Assembly: GCA_020627685.1 (NCBI GenBank)
Contig: JAHDGK010000012.1
Coordinates: 1-49,837 of the forward strand
Direction: 5' to 3'
From: Granulosicoccus sp.
GTDB taxonomy: Bacteria; Pseudomonadota; Gammaproteobacteria; Granulosicoccales; Granulosicoccaceae
DNA length: 49,837 bases
A program made the position numbers and the translations under genes. Below, piece after piece: positions 1-49,837 of the stretch; positions within the stretch are counted from its first letter, which is position 1, and each line of letters starts with the position of its first letter. The notes under the pieces are model-generated. The model had not been told where the DNA came from. It did not search any database and saw only the letters and a list, made by a program, of their open reading frames with translations.

Positions 1-60
1 GACGATTTGATCGTGGCAATGCTACAAGCAACCCAACCGTTAAGAGATGAGAAGAGCTGA
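1..60 (+). CDS. C-terminal tail of an unidentified protein (partial)
   Basis: An open frame enters from the left edge and ends at TGA 58-60, giving 19 residues ending LRDEKS. The fragment is too short to assign. The stop overlaps the next possible start (ATGA arrangement at 58-62), which would fit translational coupling. A competing frame (starting at base 3) is also open up to a TGA at 48-50 and then joins the frame of the following small ORF, so it is unclear which frame is real. Confidence 0.25.
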   Translation, partial: DDLIVAMLQATQPLRDEKS

Positions 61-218
61 TGTCGGCCCCTAACGTCGTCGTGATTATGGCCTATCATGC
101 AACCCTGACATCTTGGGACTATCAACCACCGCGGGATGCGTCGCAGGAGTTCGTGCGGAATCACATAGAGTGGACCGTCATGGCTAGCAAATCCAGATAC
201 CCGAAGTTTTCAGGATAA
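60..218 (+). CDS. Small ORF or remnant, 52 aa, possible sulfatase-like C-terminus
   Basis: ATG at 60 opens a 52-codon frame ending TAA 216-218. I do not recognise it with certainty. Its middle, SWDYQPPRDASQEFVRNHIE, has the flavour of C-terminal tails seen in some alkaline-phosphatase-superfamily sulfatases, but this is memory of a pattern and not a match. Upstream in the same frame lies a single TGA (48-50) preceded by more protein-like sequence. The stretch could therefore be the end of a longer gene broken by one stop codon, a coupled small gene, or chance. It ends 21 bases before the stop of the convergent M29-like gene. Confidence 0.25.
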   Translation: MSAPNVVVIMAYHATLTSWDYQPPRDASQEFVRNHIEWTVMASKSRYPKFSG

Positions 219-239
219 GTATGTGCGGTCGCTTGCGCG

Positions 240-1337
240 TCAAACGCCGTCTTCAAAACCAATTTGTGTTGTTGGGTTCTGGAACATATCGGCCAGGTTT
301 TGATGCCTGTCCAATATTTCCGACACGCCGTTAATACGCTCAGGAATCAATCGACCGTTCTCCCAAACCGCAATACCATCTAAGGTAATGGTGGGGTCTA
401 GGATGTGCCAGCAAATTTCCCCGGGCGCATACTCGCCGCAGGTGTGAAAGTGAAGCACCCGGGGATTACCAAAGGCACTGCCTGACCACCGAATAATGTC
501 GTCTTTTGCATTGGCACCGAAGTGGCAACCAGGGTGTATACCGGCATGCCATGAGTCTACAAACCAAGGGTCGAGTCCAAACTGTTCACTGATTGCATGG
601 TAGTGCGCTTCTACTCGCTGTACGCATTCATAGTTTCCTTCAAAATGGGTAATCTGATTGTCGGTTACGCAAGCGAACAAAACTTTGGGTAGTTCGAGCA
701 TGTAAGGCTCATACACTTTTGAACCGGTGCCTGTCAGAAAATTACTCAGTGCAATCTTCCCGCTCATACCTTGAGCCGGGATGGGTCTGGGAACCAGTAA
801 AGGAAATCGTTTCAAGGTCACTTCCGGTTTATGGTCTGCGTCCCAGGAGGGTTTCCCGGAATAGTCTGTGCCGCGGGGGCAGGTGACTCTTACGGTTTCT
901 GCTTGTTCAAAGGCTGTATCAATAGCGTGCTTTATTTCGCTCATACCGTGGTAACAGGCTTTGCCGAAATTTGAATTCAAGGCTTCAACATCCAATGTGT
1001 AGCACATGGTTGACGGTGGGATTTTTACGTCACTAGAGAATCGAATTTGATCTCCTACCCGCGAGAAGAATACGATGTGATCAAAGCCTGACAAGGTGTC
1101 GACTAGTTTGGATTTACCCGCATCGTCCGTGATGAAAGTATCCGATACAGTTTCGAAAACGGTGAGTCCCATATCTCTGCCGGTGTTGGCTGCAATACGG
1201 GGTGCGAAATCATCATAGTATCCGGTGCTGTCTGGCTCCCGGACGATAAGTAAGCGTTCTCCGGCCTTACCGCCAACGCAATCTCGCAAGAGTGCCATGG
1301 CACCGTCTATCTGGGTTGATTCAGGCGTGGTAATCAT
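240..1337 (-). CDS. M29/NicX-like metalloenzyme
   Basis: 365 residues from ATG at 1337. The protein resembles the M29 aminopeptidase fold family, which also includes 2,5-dihydroxypyridine 5,6-dioxygenase (NicX), a non-haem iron ring-cleaving enzyme of about 350 residues. Candidate metal-binding segments are SWHAGIHPG (about residues 262-270), VLHFHTCGEYAPGE (294-307) and HILDPTITLDG (311-321). Length fits NicX-type enzymes better than classical M29 peptidases (about 400). It is the last of three minus-strand genes (2OG oxygenase, AhpD-like, this gene) with gaps of 31 and 52 bases, so probably one operon. An oxygenase neighbourhood favours ring cleavage or amide hydrolysis over general peptide turnover, but the substrate is unknown. 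Fold-family call fairly sure; reaction unsure. Confidence 0.6.
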   Translation of the reverse strand: MITTPESTQIDGAMALLRDCVGGKAGERLLIVREPDSTGYYDDFAPRIAANTGRDMGLTVFETVSDTFITDDAGKSKLVDTLSGFDHIVFFSRVGDQIRFSSDVKIPPSTMCYTLDVEALNSNFGKACYHGMSEIKHAIDTAFEQAETVRVTCPRGTDYSGKPSWDADHKPEVTLKRFPLLVPRPIPAQGMSGKIALSNFLTGTGSKVYEPYMLELPKVLFACVTDNQITHFEGNYECVQRVEAHYHAISEQFGLDPWFVDSWHAGIHPGCHFGANAKDDIIRWSGSAFGNPRVLHFHTCGEYAPGEICWHILDPTITLDGIAVWENGRLIPERINGVSEILDRHQNLADMFQNPTTQIGFEDGV

Positions 1338-1389
1338 ACGACCTCTATGCCCGGTGCGCGATCAGAATAGTTAGTGTGTTTCATAGGCA

Positions 1390-1974
1390 TCACTTGGAGT
1401 CACTTGCGTAATAGCCGACAGTATCCCCGTCTGTCGTGACACCTAAGCCGTTAAGCAAACGGTTAACGTAATTGAAGTAGCCAATAATCTGATTAGCTTC
1501 CAAAATCTGTCCGTCATCTAAGCCTTCATGTTGTAACTGAGACACATCCTCCTGAGTCATGTCGCCAGGGTGCAACGTGAGTTTGCGAGCGTATTGCATG
1601 AGGGCCAATTCTTTACCCGCAAAGGCAGTCTCTGGAGAATCGTTATGCAGCGCCTCCTCAATAGCATCGGCTTTTTTATCATCATTGATCAGGTGCCTGG
1701 CATTGGCCCAGTGATTAGCCAGTGAATAGGGGCATTTGTTTAAGATAGAAACGTAGGATGAAATACTTTCTTGTAACCATTCGGGCAGGGTGTTTGTCTC
1801 ATCGTGTAATGCGGCCCTATACAGTGCAACATGACCACGCATGGTATTGGGGCGATGAGAGTGAACACGCATCACGTTGTCCACGGTGCCATGGGGTGTG
1901 CGAGCAAGTTTTAACGCATCGAGCAAATCATCATCGGCGTCTTTGTCCGATATCATGCTGATCCAGGCGCTCAT
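1390..1974 (-). CDS. AhpD-like / carboxymuconolactone decarboxylase family protein with CPYS motif
   Basis: 194 residues, ATG at 1974. All-helical AhpD-type protein of the peroxidase-related branch. The segment SYVSILNKCPYSLANHW (about residues 73-89) aligns with the family active site, usually Cys-x-x-Cys followed by His. Here the first cysteine (C81) and H88 are kept but the second cysteine is serine (S84), so disulfide-based thiol peroxidase chemistry of the AhpD kind is doubtful. It could instead act as a one-cysteine peroxidase or a decarboxylase-like enzyme. It sits between the 2OG oxygenase and the M29/NicX-like gene in a likely three-gene operon, and may handle peroxide or an intermediate from that pathway. 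Confidence 0.65.
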   Translation of the reverse strand: MSAWISMISDKDADDDLLDALKLARTPHGTVDNVMRVHSHRPNTMRGHVALYRAALHDETNTLPEWLQESISSYVSILNKCPYSLANHWANARHLINDDKKADAIEEALHNDSPETAFAGKELALMQYARKLTLHPGDMTQEDVSQLQHEGLDDGQILEANQIIGYFNYVNRLLNGLGVTTDGDTVGYYASDSK

Positions 1975-2005
1975 GACCCAGCCTCATTTGTACGCACGTC
2001 AGTTT

Positions 2006-2989
2006 TCATGACTCAGAGCTTTCCGTTTTTTTGCGATAAGCAAATGCTTTTGCAAAACGCCAAAGTAGATAGTCGCCACAACTGATGGCATCCTCATGGC
2101 CATCGACTTTTGAGCCATGAACGGCTGCCGGGTCAATTAGTGTTTCCGGGTTGGGATCAAACGCTAACACCAATGAGAGTCTCTCGCGCCCGGAGCTGTT
2201 GACAACCCGGTGTGGCGTTGATTTATATTCACCACCTGTCCAGCGGGCCAGTAAATCCGCGACGTTGACGATGAGCGTGCCCTCTATGGGTGGCGCATGT
2301 ATCCAGTCGCCATTAATGTCTTGTACTTGCAGACCACCGGTTGAATCCTGGCACAGTACGGTAAGTACACCGAAATCAGTATGTGGGGCAACACCAAATT
2401 GCTCCTCTCCGCACGATTCATCCTGAGCCGGGTAGTACACAAAAGATGCGCGACTTAACGGTTTATCGCAGCTTTTTAAGAAAAAGTCCTCCGGCAAGTT
2501 TAGTCCGATGGCAAATCCGCGCATAAGATCGAAGGCAACCCGGTGCGCGTATGAAAAATATTCCATGGCCACCACGCTCATTGTCGGCACAAACGCAGGC
2601 CATTGGTTAGCACCACGCAGTGGGTGGTCTTCCTCAGTATGACCTTTGGCGTCCTGATAACCCCAAATAAAACTTTCTTTTAAATCTGCTTTGGCGTCGT
2701 CACCCATTTTTGCAGCCCCGGCCCCGAGCCAGCCACGGTGTTTATCCGAGATTTTTACGGACTCCTTTTCATCCAGGCTTGCGCCAAAAAACTGGTATGC
2801 AGTTGCACTAGCCGCTTTAATAATCTCTTCAGGAATGCCGTGACCCTTTATATAAATAAAGCCAAGTCCGGCACTCGCTTGATGTAGTGCCTGCGCTACG
2901 GATACGGGGTCTGAGCCATCTCTAAGTGGCGTGATATCAATGACCGGTATGGTATCCGGTTGCATAGCGCGAGCTGAAGCGTAAGCCAT
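2006..2989 (-). CDS. 2-oxoglutarate/Fe(II) oxygenase, isopenicillin-N-synthase-like
   Basis: 327 residues, ATG at 2989. The N-terminal DIOX_N region begins at IPVIDITPLRDG (about residues 14-25) and continues with GFIYIKGHGIPEE (43-55). The C-terminal double-stranded beta-helix carries the iron triad H203-x-D205 (APHTDFGVLTVL) and H260 (STPHRVVN), plus the 2OG-binding R270-x-S272 (RERLSLVLAFDPN). The active site therefore appears intact and the length is typical of bacterial members. It should hydroxylate or desaturate a small molecule using 2-oxoglutarate and O2; the substrate cannot be read from sequence. It heads a minus-strand operon with the AhpD-like and M29/NicX-like genes and diverges from the P450 gene across 162 bases. 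Confidence 0.8.
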   Translation of the reverse strand: MAYASARAMQPDTIPVIDITPLRDGSDPVSVAQALHQASAGLGFIYIKGHGIPEEIIKAASATAYQFFGASLDEKESVKISDKHRGWLGAGAAKMGDDAKADLKESFIWGYQDAKGHTEEDHPLRGANQWPAFVPTMSVVAMEYFSYAHRVAFDLMRGFAIGLNLPEDFFLKSCDKPLSRASFVYYPAQDESCGEEQFGVAPHTDFGVLTVLCQDSTGGLQVQDINGDWIHAPPIEGTLIVNVADLLARWTGGEYKSTPHRVVNSSGRERLSLVLAFDPNPETLIDPAAVHGSKVDGHEDAISCGDYLLWRFAKAFAYRKKTESSES

Positions 2990-3151
2990 GGTTGTGCCAT
3001 AGGGGTAGACGCGGCATTTTATGCACAGAACGTTGGCAGGTTCAATAGCTGAAAACGCCCTTAATTTTCTGCATTTCCTCTTTTATGGTTTTTTAGTGAT
3101 AAATCAGGATAATGCATGTAAGCGTTGCACTTTTTGATCGGGAGTTAAGCC

Positions 3152-4339
3152 GTGTTTGATTTGACTAATCCACCCCCCGATTTCATTGAAGATCCGTACC
3201 CGCACTATAGGCAACTGAGGCTCGAAAGCCCGCTACTTAAACAGTCAGACGGGAGCTTTCTGGTATCAAACCATGCCGCACTTGAGCAGATTTACAAGGA
3301 TACGGCGCGTTATTCATCCGATAAAAAAGAGGTTTTCAAACCCCGTTTTGGTGACTCGCCACTATACGAGCATCACACCACGTCTTTAGTATTTAATGAT
3401 CCGCCGTTGCACACCCGCGTCAGAAAAATCATGGTGGGTGCGATGACCCCCAGAGCGATTGCCGGTATGGAGGACGGATTAATAGCCATGATTGATAAGC
3501 TGCTGGATAATTTGCCAGGGGTTAGTGATAACAATCAGGTAGATATCATTGCTCATTATGCCTCTCAAATACCGTTAAACGTTATTGGCAATTTATTTGA
3601 TATGCCTTTGGATGAAAGAGAGCCACTGCGTGATTGGTCGCTAGCTATTCTGGGGGCTTTAGAGCCCACCATTTCTGCTGAGCAGCAAGCCTTAGGTGAT
3701 AAGGCTGTAACTGCGTTTTGCGATTACCTTGATCATTTGGTTGCGGATAGAAAACGCTACCCCGGGGATCCGGATACGGATGTGTTGACTCGATTGATTC
3801 ACACCGAGGGTGAGACGCTAACGCACTCTGAATTGCTGCAAAACTGTATCTTCACATTAAATGCTGGACACGAAACCACCACGAATCTTATTGCAAATGC
3901 CTTGTGTTCGCTGAATGATAACCCGGAACAGAAAGACCTATTACTCAGCACGCCAGCTGTAATCAAAACAGCCGTTGACGAGTTTCTGCGCTATGAAAGT
4001 CCTAATCAGCTCGGTAATAGATTAACCACATCAGAGGTGACGATCAATGACACCGTGATACCAGCAGGAACCAATTTGCATTTAATGATTGGCGCTGCAA
4101 ACCGGGACGATAAGGTATTCAGCGACGCTGAGAAATTGGTGCTCACTCGGAGTCCTAACAAGCATCTGGCATTTGCTGGTGGGCCGCATTCCTGTCTTGG
4201 ATTGAACCTGGCGCGCATGGAAGGGCGTATTGCCATTGGTCGCTTTCTGCAGCGATATCCGTTATTTGCGGTAACGGATAGAGTTCGCTCTCAGCGTTTA
4301 CGATTTCGCGGCTTTCAACAGTTAACCGTCTCGCTTTAA
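3152..4339 (+). CDS. Cytochrome P450 (soluble, bacterial class I)
   Basis: 395 residues starting at GTG 3152, supported by a GGGAG ribosome-binding site eight bases upstream. All P450 hallmarks are present: I-helix oxygen-activation motif AGHETT (238-243), K-helix E277-x-x-R280 in DEFLRYESP, and the haem-ligand loop FAGGPHSCLG with the thiolate C348. There is no membrane anchor, so it is a cytoplasmic monooxygenase needing a ferredoxin and reductase. No dedicated ferredoxin gene lies next to it; the nearest iron-sulfur protein is the GltD-like subunit some 12 kb away. It diverges from the 2OG-oxygenase operon, and the enolase-superfamily gene follows 99 bases downstream on the same strand. 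Substrate unknown. Confidence 0.92.
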   Translation: MFDLTNPPPDFIEDPYPHYRQLRLESPLLKQSDGSFLVSNHAALEQIYKDTARYSSDKKEVFKPRFGDSPLYEHHTTSLVFNDPPLHTRVRKIMVGAMTPRAIAGMEDGLIAMIDKLLDNLPGVSDNNQVDIIAHYASQIPLNVIGNLFDMPLDEREPLRDWSLAILGALEPTISAEQQALGDKAVTAFCDYLDHLVADRKRYPGDPDTDVLTRLIHTEGETLTHSELLQNCIFTLNAGHETTTNLIANALCSLNDNPEQKDLLLSTPAVIKTAVDEFLRYESPNQLGNRLTTSEVTINDTVIPAGTNLHLMIGAANRDDKVFSDAEKLVLTRSPNKHLAFAGGPHSCLGLNLARMEGRIAIGRFLQRYPLFAVTDRVRSQRLRFRGFQQLTVSL

Positions 4340-4438
4340 ACACCGAGTTTGAAACCGCTTTGATAGTGACTTTGAATTAGTATTTCAGCAACGGCTATAT
4401 GTCAGGTAATTGTTAATCCTTATTTACGGAAAACCTTA

Positions 4439-5635
4439 ATGAAAATTGAAGCGGTTGAAACATTGAGACTTGAGGAGCATCCGAATTTGGTGTGGGTCAG
4501 AATCCATACAGATACCGGATTAACGGGTCTGGGTGAAACCTATTTCGGGGCTGGTCCTGTTGAAGCCGATATCCATGGTCGTATTGCGCCCATTATCCTT
4601 GGGATGGACGCCAGTAAAATCGAACACCTGAACATGAAGATGCAACCCTATGTCGGTTTCACAGGCAGTGGTGCAGAAGTTCGTGCTCTGGCTGCGGTTG
4701 ATGTTGCCTTATGGGATATCGCAGGAAAAGCAGCCAACATGCCGCTTTGCGATTTATTGGGCGGAAGAACACGCGATGATATTCAGGTATACAACACCTG
4801 CGCTGGCCCGAACTACGTGAGCAAGACATCTGCGGTGAGGCCTGATAATTTCGGTGCGGTTTCAAGTGCAACAGAAGACTACGAAGATTTACAGGCGTTT
4901 CTACACCGCCCGGAGGAGCTTGCTTCTGCCTTATTAGACATGGGCATAAGCTCCATGAAAATCTGGCCCATTGATCTGGCGGCTGGCGCGTCAGATGGTG
5001 TGGATATTTCCACACAGGATTTGAAAAAAGGGATTGAGCCGTTCGAAAGAATACGAGCAGCGCATGGCGATAAAATGAGGCTGAAAGCAGAATTACACGG
5101 CCTGTGGAGTCTTAACGCGGCTAAAAAAATTGCCAAGGCACTGGAACCATTGGATATGGATTGGATAGAAGATCCTGTCTATATGGATCGAACGCATGAA
5201 GTTCGTGAGCTTGCCGATTTTACTTACGCGCCATTAGCAGGTGGTGAGACTCTGGCAAGCTTGGGTCAATTCTCATCTTTAATCAACGAAGGAAATATTG
5301 GAACGCCCATTATGGATGTTACATGGGCCGGGGGCGTTACAGCAGCTAAAAAGATAGCAGCGCTGGCAGAGGCGAGGTCCCGCCCCATCGCGTTTCACGA
5401 TTGCTCCGGTCCGGTAACTCTAGCGGTATCAACGCATCTGGCATTGAATTTACGAAATGTCAGGGAGCAGGAGATTGCTAGAGGCTTTTACTACACCTGG
5501 TATCAGGAGTTTGTAGACGTGTTGCCGCCCATCAAAAATGGTCGTATCTCTATTCCAGGTGGGCCAGGTTTGGGCTTGGATTTACTGCCGGATTTAACAG
5601 ATCGGCCAGATGCTATTCATCGAGTCAGTCGCTAA
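4439..5635 (+). CDS. Mandelate racemase/muconate-lactonizing enzyme family protein
   Basis: 398 residues, ATG at 4439. This is an enolase-superfamily enzyme with an N-terminal capping domain (about 1-120) and a C-terminal barrel. Probable Mg2+ ligands are E218 (KAELHG), E244 (DWIEDPVY) and E270 (AGGETL). A D293/H320 pair (IMDVTWAGG and AFHDCSGP) resembles the Asp-His catalytic dyad of the mandelate-racemase subgroup. On the other side of the barrel I see only one candidate Lys (K174 in MKIWP) where many members have a K-x-K pair. The enzyme probably abstracts a proton next to a carboxylate, as a sugar-acid or hydroxy-acid dehydratase or racemase. It follows the P450 and ends 5 bases before the convergent DUF3237 gene. 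Confidence 0.85.
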   Translation: MKIEAVETLRLEEHPNLVWVRIHTDTGLTGLGETYFGAGPVEADIHGRIAPIILGMDASKIEHLNMKMQPYVGFTGSGAEVRALAAVDVALWDIAGKAANMPLCDLLGGRTRDDIQVYNTCAGPNYVSKTSAVRPDNFGAVSSATEDYEDLQAFLHRPEELASALLDMGISSMKIWPIDLAAGASDGVDISTQDLKKGIEPFERIRAAHGDKMRLKAELHGLWSLNAAKKIAKALEPLDMDWIEDPVYMDRTHEVRELADFTYAPLAGGETLASLGQFSSLINEGNIGTPIMDVTWAGGVTAAKKIAALAEARSRPIAFHDCSGPVTLAVSTHLALNLRNVREQEIARGFYYTWYQEFVDVLPPIKNGRISIPGGPGLGLDLLPDLTDRPDAIHRVSR

Positions 5636-5640
5636 TTGGG

Positions 5641-6105
5641 TTAGGTGATAGCAAACAACGACAATACAACGGATTTTTTCAACCGCGCGCCCGTTCCGAC
5701 AAACAGTGTTTTATTAACCCAGTGATATCGTTCATCTCCCGTTTCCAGTCGTGCTTGGGTACGCATGTAGTACTTGTCGGGAGAAACATCTTCTCCACGG
5801 GTTATAGCCGCTATTACTTCCGGGTCTCCATGTCGGTACCCGTAGTTGATGATTTCGATGATCGCGCCATCATCGGTTTGCATGGCATAGCGTGTATCGA
5901 GTTCTGCCAGACCATCGTCAAAAATGGTTTGCCAATCAGCACCGACGTTGAGCAAGTGTCCGTTAATTCTCGGGCCTGAGACCGTACCACCTACGATAGG
6001 AATGATGCGTCTGGCGCCGGCTCTGCCTTGCCCGAGTTCCTGTATGGAGGAAAGCTCTACCGTTATGTCGCAAACATGTTCAAGCTGTGGGGCGGATAGT
6101 TGCAT
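5641..6105 (-). CDS. DUF3237 domain protein
   Basis: 154 residues, ATG at 6105. The whole protein matches the DUF3237 pattern: GARRIIPIVGGTVSGPRING near residues 31-50, then a conserved ADWQTIFDDGLAELDTRYA segment and YYMRTQARLETGD. It is a small beta-barrel protein of unknown biochemical function that often occurs beside catabolic genes. There is no signal peptide, so it is probably cytoplasmic. The start lies 15 bases downstream of the PhyH-family gene stop on the same strand, so the two are almost certainly co-transcribed. DUF3237 may process the product of the oxygenase, but that is only inferred from adjacency. Confidence 0.8.
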   Translation of the reverse strand: MQLSAPQLEHVCDITVELSSIQELGQGRAGARRIIPIVGGTVSGPRINGHLLNVGADWQTIFDDGLAELDTRYAMQTDDGAIIEIINYGYRHGDPEVIAAITRGEDVSPDKYYMRTQARLETGDERYHWVNKTLFVGTGARLKKSVVLSLFAIT

Positions 6106-6120
6106 TATTAGTATTCATTG

Positions 6121-7095
6121 TTATGCACATAAAGGATCATGACGATACCGATTCCAACGTTCATTGAAAGTGGCGTCTCTAATACCTTTTGATATCTCTG
6201 TGCGTGCAGATACCCATTGTTCGGACCAACGCTGCGGATCGTTGAGAACACGTTCTGGATGTTTTACAGAACGTGCTAAGAATTCTGGGAAGCATTCTCG
6301 ACCCGTGCTATATCCTGGAGGTTGATAGCGTAGGTCGAAACTCCAACGCAGCTTGTCGGAAGTGTTCGGTCCGGCACCGTGCCAGGTCTTACGATGCAGT
6401 AAAACGACACCGCCGGCTTTTACACTCAGATTGACATGTTCATGTTCGCGAACAAAATCTCCGGGAATAAAAATTTCGCCCACGCCACTGCGTCCAGGGC
6501 AATGCAATCCCAGTTTGTCCCAGCGATGACTTCCGGCAATGGCTTGCATACACCCCATTTCAGGAGTGGCATCACTGATGGCCACCCATACCGTCAGCAT
6601 GGGGGAGTTCTCAGCCTCCTCGATGATAACAGCGGCATCTTGATGCCATCCGGTGCGGGCCATATTGGAGTTGCCACGACCTTTTTCTGACAAAGCATTT
6701 TCAGGTGGTTTTATGCGGGCATGTTGAACCGGGTTTGAGATAACTTCTTGGCCGACAATGGACTCTGCTATATCCAAAATCGCTGAATTGGTCAGTAGTT
6801 GGAACACTGCAGGCCCGGTATGCACGCCTGCGGATTCATCCAAACCCTCCTTAAGAGGAAGACTGATATCTAAAAATTCGTAGGCATCGGGGTCATTGAC
6901 AATTAGGTGAGTTAATTTCTCATCAAGGCTTAGGGTATGCCAGTTTGAACAAGCACTTTGGCGTTGCTCAGCAACACGATCGATTAGCTCATCATATTCA
7001 TGACGGATGTTGTGAATGAGTTGATCATCAAGAACATTTTCCACCACCAGAAAACCTTGTTCTTCAAACTGATCTAATTGTGTTTTGTTCAGCAT
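6121..7095 (-). CDS. Phytanoyl-CoA dioxygenase (PhyH) family 2OG/Fe(II) oxygenase
   Basis: 324 residues, ATG at 7095 with a GTGGAG ribosome-binding site a few bases upstream. PhyH-type features: N-terminal LDQFEEQGFLVVENVL (7-22), iron ligands H151-x-D153 in GWHQDAAV, the distal H239 in TWHGAGPN, and 2OG-binding R250 in KLRWSFDL. The segment TVWVAISDATPEMGCMQAIA is typical of bacterial PhyH enzymes. Length is normal. Family members hydroxylate varied small molecules (CoA esters, betaines, osmolytes), so no substrate is assigned. It forms a pair with the downstream DUF3237 gene. It is the second 2OG-dependent oxygenase within 5 kb. Confidence 0.85.
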   Translation of the reverse strand: MLNKTQLDQFEEQGFLVVENVLDDQLIHNIRHEYDELIDRVAEQRQSACSNWHTLSLDEKLTHLIVNDPDAYEFLDISLPLKEGLDESAGVHTGPAVFQLLTNSAILDIAESIVGQEVISNPVQHARIKPPENALSEKGRGNSNMARTGWHQDAAVIIEEAENSPMLTVWVAISDATPEMGCMQAIAGSHRWDKLGLHCPGRSGVGEIFIPGDFVREHEHVNLSVKAGGVVLLHRKTWHGAGPNTSDKLRWSFDLRYQPPGYSTGRECFPEFLARSVKHPERVLNDPQRWSEQWVSARTEISKGIRDATFNERWNRYRHDPLCA

Positions 7096-7248
7096 AGCGA
7101 CTCCACTTTGATAAACAGTATTAACAATTTAATGCGATATCGTGATCTTCCGGAATTCATCTCTCAAACGCAATCCCTTGCGCCCCAACAATGGCGCGAA
7201 CTGAACAATGGGCATAATATGCGGAAGCATTGACATCCTGGCAGTGAG

Positions 7249-8769
7249 TTAGTACCAGGCATCGGGGAGTTCGCTTTTTCGACGAGAGACGAAATCATCC
7301 AGCGCCTCTTTTATGGCTATATCCATGGGGGGAGTCTCATAGTCGCGAAGCATTTGATTCCATTTGTCGAAAGCGCGTCTACGCATGTCATGTCCGCCTT
7401 TTTCCTCCCAGCTTTCTACGTTCTCACTATCGCTGAGTTCTGCATCATAAAACGCGTTCTGGTAATGGCGCATGGTGTGTGCTGATCCCAAAAAGTGTCC
7501 GCCCGGTTCGGTTTCAAGGTATGCGTCTTTCGCAAATTGGTCGTCGCTTACGTCCAAGCCGGCCATGACTTTTTGATAGCTACCGAGACGATCAGCATCC
7601 ATGACTAATTTTTCAAATCCGGTTGCCAGTCCACCTTCAAGCCAACCGGCTGCATGTAAGGTGTAGTTGGAGCCTGCCAAGACGGTTGAATGCATGGAGT
7701 CAGCGCTTTCATACGCGGCCTGTGCATCTTCAATTTTTGATGCTGTGAGTGAACCACCGCAGCGCAGCGGAAGCCCGGCTCGTCTGGCCAACTGTCCAAT
7801 GACATAATTTGAAACTACGGGTTCGGGCATTCCAAAAGTTGGCGCGCCAGATTTCAAACTCATGGATGATAAGAAGTTGCCCATGACGAATGGGGCTCCA
7901 GGCTTAATCAGTTGTACAAATGCGCAGCAGATCATGGACTCAGCCATGGCCTGGGCAACCGATGCCGCTGTGGAGACCGGACCCATGGCACCGGTCAAGA
8001 TAAACGGGGTGACCACCATGGCTTGGCCGCGTGAGGAATAAACCTGAATGGTTTCCGTTACCACCCGATCAATTAGCAGCGGGGAATTGGTATTCACATT
8101 TGCCATGATGACGACGTTATTGTCCATAACGGCTTGGCCGTGAACAATTTCAGCCATGTCTACGCTGTCTTGAGCACGGCTCTTTTCGGTGATGGCACCT
8201 AAGTGGGGTTTATCGCTGTTCACCATATGGCTGTAGAGCATATCCAGATGTCGTTTAGAAACCGGAACGTCGGTGGGTTCTGTAATGACAAATCCTCCGT
8301 GATGGAGGTACGGATGCATGTACGTTAATTTAACGAGTTTGTCGAAGTCGTTGATGGTTCCGTATCGGCGTCCGCCTTCCAGATCGCGCACGAAGGGTGC
8401 GCCATAGATCGGGGCAAAAACCTGATTACAACCTCCGATAACCACGGATCGCTCCGGGTTTCTAGCAAGTTGAGTGAATTGGGAGGGGGCTTTGGCACAT
8501 TGGGCTCGAACCCATTGCGCATCGGCGAAGACTTTGTCTCCAACGATTTTCACACCTGCCGCTTGCCAAATTTTTAGTGCCTCGGGATCGTCACGAAAAG
8601 CGAAACCCACGTTTTCGAACATCCAGTCGACTTGGCTTTCGATTGCGACAAGCTGTTCTTCATCCAAGGGATCGAAGAAAGGCAATTGACGCTTTATATA
8701 GGCTGGAGCTGCAGCTGCGGGTTTACGCGATGCAGTGCTCCTTCGGGTGCGGCGTGATTGGCGGGTCAT
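7249..8769 (-). CDS. Trimethylamine methyltransferase (MttB) superfamily protein, non-pyrrolysine type
   Basis: 506 residues, ATG at 8769. The body matches the MttB superfamily barrel, for example PIYGAPFVRDLEGGRRYGTI (about 120-139), TGAMGPVSTAASVAQAMAE and SNYTLHAAGWLEGGLATGFE. The frame is continuous through the region where archaeal MttB has its in-frame amber (pyrrolysine) codon, so this is a non-Pyl member like those that demethylate glycine betaine or related quaternary compounds via a corrinoid protein. The N-terminus is Arg/Ala/Ser-rich (TRRSTASRKPAAAAP) and probably disordered. No corrinoid protein or reactivase gene is visible in the window. It is divergent from the TAXI-TRAP-dddP operon across 254 bases, which suggests methylated osmolytes such as DMSP or betaines as substrates. 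That link is inference. Confidence 0.85.
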   Translation of the reverse strand: MTRQSRRTRRSTASRKPAAAAPAYIKRQLPFFDPLDEEQLVAIESQVDWMFENVGFAFRDDPEALKIWQAAGVKIVGDKVFADAQWVRAQCAKAPSQFTQLARNPERSVVIGGCNQVFAPIYGAPFVRDLEGGRRYGTINDFDKLVKLTYMHPYLHHGGFVITEPTDVPVSKRHLDMLYSHMVNSDKPHLGAITEKSRAQDSVDMAEIVHGQAVMDNNVVIMANVNTNSPLLIDRVVTETIQVYSSRGQAMVVTPFILTGAMGPVSTAASVAQAMAESMICCAFVQLIKPGAPFVMGNFLSSMSLKSGAPTFGMPEPVVSNYVIGQLARRAGLPLRCGGSLTASKIEDAQAAYESADSMHSTVLAGSNYTLHAAGWLEGGLATGFEKLVMDADRLGSYQKVMAGLDVSDDQFAKDAYLETEPGGHFLGSAHTMRHYQNAFYDAELSDSENVESWEEKGGHDMRRRAFDKWNQMLRDYETPPMDIAIKEALDDFVSRRKSELPDAWY

Positions 8770-9023
8770 TGCGGCAACTGAACCTGTGAAACGGGCCCAT
8801 GGTATGTCGACCCAATGAATTCGTGACGCAGATGGGAAGGGAAGGACGTCTTTCTCACTTTGTTTTTTTGCTCACATCACATAGGCCAGACGCGCTAATA
8901 TAAAGCGTTTTCGATAGGCGTGGCCCATACTGGAGTTTTCTCCGCCTGGGAATGTAATTACGCTGCTTGGGGATGTTTCAAATAATGAAATCAATAACTT
9001 GATACTACAGAGGAGCCCGTTTA

Positions 9024-10067
9024 ATGAAAGCCATGAAATCATTGGTGGCATTTGGCCTTATGGCTGCGTTGTCGTCCACCGTTCAGTCAGCTGAGAACCT
9101 GACCGCTGAAACAGCGTCGCCGGGTGGTTCTATTCACCTATCTATGTCGCACCTTGGAGAAGTCGCTGCTGAGTTTGGCATTGCCAATATTCAGGTGGCC
9201 GATGGGCAAACGCTGACCAACTCTATTCAAAACGTTGCTGAAGGCAAAACTGATATCGCAGGTACTCCTTATATCCTACCTTTCCTGATGTCCATGGGTC
9301 GTGGCCCGTACTCTAAGTTGGGGCCTGAAAAAGGTGCCGAGTTAGCGGGCAACTTACGAGCACTCTATCCGGTTACGCTTGGCATATTTGCGCTTTATGC
9401 ATATGACTCCAAAGGTCTTAACGGCTGGAGTGATTTAGAAGGGCGCAATATCTACAACGGACCGCCACGCGGTGCTGCTTTGTCTAATGCCCGTTCAATC
9501 ATTCAGCTAGCCACGGGTTTAAAAGATGGCGATGGATACAAAGGCGTCCAGGTGAACTGGGGTCAAGCTGTCAAGACCATTACCGATGGTTCTGCCGATG
9601 CTGTTGTACTGCCCATACTCTTCCCGGACAGCCGCATTACTCAAGCGTTGGCTTCGGGCAACATGACGGTTTGGTCTGTACCTGTTGATAAGTGGAACTC
9701 TGATCCGTTCCAGAAATATCTAAAAGCTCCGGGCTCAGCGCCGTTCACTCTTCCATTGGCTGATGCAAATCTGGGTGAAGGTGTCACGGTTGTATCTGAA
9801 GACGGAACATTCCGTGGCTTAGCGACCATCGGCGGCGATATCGTTAACAAGAACATGTCGTTTGACCTTGCCAAAGCATTGACTAAGGCTCACATCGATA
9901 CCTTGGATCGCTTGAAAGCAAAAGCACCTTTCGCCAAGCACGCCGGTTATGGTGTTGTTGATGTGGTTAAGTCAGGTATGTGTGGTCCTAACCCACTGAA
10001 ATACCATGAAGGTGCTGTAGCTGCATGGGAAGAAGCAGGCTACGTTATCGATGACTGCGCTAAGTAA
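9024..10067 (+). CDS. TAXI-family TRAP transporter solute-binding protein
   Basis: 347 residues, ATG at 9024 with ribosome-binding site AGAGGAG about eight bases upstream. A Sec signal peptide is visible (MKAMKSLVAFGLMAALSSTVQSA, cleavage near residue 23), so the mature protein is periplasmic. The remainder fits TAXI binding proteins: a GKTDIAGTPYILPFLMSMG segment, then GLNGWSDLEGRNIYNGPP and an SADAVVLPI stretch. It delivers substrate to the fused TRAP permease encoded directly downstream. A strong intrinsic terminator sits between the two genes. Position upstream of dddP suggests DMSP or another zwitterionic osmolyte as ligand; classical TAXI proteins bind dicarboxylates or glutamate, so the specificity is open. 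Confidence 0.88.
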   Translation: MKAMKSLVAFGLMAALSSTVQSAENLTAETASPGGSIHLSMSHLGEVAAEFGIANIQVADGQTLTNSIQNVAEGKTDIAGTPYILPFLMSMGRGPYSKLGPEKGAELAGNLRALYPVTLGIFALYAYDSKGLNGWSDLEGRNIYNGPPRGAALSNARSIIQLATGLKDGDGYKGVQVNWGQAVKTITDGSADAVVLPILFPDSRITQALASGNMTVWSVPVDKWNSDPFQKYLKAPGSAPFTLPLADANLGEGVTVVSEDGTFRGLATIGGDIVNKNMSFDLAKALTKAHIDTLDRLKAKAPFAKHAGYGVVDVVKSGMCGPNPLKYHEGAVAAWEEAGYVIDDCAK

Positions 10068-10095
10068 CTAGCGTTGTCTTTGCAGTAAGAAACGG

Positions 10096-10125
10096 CGACC
10101 AACACTTCGCGTGTTGGTCGTTTTT
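10096..10125 (+). terminator. Intrinsic terminator/attenuator between TAXI binding protein and TRAP permease
   Basis: A perfect 10-bp stem (CGACCAACAC, 10096-10105, with GTGTTGGTCG, 10111-10120) and a five-base loop is followed by TTTTT (10121-10125). Since dddP and the permease continue in the same direction, it probably gives partial termination, yielding more binding protein than permease. Confidence 0.85.
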
Positions 10126-10161
10126 CATTTCTACCCCGATTAATACCTAATGAGGCGTTGA

Positions 10162-12513
10162 ATGTCTAACGAAGCTCCGGCGAGGACGCAACGAACCGAT
10201 CTCGGCGAAAAATTCGTTTACTGGTTGGCTTTGGCCCTGGTCGTGGTGGGTATGTTTAACGCCATGCCCGGCATTCCGGGAATAGACAAGGCGTTCGACA
10301 ATTTTTTAGGTTTTAAGAACTTCACGATTCGTAAATACCCCTACGAATACTTTTATCCATTGGCGTTTGCGGTAATGATGGTCATTGTCGCCCTGAAGCA
10401 TTCGCTATGGAAAAGCTTATCCGACAGCTCGGCGTTGAAAAGGCGTTTGGGGCTATGTTTGGACATTGCTCTGGTTGTAGCAGCCGTCGCTATTTCCATG
10501 ACGTACATGGTCGAAATAGAGGCGGTTTGCCTGGTTGATCAAATAACGGGGGAGAGAGCGGAACTCATCGCTAGAAGCCTGGCTGCTGAAATTGAATTTG
10601 CTGAAACCTACGGGTTGCCGGTTCCCGATTCAGTTGATGACCCTCAATGTATTAATACAACCGGCGTATGGCTGACAGCCATTATTGGATTATCGGTTTG
10701 TATTTTCCTGGCGTACAACGTCAAAGTGTGGGGCTTACCCTTAGTTTTAGTCGCTATCGCCGTTGCTCTGTACACCGTCGCAACGGTTATGGTTTGGTAC
10801 TTCCACGGTGCAGAAGATGTCAACAAGTACTTAATGACAAAACTCGGAGGCGAACCGCGTTTACTCTCCGATGGTCGACCGCGACTACACGATGCCTTGG
10901 TTAATAATTCATCCGGCCTGCTAGGCCGGTTTATGGACATCATTCTCAACACCGTCTTTCCGTACATTGTATTGGGTGGTTTGTTCGGCACGTCAGCCGG
11001 TGGTCGATCGCTTATAAAACTGGCGTTTCTGTGGACGCGAAATTTACGAGGCGGGCCTGCGCATGCCGCGATCGTCTCTTCAGCGATGTTCGGGACTATC
11101 TCTGGCGGACCCGTCGTCAACGTTTTATCCACGGGTGTTTTAACCATACCCATGATGATCCGAAGAGGTTTCTCCAAGGTGTTTGCAGGAGGGATGGAAG
11201 CAGCCGCCTCATCAGGTGGCTCTATCATGCCGCCGGTTATGGGAGTCGCGGCGTTTGTTCTGGCAGCGCTTACGGCGGTGCCATACCGTGAAGTGATCAT
11301 TGCTGCTGCTATACCTGCAATTGCCTACTTTTTCTGTATGTTTTTGTCCGCTATTTTCCAGTCTAGAAAGCAGGGCATAGAAGCAATCGGAGAAGTCACC
11401 GAAGACATGAAGCTCACGCGATCTGACAAGTTAAACCTTGTGATGATCTTCGGTCCTATTTTGTTAATTCTGGTTTTACTCTTAACGCCCAAAGAAGCCA
11501 TTGGATGCGGGTTCATTGCGTCTCTGTTCGGTGTCTCAACCAGTATTCAGAACGGGAGTTGTCTTTCCACCGATTTGCCGTGGTTTTTTCAATTGGTACA
11601 AAACTCAGCAGGTGATGCCGGTAGTGCCGGTTGGTGGGCAGTAGTTCTCTTATGCGTTTTGCTGTTTCTCGATAAAGGTATGCGTAAAGAGCCAGGACGT
11701 TTACTTGATGCTCTATCAGGCTCAGGCGTTTTAGTGTCTACGTTGTATCTGATGTTTTTAGCGGTCTCTATCATCGACTTCTGTTTAAACTTTACTGGGT
11801 TGTCGGACTTCATCGCCTTAGACGTACTCGGTTGGTTACGATCCTTGGATTTAGGCGGTAGTGGATCAGGCGTCTTCCAGTTCTTAGCGTTACTCACCAC
11901 AATGGCGCTTGCTGTACTTCTGGGCATGGGGATGCCAGCGGTACCCGCGTATATCAACGTTGCATTGCTTATGGGGCCCGTATTGGCAGGCCTTGGTATT
12001 TCGATTTTCACAGCCCATATGTTTATTTTCTACTTTGCGGTAGCGTCTGCCATTACACCGCCTGTCGCTATTGCAGCCTTTACCGCAGCAACGATTACCA
12101 AAGCAGAACCTATGGCGACTGCATTTTCAGCTGTTCGATCCGGAATCGTTATGTTTGTTATTCCATTTGTATTTGCGATGTATCCGGAAATTCTACTTAT
12201 AGAGGCGGCTGTTCTTGATCCAAACTCTCTGCCGTCGGCGGCGCAGTATTTGCCGGGATACGATGGTCAGTTACACTTAATTCCGTTGTTATGGCTGCTG
12301 AGCAAACTGATATTCGCACTGTATCTTCTGGCTAGCGCGTTAGCGGGATATGACAGAAAGAATCTGACAGGCATTGAGATTGCTCTGCGGCTTTTACTCG
12401 CAGCGCTCATCATGTTTAAAGCCCCGGTGATTTATGTGCCCGCCATAGTTGTGGCTGGCGCACTCATGGCGTACCACGTTGTGAGCAACCGACAATCCCC
12501 ATCCATACAATAG
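10162..12513 (+). CDS. TRAP transporter permease, DctQ-DctM (4TM/12TM) fusion, TAXI type
   Basis: 783 residues, ATG at 10162 with GAGG six bases upstream. The small-subunit (DctQ-like) part covers about the first 215 residues and is fused to the large DctM-like channel part, as is usual for TAXI systems. Channel landmarks include GGLFGTSAGGRSLI, the SGGPVVNVLSTGVLTIP segment and AFVLAALTAVPY, then GMGMPAVPAYINVALLMGPV near the C-terminal half. A loop between early helices (about residues 118-168) is hydrophilic and carries C123 and C163, which could form a disulfide if periplasmic. It couples Na+ or H+ to import of the solute bound by the preceding protein. dddP starts 20 bases downstream. 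Confidence 0.92.
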   Translation: MSNEAPARTQRTDLGEKFVYWLALALVVVGMFNAMPGIPGIDKAFDNFLGFKNFTIRKYPYEYFYPLAFAVMMVIVALKHSLWKSLSDSSALKRRLGLCLDIALVVAAVAISMTYMVEIEAVCLVDQITGERAELIARSLAAEIEFAETYGLPVPDSVDDPQCINTTGVWLTAIIGLSVCIFLAYNVKVWGLPLVLVAIAVALYTVATVMVWYFHGAEDVNKYLMTKLGGEPRLLSDGRPRLHDALVNNSSGLLGRFMDIILNTVFPYIVLGGLFGTSAGGRSLIKLAFLWTRNLRGGPAHAAIVSSAMFGTISGGPVVNVLSTGVLTIPMMIRRGFSKVFAGGMEAAASSGGSIMPPVMGVAAFVLAALTAVPYREVIIAAAIPAIAYFFCMFLSAIFQSRKQGIEAIGEVTEDMKLTRSDKLNLVMIFGPILLILVLLLTPKEAIGCGFIASLFGVSTSIQNGSCLSTDLPWFFQLVQNSAGDAGSAGWWAVVLLCVLLFLDKGMRKEPGRLLDALSGSGVLVSTLYLMFLAVSIIDFCLNFTGLSDFIALDVLGWLRSLDLGGSGSGVFQFLALLTTMALAVLLGMGMPAVPAYINVALLMGPVLAGLGISIFTAHMFIFYFAVASAITPPVAIAAFTAATITKAEPMATAFSAVRSGIVMFVIPFVFAMYPEILLIEAAVLDPNSLPSAAQYLPGYDGQLHLIPLLWLLSKLIFALYLLASALAGYDRKNLTGIEIALRLLLAALIMFKAPVIYVPAIVVAGALMAYHVVSNRQSPSIQ

Positions 12514-12533
12514 GTGTACGTTGAGAGCACGTT

Positions 12534-13877
12534 ATGTCCATCAGTCGATATTCTGAACAACGCAAAATTGATCCATCCAGAGGGGCGCAATTAGCCGACG
12601 GAACTGCAAATGATCAGGACCGGATAGAAATCGGTCCCACACAACTTGCTTATCAGGAATGGTCAGAAGCAGGTCTTGTTCTTCCAGACCTTATTGCCAT
12701 GCGTGAGTTTCGCTGGAAGCGTCTTACTCAGCATATTGTCGATAGAGGCTACGGTGGGTTGTTGGTATTTGATCCGTTAAATATCCGCTATGCCACCGAT
12801 AGCACGAACATGCAATTGTGGAATACGCACAATCCGTTTAGAGCGGTGCTTTTGTGTGCTGACGGCTACATGGTCATTTGGGACTATAAAAATTCACCGT
12901 TTCTCTCTACGTTTAATCCTCTGGTAAAAGAGCAGCGATCCGGTGCGGATCTTTTCTACTTCGATCGCGGTGACAAGGTGGATGTTGCTGCTGATGTCTT
13001 TGCAAACGAAGTTCGTGTACTGATTGAAGAACATGGCGGTAACAACAAACAATTAGCCGTTGATAAAATCATGCTGCATGGTCTACGTGCGCTTGAAGCA
13101 CAAGGATTCACCGTCAAAGACGGCGAGGAAGTCACTGAGAAAAGCCGTTCTGTTAAGGGCGTTGACGAAATATTGGCCATGCGTTGTGCGGTGCATGCTT
13201 GCGAAACGGCTGTTGCTAAAATGGAAGACTACGCCCGCACCCAAATACCAAACGGCATGGTATCCGAGGACGATGTGTGGTCTGTGTTGCACGCAGAAAA
13301 TATTCGTCGTGGCGGTGAATGGATAGAGACGCGCTTGCTCGCGTCTGGCCCACGCACTAATCCCTGGTTTCAGGAGTGTGGTCCACGAATAATTCAGAAC
13401 AACGAGATTATCAGCTTCGATACCGATCTCGTCGGTAGCTACGGTATCTGTGTCGACATGAGCCGGAGTTGGTGGATTGGTGATGAAGCACCGCCTGCCG
13501 ATATGGTTTACGCCATGCAACATGCTCATGAGCATATTATGACCAATATGGAGATGCTAAAGCCTGGTGTGAACATTCAGGACTTGAGCCGCAATACGCA
13601 TCAGCTGGATCAGAAATTCCAGAAGTTGAAGTACGGTTGCCTGATGCACGGCGTCGGTTTATGTGATGAATGGCCGCTAGTTGCCTATCCGGACAAAATG
13701 GTTGAGGGCGCGTTTGACTACGAATTAGAACCGGGCATGGTGCTTTGCGTGGAAGCGTCAGTCGGTGAAGAGGGTGCTGATTTTTCTATTAAGTTGGAAG
13801 ACCAAGTGCTCATAACCGAAACCGGTTATGAAAACTTGAGTCAGTATCCTTTTGATGATCGCTTGATGGGGCGTTAA
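12534..13877 (+). CDS. dddP: DMSP lyase DddP (M24-fold)
   Basis: 447 residues, ATG at 12534 with GAGAG eight bases upstream. The protein has the creatinase/M24 fold and closely follows DddP as I remember it from Roseobacter-group bacteria, including the N-terminal segment RKIDPSRGAQLADGT and the stretches NIRYATDSTNMQLWNTHNPF and GLCDEWPLVAYPD. The six metal ligands known for DddP (Asp, Asp, Asp, His, Glu, Glu) are all present as D296, D298, D308, H372, E407 and E422, one residue offset from the Ruegeria enzyme numbering I recall. It cleaves dimethylsulfoniopropionate to acrylate, DMS and a proton in the cytoplasm. It lies directly behind the TAXI-TRAP genes, so substrate import and cleavage are probably co-expressed. 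An Xaa-Pro peptidase is much less likely. Confidence 0.93.
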   Translation: MSISRYSEQRKIDPSRGAQLADGTANDQDRIEIGPTQLAYQEWSEAGLVLPDLIAMREFRWKRLTQHIVDRGYGGLLVFDPLNIRYATDSTNMQLWNTHNPFRAVLLCADGYMVIWDYKNSPFLSTFNPLVKEQRSGADLFYFDRGDKVDVAADVFANEVRVLIEEHGGNNKQLAVDKIMLHGLRALEAQGFTVKDGEEVTEKSRSVKGVDEILAMRCAVHACETAVAKMEDYARTQIPNGMVSEDDVWSVLHAENIRRGGEWIETRLLASGPRTNPWFQECGPRIIQNNEIISFDTDLVGSYGICVDMSRSWWIGDEAPPADMVYAMQHAHEHIMTNMEMLKPGVNIQDLSRNTHQLDQKFQKLKYGCLMHGVGLCDEWPLVAYPDKMVEGAFDYELEPGMVLCVEASVGEEGADFSIKLEDQVLITETGYENLSQYPFDDRLMGR

Positions 13878-13890
13878 CCTAGCTGCTTTG

Positions 13891-14946
13891 TTAACGCCAG
13901 CGGCTCTGAATTTTCGCCAAAGTGGCAGCACCCGGGTTTAGCTTTTCATAGGGAAGAGTTGCCATGGCCTGTTCGCTGGAACCTAGCACCGAGTGCATCT
14001 CTGTTGTGCTCTCTTCAAGGTATAAAAGCCCTGTCACTACCTCGCCTTTAGCACGATGCTCTTCTATGTAGGAGATGGCGGAAATTCTATCGGTTGGATC
14101 ATAGTGCTCATCAACGCGTTTAAAGCCGACTCTGCTTCCATCGTGCATCGTGATCTTCTTAAATTCACCCGGAGATACTTGAGCCACGATTTCCTCGTGA
14201 TGGTCGGTGAAATCGGCATGAACAGTTTCACGCATGTTCGCTCTTGTGTGGGCGTAGCTCTTTGTCGAACCTTCGTGATCATTAAAAGTCACGCAGGGAG
14301 AAATTATGTCGAGCAGAGCAAAACCGTTGTGGCGTATCGCACTTTTTATCAGTGGCACCAAGTGGTCTTTATCTCCCGAGAATCCGCGGCCCACAAATGT
14401 ACAACCGAGGGAGATGGCTAGTAATACAGGGTCTATGGGCGAGTAGGGATTAGCATCGCCTTTTTTAGCGGTACTCCCTCTGTCAGCGCTGGCTGAGAAT
14501 TGTCCTTTGGTGAGTCCGTATACGCCGTTGTTTTCAATTAAATACATCATATTGATGTTGCGACGTATCGCGTGGGCAAACTGGCCTAAGCCAATTGACA
14601 GCGAGTCGCCATCTCCTGAAACACCGATGTAGTTGAGCTCTCGATTGGCAGCGTTAGCGCCGGTGGCAATGGACGGCATTCTGCCGTGCACAGAGTTAAA
14701 CCCATGTGCACCACCTAAAAAGTAAGTGGGTGTCTTACTGGAACAGCCAATGCCCGATACCTTAGCTACCCGATGCGGCTGCATGGAAAGTTCAAAGTAA
14801 GCTTGCATGATGGCTGAGGATACCGAATCGTGCCCGCAACCGGCGCATAGGGTGGACATCGCACCCTCATAGTCCCGGATAGTTAAGCCGATATCATTTT
14901 TCGGTAAGCCCGGATGCGAAATCTTTGGTTTTTTTAAAAAGCTCAT
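13891..14946 (-). CDS. korB: 2-oxoacid:ferredoxin oxidoreductase, beta (TPP) subunit
   Basis: 351 residues, ATG at 14946. Thiamine-diphosphate-binding subunit with the expected cysteines (LCAGCGHDS, about 33-41, and GIGCSSKTPTYF), and the TPP/Mg2+ motif GDGDSLSIGLGQFAHAI followed by NINMMYLIENNGVYGLTKGQ. The pattern and length are those of KorB-type subunits for 2-oxoglutarate or other 2-oxoacids. It pairs with the alpha/gamma fusion encoded 24 bases upstream to oxidise a 2-oxoacid to its CoA ester, passing low-potential electrons to ferredoxin. It is the last gene of a three-gene minus-strand operon and converges on dddP with a 13-base gap. Which 2-oxoacid is used cannot be told. Confidence 0.88.
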   Translation of the reverse strand: MSFLKKPKISHPGLPKNDIGLTIRDYEGAMSTLCAGCGHDSVSSAIMQAYFELSMQPHRVAKVSGIGCSSKTPTYFLGGAHGFNSVHGRMPSIATGANAANRELNYIGVSGDGDSLSIGLGQFAHAIRRNINMMYLIENNGVYGLTKGQFSASADRGSTAKKGDANPYSPIDPVLLAISLGCTFVGRGFSGDKDHLVPLIKSAIRHNGFALLDIISPCVTFNDHEGSTKSYAHTRANMRETVHADFTDHHEEIVAQVSPGEFKKITMHDGSRVGFKRVDEHYDPTDRISAISYIEEHRAKGEVVTGLLYLEESTTEMHSVLGSSEQAMATLPYEKLNPGAATLAKIQSRWR

Positions 14947-14970
14947 GAATGTTGATTCCGTAGTGGGCGC

Positions 14971-16797
14971 TTAAGCTGCCTGTCCCTGTTGAATTAGCTG
15001 CGAGACTCCCTCAACGATAAAATCGCTACTAACGGGCATGCCATCGTAAGACAAGAGTGGCAGGAGTCGGTTGGGATCAATGTTCAATTCGATAGTTAAC
15101 AGTTGTCTAAGTTGAGCATCTCGATTTTGCTCTATGACAAAGACATGATCGTACTGTTCGATAAAGTCGAGGACATCAGCATGGAACGGAAACGCCTGAA
15201 TACGCAGGTAATCAAGATTGGTATTGCTATCGGCTATCAATCGGTCGCGCGCTTCCCTGATAGCACCATCGCAACTACCAATAGAGAGAAGAGCCCAACG
15301 TTTCTCACTCGCTATGCTGTCGTTCTTGGTGAGGACTGGAGCTGGTGCTAATGCTGCTGCTGTATCAAATTTGCGTCTAAGCCTATCAACAACATCTTTG
15401 TACTCATCCGATTTTTCGGTGTAGCCACCGAACTTATTGTGGCCGGAACCGCGCACGAAATACGCACCCTTAGGATCGACACCGGGTAAGGTACGCCACG
15501 GAATAGCATCGCCGTCTACATCAAGGTATCGATAGAATGCATCCATATCCTTGAGTTGTTCTGACGAGTAGACCTTGCCTCTATCTGGTGTGTAGTTCTC
15601 ATCCCATTCTAGCTCCGGGATCATCCAGTCGTTCATGCCGATATCTAAATCGGTGAGGACAATAACCGGTGTTTGTAAGCGCTCAGCCAGATCGAATGCG
15701 GTTCGGGACATATGAAAACAATCGGTCGGATCTGATGGAAACAACAGTACATGTTTGGTGTCGCCGTGAGAGGCGTAGGCTGCCGAAACGATGTCACATT
15801 GCTGGGTACGGGTCGGCATGCCTGTTGACGGGCTGACACGCTGGACATCATAAAGAACCGCGGGGATTTCGGCGTAGTACGCTAAGCCAAGAAACTCGCT
15901 CATCAGAGAGACACCCGGGCCGCTGGTCGCAGTAAAAGCCCGCGCACCGTTCCAATTCGCACCCAGTACCATGCCTATAGCTGAAAGCTCATCTTCGGCC
16001 TGGATGACGCAATAGTTGTTATCTCCGGTTTCCGGATCCTTGCGTAATTGCTGACAGAAAATACTGTACGCATCTATCAGTGATGTTGACGGGGTGATGG
16101 GATACCAGCTGGTGACGGTTGCTCCTGCATAGACAGCACCCAGTCCTGCTGTTGTGTTGCCATCAACAACAACGTGTCCGGCTGTTCGGTCCATAGCTTC
16201 AAGCTTTAATGGTAGCGGGCAATCGAAATGTTCAATGGCGTAGTCGTAGCCCATTTTTATCGCTAACATGTTGGCGTCAGCCAGATGCGGTTTTGTTGAA
16301 AACGTCTCTTTTAGGAGTGTCTCAACCACTTGCATGTCGATGTTTAACAGAGCAACCAAAGCACCTACGTAGGCAACGTTTTTCATTAAGACTTTTGCCC
16401 GCGCCGATTCGAACGCTTCGTTACACATGCCCGATAATGGAATGCCTAGTACCGTCACATCACTGCGCTCGGTCAGATCTTTCCTCGGCCAGGTAGAGTC
16501 ATAAATTAGAAAACCACCGGGATCAACTTCTGCAAGGTCAGCGCTGTACGTTTCCGCATTCATAGCCACCATAAGGTCGACTTTACCGGAGCGGCAAAGA
16601 TACCCGTCTTTACTGACTCTGATTTCGTACCAGGTGGGAAGCCCTTGAATATTCGATGGGAAGAAGTTTTTTCCGGTAACCGGAATTCCCATCCGAAATA
16701 TTGACTTCATCAACAGGCCGTTTGCGCTGGCGGAACCGGTTCCGTTTACATTGGCCAGCTTGATGACAAAGTCGTTTAGTTTTGAGTGTTTCGTCAT
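14971..16797 (-). CDS. korA: 2-oxoacid:ferredoxin oxidoreductase, fused gamma-alpha subunit
   Basis: 608 residues, ATG at 16797. The N-terminal third (about 10-190) is the gamma domain, which includes GTGSASANGLLMKSIFRMG and the CoA-interacting segments. The alpha pyrimidine-binding domain begins near VVDGNTTAGLGAVYAGATV and contains the hallmark WYPITPSTSLIDAY, then AEDELSAIGMVLGANWNGAR and SGPGVSLMSEFLGLAYYAEIP. The C-terminal domain ends with SYDGMPVSSDFI. This gamma-alpha fusion is the standard KorA architecture. It starts 14 bases after the flavoprotein stop, so the two are co-transcribed with korB. Presence in an otherwise aerobic gene set suggests an oxygen-tolerant variant used with a dedicated electron partner. 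Confidence 0.88.
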   Translation of the reverse strand: MTKHSKLNDFVIKLANVNGTGSASANGLLMKSIFRMGIPVTGKNFFPSNIQGLPTWYEIRVSKDGYLCRSGKVDLMVAMNAETYSADLAEVDPGGFLIYDSTWPRKDLTERSDVTVLGIPLSGMCNEAFESARAKVLMKNVAYVGALVALLNIDMQVVETLLKETFSTKPHLADANMLAIKMGYDYAIEHFDCPLPLKLEAMDRTAGHVVVDGNTTAGLGAVYAGATVTSWYPITPSTSLIDAYSIFCQQLRKDPETGDNNYCVIQAEDELSAIGMVLGANWNGARAFTATSGPGVSLMSEFLGLAYYAEIPAVLYDVQRVSPSTGMPTRTQQCDIVSAAYASHGDTKHVLLFPSDPTDCFHMSRTAFDLAERLQTPVIVLTDLDIGMNDWMIPELEWDENYTPDRGKVYSSEQLKDMDAFYRYLDVDGDAIPWRTLPGVDPKGAYFVRGSGHNKFGGYTEKSDEYKDVVDRLRRKFDTAAALAPAPVLTKNDSIASEKRWALLSIGSCDGAIREARDRLIADSNTNLDYLRIQAFPFHADVLDFIEQYDHVFVIEQNRDAQLRQLLTIELNIDPNRLLPLLSYDGMPVSSDFIVEGVSQLIQQGQAA

Positions 16798-16811
16798 GAT
16801 CTTATCGAATG

Positions 16812-18608
16812 CTATTCAGCGCTGGCGCTTTTAACGGACATCTCCGAGGAGGCGTAAGGGATGCTCATGCGAGATTTACGCATGTCCCATGCTCCTGTCG
16901 GGCATCGCTCAGCGCAGAGCCCGCAATGTACACACAGATCTTCGTCCTTAACCATTACTTTTCCGGTTTGCGGAAGAGCGTTTGAGACATACAGAATTTG
17001 GGATTTGTTCAGCGATGGTGCACGCAGTCGAGATCGCAAATCGTCTTCGTCACCGTTATGCGTAATGGTTAAGCAATGCGTCGGGCAGATGTCCATACAG
17101 GCATCACATTCAATGCACAGATTTTCCGCAAACACCGTTTGAATATCGCAGTTAAGACAGCGCTCAACTTCTCGCGCCGTTTGCTCGGCATTAAACCCAA
17201 GCTCAACTTCTATTTTGATATCTTTGAACCGCTGAGTCAGTTCGACATGATTCATGACACGCCTTGGAGCGTCGTCAAAGTCGTTAGAGTAGCTCCACTC
17301 ATGAATACCCATTTTGGTTGAGAGTAAGTTGACTCCGCGAGAGGGCCGATCAGTAATATCTTCGCCCTGACAATACTTATGAATTGATATCGCAGCGCGA
17401 TGGCCGTGTTCAACCGCCCAGATTATATTCTTAGGACCGAAGGCAGCATCGCCGCCGAAAAACACGCCGTCCAGTGAAGAGCTATGAGTGGTTTCATTGA
17501 CAACAGGAGTTTCCCACTCTGTTAGCTCAAGCCCGGTCTCTTTTTCAATCCATGGAAATGCGTTGTCCTGACCGATAGCGAGAATGACATCATCACACTC
17601 AATGAAGACTTCCTCGAGCACGTCAGGTGCGGACAATCGACCCTGATCGTCCGTTTCGTAGGCCAGTTTGTCGAACAGCATGCCTTTGAGCACACCGTTT
17701 TCAACCACGAATTCTTTGGGTGCATGATTGATGATGATGTCTACGTTTTCTTCTTCGGCATCTTCCAGTTCCCATTCGCTGGCCTTGAACCATGCTCGTG
17801 GTTTTCGAGCCATGACTTTGACGTTCTTTCCACCCAGTCTTAGCGAGGTCCGGCAGCAATCCATTGCGGTATTGCCTACACCTATGATTAGTACGTTTTC
17901 GCCAATGGATTCCGTGTGTTCGAAGGCAACAGACTCTAGCCAGTCGATGCCGATATGAATGCGATCTGAATCGTGTCGCCCGGGGAGGTTTACGTCTTTG
18001 CCGCGTGGTGCTCCGGTGCCTACAAAAATTGCGTCAAATCCGTCATCCAGAAGTGACTGCATGCTTTCAACTTTAGTATTGAGGCGAAGATCTACACCGC
18101 GTTCGACAATCATCGCGATTTCATCATCCAGCACTTCAGCCGGTAGACGAAAAGCGGGAATGTTCGTCCTCATGAGTCCGCCGGGCTTATCAAATTGCTC
18201 GAACATCACAATGTCGTAGCCCAGAGGAAGTAGATCGTTGGCAACAGTCAGGGATGCTGTGCCGGCACCAATGCAGGCGATCCGTTTACCGTTTGATTCG
18301 CCTTTGGGCGGTAGATGCTGCCGAACATCCTCGCTGTGATCGGCAGCGACGCGCTTTAGACGGCAAATGGCAACCGGACTTTCATCTAACCTGCCGCGTC
18401 GGCATGAAGGCTCGCAAGGGCGATCGCATACGCGGCCCAAAATGCCCGGGAAGACGTTGCTTTTTCGATTTTCCAAATACGCTCCGGTGAAGTCACCTTG
18501 AGCAATCTGACGGATATAGTGAGGGACATCGGTGTGGGCCGGACAGCCCCACTGACAATCGACCACTTGATGGTAGTGATCCGGGTGGGCTGTATTCGTC
18601 GGTTTCAT
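16812..18608 (-). CDS. GltD-like FAD/NAD(P) oxidoreductase with C-terminal 4Fe-4S ferredoxin domains
   Basis: 598 residues from ATG at 18608. A TTG at 18662 would add 18 residues but is less likely: an AGGA lies upstream of the ATG, and the family sequence begins there. Order of domains: N-terminal cysteine-rich Fer4_20-type segment (QWGCPAHTDVPHYI; GRVCDRPCEPSCRRG), an FAD Rossmann motif (IGAGTASLTVANDL), an NAD(P) motif (IIGVGNTAMDCCR), then two C-terminal 4Fe-4S sites (LCIECDACMDICPTHC and LCVHCGLCAERCPTGAW). This resembles the small subunit of glutamate synthase and NfnB-like enzymes. With korA and korB directly downstream it probably moves electrons between ferredoxin-level donors and NAD(P)H, as an integral third subunit. 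Direction and pyridine-nucleotide preference are unknown. Confidence 0.85.
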   Translation of the reverse strand: MKPTNTAHPDHYHQVVDCQWGCPAHTDVPHYIRQIAQGDFTGAYLENRKSNVFPGILGRVCDRPCEPSCRRGRLDESPVAICRLKRVAADHSEDVRQHLPPKGESNGKRIACIGAGTASLTVANDLLPLGYDIVMFEQFDKPGGLMRTNIPAFRLPAEVLDDEIAMIVERGVDLRLNTKVESMQSLLDDGFDAIFVGTGAPRGKDVNLPGRHDSDRIHIGIDWLESVAFEHTESIGENVLIIGVGNTAMDCCRTSLRLGGKNVKVMARKPRAWFKASEWELEDAEEENVDIIINHAPKEFVVENGVLKGMLFDKLAYETDDQGRLSAPDVLEEVFIECDDVILAIGQDNAFPWIEKETGLELTEWETPVVNETTHSSSLDGVFFGGDAAFGPKNIIWAVEHGHRAAISIHKYCQGEDITDRPSRGVNLLSTKMGIHEWSYSNDFDDAPRRVMNHVELTQRFKDIKIEVELGFNAEQTAREVERCLNCDIQTVFAENLCIECDACMDICPTHCLTITHNGDEDDLRSRLRAPSLNKSQILYVSNALPQTGKVMVKDEDLCVHCGLCAERCPTGAWDMRKSRMSIPYASSEMSVKSASAE

Positions 18609-18973
18609 AGCACCGAAAATTCCTATAAAGAAATGAAGTGACCTGCTTTTGGCAGGATGCAAGCTCTCTATCGTTTAATCCTAGCAAAAAGCGTGCGGCC
18701 CCGTAACCGCCCGCTATCAGCAGCCAAACGTATTCGTTGGGGTTATTTGTACAAATTTTTTTACTGCCGCGGAGTTGGGGAAAACGTACCTGAGATCCAT
18801 CGCTGAACATCGGTAGCATTTTTCCTGGATCACGTGATTGCTAAAGAGCGGTATTTCTACCCCTTTTCGTGGTGGATATACACGTCGGCGATATCGTCCG
18901 TTATTTACCTTTGTTAACAGGTGTAAACAATCTCAAAGCGAGCTTGTTTGCTGTCTGTAATCAGGGTAGGGAG
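18609..18973. other. Divergent intergenic region (365 bases)
   Basis: This stretch separates the minus-strand flavoprotein-kor operon from the plus-strand DMT transporter and must hold both promoters. It contains in-frame non-ATG extensions of both neighbours (TTG at 18662 and GTG at 18869) that look untranslated. It also contains a perfect 12-base palindrome at 18745-18756. I see no further gene, RNA or terminator. Confidence 0.5.
18745..18756. promoter_or_regulatory. 12-base palindrome, possible operator
   Basis: ATTTGTACAAAT is a perfect palindrome followed by a T/A-rich run, midway between divergent genes. Size and position would suit a dimeric repressor or activator, but no regulator gene is adjacent and chance is possible. 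Confidence 0.3.
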
Positions 18974-19945
18974 ATGTTGGCTGTGGCTCATTCGATCAAT
19001 TTTTCGCTGTGCACCGTATTCGTTTTAATGTGGAGTTCGGGTTGGATAGGTTCGAAATTCGGTGTTGATCTGGTTGGTCCTTTTACTTTTCTCACGTGGC
19101 GATATGTTTTAGTGGTATTGATTTTAGGGGCGATGTTAGTCGTCTTTAAAAAATGGAAATCGTTGACTCCCGCGGAATGGATTCGATACCTGAATATTGG
19201 GCTTTTATCGCACGGCGTCTATTTGGGCGCGAGCCTGACGTCAATGAATTTTGGTATTAGCGTTGGAATGGTTGGGCTGGTAACGTCAATGCAGCCGATG
19301 TTTACAGCGTTTCTAGCCCAGCGCTACACCGGAGAATCAACCAGCAAATATCAATGGATTGGGGTCATCTTAGGGATTGCAGCGGTGCTGACACTTGTGA
19401 TTAATCAACTGACGCTAGGTGATAGTGTATTTGGCTATGTCTTACTGGTATCAGCAGTTCTGGGGCTAAGTTTCGCTACGCTTATTGATCGAGCCGGTAC
19501 GCTTGAAAAAGAACAAAGCAATGAAGAGCCCACGCCCTTGCTACAAGTGCTGTTTATTCATAGTGTTGCAGCACTGGCGTTCTTTTCCTTGTTCGGCGTA
19601 TTTTTAGAGAAAATGGAAACGACTTGGAGTCCTGCACTGATTGGATCATTAGCTTACATGGCCATATTCGTTTCAATTGGCTCTTACGGCTTACTGTTTT
19701 TATTGTTGCGACGAATGGCAGCTGTCAAAGTGTCCTCTCTGGCGTATCTGACTCAGGGAACAACAATGATCATGGCCTGGTTACTTCTGGGCGAGACCTT
19801 AACGAATATTCAATGGGCTGGTGTTTCCTTAGCAACAACCGCAGTGATAATTGTTCAACTCGACAAAGTAGATTTTAGAACACTAAAACTACGCAGATTG
19901 TTCCGCACAACGAAGTCGTTGGAAGCCTCACGTAAAGTAGCTTAA
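18974..19945 (+). CDS. DMT superfamily (EamA) transporter
   Basis: 323 residues from ATG at 18974. A GTG at 18869 would add 35 hydrophilic residues untypical of the family, so the ATG with AGGG just upstream is preferred. Ten hydrophobic segments are arranged as two EamA repeats; the first covers about residues 10-140 (VLMWSSGWIGSKFGVDLVGP, then FLTWRYVLVVLIL) and the second about 150-295, ending LAYLTQGTTMIMAWLLLGETL. It is an inner-membrane drug/metabolite exporter or amino-acid/nucleoside permease; substrate not predictable. A strong terminator follows immediately. Confidence 0.88.
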   Translation: MLAVAHSINFSLCTVFVLMWSSGWIGSKFGVDLVGPFTFLTWRYVLVVLILGAMLVVFKKWKSLTPAEWIRYLNIGLLSHGVYLGASLTSMNFGISVGMVGLVTSMQPMFTAFLAQRYTGESTSKYQWIGVILGIAAVLTLVINQLTLGDSVFGYVLLVSAVLGLSFATLIDRAGTLEKEQSNEEPTPLLQVLFIHSVAALAFFSLFGVFLEKMETTWSPALIGSLAYMAIFVSIGSYGLLFLLLRRMAAVKVSSLAYLTQGTTMIMAWLLLGETLTNIQWAGVSLATTAVIIVQLDKVDFRTLKLRRLFRTTKSLEASRKVA

Positions 19946-19968
19946 AAAAACGTGTTTTCAAAAGGTAT

Positions 19969-20004
19969 AGCCGTTGGTTATAAGTACATAACCAACGGCT
20001 TTTT
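19969..20004 (+). terminator. Intrinsic terminator after the DMT transporter
   Basis: A 13-bp perfect stem (19969-19981 with 19988-20000, AGCCGTTGGTTAT and its complement) with a six-base loop is followed by T's to 20004. It lies between convergent genes, so it ends the transporter transcript and may also act weakly on the crotonase transcript from the other side. Confidence 0.9.
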
Positions 20005-20005
20005 A

Positions 20006-20800
20006 CTATTTGCCCTGGAATTCAGGCGATCGTTTCTCGTTAAACGCCATGACTCCCTCTCGACGGTCCTGGGTTGGAACCGTTCGATTGTAAGCTTCAA
20101 TCTCAAAGGCTAGTCCGTCAGACAAGCTCATTTGCATGCCTTTATGAATAGCCTGTTTTGCCTGCTTTACGGCAATAGGCGCATTGTTCGCAATTGATGC
20201 CGCCACATCGAGGGTACATTCAATTAGTTGATCGGGATGACACACCTCGTTAGCCAATCCCCATTGAAGGGCCTCTGATGCTGAGAATACCCGGCCTGAG
20301 AGTATGAGTTCCTTAGCGCGTTTTTCACCCACCGCTCGAGCCAAGGTTTGAGTTCCCCCGGCACCTGGAATAATGCCGATTCGAACTTCGGTTTGAGCAA
20401 ATTTTGCAGACTCAGATGCGTAAATGAAATCCATAGCGGCCGCCAATTCACATCCACCGCCAAAAGCTGCACCATTGATGGCACCTATGGTTGGAATGGG
20501 GCAGGCAACTACCGCGCGTGTCATACGTTCATACACCTTATGCTGCCTAAGCCACTGTTCATCTGACATGCCATTGCGTTCTTTTAAATCACCACCGGCA
20601 CAAAAGGCTTTTTTGCCTGCGCCAGTGAGCACGACGACGCGAATGTTCTCAGGGCTTGTACTCAGTGATTCAAAGACGTGGATTAAGTCCCACGCCATTT
20701 CAGTATTGAACGCATTGGAGACTTCGGGTCTGTTTAAAGTCACCAGGAGAATGTGCTCTGAAAGGGTCTCGAGCACTAATGTGTTTGTTGTTGGAAGCAT
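20006..20800 (-). CDS. Enoyl-CoA hydratase/isomerase (crotonase) family protein
   Basis: 264 residues, ATG at 20800. Crotonase fold with the oxyanion-hole motif FCAGGDL (66-72) and the second NGAAFGGGCELA (110-120). Both hydratase catalytic glutamates are present, E118 (GGCELA) and E138 (FAQTEVRIGIIPGAGG), so true syn-hydration of enoyl-CoA is likely and not just isomerase or decarboxylase activity. Candidate substrates include short or branched enoyl-CoA; acryloyl-CoA from DMSP breakdown is attractive given dddP in the same window but unproven. It starts 11 bases after argE on the same strand, an unusual operon pairing. Confidence 0.9.
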   Translation of the reverse strand: MLPTTNTLVLETLSEHILLVTLNRPEVSNAFNTEMAWDLIHVFESLSTSPENIRVVVLTGAGKKAFCAGGDLKERNGMSDEQWLRQHKVYERMTRAVVACPIPTIGAINGAAFGGGCELAAAMDFIYASESAKFAQTEVRIGIIPGAGGTQTLARAVGEKRAKELILSGRVFSASEALQWGLANEVCHPDQLIECTLDVAASIANNAPIAVKQAKQAIHKGMQMSLSDGLAFEIEAYNRTVPTQDRREGVMAFNEKRSPEFQGK

Positions 20801-20811
20801 AGTAGCCTGTA

Positions 20812-21969
20812 TTAGCGTGACAGCCTTTGAGCAGCTTGTTGCATAAAATCCAAGCCTTGCTGCAGTTCGCTGCGTTTAATGAATTCGTCGGGTTTGTGAG
20901 CGCGACTTATGCTGCCTGGACCGAACACAACCGTAGACATACCCACATCGCTGAAATAACCCGCATCGGTACCGAAAGAGACAACATCACGGCTGTTTAG
21001 TCCTGTAATACTGCTAACAAACTCGGCAGCCTTTGCAGCATGTTGATCATTTAGTGCTGGTACCGGTGCATCGGTGATGATGTTAATGGCCGAGTGTTCG
21101 TAAATATCCTTCATGGCTGGCAGGAGTTCTGTTTCGGCATAGTGTTGCAGCTCGTTGATGATGAGCTGACCATCTTCACCGGGCATGGGGCGAAACTCCC
21201 AATTAAAACTGCACCGCCCAGCCGTTGCGTTGGTGGCCATTCCACCTTCAATGATGCCGACATTAAATGTGCAATAGGGCGGGATAAACTCTGAGTCGGT
21301 ATAGGGTTGTTCAGCCAAGCGCTGTGCAATCTCGTAAATTTTGTTGATGAACTTTGAGGCAACTGCGATGGCGTTGACACCCAAGGTGGGATCACACGAA
21401 TGCACCTCATAGCCAATCACCTCTGTACGCATTTCATAACCGCCCTTATGAGCGGTGATGAGTTTCATATCAGTGGGTTCGCCAACGATAACAATTTCCG
21501 GGCGCATGCCTTGCGACTCGATAGAGTTCAATAGAAATGGCATCCCAAACCCGCCAATTTCTTCATCAAATGAGAAGGCAAGATGAATCGGTTTTTTTAA
21601 ATTGGCGTTTTTAAACACGGTTACCGATGCCAGCATGCAGGCAAGGAAACCTTTCATGTCAACCGATCCTCGACCAAAGAGCTTGTCGTCGATAGCGGTC
21701 AGGGTAAACGGAGGCGTTGACCAGTTTTGTCCTGCAACGGGTACGACATCTGTATGACCATTAAAAACTAACCCGCCATCGCAATGGGGGCCAATCGTTG
21801 CGAATAAATTGGCCTTCAGGCCGGATTCGTCATAGCTGAGAGTGGACTCAATGCCGTGTTGGGCCAGGTAGTCCTGGATATAGCTAACGATTGGCTCGTT
21901 TGGGCGCGCTGAGATACTTTCAAACCCAACGAGTTTGGTCAATACGTTGATACATTCATCTAGGTCCAT
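20812..21969 (-). CDS. argE: Acetylornithine deacetylase-like M20 amidohydrolase
   Basis: 385 residues, ATG at 21969. Dizinc M20 family motifs are all visible: FNGHTDVVPV with the first His-x-Asp, GRGSVDMKGF with the bridging Asp, FDEEIGGFG with the catalytic and metal Glu pair, FGTDAGYF, and the C-terminal His in SRAHKPDEF. Length and spacing match proteobacterial ArgE, which releases ornithine from N-acetylornithine. Because it is co-transcribed with a crotonase and not with arg genes, it may deacylate another N-acyl amino acid, so the symbol is homology-based. Confidence 0.8.
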   Translation of the reverse strand: MDLDECINVLTKLVGFESISARPNEPIVSYIQDYLAQHGIESTLSYDESGLKANLFATIGPHCDGGLVFNGHTDVVPVAGQNWSTPPFTLTAIDDKLFGRGSVDMKGFLACMLASVTVFKNANLKKPIHLAFSFDEEIGGFGMPFLLNSIESQGMRPEIVIVGEPTDMKLITAHKGGYEMRTEVIGYEVHSCDPTLGVNAIAVASKFINKIYEIAQRLAEQPYTDSEFIPPYCTFNVGIIEGGMATNATAGRCSFNWEFRPMPGEDGQLIINELQHYAETELLPAMKDIYEHSAINIITDAPVPALNDQHAAKAAEFVSSITGLNSRDVVSFGTDAGYFSDVGMSTVVFGPGSISRAHKPDEFIKRSELQQGLDFMQQAAQRLSR

Positions 21970-22188
21970 TTCGCGTGCTTGCCTCGCATGGATAGGTCTG
22001 TTTATTCGTGTAGATGCAGTATCCCATGAGCCACCAATAAATAGGGCAGATCATAATGAGGTGGTCATCTGGTAGACATCAGATAACCTGTAACCGTTTT
22101 TCGCAGCCGCACAGAGCAGGTAACTGGCATTGAACTTGATCGAGAACCGGAGCGGAATACTCGCTTTTTGGGCTATCAGGAATCCACT

Positions 22189-22653
22189 ATGCTCGTCAGA
22201 TCAACACTATTCGTCGCCATGCTCGCATTATCGGCGTGTGGCTCTGATTCAACACCAACATCGGCTGCTGCGCAGTCTGATCAGACGCAAACAGAACAGA
22301 CGCCTGAACCTAACCCTGAAATCACCACAGAGTCGGGCCTCGTGTATGAGGTTATGAGAGCGGCTGAAGGTCCGAAACCCACGGCCAACAGTGTGGTCAC
22401 ATTGGATTATGTTGGCACGCTCACCGATGGGACGATATTCGATAGTTCGTACGCCCGTGGTCAATCAGCCACGTTTAATCTAGCGAATACCATCGAAGGT
22501 TTTAAAGAGGGTGTGCAGTTGATGAGTGTCGGCAGTCGCTATCGCTTTACCATTCCCGCTGAACTGGGTTACGGGGATCGTGGTACAGGTGATGTCATCA
22601 AGCCGGGTGACACGCTGGTGTTTGAAGTGGAATTGCACGAAATAAATTCCTGA
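22189..22653 (+). CDS. FKBP-type peptidyl-prolyl cis-trans isomerase, lipoprotein
   Basis: 154 residues from ATG at 22189 with AGGA eight bases upstream; an in-frame TTG at 22168 is a poorer start. A lipoprotein signal ends in LSAC with the acylated cysteine at C17, followed by a low-complexity Ser/Thr/Gln/Glu linker (about 18-48). One FKBP domain follows: VVTLDYVGTLTDGTIFDSSY, EGFKEGVQLMSVGSRYRFTI, AELGYGDRGTGDVIKPGDTL. The protein is therefore a membrane-anchored periplasmic folding catalyst. It stands alone, flanked by 219 bases upstream and 107 downstream. Confidence 0.92.
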   Translation: MLVRSTLFVAMLALSACGSDSTPTSAAAQSDQTQTEQTPEPNPEITTESGLVYEVMRAAEGPKPTANSVVTLDYVGTLTDGTIFDSSYARGQSATFNLANTIEGFKEGVQLMSVGSRYRFTIPAELGYGDRGTGDVIKPGDTLVFEVELHEINS

Positions 22654-22760
22654 TTTGTAAACCCGAACCGTTGGAGACGACGAGGGCGTTTTCACGGTTG
22701 TTGTAGCAGGACTACAACTGGTAAAGTTGCGGGTCTCTATAGCGTACCGAGCATTCCCTC

Positions 22761-23750
22761 TTGAGCACAGTCACCGTCTCACTAGACGATATTGAATCAG
22801 TCAGTCGTCAAGCCTTAATCAAACATGGAGCCGCTGAATGGGTTGCGGCATCCGTTGCCAAAGCGGTACGCAAGGCTGAGGAGAACTCCAACCTTATATG
22901 CGGGCTGTACTATCTTGAAAGCTATTGCACGCAGCTAACATCCGGCCGAGTTAATGGCAGCATAGAACCGATTGTCACTACGCCAAAATCGGCGACGGTG
23001 GCGGTTGATGCAGGGCTTGGTTTTGCACAGGCCGCGTTCGAGCGTGGCCTTCCAGAGGCACTGGCTACGGTGAAAAAAACCGGCACGTGCTCTTTGTCAA
23101 TTTGTCATTCGCACACCTGTACCTCTTTGGGGTACTTCACTGAGCAAATTGCCGAAGCTGGCTACGTTGCTATAGGGTTCACCAATGCATCTGCGGTTGT
23201 TTCTCCACCCGGTGGGAATAAAGCACTGCTAGGCACCAATCCCATTGCCATGTCTGTCCCGGCTCAGGGCGGTGGCGTGGCTTTTCAACTGGATCAAAGT
23301 ACCAGTGCTGTGGCGCTGGGCAAAATTACGATGGCGGCGGCAGCAGGTGAGTCGATTCCTGAGGGCTGGGCCGTTGATGAGAACGGAAAGCCAACGACAG
23401 ATCCCAAAATGGCCTTGGCAGGCTCTTTAGTCTCGACAGGCGGCTACAAAGGTTTCGGTTTCGGACTGATGGCAGAAGTGATGGCTGCTGCTATCACCGG
23501 CAGTGTCAATTCTTTAGATGTCAAAGGCTTGAAGGTGGCCGAAGGTGCGCCGCATAATTTAGGGCAGTTCTATTTCATACAGGACCCAACAGCAGTCTCA
23601 GGTGATACTTTTTGGGAACGCCTAGAGCGTTTATCCGGCGCTATTGCGGAACAACCGGGAACACGGTTGCCCGGAAGCCGCCGCACTCCCAGAGAATCCG
23701 TCACCATAGCATCGTCCGTCTGGGAACTTGCCGGTAGCCTTGCACAATAA
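22761..23750 (+). CDS. Malate/L-lactate dehydrogenase (Ldh2) family oxidoreductase
   Basis: 329 residues; the start appears to be TTG at 22761, since the family N-terminus (SLDDIESVSRQALIKHGA) begins immediately after it and no ATG precedes it. Family segments include SLSICHSHTCTSLGYFTEQI, GFTNASAVVSPPGGNKALLG and the C-terminal GGYKGFGFGLMAEVM. Members are NAD(P)H-dependent reductases or dehydrogenases of 2-oxoacids and cyclic imines (malate, sulfolactate, ureidoglycolate, piperideine-2-carboxylate). Typical members have a His in the SNHFG-like stretch that is represented here by the HSH segment. An SDR gene follows 55 bases downstream on the same strand. Exact substrate unknown. Confidence 0.82.
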   Translation: MSTVTVSLDDIESVSRQALIKHGAAEWVAASVAKAVRKAEENSNLICGLYYLESYCTQLTSGRVNGSIEPIVTTPKSATVAVDAGLGFAQAAFERGLPEALATVKKTGTCSLSICHSHTCTSLGYFTEQIAEAGYVAIGFTNASAVVSPPGGNKALLGTNPIAMSVPAQGGGVAFQLDQSTSAVALGKITMAAAAGESIPEGWAVDENGKPTTDPKMALAGSLVSTGGYKGFGFGLMAEVMAAAITGSVNSLDVKGLKVAEGAPHNLGQFYFIQDPTAVSGDTFWERLERLSGAIAEQPGTRLPGSRRTPRESVTIASSVWELAGSLAQ

Positions 23751-23805
23751 ATCAAAGCTGGCGACAATCCTCGCTAATATTCAACAAACACAATAAAACG
23801 CTGAC

Positions 23806-24510
23806 ATGGACATAAAAGGTAAAAAGGCACTCGTATTTGGTGGTACGAGCGGTATCGGACTGTCGACAACGCAACAGCTTGTTGATCTTGGCGCAACCGT
23901 TGTCGCCATGGGGCGAGACGAATCTAAAGCATCCGAACTGCCCTATGGCGCCACGTTCAGACAATGCGATGTCCGTAACAGAGATGAACTGACAGCTTTG
24001 TTCAGCGAAGAAGGACCCTTCGATATTCTGGTGAGTGCAGCTACTGGTGGTTCACGAGCAATAGGTAAATTTGCCGAGATGGATCTAGATGGCTATATGG
24101 GTTCCTTCGATAAACTGTGGGGCTACGCCAATGTCGTCAGGCTCGGGCTTGAGCATCTCACAGACAACGGTAGCATTGTACTTGTCTCCGGTTCTCCAGC
24201 TCGTCGCTGTGGTCCGGGGCAGGTAGCCTTGTCGTCGGTGGGTGGTGCTGTTGAAGCACTATCGCGCGCAGTGGCAAAAGAGATCTCACCCAAGCGTATC
24301 AATGTGATGTCACCTGGATTAATCGATACCCCGATGGTTCCGTTGCAAGGTGATGAGCGCGATGCTCATTACCAGCGTTTAACAGGCAACAATTTAATCG
24401 CCCGTGCTGGCACTCCGGACGAATGCGCGCAGGGAATTATTTTCCTGATTCAAAACGATTTCGTTACCGGCACAACACTCGATGTCGATGGCGGTATTCT
24501 TTTATCGTAA
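23806..24510 (+). CDS. SDR-family protein lacking the YxxxK catalytic pair
   Basis: 234 residues, ATG at 23806. A short-chain dehydrogenase Rossmann fold is clear: FGGTSGIGLSTTQQLVDLGA (11-30), CDVRNRDEL, a SAATGG in place of NNAG, and the C-terminal RINVMSPGLIDTPM and GTTLDVDGGILL. The helix that normally carries Tyr-x-x-x-Lys reads ALSSVGGAVEALSRAVAKE, which places Leu142 and Gly146 at the Tyr and Lys positions. The Ser region (LVSGSPARR) is kept. Either chemistry is different or the protein binds nucleotide without classical reduction. It follows the Ldh2 gene and ends in a hairpin shared with the convergent LysR gene. Confidence 0.85.
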   Translation: MDIKGKKALVFGGTSGIGLSTTQQLVDLGATVVAMGRDESKASELPYGATFRQCDVRNRDELTALFSEEGPFDILVSAATGGSRAIGKFAEMDLDGYMGSFDKLWGYANVVRLGLEHLTDNGSIVLVSGSPARRCGPGQVALSSVGGAVEALSRAVAKEISPKRINVMSPGLIDTPMVPLQGDERDAHYQRLTGNNLIARAGTPDECAQGIIFLIQNDFVTGTTLDVDGGILLS

Positions 24511-24530
24511 AGGTTTTAGTACCAATACCC

Positions 24531-24560
24531 GTAGCGGTAGCATTAAACGGCTACCGCTAC
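24531..24560. terminator. Hairpin between convergent SDR and LysR genes
   Basis: GTAGCGGTAGC (24531-24541) pairs perfectly with GCTACCGCTAC (24550-24560) around an eight-base loop. There is no clear T run, and the right arm covers the LysR stop codon. It may act as a bidirectional transcript end or an mRNA-stabilising structure. Confidence 0.5.
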
Positions 24561-25429
24561 TGACTCATGTGGTTGATGAACGATCGCGTAACTGAGCGCG
24601 CACTGACATTCTTGTGCCAGACCACAAATATGTCCAGAGTTGGCCCCTGCCAATCCGGTAAAACCCGTTTTAACCTTCCGGATTTTAAATCGTCTTGAAT
24701 GAGCTGTTCAGGTATGCCTGCTACGCCGATGCCCGCTAAGGCGAGTTGACGTACCACGTGAACAGAATCGCTAACGACAGCCACCTTTTTCCAATCTGGA
24801 GATATGCAGCTTGAGCCTTTGCGAAGCTCTATTTCCAGTGGAACTGGCGAAAATCGAATTCTTTTCCAGTCTGCCAAATCGCTTGGGTGTTTCGGTTTTT
24901 TATGCGTCTTGATATAGCCGGGAGAGGCAACGACACTTAATTGGTCTTCCCCGATTTTCTTCGCCTTCAATTCTGAGTCTTGTAGTTTCCCGATACGAAT
25001 GGCAACGTCTATGGTTTCTTTTACTAAGTTGGTGGGTATATCTGACGAGGTTAAAAGCAACTGGACACCCGAGTTGTTTTGAGCAAATTCGTTGATGACG
25101 TTGAACACCGGAGTGGAGCTCAGCATTTCGGGAATGGCTACCCTCAATTGGGTTAGCTGCTGCTCACTGGATTCAGAGAATTCTGCTAAGCCATCTGATG
25201 CAGCGATAAGCATGGACTTGGCATTTTTATAAAATCGTTTTCCTTCGTCAGTCAATGAGAAGGCGCGGGTAGAGCGATAAATCAATGCGACCCCCAGCCG
25301 TTTTTCTAACAAGGACACATGATGGCTAATGACGGACGGGGATAGTGAAAGCCTTGCAGCCGCACCTCTGAACGATTTCTCTTCAACCACGATAGCGAAT
25401 ACAGCCATTGATTTTAAATTGTCGATCAT
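24557..25429 (-). CDS. LysR-family transcriptional regulator
   Basis: 290 residues from ATG at 25429; a TTG three codons upstream is less likely because AAGG is better spaced from the ATG. The N-terminal winged helix-turn-helix is clear (FRGAAARLSLSPSVISHHVS, then LEKRLGVALIYRSTRAFSLT), followed by a periplasmic-binding-like effector domain (about 90-290). The gene is divergent from the duplicated SnoaL-like gene. The 129-base gap contains an inverted repeat at 25474-25490, so it probably controls that neighbour and itself. The effector is unknown. Confidence 0.92.
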   Translation of the reverse strand: MIDNLKSMAVFAIVVEEKSFRGAAARLSLSPSVISHHVSLLEKRLGVALIYRSTRAFSLTDEGKRFYKNAKSMLIAASDGLAEFSESSEQQLTQLRVAIPEMLSSTPVFNVINEFAQNNSGVQLLLTSSDIPTNLVKETIDVAIRIGKLQDSELKAKKIGEDQLSVVASPGYIKTHKKPKHPSDLADWKRIRFSPVPLEIELRKGSSCISPDWKKVAVVSDSVHVVRQLALAGIGVAGIPEQLIQDDLKSGRLKRVLPDWQGPTLDIFVVWHKNVSARSVTRSFINHMSQ

Positions 25430-25473
25430 GATGCGCAAGCCTTGAGGGAGTGAGTTTTTAGAAATCTGGTATT

Positions 25474-25490
25474 TAGAACACTCTGTTCTA
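25474..25490. promoter_or_regulatory. Inverted repeat operator candidate (TAGAACA-CTC-TGTTCTA)
   Basis: Two perfect 7-base arms (25474-25480 and 25484-25490) flank a three-base spacer in the divergent region between the LysR gene and the SnoaL-like gene. It is about 70 bases from the SnoaL start and 45 from the LysR start. The T-N15-A outline is close to the LysR-type box, so autoregulation and control of the neighbour are plausible. Confidence 0.6.
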
Positions 25491-25558
25491 TTTGGTTGTA
25501 TATCACAAGATCTGTCCCGGTGCTAGATTAGCGCCAGTCATAACACAGGGGCAGACCC

Positions 25559-26416
25559 ATGAAATTTTCAAGAATCATCAAAGCTTCGGTAGTGGTAGCA
25601 CCGTTACTGATCGCTGGAATAGCCACGGCAGACGCACAGGACAAAGACAATATGGATTCAAATAAAAAGAAAGTCAGCGAGCTATTAGATACGTTTAATA
25701 CAGGTGATTCAGCGCCTATTGCGTACATAAATGCAGAACACTACGTTCAGCATAATCTTGATGTTGCTGATGGTTTAGCAGGCTTCGGTGAGGTCATGAA
25801 GAATGCGCCTCCGCAAGGATTTAAGGCCAAGGTCCATCGGGTTTTCGCTGACGGCGATTACGTCGTTGCCCACACTGAATACGATTTTTTCGGACCTAAA
25901 GCTGGATTCGATGTATTCCGTTTTGAAGATGGTTTAATCGTAGAACACTGGGATAACCTGACTGAGATAACTCCACCGAATCCGAGTGGGCGAACTCAGT
26001 TCGACGGGGCGACAACGGTTGAAGATCTTGACGCAACAGATAGCAACAAAGCCATTGTTGAAGCATTTGTAAACGATATTCTTATGGGTGCAAACCCTGA
26101 CAAAATTACAGACTACGTTAGTACGGAAACCTACCTGCAGCACAACTCAGCTGTAGCTGATGGGCTTGACGGCCTCGGCGCTGCTCTTAAGTATTTTGCC
26201 GATAACGGTTTAGTCATGCAGTACGACACCCTGCACAACGTATTGGGCGAAGGTAATTTTGTCCTGACTATGAGCGAGGGCAAGTTTGGTAAGGGCGATC
26301 ACGTGGCATTTTATGATCTCTTCCGTTTGGACAACGGCTTGATCGTTGAACACTGGGACGTGATTCAGACAATTCCAAATGAATCTGACTGGAAAAATCA
26401 GAACGGCAAATTCTAA
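25559..26416 (+). CDS. Exported protein with two tandem SnoaL/NTF2-like domains
   Basis: 285 residues, ATG at 25559 with CAGGGG upstream. A Sec signal peptide ends near ATADAQ (about residue 27), so the protein is periplasmic. Two similar NTF2-like domains follow. Domain 1 (about 36-140) has HYVQHNLDVADGLAGFGEVM and FRFEDGLIVEHWDNL. Domain 2 (about 162-272) has TYLQHNSAVADGLDGLGAAL and FRLDNGLIVEHWDVI. The paired QHN...VADGL and GLIVEHWD signatures show an internal duplication of a SnoaL-like polyketide-cyclase/aldol-type fold, a family that usually has one domain of about 130 residues. Function unknown. It is divergent from a LysR gene and followed by a terminator. Confidence 0.82.
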   Translation: MKFSRIIKASVVVAPLLIAGIATADAQDKDNMDSNKKKVSELLDTFNTGDSAPIAYINAEHYVQHNLDVADGLAGFGEVMKNAPPQGFKAKVHRVFADGDYVVAHTEYDFFGPKAGFDVFRFEDGLIVEHWDNLTEITPPNPSGRTQFDGATTVEDLDATDSNKAIVEAFVNDILMGANPDKITDYVSTETYLQHNSAVADGLDGLGAALKYFADNGLVMQYDTLHNVLGEGNFVLTMSEGKFGKGDHVAFYDLFRLDNGLIVEHWDVIQTIPNESDWKNQNGKF

Positions 26417-26440
26417 GTTATTACCGCTCTAGACAAAAAG

Positions 26441-26466
26441 CACCGCCTTATTGGCGGTGTTTTTTT
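26441..26466. terminator. Bidirectional intrinsic terminator
   Basis: CACCGCC (26441-26447) pairs with GGCGGTG (26453-26459) around TTATT, followed by seven T's (26460-26466) and preceded by five A's (26435-26439). It can end both the SnoaL-like transcript (plus) and the DUF1304-kynU transcript (minus). Confidence 0.9.
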
Positions 26467-26486
26467 GAATTATTAACAAGTTCAAA

Positions 26487-27734
26487 TCAGGTGACCAGAT
26501 TTTTACGATTGAAACGTTCTTCCTGCCACTCATTGGTTTCTAACACTTCTTTTAAGTGATGGGCAGCGTCCCAGACATCCACGTATCGAAGAAACAGGGG
26601 GGTAATCCCGAATCTCATGATATTGGGTTGGCGGAAATCACCTGTAACGCCTCGAGCAATAAGCGCCTGAATAATTGAATAACCATTCTGATGAGTTAGT
26701 GAGACTTGCCCGTTCCTCTTATTGACATCTTTTGGGCTGTAGAAACCTATGCCGTAAGAGGTGCACCAATGTTCAATAAGATTAGCGAAAATCTCAGACA
26801 GCCTTTTACCTTTATCGTAAAGATCGTGCATATCCACATCTGCGATCACATCTAAGCCCGCGCTCATAGCAACTTGGGACAAAGTGGGTTGAGTGCCGGT
26901 CAGAAAAGCGTTCGCACCTTGAGCGGCTCGATAACCAGGTTCGAATTTAAACGGTTCGGCGTGGCCATGCCATCCGGTAAGCGGTTGTTTGAATTTCCCA
27001 TGATGTCTTTTCGCTGCATAGACGAAAGCGGGTGCTCCCGGGCCGCCGTTTAAATACTTGTACATGCAGCCGACGGCAAAATCGACGTTCTCTTCATGAA
27101 AATTAACAGGGATAGCGCCGGCGGAATGGCAAACATCTGATATGACTAATGCGCCGTGTGAATGCGCCAGAGCAGTCAATGATTTTATGTCGCAAATTTC
27201 CCCGGATCGATAGTCGACCTGATTGACTAACACCACCGCTGTATCATCATCTATGAGTTGTTCGATAGTGTCTGCGTCTCGCCCTGCTAACTTTATGTTT
27301 ACATGATTAAGCAAAGAGGCGACGCCCTCAATCATGTACAGATCTGTGGGAAAAGAACTCAGCTCCGATACTATCGTGTTTCTTCCGGATTGCATCGACA
27401 AAGCTGCGTGTAGAGTTTTGTAAATGTTCAAACCCGTTGAGTCGGAGACAACCACCTCTTCTGCGTCAGCTCCTAAAAGCGCGGCTAATCGGTTTCCTAA
27501 GGTGTCTGATAAAAGCCACCAGCCCGCTGTATTCTGACTAGTGATGAGTCCTTTAGCCCAGTCCTCAGTGAGTGTGTTGTGCACAGTTTCAACAACGCGT
27601 TTGGGCATTGGACCTAGGGAATTTCCGCACAGGTAAATTTTACCGTCTTCAAGTGCGAATTCTTGGCGTTTGCCAGCAAACGGATCTGATTGGTCGAGTG
27701 CGATCGCCTCTTGGCGTGTCAGCAAGGTTGTCAT
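26487..27734 (-). CDS. kynU: Kynureninase
   Basis: 415 residues, ATG at 27734. PLP-dependent fold type I enzyme with kynureninase landmarks: IYLCGNSLGPMPK (33-45), VVSDSTGLNIYKTLHAAL, FPTDLYMIEG, DVCHSAGAIPVNF with the PLP-binding Asp200, and the Schiff-base lysine K226 in GCMYKYLNGGPGAPAF. It hydrolyses kynurenine or 3-hydroxykynurenine to (3-hydroxy)anthranilate and alanine. Its ATG overlaps the stop of the upstream DUF1304 gene (ATGA), so translation is coupled. No tryptophan dioxygenase, formamidase or kynurenine monooxygenase lies in the window. Confidence 0.93.
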   Translation of the reverse strand: MTTLLTRQEAIALDQSDPFAGKRQEFALEDGKIYLCGNSLGPMPKRVVETVHNTLTEDWAKGLITSQNTAGWWLLSDTLGNRLAALLGADAEEVVVSDSTGLNIYKTLHAALSMQSGRNTIVSELSSFPTDLYMIEGVASLLNHVNIKLAGRDADTIEQLIDDDTAVVLVNQVDYRSGEICDIKSLTALAHSHGALVISDVCHSAGAIPVNFHEENVDFAVGCMYKYLNGGPGAPAFVYAAKRHHGKFKQPLTGWHGHAEPFKFEPGYRAAQGANAFLTGTQPTLSQVAMSAGLDVIADVDMHDLYDKGKRLSEIFANLIEHWCTSYGIGFYSPKDVNKRNGQVSLTHQNGYSIIQALIARGVTGDFRQPNIMRFGITPLFLRYVDVWDAAHHLKEVLETNEWQEERFNRKNLVT

Positions 27735-28117
27735 GCGAGGTTATCGGACTTTCGATAAGACCATAACAACAGAGCCAATGCGAGTGTGGCAGGTACTGTT
27801 TGAATCAGCAGGGTCTTTATGGTGACAGTCACCGCGCCGAAGATACCGGCGGTTGCCACAAAAAGCAGGAAGCAGACTGCTACATTTTTTTGCCAGCTTT
27901 TATCCTTAATGAATAAGGACCAGGCAAGGCCTGCGGCCAAAAAGAAGTTATAGATACCCTGATTGGCGGCTAACTGAGTGGTTTGTTCAAATAATTCTAG
28001 TGGGAAATCACTAAATACTCGGGGGCCGCGACTGGTCCAGGCGAAAATCTCAAACCAGGCGATGTAGAAATGGAGTAGGGAGATGATCCCCACTAATAGC
28101 AAGGCAGCTAGTCTCAT
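27731..28117 (-). CDS. DUF1304 family small membrane protein
   Basis: 128 residues from ATG at 28117; a TTG four codons upstream is possible, but neither start has a convincing ribosome-binding site and the family sequence begins at RLAALLLVG. Four hydrophobic helices are visible, the first including ISLLHFYIAWFEIFAW, typical of DUF1304 membrane proteins of unknown function. The stop TGA overlaps the kynU start by four bases. Co-translation with kynureninase suggests a role in transport or tolerance of aromatic amines or kynurenine, which is inference only. Confidence 0.82.
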   Translation of the reverse strand: MRLAALLLVGIISLLHFYIAWFEIFAWTSRGPRVFSDFPLELFEQTTQLAANQGIYNFFLAAGLAWSLFIKDKSWQKNVAVCFLLFVATAGIFGAVTVTIKTLLIQTVPATLALALLLWSYRKSDNLA

Positions 28118-28274
28118 GCGTGGTTTCAACCGGTTTGTATGAAGGGTGGCGCTGATTTTATACGAAGTGCCCAGGATTGGTGAAAGATTGGACGGTCGTT
28201 GAGCGAGCGCCGTCTAAAGGCTGAATCCGGTGTCTTTGAGGGACCGACACTCCGGTTTATGTTTACAATGCGAT

Positions 28275-29240
28275 ATGGGCATACTCTCACTAGGCTATAT
28301 CGGTATTCGGTCTAATCAACTCGATGATTGGACAGGTTTTTCTGTCAATCAGTTAGGTATGAGCCTACTTGATGCGGCCGGTAAAAACCGATCGTTTCGC
28401 ATGGACGACCACAAGCAGCGTTTCATCGTATCGGATGAACCCGGTGACACCTTGGCGTTTATAGGGTGGGAGGTCGCGACATCTTCCGATCTCACACAGT
28501 TGGCATCAGCGGTAGAAGAACACGGTTATCCAGTCACCATGGCTTCCCAGTCACTGTGCGATAGGCGATTTGTATCACAGATGATCTATTTCGATGACCC
28601 TGATGGGAATCGGGTGGAATTATTCTTTAACCCCATGAAAGATACCGAACCGTTTAAACCCGGAAGAGCAATATCCGGATTTAAAACGGGTGCTTATGGA
28701 ATGGGCCATGCGGTATTGCACGCCACAGATGTAGAAAGCTTATTGGTGTTTTATAGAGACGTGCTGGGCTTTTCTGTCAGTGATTATGGTCTTTCGCCTT
28801 ACCCGATGTATTTTTTCCATGTAAACGGACGCCATCATAGTTTTGCGGTCATTGGTACTGGTAGTTTAGGTTTCCATCACTTTATGGTTGAGTACAATAA
28901 TCTAGATGATGTCGGGCAAGGGTATGACTTGGCACAAATGGAGCCGGACAAAATTGCCTATACACTTGGCCGGCATACCAACGACTACATGACGTCGTTT
29001 TACGCCAACACCCCTTCCGGCTTTTTCATCGAAAGCGGCTGGGGTGGTCGCATTATTGATCAATTAACCTGGGAGCCGCATGAAACGTTTGTGGGGCCTA
29101 GCTTCTGGGGGCATGAACGCCTGCATTTGCCTGAGGATAAACGAAAAACGCTGCGCGATATGCGTTTGCAGGCGGCGAAAGACGGTCTTCAGGCTCCCAT
29201 GCTGGTCGATTGTCCCTGGCTATACAGTACCCGTTCTTAG
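28275..29240 (+). CDS. Type I extradiol ring-cleavage dioxygenase (VOC fold, BphC-like)
   Basis: 321 residues from ATG at 28275, where the first beta-strand of the family begins (ILSLGYIGI). A GTG at 28230 with AAAGG nine bases upstream would add 15 residues and cannot be excluded. Two VOC domains are present, the second catalytic. Iron ligands match the BphC pattern: H145 (MGHAVLH), H201 or H202 (GFHHFMVEY) and E253 (FFIESGWGG). Second-sphere residues are H187/H188 (GRHHSFAV), H234 (LGRHTND) and a Tyr near 243. The enzyme should open a catechol meta to a hydroxyl. It is followed after 6 bases by the MhpA-like hydroxylase, which probably supplies the catechol. Confidence 0.85.
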   Translation: MGILSLGYIGIRSNQLDDWTGFSVNQLGMSLLDAAGKNRSFRMDDHKQRFIVSDEPGDTLAFIGWEVATSSDLTQLASAVEEHGYPVTMASQSLCDRRFVSQMIYFDDPDGNRVELFFNPMKDTEPFKPGRAISGFKTGAYGMGHAVLHATDVESLLVFYRDVLGFSVSDYGLSPYPMYFFHVNGRHHSFAVIGTGSLGFHHFMVEYNNLDDVGQGYDLAQMEPDKIAYTLGRHTNDYMTSFYANTPSGFFIESGWGGRIIDQLTWEPHETFVGPSFWGHERLHLPEDKRKTLRDMRLQAAKDGLQAPMLVDCPWLYSTRS

Positions 29241-29246
29241 CGCTTT

Positions 29247-30791
29247 ATGAATGCGAGCGAATCAAACACATCTGAATGGGATGCGGACATTGCCATCGTT
29301 GGATGTGGGCCGGTAGGGGCAACCCTTGCGTTATTACTGGCTAACTATGGTTTATCCAGCGTTGTTCTGGACAAAGAAAATGCTATATACCCCTTGCCGC
29401 GGGCTGTGCATTTCGATGATCAGATTATGCGGGTGTTTCAATCCATTGGAGTAGCTGAAGAGCTGATCAAGGTAATCCGGTACAACCCGGGCATGCGTTT
29501 CGTCGACCCCAAAGGTGATCTGTTGCTGGACTGGCCACGTCCCTCCGGTATCAGTGAAAACGGTTGGCATAGCAGTTATCGTTTTCACCAACCTGATCTT
29601 GAAACCCTATTGAGAGCCCGGCTTGCAGAACACCGCAGATCGCAATTAATAAGCAATGCGGAAGTGACCGATCTCCAGCAAACGGATAGCGGTTGTGTGA
29701 CATCGTTTAAGCATCGTAAGAGCGGTCAATTGGCTACAGTAAAAAGTCGCTATGTGGTCGGCTGCGACGGTGCCAATTCCACTGTCCGAAAATTTATTGG
29801 AGAAGGTGTTGACGATCTTGGGTTTAATGAACGCTGGATTGTTATTGATGTTCTACTTTCTGAGGATAAACCCGAACTAGGCGACTTCACGATCCAGCAT
29901 TGTGGCGGTGAAAGACCTTCCACGTATGTCAGAGGGCCTGCCAATCGGCGAAGATGGGAAATATCATTGAATGACACAGACGATTCCCATCAAATAACCT
30001 CCGATGACTCTATCTGGAATTTGCTATCCCCGTGGTTATCACCATCGGAGGCAACGATAGAGCGTCGCGCTGTTTATGAATTTAAATCAACAGTGGCAAA
30101 ACAGTGGCGAAACAAACGGTTGTTTATAGCCGGCGATGCCGCGCATCTTACGCCGCCGTTTATGGGGCAGGGAATGTGTGCCGGAATTCGTGACGTGGCG
30201 AATCTCGCCTGGAAGCTCGCAGTTGCGGTAAAGCGCGATGAGGTTGAATGCCCATCGGTAACGGGTATGTTGGATAGCTATCAACAAGAGCGTGAGCCCA
30301 ACGTTAAGCAGTACATCACTACCGCTATTGGTTTAGGTGTTTTACTCAACTCATGTCGGACTAAGGAGTCGTTGGACAAAGCATTTCCTAATGTCGATGG
30401 TGTTGTGCAAATGAGTAGCATTGTCCCGGGGCTTGGCAAAGGTCTTAAAGCCGGTTCCACAGAACATCAGGGTCATTGGTTTCCACAGCCGTTGCTCGCC
30501 GACGGATCTCGTCTAGACGACGTTATGAAAAACCGAGCCGTCCTATTGCTTAGTTCCGACTTATGGAAAGACTATTTGTCGTCAGGCCAGGACTATGGCG
30601 GGCAGCTGCAGTTGTTGTTTTCAGACGATGAGCCGGAAATTGCCAAGCAGCTGGACGCACTGAACACTCAGGCGGTTTTACTCAGGCCTGACTATTACCT
30701 GATGGGATCAGCAAATAATGTCGCTGAATTGAATTCGATACTTGTCACGGCATCGGCAGTTTTTAACGCCTTGTACGAACCTGCTAATTGA
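29247..30791 (+). CDS. MhpA-like FAD-dependent aromatic hydroxylase
   Basis: 514 residues, ATG at 29247. Group A flavoprotein monooxygenase: FAD dinucleotide motif AIVGCGPVGATLALLLANYG (about 16-35), the conserved GCDGANSTVRK segment, and the second FAD motif LFIAGDAAHLTPPFMGQGMC. The sequence and length resemble 3-(3-hydroxyphenyl)propionate hydroxylase. It uses NAD(P)H and O2 to ortho-hydroxylate a phenol to a catechol, which the upstream dioxygenase can cleave. The rest of the mhp pathway (hydrolase, hydratase, aldolase) is not nearby, so the ring-cleavage product must be handled by genes elsewhere. The pair converges on an acyl-CoA dehydrogenase gene. Confidence 0.87.
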   Translation: MNASESNTSEWDADIAIVGCGPVGATLALLLANYGLSSVVLDKENAIYPLPRAVHFDDQIMRVFQSIGVAEELIKVIRYNPGMRFVDPKGDLLLDWPRPSGISENGWHSSYRFHQPDLETLLRARLAEHRRSQLISNAEVTDLQQTDSGCVTSFKHRKSGQLATVKSRYVVGCDGANSTVRKFIGEGVDDLGFNERWIVIDVLLSEDKPELGDFTIQHCGGERPSTYVRGPANRRRWEISLNDTDDSHQITSDDSIWNLLSPWLSPSEATIERRAVYEFKSTVAKQWRNKRLFIAGDAAHLTPPFMGQGMCAGIRDVANLAWKLAVAVKRDEVECPSVTGMLDSYQQEREPNVKQYITTAIGLGVLLNSCRTKESLDKAFPNVDGVVQMSSIVPGLGKGLKAGSTEHQGHWFPQPLLADGSRLDDVMKNRAVLLLSSDLWKDYLSSGQDYGGQLQLLFSDDEPEIAKQLDALNTQAVLLRPDYYLMGSANNVAELNSILVTASAVFNALYEPAN

Positions 30792-30818
30792 CCGTCTTAT
30801 TGTAGGATTGAGTGCACG

Positions 30819-31979
30819 TTAATAAGATCGTGGTAAACCTAATACGTGTTCGGACAAGTACGACAAAATCAGATTAGTGGAGATGGGTGCTACCTGATAT
30901 AGGCGTGTTTCCCGGAACTTACGTTCTATATCGTATTCTTCTGCAAATCCGAAACCACCATGCGTTTGTATGCACGCATTCGCTGCTTCAAAGGAGGCGT
31001 CTGCTGCCAGCATTTTAGCCATGTTGGCTTCCGCGCCTGGGTTGGCACCGGATTCATACAGGGATAGTGCCTCGTTCACCATCAGTTCGGCTGCACGCAT
31101 GTTGGTATACGCTTTCGCCAGTGGAAACTGTATGCCCTGGTTCTGACCGATGGGGCGATCAAATACCGAACGCTGTCCTGCATAATCAACCGACTTTTGA
31201 ATGAACCATTTAGCATCACCAATACACTCCGCGGCGATAAGAATACGTTCTGCGTTCATACCGGTGAGGATATATTTAAATCCTTGTCCTTCCTCTCCAA
31301 TGAGGTTCTCTCTAGGCACCCGAAGGTCGTCGAAGAAAACCTCTGTGGTTGCGTGATTCATCATGGTTTTAATCGGTTTAATACTCAAGCCGCTATTTTT
31401 TGCGTCCCGCAAATCGACCAGAATTACTGATAAGCCTTGAGTTTTCTTGGCGCCCTCTGACTGAGGTGTCGTCCTGGCCAATAACATCATGAGGTCTGAA
31501 TGCTCGGCGCGGCTTGTCCAAATTTTTTGTCCGTTGATGACGTAGTCATCGCCGTCAATCACGGCGGTAGTGCGTAGCGCACCAGTATCTGTACCGGATG
31601 TCGGTTCGGTCACCCCGAAAGCTTGTAGCCTGAGTGTGCCGTTAGCAATTTGTGGTAGATATCGACTCTTTTGTTCTTCTGAGCCATGCCGCAACAAAGT
31701 GCCCATGGTATAGATCTGCGCATGGCAAGCCGCACCGTTGCATCCAGCCCGTTGCATTTCCTCTAGTACAGCGGCAGCCGCCGACAATGGCAGCCCGGAT
31801 CCTCCGTACTGCTCTGGGATTAGAATAGATAACCAGCCATCCGAAGTTAGCGCGTTGACGAAGTCGCTTGGATAGGCCATTCGTCTATCCAGATCTCGCC
31901 AATATTCGCCTGGAAAATTGGAACATAATTTCGCAATGGCGTGACGAATATCTTGGTAGTTCTTGGCGTTATCAAACAT
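30819..31979 (-). CDS. Acyl-CoA dehydrogenase family protein
   Basis: 386 residues from ATG at 31979; an in-frame GTG four codons upstream is a poorer start. FAD-binding features are typical: FGVTEPTSGTDTGAL (121-135), the INGQKIWTSRAEHSD segment and THGGFGFAEEYDIERKFRE. The usual catalytic Glu in the YEGT motif is absent, the sequence there being RLYQVAPISTNL. A Glu in helix G (E244, MNAERILIAAE) lies where isovaleryl-CoA and long-chain enzymes keep their base, so activity is probable. It follows the class I amidotransferase on the same strand with a gap of 52 bases. Acyl specificity unknown. Confidence 0.88.
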   Translation of the reverse strand: MFDNAKNYQDIRHAIAKLCSNFPGEYWRDLDRRMAYPSDFVNALTSDGWLSILIPEQYGGSGLPLSAAAAVLEEMQRAGCNGAACHAQIYTMGTLLRHGSEEQKSRYLPQIANGTLRLQAFGVTEPTSGTDTGALRTTAVIDGDDYVINGQKIWTSRAEHSDLMMLLARTTPQSEGAKKTQGLSVILVDLRDAKNSGLSIKPIKTMMNHATTEVFFDDLRVPRENLIGEEGQGFKYILTGMNAERILIAAECIGDAKWFIQKSVDYAGQRSVFDRPIGQNQGIQFPLAKAYTNMRAAELMVNEALSLYESGANPGAEANMAKMLAADASFEAANACIQTHGGFGFAEEYDIERKFRETRLYQVAPISTNLILSYLSEHVLGLPRSY

Positions 31980-32031
31980 GGAGTCTGGCACCTGGCATTA
32001 GCGCAATTGTCGTGTCAGTCGAGCAGGAGAT

Positions 32032-32721
32032 TTACGATTTTGCTTGTCTGAAAAACTCTGCAATCTCATCGGCATATAGAGAGGGTTCTACTGTTCCTGT
32101 TTGCATTGTATTTCTGGCGTGCTCTATTTCTTTATCGGTGAGTATCTTGCCTTCGAAGGCCTCTATTGCATCCTCGACTAAGGGTTTTTGAAACTCCGGG
32201 TGAAACTGCACGGAGCGAGCAGGAAAATCGTAGTTGAGAGCGGCTACCGGGCAGTAACTAGCGCTTGCAACGACAGTCGCACCTTCGGGGACTGCAACCA
32301 CTTGATCCTGATGCATAGCATGTGCGGTGTAGGAGTTTCCTTGTTCTTCATATTCATGGACGCCGACGATGAACCCCGCATCGGATTTCTCAGCCTTGCC
32401 GCCGAAAGCTTCCGCCATAATTTGATGACCGAAACAAATGCCAAAAACTGGTATTTGCTGGGCCTTTACTTGATTTAGAAATTCTTTCAATGGCTCCATC
32501 CACGCTGTCTCGTCATACACGCCTTTCTCAGAGCCCGACAGAATGTATCCATCATATTCAGCCGGTGATTCAGGTAGAGGTTCGCCGATCGCAATGTAGA
32601 TAGGCGTGAATTTAGCCTCGCTGAATGACGGAGAAATCCAGCGTTCAATAAGTTCGGCGGCATTGCCGTGCTGGTCAAACCCTTTATCCGGAGAGCTTAA
32701 ATTCAATATGGCGATATTCAT
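32032..32721 (-). CDS. Class I glutamine amidotransferase-like protein
   Basis: 229 residues from ATG at 32721, chosen because the fold begins with MNIAILNLSSPDKG; a GTG at 32787 would add 22 unrelated residues. The nucleophile elbow GICFGHQIMAEAFGG carries the catalytic Cys and the VQFHPEF segment the catalytic His, followed by a Glu-containing stretch. This is a stand-alone GMP-synthase-type amidotransferase domain of the kind often found with gamma-glutamyl-amine or polyamine catabolism (PuuD-like in a broad sense). No synthetase partner is adjacent. It is divergent from the tctB gene and upstream of an acyl-CoA dehydrogenase. Confidence 0.82.
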   Translation of the reverse strand: MNIAILNLSSPDKGFDQHGNAAELIERWISPSFSEAKFTPIYIAIGEPLPESPAEYDGYILSGSEKGVYDETAWMEPLKEFLNQVKAQQIPVFGICFGHQIMAEAFGGKAEKSDAGFIVGVHEYEEQGNSYTAHAMHQDQVVAVPEGATVVASASYCPVAALNYDFPARSVQFHPEFQKPLVEDAIEAFEGKILTDKEIEHARNTMQTGTVEPSLYADEIAEFFRQAKS

Positions 32722-32814
32722 GGCATTTTTGATTTGATCTAACAGGCGATAGTATACTGCCTGCGCTGCGCCATACGACGTGGTCACTGATTTCAGATTG
32801 CAAATAACGAAACA

Positions 32815-33345
32815 ATGGATAAAGACACGGGACAGCTTGCAGGAATACGAATTGCCTATCCCGCGTTTCTACTGTTCGCTGTTTTTTTAGCGGCGACGTT
32901 CACTGATCAAGTGAAGTGGTTCAATAATCTAGTCCTTTTCAAGCAACCCGGCTTGTGGGCATTAATCAGTGTTAGCGGAATGGTAGTCACCGCATTGATT
33001 GCTTGTATCCAGGTTTTTATAAAACCAAAAACAGCAGATGTTACTTGGCGATCAGATGTACAAGAACTCGGCTTCTGGGTTCGTGCTTGTGAATATCTGG
33101 TTTGGTTCATGGTGTATGTGTTTGCCGTGCCCTATCTGGGTTACCTACCATGCACGATCCTTTTCACAACACTGCTGACGTTAAGAGTTGGGCACCGCTC
33201 CATGCGTTGGTGTGTAAGAGCAATCCTTTTAGCCGTTGTCACCGTCGTTATTTTCAGAGCTTTTTTGCAGGTAAAGATTCCAGGTGGCCAAATATACGAA
33301 TGGCTACCGTCACCCTTGAGCAAGTTCTTGCTCATGTATTTATAG
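32815..33345 (+). CDS. Tripartite tricarboxylate transporter small membrane subunit (TctB family)
   Basis: 176 residues, ATG at 32815 (weak ribosome-binding site). Four to five hydrophobic helices are visible (IAYPAFLLFAVFLAATF near the N-terminus, LWALISVSGMVVTALIAC, FAVPYLGYLPCTILFTTLL). Pattern and size match TctB small subunits of TTT importers. The tctA gene follows 10 bases downstream. A periplasmic TctC-type binding protein is missing from the window, so the system must use a binding protein encoded elsewhere. Confidence 0.82.
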   Translation: MDKDTGQLAGIRIAYPAFLLFAVFLAATFTDQVKWFNNLVLFKQPGLWALISVSGMVVTALIACIQVFIKPKTADVTWRSDVQELGFWVRACEYLVWFMVYVFAVPYLGYLPCTILFTTLLTLRVGHRSMRWCVRAILLAVVTVVIFRAFLQVKIPGGQIYEWLPSPLSKFLLMYL

Positions 33346-33355
33346 GACGCTGACC

Positions 33356-34843
33356 TTGGATACTATTCTTGCCGGGGTTGAACTACTACTGCGTTGGGAC
33401 GTATTAGTTGCTCTGTTTATCGGCTCCATCGGTGGTGTAATTATTGGAGCGATACCCGGGGTTGGGCCAGCTGTCGCAATTGCTATTTTGCTTCCAGCGA
33501 CTTACTCCCTTGAACCGCTTGTCGGCTTAGTTATGCTATTGGGTATTTACGGCTCTTCAATTTACGGAGGCTCATTACCTGCCATTTTAATGAATACTCC
33601 GGGCACAGCCGTTAATGCACTGACTACGTACGACGGCTACCCGATGACGCAACGGGGAGAGGCAAAAAGAGCGGTATCACTGGCGTATTCAGCCAGCTTT
33701 ATTGGCGGCATATTGTCTGTGTCAGCCTTGATTTTGCTATCACCGGTTTTGGCTGTGGTGGCGCCAATGTTCGGTAGTCGCGAAATCTTTCTAGCTGCAT
33801 TGTTGGGTATGGTGCTGGTGGTGTTGTCCCACCGCGGAAAGGTCGTTATAGCCGCATTTATGCTTTTTTTCGGTATTTTTCTTAATTCGGTGGGTTTGGA
33901 AATTGTACGTTATTCCCGCCGGTATACCTACGATCAGGCCTGGCTAAATTCCGGATTTGATTTGATCATTGTCGTTTTGGGTTTGTTCGCGGTCTCTCAG
34001 GCGTTGTTATTGCTGACTGAAAAAAGTGAAACACCGAAGACTCCGAAACTTGAAGGAGGGATTTTTGAAGGTATTAAGGAGATCTTTAAACACCCTCGAT
34101 TAGCCGGTGTGTCTTCATTCTTTGGCATCATCATGGGCATTGTGCCAGGTGTGGGTGAGTTTACCGCGCAGTTCCTATCGTATAACTACGCGCAAAAAAC
34201 ATCGAAGGCTCCGGAAAAATTTGGTAAGGGTTCACCCGAGGGGCTCGTCGCATCAGAAGCGGCAAACAACGCGGTGCCTGCGGCGGCAATGATTCCCTTG
34301 TTGGCATTGGGTATACCGGGTGAGGCCTTGACGGCCATGATGCTATCGGTTTTTTACGTGCACAACGTGATCCCAGGCCCAAAGTTGTTCCAGGATAATC
34401 TGGATTTTGTTTATGCTCTTTATATTGCATTGATATTGCTCAATATCATCGTCTTTGTATTCCTGCTAGGTTTTACAAAACGAATAGTGCGGGTTATTCA
34501 GATTCCTACTCGGTTCTTGGGTATGAGCATTCTGACCTTAAGTTTTGTCGGCATATACAGTGTTAGAAACTCCATAACCGACTGCGCGATCGCGGCTGTG
34601 TTCGGCTTTTTAGGTTTGATATTTAAACGTTTGGATATACCCGTCGTACCTATCGTGTTAGGTATGGTGCTCGGAGGCATCATGGAAAACAAATTCCGTA
34701 ATGCTCTGGCAAGAGTTGATACCCCTTTGGACTTCGTTAACCGACCAGTCGCTGCTGTCATTGCCTCAATTATCGTATTAATAGTCGTGGCGCATTTCTG
34801 GTCTTTATGGCGAGATCGACAGCGAGGGCGCTCAAAGAGTTAG
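33356..34843 (+). CDS. Tripartite tricarboxylate transporter large permease (TctA family)
   Basis: 495 residues starting at TTG 33356, with AGGA (33343-33346) suitably spaced upstream. TctA signatures are present: GGVIIGAIPGVGPAVAIAIL, YGSSIYGGSLPAILMNTPGT and the second-half repeat GIVPGVGEFTAQFLSYNYA with AVPAAAMIPLLALGIPGEAL. About 12 helices. With TctB it forms the membrane part of a carboxylate importer driven by ion gradients. It converges with the YHYH gene; there is no clear terminator in the 81-base gap. Confidence 0.9.
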   Translation: MDTILAGVELLLRWDVLVALFIGSIGGVIIGAIPGVGPAVAIAILLPATYSLEPLVGLVMLLGIYGSSIYGGSLPAILMNTPGTAVNALTTYDGYPMTQRGEAKRAVSLAYSASFIGGILSVSALILLSPVLAVVAPMFGSREIFLAALLGMVLVVLSHRGKVVIAAFMLFFGIFLNSVGLEIVRYSRRYTYDQAWLNSGFDLIIVVLGLFAVSQALLLLTEKSETPKTPKLEGGIFEGIKEIFKHPRLAGVSSFFGIIMGIVPGVGEFTAQFLSYNYAQKTSKAPEKFGKGSPEGLVASEAANNAVPAAAMIPLLALGIPGEALTAMMLSVFYVHNVIPGPKLFQDNLDFVYALYIALILLNIIVFVFLLGFTKRIVRVIQIPTRFLGMSILTLSFVGIYSVRNSITDCAIAAVFGFLGLIFKRLDIPVVPIVLGMVLGGIMENKFRNALARVDTPLDFVNRPVAAVIASIIVLIVVAHFWSLWRDRQRGRSKS

Positions 34844-34924
34844 GCCGTAGCGTTTTGATCAAAGCGGGTGGGGCCAAATGCGTTAAATGCCGGTCTCCGC
34901 GGTTTTATCTGCAAGCTGTCTACC

Positions 34925-36010
34925 TTACGGATTTAGTGCCTGTCTCAATGCCTGTTCGCTCACACCTAGCTTTTTGGCAGTTTGTGCAAAATCCGGTGGT
35001 GGCGCCCCCAAGGCCTGCTTCAACGCTTTTTCAGAAACCCCGAGAGTGGCAGCGGCTTTCGCAAGGTCAGGCCGTTGGCCGCGCTGTGCCCGGTTACCGG
35101 TGCCCCTTGCATTTGTGACCTCAACAACCCCTTTGACGCAACGTTGAAAGTAGGGGTAGGTGTCAGTCGCATAGTAGTGGTAAATTCCGTTTGGAAAATC
35201 CGGTGTCACGCCATACCGGCCGTTGCATTCGTCTAAATCACCCAACCCGGCTACATATTCCCAGTCTTCTTGAAACGTTCCCATTGAGTAGGTGTCGGTC
35301 GATGGGCGATTTGCACCGGGCGTATCCAATTGTTTGTAACTACCGGTCATCGGTTTAAGGGGAGATGTGGAGTCAGTAGGATCGCTATATCCATATCGGG
35401 CGTAGATTGGAAACCCGTCAGCGGCCCATGCTATTAGCGTCATGGTCGAGCTGTTACCGCCTCGCATATCGATAAATCCTTCCGGCATACCGTGATAGTG
35501 ATACTCACCACCGGGTTGAACATGAGCATTGTTATCGTCAGTACCAAAATCGAAGCTGTTGTGCCCCAAGGCTTCTATGTGCCAGTTGCCCGATGGGTTA
35601 ATCATGCTGCAGTTGTTGCCTGAGTCATCGCAAGAGCCTGCCGTGCTGGCATCTATTTTTATGCCGTTAAGTACATAGCCCTGACCGCCTCGTGGCCCGC
35701 CCAGTTGAGTAGCTTCATCAGTTTTAACAGGACTAAGCGGGAACGTCTTAGAAATGGATTGTTCAGAGATCGTGTTCGGATTATTCTCGTTTGGAAATTC
35801 TCCGACAGGATGATCCGGCAACCCGTTGGCAACCAGCGAGCGCGAGTTGTCTTCACACGACCAAATGGATTCACTTATGGCACTAACGGAATCTGAGTCG
35901 TTGTAGATGCTTTGTGCAAAATCACATTCAACCTTGTCGGTTGATGTTTGCGCTTGTAAAGACGGTGCGATTACCAAGGCCAGTAGCACGGAAGTAAGCC
36001 TAAATTTCAT
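34925..36010 (-). CDS. Exported YHYH-domain protein with C-terminal helical repeats
   Basis: 361 residues from ATG at 36010 (a GTG eight codons upstream is unlikely). Signal peptide MKFRLTSVLLALVIAPSLQAQ indicates export. The central region contains the defining EYHYHGMPEGFID motif and related histidine-rich segments (GIYHYYATDTYPYF). A preceding stretch is NSFDFGTDDNNAHVQPGG. The YHYH domain is of unknown function, found in secreted proteins, and may bind metal through its histidines. Cysteines are spread through the mature part (VECDFAQ, SCDDSGNNCSM, DECNGRYG, QRCVKG), consistent with disulfides outside the cytoplasm. The C-terminus has two near-identical 20-residue units. Confidence 0.82.
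   Translation of the reverse strand: MKFRLTSVLLALVIAPSLQAQTSTDKVECDFAQSIYNDSDSVSAISESIWSCEDNSRSLVANGLPDHPVGEFPNENNPNTISEQSISKTFPLSPVKTDEATQLGGPRGGQGYVLNGIKIDASTAGSCDDSGNNCSMINPSGNWHIEALGHNSFDFGTDDNNAHVQPGGEYHYHGMPEGFIDMRGGNSSTMTLIAWAADGFPIYARYGYSDPTDSTSPLKPMTGSYKQLDTPGANRPSTDTYSMGTFQEDWEYVAGLGDLDECNGRYGVTPDFPNGIYHYYATDTYPYFQRCVKGVVEVTNARGTGNRAQRGQRPDLAKAAATLGVSEKALKQALGAPPPDFAQTAKKLGVSEQALRQALNP
34934..35068 (-). repeat. Two 20-residue tandem repeats at the C-terminus of the YHYH protein
   Basis: Residues 315-334 (DLAKAAATLGVSEKALKQAL, encoded at 35009-35068) and 340-359 (DFAQTAKKLGVSEQALRQAL, at 34934-34993) are homologous, joined by a GAPPP linker. Each looks like two short helices with a turn at LGVSE. 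They may form a small protein-binding or polymerisation module. Confidence 0.8.
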
Positions 36011-36170
36011 ATTGTTTCTCTCATAGAAATCCACACCGCGAATAGAAAGGCGCTTGAAAAGGCACTAACAACGGTGTGTGATGGCTACAGTAACCCGTAA
36101 ATGTGCAGCTAATGTGAATAGTGCTTCGAGCGATTGCTCATAGCGGATTGTTAATCCTTTACGGGTAATG

Positions 36171-37508
36171 CTAACGAAGCGCCATGACCGCAGTTTTCCC
36201 TGACCGGCCTTTTAGTTCTATAGCGGGAATATCTTCTAGCCGATTCACATAAGCATCAAGGCCTGCCTGTTCCTCAGCCATCGCGGCTTTTACTAAACTG
36301 TCGCTAATCAGGCAACGGCACTGAGCTTTGCGGGTTGCAGCTTCCAGTCTACTAGCGACATTCACAGCATCTCCTAAGACAGCAAATTCCAGCCGGTCAT
36401 TGCTACCGATATCACCAATAACGATTGAACCGTAGTGCACTCCTATAGCCAGACTTAAACTTTTTCCGGCATCTAACTGGCTGGTTCTTTGCCAATGCTC
36501 AAATGCATCGGCAATATCTATTGCGGCTGCAAGTGCGTTCGACGCATCTTGGCGCGTAGGTTCCGGTGTACCGAATGTTGCCATCAAGCCATCGCCAATA
36601 AATTTATCCAGAGTACCGTTGTGGCGAAATACGACCTCCGTTAAAACGCCATGGACTTCGCGCAAGAGCTCAATGGTTTGTGTTGGTGTATGCGCTTGAG
36701 ACCAGCTGGTAAACGACACTAAATCTGCGAACAAGATAGCGGCGTTGTGCTCGCTAGGTTCGGAAAAAGGATTGACTTTTCCCGCTAGTAGTTCCGCTGT
36801 CTTGTTGGGGAAGTATCGGGCCAGATTAGCCCGCTCGCTTGCAAGGCTTGCTTGTCTTACTGCGACGGCGCGAGAACGTTGTACCGCCAAGGCCAGCAAA
36901 CTAGCAATTATCAACATGACAACGATTTCCTGGAGGCGAACACCAAGATCAATGTGAGTCAGGCTTCGATATTCATCGAAACTTGAAGAACCGCCCAAAC
37001 CGTTAAGGCTGATTAAAACGGTGTCCGGTAAATTTATAAAGAAAAGTAGAGCAATGAACCAACTGATAGCTGCAGATACGCCTCCCCAAAGTACCAACAT
37101 CGGTCGATACAAGTAAGCAAGTCCTGAGAGCAGAACAAAGAAGTAAATAAATCCACCAAATCGATAGGCAAATTGTGGAGGAAGCTCGACCGGTACCAGT
37201 GGGTTTGGATAAAGAAGTGCAACAGTCAGCAACGCGAAATCTGCGGTAACAAATGCATAGGGGTGCCAGGGTTTAGCCCATGCTGAACGGGATAGTTTCC
37301 AGCCGAACCAGCCCAGAAAAATAAATGCGACAAGAAAAAAATATATGAAAATTGGTGCCGGCCAGGGGGCTAGAAACGTCACCATGGGGGCTATGACCAG
37401 CAGGGCAACTGTACGACCGATCATAGCGGCGTACTGTGCGGCGTGCTGTTCTTCTTTTAACGATAAATTCGTTCTTTGTGCTTTGCTGGATGCATCATCT
37501 TCAAACAT
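36171..37508 (-). CDS. Membrane-bound class III adenylate/guanylate cyclase
   Basis: 445 residues, ATG at 37508. About six transmembrane helices fill residues 25-220, followed by a cytoplasmic linker and a class III cyclase domain (about 250-440). Metal-binding aspartates are in ILFADLVSFTSWS and FIGDGLMATFGTP; LEFAVLGDAVNVASRLE carries the purine/transition-state region. Catalytic features look complete, so cAMP (or cGMP) synthesis is expected, controlled by an unknown membrane signal. The start lies 29 bases after the sulfatase stop on the same strand, so the two are probably co-transcribed. Confidence 0.9.
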   Translation of the reverse strand: MFEDDASSKAQRTNLSLKEEQHAAQYAAMIGRTVALLVIAPMVTFLAPWPAPIFIYFFLVAFIFLGWFGWKLSRSAWAKPWHPYAFVTADFALLTVALLYPNPLVPVELPPQFAYRFGGFIYFFVLLSGLAYLYRPMLVLWGGVSAAISWFIALLFFINLPDTVLISLNGLGGSSSFDEYRSLTHIDLGVRLQEIVVMLIIASLLALAVQRSRAVAVRQASLASERANLARYFPNKTAELLAGKVNPFSEPSEHNAAILFADLVSFTSWSQAHTPTQTIELLREVHGVLTEVVFRHNGTLDKFIGDGLMATFGTPEPTRQDASNALAAAIDIADAFEHWQRTSQLDAGKSLSLAIGVHYGSIVIGDIGSNDRLEFAVLGDAVNVASRLEAATRKAQCRCLISDSLVKAAMAEEQAGLDAYVNRLEDIPAIELKGRSGKTAVMALR

Positions 37509-37537
37509 AATGAATGTTCGCTGTGAATAAACGGACC

Positions 37538-39154
37538 TTAACGCACCACGTGTGAGGGCAGAGTAAAGCCGTCTTGCTCAAATTCTTCTTTATTCGTATA
37601 GGCGATGATTATTCCAGGCGGCTCTTTGTTGGCAGCCATCTGGTTTATTTGTTCTGCCGTTAATGTTGTTCTGTTGTGATGTTCCCGGCTCCACTCAAAA
37701 TGTAGAGAACGCATATAGTCTAGTTGATCGCTATGGTCCGAATCTGTGGCTAAATCAACGAGCTCATCCGGGTCTGTTTTAAGATCAAACAGCATTGGCC
37801 TCATCGTCTCTACATGGACATATTTCCATCGCCCGTCGAACACCATGACTAGCCGTGCATCTTTTTGATCTATTTCCAGGGCTTTTCGTGAGTCTCTTGT
37901 CGCGTAGTCGTACTCAGAAATACAATACTTTCTCCAAGATACTTCCTGGTTGGCAAGCAAAGGCTCAAGAGACATGCCTTCCATAATGTGTGGAACAGGG
38001 GTACCACCAAAGAAGTCTAAGAAAGTAGGTGCTAAATCGATTCCCTGTACCAGATTATTGTTCTCTGTCCCTCTAGTGCAATCAGCACTTTCGCGCGGAT
38101 CATAAACAATGAGTGGAACCTTGGCCGAACAATCATGGAATAGATCCTTCTCACCCATCCAGTGATCTCCCATGTTGTCTCCGTGGTCCGAGCAAAAAAC
38201 AATCATCGTGTCTTTCATGCGTCCACTGCTTTCCAGGTAGTCGAAAAGCCGACCCATTTGATCATCCAGTTCTTTGATCAGTCCCATATAAACCGGAGCC
38301 ACGATGTCTCTTATGTCATCACGCGAAAAGGTCTTACTGACCCGCATATCCATCCATGCTTGCATCAGTGGGTGATCTGAATTTTTTTCAACGTCCGATC
38401 TATTCGGGGGAGGTACATCAGCGGCGCTATACATATCGTTATAAGGCGCAGGAACCAGATACGGCCAGTGCGGCTTTATGTAGCTAAGATGACATAACCA
38501 AGGCTGATCTTTCTGGGCTTCAATGTACTCAATGCCGCGAGTGGTTAACCATGCACTTTCAGAATGTTCTTTGGGCACGCGTGCCGGGTAGGGAGCATTT
38601 TCCAACATCCAGCCGGAGACAAATTCACCATCAGGTGTTACGGCCGTATTAGCCCATTCTTCCCAAGGATTTTCACCGTCCATACCGTGTTGGCGAAGAT
38701 ACGCATCATAGTCGTCGGCACTTCGTCCAGGGTAGTCGGAATGGTTCGTGCCATCATCTCGGACTACGACCTCAAAACCGCACTGGCTCACTAATGCACC
38801 GATACTACTGTCGGGCTCGATTCCCAAGCGTTTCATGCCATCAAGGTCTGGCGTCATGTGCGTCTTGCCCACCAGTGAGCACTTCACGCCCAGTTCGCGA
38901 AGATGATCACCCAGTGTGATTTCACCCACGCGAAGCGGAAAACCATTCCAGGTGGAACCGTGACTTCTCACATAGCGGCCGGTGTAAAAACTCATGCGGC
39001 TTGGACCGCAAATGGGTGATTGCACGTATGTCCGATTGAAGCGTACGCCTCGTTCTGCCAATGAATCCAGGTGGGGTGTATGAATGTGTTGAGCACCGTT
39101 GCAACTCAGGTAATCCCAGCGCAGCTGGTCCGCCATAATCCACAACACATTCAT
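37538..39154 (-). CDS. Sulfatase / phosphonate monoester hydrolase family enzyme
   Basis: 538 residues, ATG at 39154. Alkaline-phosphatase superfamily: N-terminal metal site NVLWIMADQLRWD, formylglycine motif C49-G-P-S-R53 (C-x-P-S-R, cysteine type, needing a formylglycine-generating enzyme), and the downstream metal site FCSDHGDNMGDH followed by KDLFHDCSAKVPLI. No signal peptide is visible, so it is cytoplasmic, like choline-sulfatase and PMH relatives rather than secreted polysaccharide sulfatases. Small sulfate or phosphonate esters are the likely substrates. It heads an operon with the membrane cyclase and is divergent from the FMO-like gene. No maturase is visible here. Confidence 0.88.
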   Translation of the reverse strand: MNVLWIMADQLRWDYLSCNGAQHIHTPHLDSLAERGVRFNRTYVQSPICGPSRMSFYTGRYVRSHGSTWNGFPLRVGEITLGDHLRELGVKCSLVGKTHMTPDLDGMKRLGIEPDSSIGALVSQCGFEVVVRDDGTNHSDYPGRSADDYDAYLRQHGMDGENPWEEWANTAVTPDGEFVSGWMLENAPYPARVPKEHSESAWLTTRGIEYIEAQKDQPWLCHLSYIKPHWPYLVPAPYNDMYSAADVPPPNRSDVEKNSDHPLMQAWMDMRVSKTFSRDDIRDIVAPVYMGLIKELDDQMGRLFDYLESSGRMKDTMIVFCSDHGDNMGDHWMGEKDLFHDCSAKVPLIVYDPRESADCTRGTENNNLVQGIDLAPTFLDFFGGTPVPHIMEGMSLEPLLANQEVSWRKYCISEYDYATRDSRKALEIDQKDARLVMVFDGRWKYVHVETMRPMLFDLKTDPDELVDLATDSDHSDQLDYMRSLHFEWSREHHNRTTLTAEQINQMAANKEPPGIIIAYTNKEEFEQDGFTLPSHVVR

Positions 39155-39333
39155 ATCTGTATGACGCCTTAAACCACAATAAAAGTTTTGCTCAATTCTC
39201 AGTATAGCGAGCTTTGCTTAAACACTCTTCAAGCATTGCTTTTGAAAATCCTAGCTAATTAGTGTTTTGCTTATCATATACTTAATACAGGGCTGAGGGC
39301 CCTATCTAAGCGGTCGAGGAATTTTCAAACGAA

Positions 39334-40599
39334 ATGTCTATTGAAAAAGTAGAGACTCTCGTGGTTGGCGGGGGGCAGGCAGGCTTGGCCATGAGTGAGC
39401 ATCTGGGCATTGCAGGCAGTTCCCATTTAATTCTCGAACGCGAGCGCATCGTCGAGCGTTGGCGCACGGGTCGTTGGGACTCTTTAGTTGCCAACGGGCC
39501 GGCCTGGCATGATCGATTTCCGACTCTGGAATTTGCTGATACGCCCCCGGACGGGTTCCCGAATAAGAATCAGGTGGTGGATTATTTTGAAAGCTACGCT
39601 AAGCTGATTAATGCACCGATTCGTTGCGGCGTTGATGTTCTGCATGCGCGAAAAAATGTCGGCCGACGTGGATTTACTGTGGAAACCAGCGACGGCGTGG
39701 TTGAAGCCATGAATATTGTCGCGGCAACAGGACCTTTCCAAACGCCGGTTATTCCCCCACTTATCCCTGAAAACGCGAGTGTGCAACAACTGCACTCAAA
39801 CGCCTACTTTAATCCAGAGCAACTGCCCGAAGGCGCGGTACTCGTGGTTGGAGCGGGGTCTTCGGGTTCCCAAATTGCCGATGAACTCCTGCGCGCAGGA
39901 AAGAAAGTATTTTTATCGGTAGGCCCGCATGATCGACCGCCAAGAAGTTACAGAGGACGTGATTTTGTATGGTGGTTGGGTGTATTGGGTAAGTGGGATA
40001 CCGCCGCATTAGCGCCAGGTACCGAGCATGTGACCATTGCTGTAAGCGGGGCGCATGGTGGGCAAACGGTAGACTTCAGACGATTTGCTGCACGAGGTAT
40101 GAATCTGCTTGGGCTAACCACGCACTTTGACAACGGCGTCCTGCATTTTGCTGACGATTTAGCGAACAACGTGCGACGCGGGGACGCCAACTATTTGTCC
40201 GTATTGGAGGAGGCGGATGAATACATCGAGCGTAACGGCGTCGATTTACCCGAAGAGCCTGAAGCGAAAGTGATTGATCCGGAACCTGCGTGCATGACGA
40301 CACCGACGCTGTCATTGGACCTGGCGGAGGAGGGAATCAGCGCGGTGATCTGGGCCACCGGTTATGTTTCAGACTACAGCTGGTTGGACGTGGATGCGTT
40401 TGATGAACAAGGAAAGCCCTTGCATCAACGAGGGGTGTCGTCAGAACCCGGTGTTTACTTCTTAGGTTTGCCGTGGCAATCGCGCAGGGGGTCTTCTTTC
40501 ATTTGGGGTGTGTGGCATGACGCCAAGTACGTCGCCGATCATATCGCTAAACAGAAAAACTACCTGGATTTTCATGAGGCCTCACTTAAACGTGTTTGA
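39334..40599 (+). CDS. FMO-like FAD/NAD(P) monooxygenase (CzcO family)
   Basis: 421 residues, ATG at 39334; a GAGGA lies rather far upstream. FAD motif VVGGGQAGLAMSEHL (11-25) and a second Rossmann motif VLVVGAGSSGSQIADEL (about 168-184) for NADPH, with the intervening WDSLVANGPAWHDRFP and the C-terminal ATGYVSDYSWL. This architecture is that of flavin-containing monooxygenases and the broader CzcO-like group, which oxidise N- or S-containing small molecules. Proximity to a sulfatase and, further away, DMSP genes makes an S-oxygenation role thinkable but unsupported. Confidence 0.85.
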   Translation: MSIEKVETLVVGGGQAGLAMSEHLGIAGSSHLILERERIVERWRTGRWDSLVANGPAWHDRFPTLEFADTPPDGFPNKNQVVDYFESYAKLINAPIRCGVDVLHARKNVGRRGFTVETSDGVVEAMNIVAATGPFQTPVIPPLIPENASVQQLHSNAYFNPEQLPEGAVLVVGAGSSGSQIADELLRAGKKVFLSVGPHDRPPRSYRGRDFVWWLGVLGKWDTAALAPGTEHVTIAVSGAHGGQTVDFRRFAARGMNLLGLTTHFDNGVLHFADDLANNVRRGDANYLSVLEEADEYIERNGVDLPEEPEAKVIDPEPACMTTPTLSLDLAEEGISAVIWATGYVSDYSWLDVDAFDEQGKPLHQRGVSSEPGVYFLGLPWQSRRGSSFIWGVWHDAKYVADHIAKQKNYLDFHEASLKRV

Positions 40600-40890
40600 G
40601 GCAGAAAGCGACGATGTGAGTCTGAGTGCACAGTTGCAAGCGTTAGCCTGATAGGCAGGATATGAGTGCATTTAAGCGGCCATCTAGAGTACGAAATTGT
40701 CGGATTATCGACTGCAATCATCTAGATTAGCCAAACTTATCACTGCTTCCTATATTTATCGAGTTCTCATATAAATATAACAAAAACAATGACATAAAAT
40801 TTTTTTCAAAGGTGCTGTCGGAAAAATTCGTTGTCGAATATGCTCAAGACTGGCATGCTATTGGGGTTTTGCAAACCACTGGAGTAGTGA
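40600..40890. other. Intergenic region upstream of the ABC importer operon
   Basis: 291 bases with no gene. The last third is strongly A/T-rich (about 40740-40812), suitable for a promoter. Two CATCTAGA direct repeats occur at 40681-40688 and 40719-40726. I see no terminator, RNA gene or clear operator. Confidence 0.5.
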
Positions 40891-42567
40891 ATGATATTCA
40901 AAAAGAAAAACGGGCAGGACCTACCTTCCCATATTACCGAAATGGCCGAAACGGTCAAAAATTCCAAAGACGGCGTCACCCGCCGCGAATTTTTAGCCCT
41001 AGCTAGTATTTTCGGCGCGAGCGCCACCACCGCTTACGGAATGCTTGGTTTGGCTACACCGTCAGTTGCCGAAGCTGCGCATCATTCAATGGGCGGCACC
41101 GTACGCTATCAAACAGAAGTACGTGCGCTAAAAGATCCTCGCACCTACGATTGGTCGCAGATCGCGAACTTTTCACGCGGCTGGCTTGAGTACCTGGTTG
41201 AATACAATAACGATGCAACCTTTACCGGCAAGCTTCTAGAAAGTTGGGATGTCAGTGACGATGCAAAAACGTACACGCTTAACGTGCGTAAAGGCGTCAA
41301 ATGGAACAACGGCGATGACTTCACTGCAGAAGACGTAGCGCGCAACATCACTGGATGGTGTGACAAGAGCGTTGAAGGCAACTCCATGGCTGGACGTTTC
41401 GCCACTCTAATAGATGCTGACTCTGGTCAAGCCATCGAAGGCGCCATTGTGGTCGTCGATAGCCACACGGTTCAGCTGAACTTGCCGGCTCCTGATATCT
41501 CAATAGTTGCTGGTATGGCTGATTACCCTGCAGCGATCGTTCATAAAGACTATGACCCTGAGAAAGCGTTGGAAATGCCTCTGGGTACAGGCCCTTACAA
41601 GCCAGAATCTCTAAAGGTCGGTGAAAAGGCCGTTCTGGTTCGTAACGAAGATCACACCTGGTGGAATGCCGGCAACGGTGCGTGGATGGATCGCGTTGAA
41701 TACATCGACTACGGAACTGAGCCAGCATCTCACTTCGCTGCCATGGAATCTGACGAAGTCGATTTCATCTACAGCGCCGAAGGTGCAGAGATAATCGAAC
41801 TGATGGGCACAGTAGACGGTTTCGATCGTCACGATGTTGTTACAGCTGCAACGGTTGTTGTTCGACCAAACCAGCAAGCTGAAGTTGACGGCAAAAAGAT
41901 CTACGCCGACGCACGCGTGCGTCGCGCATTTGCCATGGCCGTTGACCCAGCAGTTTGTTTGGAACTGGGTATCGGTGGACTGGGTGTTACCGCTGAAAAC
42001 CACCATGTTGGTCCTATGCATCCTGATTATGCAGAGCTTCCTGCGCAAAAGGTTGATCCAGCCGGTGCCAAAGCGCTGATGGAAGAAGCTGGTATGGGCG
42101 ACTACGAGCATGAGCTTATTTCAATCGATGCCGGCTATCGAAAAGATACGACCGATGCGGTAGCTGACATGCTGCGTAAAGCAGGTATCAACGTTAAGCG
42201 AACTGTTTTACCTGGATCAACGTTCTGGAACGATTGGGCTAAGTATCCATTCTCGTCAACTAACTGGAATCATCGCCCACTGGGTGTTCAGGTTCTGGGT
42301 CTTGCGTATCGTTCAGGAGAAGCTTGGAACGAGGCGGGATTTGCTAACGAAGAATTTGATGCAGCATTGAAAGAGGCTGTTGCACTTGCAGACGTTGATA
42401 AGCGTCGTGAGAAGGTCAAAATCTGTGAGCAAATCATGCAAGACGAAGGCGTTATCATCCAGCCTTACTGGCGTACATTAACCAACTTTGCCAAGGCAAA
42501 TCTGGGTGGCGCTGCTCATCACATCACGTTTGAGCATCGTCCGCAGGATCTGTACTGGAAAGGCTAA
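40891..42567 (+). CDS. ABC transporter substrate-binding protein, family 5, Tat-exported
   Basis: 558 residues, ATG at 40891 with GGAG six bases upstream. A twin-arginine signal is visible ([17 protein letters not shown]31-R32, then a hydrophobic stretch and AEA-A near residue 63). The mature part is an SBP_bac_5 protein: [57 protein letters not shown]. Family 5 proteins bind peptides, opines, nickel complexes or glycosides. Tat export implies folding before export, perhaps with a cofactor or metal. Permeases and a fused ATPase follow, separated by a terminator-like hairpin. Confidence 0.9.
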
Positions 42568-42589
42568 CTTAGCGTTGGTGTATTTAAGA

Positions 42590-42620
42590 AGGGCTGCTCC
42601 GTAAGGGGCAGTCCTTTTTT
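42590..42620 (+). terminator. Intrinsic terminator/attenuator after the family-5 binding protein
   Basis: An 11-base stem (42590-42600 with 42605-42615, including two G-U pairs) with loop GTAA is followed by T's to 42620. As with the TAXI gene, it sits between the binding-protein gene and its permeases, giving partial termination. Confidence 0.85.
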
Positions 42621-42652
42621 ATTTGAATGTTCGCAATTTCAAGGGTGACTTG

Positions 42653-43699
42653 ATGATTAGCTTTTTGATCAGACGTTCTGGAGTGATGGTGCTCACGGCG
42701 TTATGTTTAACGTTTATCGTGTTCTTCCTGACAAACCTGGAACCCAATCTTGAAAAACTGACGAAAAGCGAAGGGAACATGCGCATGACGGATGTGCAAG
42801 TGCAATCCTGGCTAGAAAAAAACGGTTACCGTCAGCCTTTGATAAAGCGCTACGGCGAGTGGTTAGGTGTCAGCCCCGGTTGGACAAACACCGATGATGA
42901 AGGCAAAACGACTGGTCGTTGTATTCGCCGCGCTGAGGATCCAGAAAACCCCGCTAAATATTGTGGCTTGCTGCAAGGGGAATGGGGCTTTTCATTAGTT
43001 TTTAAGAACGACATTTCCACGATCATCTCTGAGAAGCTTGCGTTAACCGGAAAGCTCATGATGTGGGTACTGATAGTCATGGTACCTGCCGCGTTAATCA
43101 TTGGTGTTATAGCGGGCATGCGAGAGGGGACCAAAACCGATAGAACGTTATCCGGTTTTTCTATTCTGTCCACCTCAACACCTGAGTATGTGTCAGGCGT
43201 CATCCTTATCATCATATTTTCAAGTAAGTTTGGCGGTCTACGCTGGTTCAAAGGGACCGCAGCCACCGCAATGGAAAACATCACATTTGAAAACTTCACA
43301 TTGCCGGTGGTGACGCTGGCTTTGTACGGCGTGGGGTACATCGCTCGAATGACCCGCGCCTCCATGGCCGAAGTCATGACAGAACAATATATTCGTACGG
43401 CCCGGTTAAAAGGTTTGAGCTTTCCTGCGGTTGTGCTCAAGCATGCGTTGAGAAATGCGCTTATTGCTCCGTTCACGGTCATCATGTTGCAAATACCGTG
43501 GCTGCTGACAGGCGTTGTTATTGTGGAAACGCTGTTTAATTACAAAGGCTTCGGTTGGACCCTCGTCGCTGCCGTAGGTAATAACGATATTGAGCTTCTT
43601 CTAGCCTGCTCGGTTGTGGCTGTGATGGTGGTGTTGGTGACACAGCTGATATCAGATATCGGCTATGTGTTTCTCAATCCACGTATTCGAGTTAACTAG
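42653..43699 (+). CDS. ABC transporter permease, DppB-type
   Basis: 348 residues from ATG at 42653 with AAGGGTGA upstream; an upstream alternative start (42623) would add ten residues and is not preferred. First helix RRSGVMVLTALCLTFIVFFL, then a long periplasmic loop (about 30-120), then five helices with the EAA-type loop around YIRTARLKGLSFPAVVLKHALRNAL. The loop is larger than in DppB and holds C90 and C104 (GRCIRRAEDP and KYCGLLQGEWG), which could form a disulfide. The stop TAG is part of the ribosome-binding site of the next permease gene. Confidence 0.9.
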   Translation: MISFLIRRSGVMVLTALCLTFIVFFLTNLEPNLEKLTKSEGNMRMTDVQVQSWLEKNGYRQPLIKRYGEWLGVSPGWTNTDDEGKTTGRCIRRAEDPENPAKYCGLLQGEWGFSLVFKNDISTIISEKLALTGKLMMWVLIVMVPAALIIGVIAGMREGTKTDRTLSGFSILSTSTPEYVSGVILIIIFSSKFGGLRWFKGTAATAMENITFENFTLPVVTLALYGVGYIARMTRASMAEVMTEQYIRTARLKGLSFPAVVLKHALRNALIAPFTVIMLQIPWLLTGVVIVETLFNYKGFGWTLVAAVGNNDIELLLACSVVAVMVVLVTQLISDIGYVFLNPRIRVN

Positions 43700-43708
43700 G
43701 AGCTGACC

Positions 43709-44863
43709 ATGGAAAGATTAACTGCTCTAGAAATTACGACTCGTGTACTGGCGCAATTTACGCCGGTGTGGATTGGCCTGGTCGTCATCCTCACGCTCTC
43801 GTTTATGTTTAGAAAACGATTGGGACTGTATGGCAAGTTGTTAGGTAGCCCCATCGGTACAGCTGGATTAGTTCTGGTGTTGTTTTGGGTTCTCACCGCG
43901 ATCTTTGCCGATCTCATCGCTACGATGGATCCGCTGACGCAAATATCGGGTATGAAAAATAAGAAGCCCGGTTGGCCTGTGTCCGGTATGGAAGGTCATT
44001 GGTATCTATTAGGCGGTGACAACCTAGCGCGAGATGTATTCAGTCGCATGGTTAAAGGTAGTCAGATAGTATTGGCGATTGCACCAGCGGCAACCATATT
44101 TGCCTTTATGGTGGGTGTCACACTTGGCTTACCATCCGGTTACTATGGCGGCAAGCTTGACACCAGCTTAAGCTTTTTAGCGAACCTGGTTCTAGCGTTC
44201 CCGGTCATCTTGTTATTCTTTTTACTTGTCACACCTGAAATCCGATCCACCGGTGTGCCGCTCTGGTTAGCAGGCGTTCTGTTTCTGTTTCCTATTATTT
44301 TCTTTTGTATGTTGTTCTATTCGCGATTTCGCGAACAACCCAATAAGTTGGCTATTTATTTAAGTGTAACGTTAGTCTTGGGTTTTTGGGCTTACTCGGG
44401 CCTGGCATTCAACAAAGATCCGCTAGGTGTGTTCTACATGGACCCTAACTTGTTGAACATATTCGTGGCGGTTGTCTTTGTAAATTCCCCGACCGTTTTT
44501 CGTATCGTTCGAGGACTAACTATTGATATTAAAACTAGAGACTATGTCGCTGCGGCACAAACCCGTGGAGAGATGCCTTGGTACATCATGCTATGGGAAG
44601 TATTGCCAAATGCACGAGGACCGCTCATTGTAGATTTCTGTTTGCGTATTGGCTACACCACCATCTTGTTGGGTACGCTGGGCTTTTTCGGCTTAGGCGT
44701 CACGCCGGAAAGTCCGGATTGGGGAATGACTATCAATGAAGGACGAAAGCTACTTGCGGCTTATCCACACCCTGCTTTCCCACCCACCATCGCTCTCATG
44801 TCACTAGTACTGGGACTTAACTTGCTGGCCGATGGGCTTCGCGAAGAATCGTTAAAAGATTAA
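43709..44863 (+). CDS. ABC transporter permease, DppC-type, with extra membrane segments
   Basis: 384 residues, ATG at 43709 with TAGGAG upstream. Core DppC features include GTDN-like LLGGDNLARDVFSRMVKGSQ, the EAA region around DYVAAAQTRGEMPWYIMLWEVLPNA, and the C-terminal FFGLGVTPESPDWG. At 384 residues it is clearly longer than usual DppC (about 300): there is an additional N-terminal helix (PVWIGLVVILTLSFMF) and a roughly 75-residue insertion (about 165-245) with two further helices (LWLAGVLFLFPIIFFCMLFY and YLSVTLVLGFWAYSGL). The partner is the preceding DppB-type permease. Confidence 0.9.
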   Translation: MERLTALEITTRVLAQFTPVWIGLVVILTLSFMFRKRLGLYGKLLGSPIGTAGLVLVLFWVLTAIFADLIATMDPLTQISGMKNKKPGWPVSGMEGHWYLLGGDNLARDVFSRMVKGSQIVLAIAPAATIFAFMVGVTLGLPSGYYGGKLDTSLSFLANLVLAFPVILLFFLLVTPEIRSTGVPLWLAGVLFLFPIIFFCMLFYSRFREQPNKLAIYLSVTLVLGFWAYSGLAFNKDPLGVFYMDPNLLNIFVAVVFVNSPTVFRIVRGLTIDIKTRDYVAAAQTRGEMPWYIMLWEVLPNARGPLIVDFCLRIGYTTILLGTLGFFGLGVTPESPDWGMTINEGRKLLAAYPHPAFPPTIALMSLVLGLNLLADGLREESLKD

Positions 44864-44902
44864 CGCGACATTCTGCCCAAGCAACCACTAAGGATACACA
44901 TC

Positions 44903-46990
44903 ATGAGCGTTGAACCCATACTAGAAATAGACAACCTGAATATCTCTTTTTTCGTCCGCGCAGGTGAGATACCAGCAGTGATGGATTTCTCCTGCAAAGT
45001 GATGCCCGGAGAAACCATGGGGCTGGTCGGGGAGTCCGGCTGCGGGAAATCCACGGTTGCTCTTGGCATCATGCGGGACATGGGGAATCGCGGAAAGATC
45101 GTTGGAGGTTCGATTAAATTTCGCGGGCGCGATATGGGTGAGATGTCCGAAGCCGAGTTACGAGACATTCGCGGCTCAAAAATCGCCATGATTTACCAAG
45201 AACCAATGGCTTCGTTGAACCCTGCAATGAAAATTGGTAAGCAGCTCATGGAAGTCTTGATCATCCATGAAAAGGTTTCTAAAGATGAGGCTTATAAACG
45301 TTCTGTAGAGATGCTGGAGTCGGTTAAGTTGCCAGACCCTGCTCGCGTGATGGGGGCTTATCCGCATCAAATTTCCGGTGGTCAGCAGCAGCGTATCGTC
45401 ATTGCCATGGCACTGTTGTCCAAACCCGATCTATTGTTGCTCGATGAGCCTACAACGGCATTGGATGTCACAGTGGAGGCTGGAATAGTCCAGCTGATAA
45501 AAGAGCTCGCAAGAGAGACCGGTACGTCCATGTTGTTTATCTCGCATAACCTGGGATTGATTCTGGAAACCTGCGACCGTATTACCGTCATGTACTCAGG
45601 TGAGGCTGTTGAGACCGGCGAAGTACACGAAGTGTTCGACAACATGCGTCATCCATACACACAAGGGTTGTTCAACTCCATTCCACTGCCGGGTGCCGAT
45701 AAAAACAGTCGCCCTTTGGTGGCTATACCTGGCCAGCTACCGTTGCCTATGGAGCGTCCGCATGGCTGTAATTTTGGTCCTCGTTGTGAACACTACATAG
45801 AGAGCGAATGTAATGCAGGCCCAATCAGCATGCTAGAAGTTGACGGGCAAGATGCGCATCGCTCTCGTTGTGTTCGAATTGATCAAATAGATTGGGCAGC
45901 TGAGCCTGAACGCCCCCTGGTTAGCGACCCTGCTACGCCAGGAGACGTTGTACTCGACGTCCGTGATTTGAAAAAATACTATGATGTTGCGGCCAATCAG
46001 ATGTTTGGTGGCGGAGAGACAAGAACCGTAAAAGCGAACGAGTCAATCACTCTGCAAGCGAGAGAATCCGAAACTGTCGCTATTGTGGGTGAGTCGGGTT
46101 GCGGTAAATCAACACTGGCAAAGGTACTGCTGGGTTTAGAAACAGCGACCGACGGTCACGTTATGCTGGGTTCAGTATCCATAGGCGATACTGAGGTGGG
46201 TGATAGAAGTACCAAAACAGTAGCGTCAGTTCAAATGGTATTCCAAAACCCGTTCGATACGCTCAACCCCAGTCATTCAGTGGGTTCGCAAATCATGCGA
46301 ACACTGGAAAAATTTAACATCGGTACAGATCAAGACGATCGCCGCGAGCGAATGTTAAAACTTCTCGATTTAGTCAAACTGCCCAGAGCCTTTGCTGAAC
46401 GCATGCCCAGACAATTATCTGGAGGTCAGAAGCAAAGAATCGGCGTAGCCCGGGCTTTTGCAGGACAACCTAAGCTTGTTGTTGCTGATGAGCCGGTTTC
46501 GGCGCTCGATGTATCAGTACAGGCCGCGGTAACTGAGTTGCTAATGGAGATACAACGCGAAGCCAAGACAACGATGTTGTTTATCAGTCACGATCTCTCG
46601 GTAGTTCGTTACATAGCTGATCGCGTTGTCGTCATGTACTTGGGGCACATCGTAGAGCAGGGCACCACCGATGATATTTTTGCCCCGCCATACCATCCGT
46701 ATACAGAAGCTTTGCTGTCGGCCATACCGATTGCAGATACCAGCGTGGTCAAGAAGCAAATTGTCTTAGAAGGCGATATCCCCTCGGCGTTGAATCCACC
46801 AACAGGTTGCCCGTTCCAAACGCGTTGTGGGCATAAATCCGAGGTTGACAATGGATTGTGTGAAAGCCAGATGCCTCCGGTTAAGGAGATGCCAAATGGA
46901 CATGCCATCAAGTGCCATCTGTCTGATGAACAACTGGCTAAGATGGAGCCGGTTATTAGTTTTTCATCTAAAGAAGAGGCGGTGTCTTAG
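44903..46990 (+). CDS. Fused dual ATP-binding protein of the peptide/opine ABC importer (DppD-DppF fusion)
   Basis: 695 residues, ATG at 44903 with AAGGA nine bases upstream. Two complete ABC cassettes. Cassette 1: Walker A GESGCGKST (43-51), signature ISGGQQQRIVIAMAL, Walker B LLLLDEPTTALD. Cassette 2: Walker A GESGCGKST (about 396-404), signature LSGGQKQRIGVARAF, Walker B LVVADEPVSALD. Each ends with an oligopeptide-transporter C-terminal motif (GCNFGPRC, GCPFQTRC) whose cysteines are typical of this family. It powers the two permeases encoded upstream. Its TAG stop overlaps the hipA stop on the other strand by three bases within a 4-base overlap. Confidence 0.93.
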   Translation: MSVEPILEIDNLNISFFVRAGEIPAVMDFSCKVMPGETMGLVGESGCGKSTVALGIMRDMGNRGKIVGGSIKFRGRDMGEMSEAELRDIRGSKIAMIYQEPMASLNPAMKIGKQLMEVLIIHEKVSKDEAYKRSVEMLESVKLPDPARVMGAYPHQISGGQQQRIVIAMALLSKPDLLLLDEPTTALDVTVEAGIVQLIKELARETGTSMLFISHNLGLILETCDRITVMYSGEAVETGEVHEVFDNMRHPYTQGLFNSIPLPGADKNSRPLVAIPGQLPLPMERPHGCNFGPRCEHYIESECNAGPISMLEVDGQDAHRSRCVRIDQIDWAAEPERPLVSDPATPGDVVLDVRDLKKYYDVAANQMFGGGETRTVKANESITLQARESETVAIVGESGCGKSTLAKVLLGLETATDGHVMLGSVSIGDTEVGDRSTKTVASVQMVFQNPFDTLNPSHSVGSQIMRTLEKFNIGTDQDDRRERMLKLLDLVKLPRAFAERMPRQLSGGQKQRIGVARAFAGQPKLVVADEPVSALDVSVQAAVTELLMEIQREAKTTMLFISHDLSVVRYIADRVVVMYLGHIVEQGTTDDIFAPPYHPYTEALLSAIPIADTSVVKKQIVLEGDIPSALNPPTGCPFQTRCGHKSEVDNGLCESQMPPVKEMPNGHAIKCHLSDEQLAKMEPVISFSSKEEAVS

Positions 46991-48243
46991 GAGAGACAAC
47001 GTATGACCATGGCAGAGCGCGTTTTAATAATCTTAACGATATCTTTTAAAATGGCGTGCTGACACCCTAGCTCATCTGCTTGTTTGAATAGTATTTCCGC
47101 TTCGTCCACGATGCGGGTCGCCAGGTTTTTAAGCTCTTTGCTTAGCAATCGTTGAGACGCTTTGGTCTCAGGAAGTATCTGGTGCCAGTGTTGTAATTTT
47201 ATCGTGTCAGGTAAATTACGACCGCCGATTTTCATGGCCATCCGTTTGGTGAGTTCTGGGTAACTGGCCGTGCAGACAACATCATAAATGGGGGACAAGG
47301 AGGGTGCTTTGGTATCGAGCGAGTACAGTAACGCAAAGTTTTTTGCGTGAGCATCAGCATTTCCAACGAGGTAGTGGAATATCTGCATCCTCAAAAATGT
47401 CAGTCTATCGGCCGCGGGTCGCGCCACTACCCGATTAATTAAGTCCAGGGAGTGATGAATACCTGGACCACCTTCCTCTTCATATTTAAGTTCCGGGGGT
47501 ACGCTTAAGGCTTGGCAAAAATCTTCTTGGTGTAATCGTTGCACACCACTATTGCCTGAAGGGTTTCGGTCGAATCGTTCTACTAAGATGTAGTCAGTGT
47601 CACCGGCTCTTGCGCATTGAACAGCAGGTGCATCTATGCCTAGTCGGGCCGCCAACGACATACAGAAAGTCTCGTTCTGAGCAGTGCCCTCTAAACCTTG
47701 AATGCTAGGTTTTAAAATGTGTGTGGTCGGTTCTCCGTTTTTAACGATAGCAACACGACCCTCAACCACTTTTACGGCAATCTTATCTTGAGCGCCTGCT
47801 AATGACAGCCTGACATCTTGACGTCCGCCCAACAACGGATTACCTCTAAGCTCCTCGAGCAACTCTGCCAGTTGTTGCGAATCCAGAATTTCGTCTTCGG
47901 ATGGTGGGCTATGCCTATCGGCTCCTTGAGGATGTAATGCCATTGCCCCGGCACATTCACCGCCGATAATTTCTAGCATGCCGAATGCGTTTGTATCAGA
48001 TATGCCCAATGCAGCTGCTAACCGTTTACGGGCTGATTCGTCTGGTAATAAGCCTGCAAAATAAGGCTTGGCAATGGCTGTGCCGAAGTTTGCATCGCTC
48101 AACGGCATGGATACCGATATTGCCTGATTGGATTCCTGTGTCAGGTAGTCAACGTCGTAACTAAACGATAAGTTGGCTGCATCGTCTTGTTGAAGCTCCC
48201 CAATTTTTTGATCGCGTAAAAAAACGTCCAGAGTGCGGACCAT
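46987..48243 (-). CDS. hipA: HipA-family serine/threonine kinase toxin
   Basis: 418 residues, ATG at 48243, three bases after the hipB stop. N-terminal HipA couple domain (about 1-110: VFLRDQKIGELQQDD, YFAGLLPDESARKRLA) is followed by the kinase core: phosphate-binding LSLAGAQDKIAV, the catalytic loop GNADAHAKNFALL and the metal-binding SPIYDVV. All kinase residues needed appear present, so it should be an active toxin or signalling kinase that phosphorylates a tRNA synthetase or similar target and is neutralised by HipB. It overlaps the ABC ATPase gene end to end by four bases. Confidence 0.92.
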   Translation of the reverse strand: MVRTLDVFLRDQKIGELQQDDAANLSFSYDVDYLTQESNQAISVSMPLSDANFGTAIAKPYFAGLLPDESARKRLAAALGISDTNAFGMLEIIGGECAGAMALHPQGADRHSPPSEDEILDSQQLAELLEELRGNPLLGGRQDVRLSLAGAQDKIAVKVVEGRVAIVKNGEPTTHILKPSIQGLEGTAQNETFCMSLAARLGIDAPAVQCARAGDTDYILVERFDRNPSGNSGVQRLHQEDFCQALSVPPELKYEEEGGPGIHHSLDLINRVVARPAADRLTFLRMQIFHYLVGNADAHAKNFALLYSLDTKAPSLSPIYDVVCTASYPELTKRMAMKIGGRNLPDTIKLQHWHQILPETKASQRLLSKELKNLATRIVDEAEILFKQADELGCQHAILKDIVKIIKTRSAMVIRCLS

Positions 48244-48246
48244 GAT

Positions 48247-48462
48247 CTAACTATCCCGGGTGCTTGCAGTCACAGATATTCCCAATGTGACTGCTACGCC
48301 GATTGCCAAGCCGAACTGACACGTCTCTTTACCGTTTTCCAGTTCGCGTACGAATCGGATTCCCACGCCTGCCAAGGCAGCAAGTTCGGCCTGTGTGACC
48401 TTTTGTCGTTTACGCTCAGTTTTGATTAATTCACCGAACGCTTGGCTGTTCGAAATTTGCAT
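48247..48462 (-). CDS. hipB: HipB-like (Y4mF-type) HTH antitoxin
   Basis: 71 residues, ATG at 48462. A single XRE-type helix-turn-helix occupies most of the protein (GELIKTERKRQKVTQAELAA, then GVGIRFVRELENGKETCQFG). Its short length and the signature RFVxELENGK are typical of Y4mF-like antitoxins paired with HipA. It precedes hipA by three bases, in the usual antitoxin-first order. The inverted repeat at 48467-48486 just upstream is likely its operator, giving autorepression. Confidence 0.9.
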   Translation of the reverse strand: MQISNSQAFGELIKTERKRQKVTQAELAALAGVGIRFVRELENGKETCQFGLAIGVAVTLGISVTASTRDS

Positions 48463-48466
48463 TTTT

Positions 48467-48486
48467 ATAATCCTCTACGGGATTAT
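48467..48486 (-). promoter_or_regulatory. HipB operator candidate
   Basis: Arms ATAATCC (48467-48473) and GGATTAT (48480-48486) form a perfect 7-base inverted repeat around TCTACG, immediately upstream of the hipB start. E. coli HipB binds TATCC-N8-GGATA, so the core ATCC-N6-GGAT is closely reminiscent. Autoregulation of hipBA is the likely function. Confidence 0.75.
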
Positions 48487-48601
48487 TATGGCAGTTATTA
48501 AGCCAATTTCAATAAAAAACACCCGCTGGGGTTTATTTTCTGAGTTTTGAGTGAAATCTGATCGAAAGGCTACCGATCGGGGTTATTTACAGTCACACTC
48601 G

Positions 48602-48644
48602 ACAGCCGCTTCGAAGGCAACGTTGAAAACCTCGAAACGGCTGT
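48602..48644 (-). terminator. Hairpin downstream of the peroxidase gene
   Basis: ACAGCCG (48602-48608) pairs with CGGCTGT (48638-48644); the stem continues with TTCGA/TCGAA and GG/CC, with one mismatch and one bulge, around a 12-base loop. There is no T run on the minus strand, so it may be a Rho-dependent or stabilising structure rather than a classical terminator. Confidence 0.45.
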
Positions 48645-48680
48645 GAAAGTGGCTTGGCTCGGTATTTATTCTTAACGCAG

Positions 48681-49837
48681 TTATCGGATGTAGAAAACGT
48701 TGTCGGGTAGTTCGTTACCAATCGCTGTGTTGTTTCTAATGATGCGCGCGAGTGTCACATCTCTTACCCGGTCAAGCTCATTTTCGCTGAGATAATTCTC
48801 ATACCAAAACCGATCTCCATCGCGTAGGTCAGTAAATTGTTTGACGATGATGGCTTGAAACAATTCTCCCAATTGAGACCCTTGATCGCTTAATGGCGTC
48901 TCAGCTAAACCACCAATCCACAGATCGACTTTTGAAACGTCACCATAAGCATCTCTCAGAGATTGCTGAAGATCAATGTCATCGGTAATTTCCTCAAAAG
49001 AGCTTACCGGCAATAAACCCATCGTTGCTCTCATATCGTTATACGAAGGCAAGCCATGATCTCTACCACGTTGAATATTCAATGCCGTTAAGTCAAGACC
49101 ACCTGAACCCGGTGCACCGAATAGTAAGTTACGCAGTGTATGAATAACTTTGACATCAATAGCCTGATGTTCCTGAGCTGCCAGTCCACGTAAAACCGAC
49201 TCGAAAGCGGTATCGCTTTGCAGAATTTGCGGAGCGCTGAAGAAAGCTTGTGCCAGCGTTAAGGGACCGGCTTCAATCGATTGACCATCTGCACCAATCC
49301 TTAAGATCTGGTCGTTCACCATGCTATGACCCAGTCGATAGGCGGCGGCAGAAAATTCGTTGTAAATGGTTGGATTAACTGATGGGTCATAGCCCCGGTA
49401 AGGGGGGATTGCATTAGATCCAACCAGGGCCGGAAGGTGTTCGTTAAACGTGATGATTTGTATTTGCGCAACGACCAGTCTTCGGGCTCTTTGAAAGAGG
49501 GTCTCTGCGCTGGCTTCAGGATTCTCTTGTTGCAGTTGTCGCGCAATCCTATTGTGTTCGCGTACGAAAAGAGTATGCATCGCCGTTAATCCGACTTGTT
49601 CATTAGCGCGGATATCACCTGCTAGGAACAAACTGCTAGGGTCAGGTACTGGTCCGTTGGCATTGGTAAGCTCACCCGTATTAAAGGGGAGAAAGTCACC
49701 TGGGCTGGTTGCCAGAAAGGGGCTGTTACTACCTTCCCGCAGGGCGCTGGCGCGTTCATCATCAGAGCCATAAATCATTGAGCCGTCAATCCAGCTCGTA
49801 ATCTCGTTTTCCTGCTGCCGGACGTTGTTGGAATCAG
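48681..49837 (-). CDS. Animal-type haem peroxidase (partial, N-terminus outside window)
   Basis: The frame remains open to the right edge (residues reading NEITSWIDGSMIYGSDDERA before and after an internal Met at 49778), so the gene continues beyond 49837 and only about 385 C-terminal residues are seen. Family features are strong: MIYGSDDERASALRE, FVREHNRIARQLQ, the proximal-haem YRLGHSMV, and LNIQRGRDHGLPSYNDMR. These identify a peroxidasin/lactoperoxidase-type peroxidase as found in marine bacteria, usually secreted. The distal haem His region and any signal peptide or calcium-binding repeats lie off the window. The C-terminus is simple, ending ELPDNVFYIR. Confidence 0.92.
   Translation of the reverse strand, partial: DSNNVRQQENEITSWIDGSMIYGSDDERASALREGSNSPFLATSPGDFLPFNTGELTNANGPVPDPSSLFLAGDIRANEQVGLTAMHTLFVREHNRIARQLQQENPEASAETLFQRARRLVVAQIQIITFNEHLPALVGSNAIPPYRGYDPSVNPTIYNEFSAAAYRLGHSMVNDQILRIGADGQSIEAGPLTLAQAFFSAPQILQSDTAFESVLRGLAAQEHQAIDVKVIHTLRNLLFGAPGSGGLDLTALNIQRGRDHGLPSYNDMRATMGLLPVSSFEEITDDIDLQQSLRDAYGDVSKVDLWIGGLAETPLSDQGSQLGELFQAIIVKQFTDLRDGDRFWYENYLSENELDRVRDVTLARIIRNNTAIGNELPDNVFYIR

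Follow-up and report, generated by a model that had tools for sequence, protein, structure and literature searches.

The import of a zwitterionic osmolyte by TRAP transporters is exemplified by the ectoine systems TeaABC and UehABC, which lie beside catabolic genes and use a DctP-type binding protein, not a TAXI protein. The job proposed here for a TAXI-TRAP, the import of DMSP, would be done by DmpXWV and by the BCCT (DddT-type) importers, which belong to unrelated families (ABC and BCCT). These are also the two families to which the available text of PMC13310141 assigns the known DMSP transporters. In addition, with the exception of dddD and dddX, lyase genes do not usually cluster with potential DMSP transporters, according to the accessible part of PMC10030565. 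For TAXI systems, the ligands named in the available portion of PMC12344293 are glutamate or glutamine, 2-oxoglutarate/2-hydroxyglutarate, and phthalate. The TAXI-TRAP VcGluP/VcGluQM of Vibrio cholerae (8s4j) combines, like the locus studied here, a TAXI protein (profile score, 65 bits) with a TRAP permease; loss of Y45 and Q93 of VcGluP costs the most affinity, and there is no Arg or Lys in its site (available text of PMC11574862). Furthermore, dmdA has been described in kelp-associated Granulosicoccus (available text of PMC9238374).

The window, that is, the whole stretch of 49,837 nucleotides analysed here, comes from a Granulosicoccus genome of 4.93 Mb in 117 contigs (Table 1). A sequence-only reading of this stretch had placed dddP 20 bases behind a fused TRAP permease, on one strand with the gene of a TAXI binding protein, and our analysis confirmed these three ORFs. 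All of them are on the plus strand, and the TAXI and permease genes are separated by 94 bases. Downstream of dddP, 2-oxoacid oxidoreductase genes follow in convergent orientation after a gap of 13 bases. Among the loci fetched, the order TAXI-permease-dddP was found in the window only.

Table 1. Features of the window, with their positions, strands and supporting matches
Feature	Position	Strand	Remarks
MttB-family methyltransferase	7249..8769	-	PF06253 697 bits; divergent from TAXI gene, 254-base gap
TAXI-type TRAP binding protein, 347 aa	9024..10067	+	PF16868 match; signal-peptide-like start by eye
Hairpin with T-rich tail, terminator-like (possible attenuator)	10094..10122	+	Between TAXI and permease genes; z -2.29 for the 94-nt gap
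Fused TRAP permease, 783 aa	10162..12513	+	PF06808 168.2 bits; TIGR02123 318.7 of 320.65
dddP, DMSP lyase of M24 fold, 447 aa	12534..13877	+	NF043017 895.7 bits; PDB 4rzy alignment
Enoyl-CoA hydratase-family gene	20006..20800	-	65-70% to genes adjoining dddP in L155 and L157 and near dddP in L120
ArgE-type M20 deacetylase	20812..21969	-	62-66% to genes in dddP/TAXI regions L120, L130, L131
TctB/TctA-like tripartite tricarboxylate transporter pair (by eye)	32815-34843		
S1-type sulfatase, orthologue of the usual permease-following gene	37538..39154	-	76% to L120, L131, L132, L133; 77% in genome search
Opp/Dpp-type ABC transporter (SBP_bac_5, two permeases, double ATPase)	40891..46990	+	83-90% to G041 (L168) homologue
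HipA-family protein	46987-48243	-	PF07804, PF13657; next after the ABC transporter, opposite strand

The score of the dddP product against NF043017 is well above the curated cut-off of 600 bits, and its residues 5-446 align with PDB entries 4rzy, 4rzz, 4s00, and 4s01 (deposited as 'Peptidase M24'). We take these four entries to be Ruegeria DddP, with R. lacuscaerulensis as the organism of 4rzy. The six residues that the sequence-only reading had described as an intact metal site (D296, D298, D308, H372, E407, and E422) were all found, and D378 stands where entry 4s01 carries Asn. The roles of the six as metal ligands follow that earlier reading, and D378 is taken to be the active-site Asp. Compared with the DddP of 4rzy, the alignment is nearly full length and the same six ligands and D378 are shared; unlike it, the window's DddP is encoded behind a TRAP permease, in a gammaproteobacterium, and its activity is predicted from sequence. 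By its sequence, the protein is a genuine DMSP lyase.

The TAXI protein scored 52.5 bits with PF16868 (cut-off 27) and 40.9 bits with TIGR02122 (cut-off 84.35). Meanwhile, the permease is far above the PF06808 cut-off of 23.8 and just under that of TIGR02123. The Pfam cut-offs were passed and the NCBIfam cut-offs were missed, and thus we regard the pair as a diverged TAXI-TRAP; the TIGR02122 cut-off is a naming threshold, and we read the shortfall as divergence, not as a definition of the family. Close copies of the TAXI protein (23 full length and one partial, 78-89% identity) occur among the other 47 genomes of the family. In addition, of 12 plasmid records with homologues at 24-52% identity, 11 are annotated as TAXI and the twelfth carries no annotation. 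The window's genome also holds a second member of the subfamily (contig C117), with a sulfatase about 5 kb off, and two better PF16868 matches on contigs without a sulfatase match (C91 and C97).

In a profile alignment through 1us4, which is weak at these positions, I37 and P82 of the window's TAXI protein stand in place of Y45 and Q93 of VcGluP, and P82 is kept in 70 of 71 sequences of the subfamily. On these pocket residues, glutamate was rejected as the ligand. Further differences from VcGluP are the sulfatase partner described below and the conserved arginines R149, R157, and R204, which are kept in 66, 69, and 67 of the 71 sequences. W179 and Y172 are conserved as well. As judged from the alignment, the pocket argues against glutamate and is compatible with an anionic ligand, without naming one. 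At three loci (L134, L135, and L136), a TAXI subclade of 80-81% identity lacks an adjoining permease match. It is accompanied by genes for a DesA/LigM-like O-demethylase (under both cut-offs) and for an MBL-fold-like protein, and a sulfotransferase-cluster gene lies beside the permease-less TAXI in L134 and L136.

The permease gene of close relatives is usually followed immediately by a gene for an S1-type sulfatase (PF00884). When whole loci were searched by tblastn, 15 of 19 close relatives had a sulfatase no more than 1 kb from the TAXI/permease module, as did 11 of 15 more distant loci of the family (6/9 at 52-63% and 5/6 at about 30%), 35 of the 45 loci sampled from a second family (30/40 + 5/5), and 3 of 7 plasmid loci. 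The second family, which we take to be the Rhodobacteraceae, belongs to the same phylum as the window and to another class. Its sample consisted of 40 regions with 42 of 63 TAXI matches, counted as one module per region, with several regions from some genomes, and of five added loci, three of which are also among the 63 matches. Of 37 second-family loci whose flanks were both visible, 9 had no sulfatase within 1 kb. The same was true of two loci of the window's family (L116 and L119), of 4 of the 7 plasmid loci, and of all five loci with a binding protein but no permease match, three of them with both flanks visible. It should be noted that contigs often end near the module, so that the linkage counts are lower bounds. 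They were made by tblastn; ORF calling lost some TAXI genes in GC-rich loci. One locus without TAXI (L151) was excluded from every count. Some of the sulfatase and TAXI queries were taken from counted loci; in a control on dddP loci with the same queries, a sulfatase stood no more than 1 kb from dddP at 0 of 80 and 1 of 33 loci.

The association was also seen at the level of genomes. Among 48 genomes of the window's family (Granulosicoccaceae, the window's own included), 20 hold the close transporter with permease, 25 hold close dddP, and 15 hold both. Partial genes were counted as present (dddP in G001 and G031, sulfatase in G028), and the partial TAXI of G007 and permease-less TAXI copies were left out of the permease-bearing set. 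A close sulfatase is present in 18 of the 20 genomes with the transporter versus 1 of the 28 without it (Fisher's test, P = 5e-10, incomplete genomes included and kinship ignored). For close dddP, the numbers are 15 of 20 versus 10 of 28 (Fisher's test, P = 0.008, again with incomplete genomes included and kinship ignored). The presence of the sulfatase tracks the transporter, and dddP tracks it loosely. More generally, the analysis links a TAXI-TRAP subfamily to cytoplasmic sulfatases in two families that belong to different classes. In a limited literature search, we found no report of a TAXI-TRAP linked to sulfatases or to dddP.

The window itself holds the orthologous sulfatase 25 kb from the transporter, on the same contig and the other strand. 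The usual active-site motif of such sulfatases is C-x-P-S-R, and CGPSR stands at this place in the window's protein (by eye). The PF00884 domain starts at residue 2 in the sulfatases of the window and L120 and at residue 5 in that of L130. Thus, there is no room for a signal peptide in the three tested, and a sulfate ester would have to enter the cell first. The L120 partner sulfatase scored 207.7 bits with the choline sulfatase model TIGR03417, under its cut-off of 433.45, and choline sulfate was therefore not adopted as the ligand, although it may be one. A second sulfatase type lies near TAXI at L130:10431-11990, with CMPNR at the C-x-P-S-R place (by eye). Several other sulfur-related genes were found at these loci. 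For instance, alkyl-sulfatase-type MBL genes (PF14863) lie near TAXI in L142 and L217, and members of their sequence clusters do so in L140, L141, and L147 of the window's family and in L209, L211, and L216 of the second. In addition, SulP carriers occur at two plasmid loci and a TauE-type exporter at five loci (L117, L120, L125, L130, and L131). Locus L209 (G626) holds two convergent TAXI-permease modules within 20 kb, with a sulfatase near each, and also ALDH-, GST-, and SDR-like genes and an MBL alkyl-sulfatase-cluster gene (names mostly by eye).

The linkage of dddP to the transporter recurs in a looser way. Of the 15 family genomes that hold both, 4 have dddP no further than 10 kb from close TAXI, against 0.06 expected. 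Besides the window, dddP is 0.2 kb directly upstream of TAXI in G039 (L120), 3 kb downstream of the transporter and behind a sulfatase in G032 (L130), and 9 kb upstream of the transporter in G040 (L131). All four genomes belong to one genus, and the position of dddP differs in each. A quick tree of the permeases has a supported group that holds the other three but not the window, and it forces at least two changes of the linkage label. Chance adjacency is unlikely given the excess over expectation, even though those three share one permease clade. The linkage of dddP and the transporter is not due to chance, and its form is not conserved.

Outside the family, no close TAXI-TRAP was found at the 80 nearest dddP loci, which are the best 80 of at least 591 and include several on short contigs; window proteins and HMMs were both used, and the only exception with the latter is a distant TAXI-TRAP in L069. 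At this locus (L069/L174), which we count with the loose recurrence within the family, the HMMs built here place it about 1.3 kb from dddP on the other strand with one gene between, and the L069 permease is 32% identical to that of the window. In the second family, dddP is present in 216 of 394 sampled genomes, more often in those with TAXI (42 of 54) than in those without (174 of 340; Fisher's test, P = 1.6e-4, kinship ignored), and at none of the 45 TAXI loci. A shared algal lifestyle would explain such co-occurrence without linkage. Thus, when the recurrence of the linkage was checked, as the sequence-only reading had suggested, it held loosely within one family and failed at the 80 nearest dddP loci and at the second-family TAXI loci.

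To our mind, the simplest reading of a binding-protein-dependent importer adjoining a cytoplasmic sulfatase is uptake followed by desulfation, and we lean towards a sulfatase-partnered TAXI-TRAP subfamily that imports sulfate esters, with dddP as a lineage-specific neighbour. A small organic sulfate ester would be captured in the periplasm by the TAXI-TRAP and taken up, and a cytoplasmic S1 (formylglycine-type) sulfatase would then remove its sulfate inside the cell. In the window, dddP would occupy the usual place of the sulfatase behind the permease, with the orthologous sulfatase 25 kb off, and DMSP for DddP would probably enter by other carriers. The position of dddP beside the transporter may then reflect a shared island of algal-osmolyte and organosulfur genes, possibly with shared expression. 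However, several observations do not fit sulfate-ester import easily. R149, R157, and R204 are absent from the clade at 30% identity, which nevertheless adjoins sulfatases. None of the five loci with the binding protein only has a sulfatase within 1 kb, and two of them carry a sulfotransferase-cluster gene instead; the sulfatase is likewise missing near the second-family, family, and plasmid modules counted above. Furthermore, the window's own sulfatase is not adjacent to the transporter, dddP is nearer to it than chance allows in four genomes, and second-family genomes with TAXI have dddP more often. Another reading, which we consider unlikely but worth keeping in mind, is that an organic (e.g. 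aromatic) acid is what the transporter carries, and that the sulfatase acts separately from import, releasing or trimming related compounds. The Azoarcus TAXI system carries phthalate (available text of PMC12344293), five close TAXI loci have an intradiol dioxygenase gene nearby, together with DctP and DctM genes, protocatechuate dioxygenase genes occur in a Paracoccus locus, and the DesA/LigM-like O-demethylase (under both cut-offs) stands beside the loci with the binding protein only. However, such aromatic genes are found in fewer loci than the sulfatase, and the tested sulfatases have no room for a signal peptide, so that a sulfated substrate must enter the cell.

The sequence-only reading had seen in the three genes a single DMSP uptake-and-cleavage operon, with the TAXI-TRAP importing DMSP and feeding DddP. 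Its linkage proved real and recurs loosely in one family, while its ligand was weakened by the usual sulfatase partner and by members of known importer classes in the genome, and we now consider this reading quite improbable. The 20-base gap and the common strand would suit co-transcription, the excess of linked genomes (4 of 15) and the two or more label changes in the tree argue for more than coincidence, dddP and TAXI co-occur in the second family, and the conserved W179 and Y172 could hold a sulfonium. In addition, ectoine, another zwitterion, is carried by TRAPs. However, four genomes (G018, G028, G042, and G005, the last with only a 61% dddP homologue) have the transporter and sulfatase without close dddP, and 10 of 28 genomes have dddP without the transporter, incomplete genomes being included in both cases. 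Moreover, the placement of dddP varies among the four linked genomes, and it is absent from the second-family TAXI loci. The window's genome also encodes three BCCT open frames and five OpuAC proteins over the cut-off, so that DMSP entry need not depend on the TAXI-TRAP if their substrates follow their class. In G041 (L168), the genes that come directly after dddP, on its strand, are those of an Opp-type ABC transporter. A related version, in which an organosulfur TAXI-TRAP subfamily has been joined to dddP here and imports DMSP alone or besides sulfate esters, would make it the first TRAP importer of DMSP, and we give it an equally slim chance. Finally, the adjacency may have no functional meaning and result from a rearrangement or an assembly join. 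The exact gene order occurs in one genome only, and the sulfatase appears displaced by 25 kb within the same contig; however, dddP is also no further than 10 kb from this transporter in three more genomes of the family, and we think such an accident improbable too.

Other genes near dddP also recur in the family. In 9 of the 25 family genomes with close dddP (the window, L156, L158, L159, L161, L166, L169, L175, and L177), MttB-family genes are found no more than about 9 kb from it, mostly in divergent orientation, and the window's genome has only eight MttB-family genes in all. In L156, a DAO-GcvT protein of 805 aa is encoded between the MttB-family gene and dddP. Meanwhile, the family also has a second group of DddP homologues, with 50-61% identity (L180, L181, and L182), and an ArgE-type gene is next door at three loci of this group.

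In a sulfatase-linked TAXI-TRAP subfamily, one would have a carrier for small sulfate esters of algal origin, which could be tested through one binding protein. Furthermore, it would warn against naming transporters by a neighbouring dddP.
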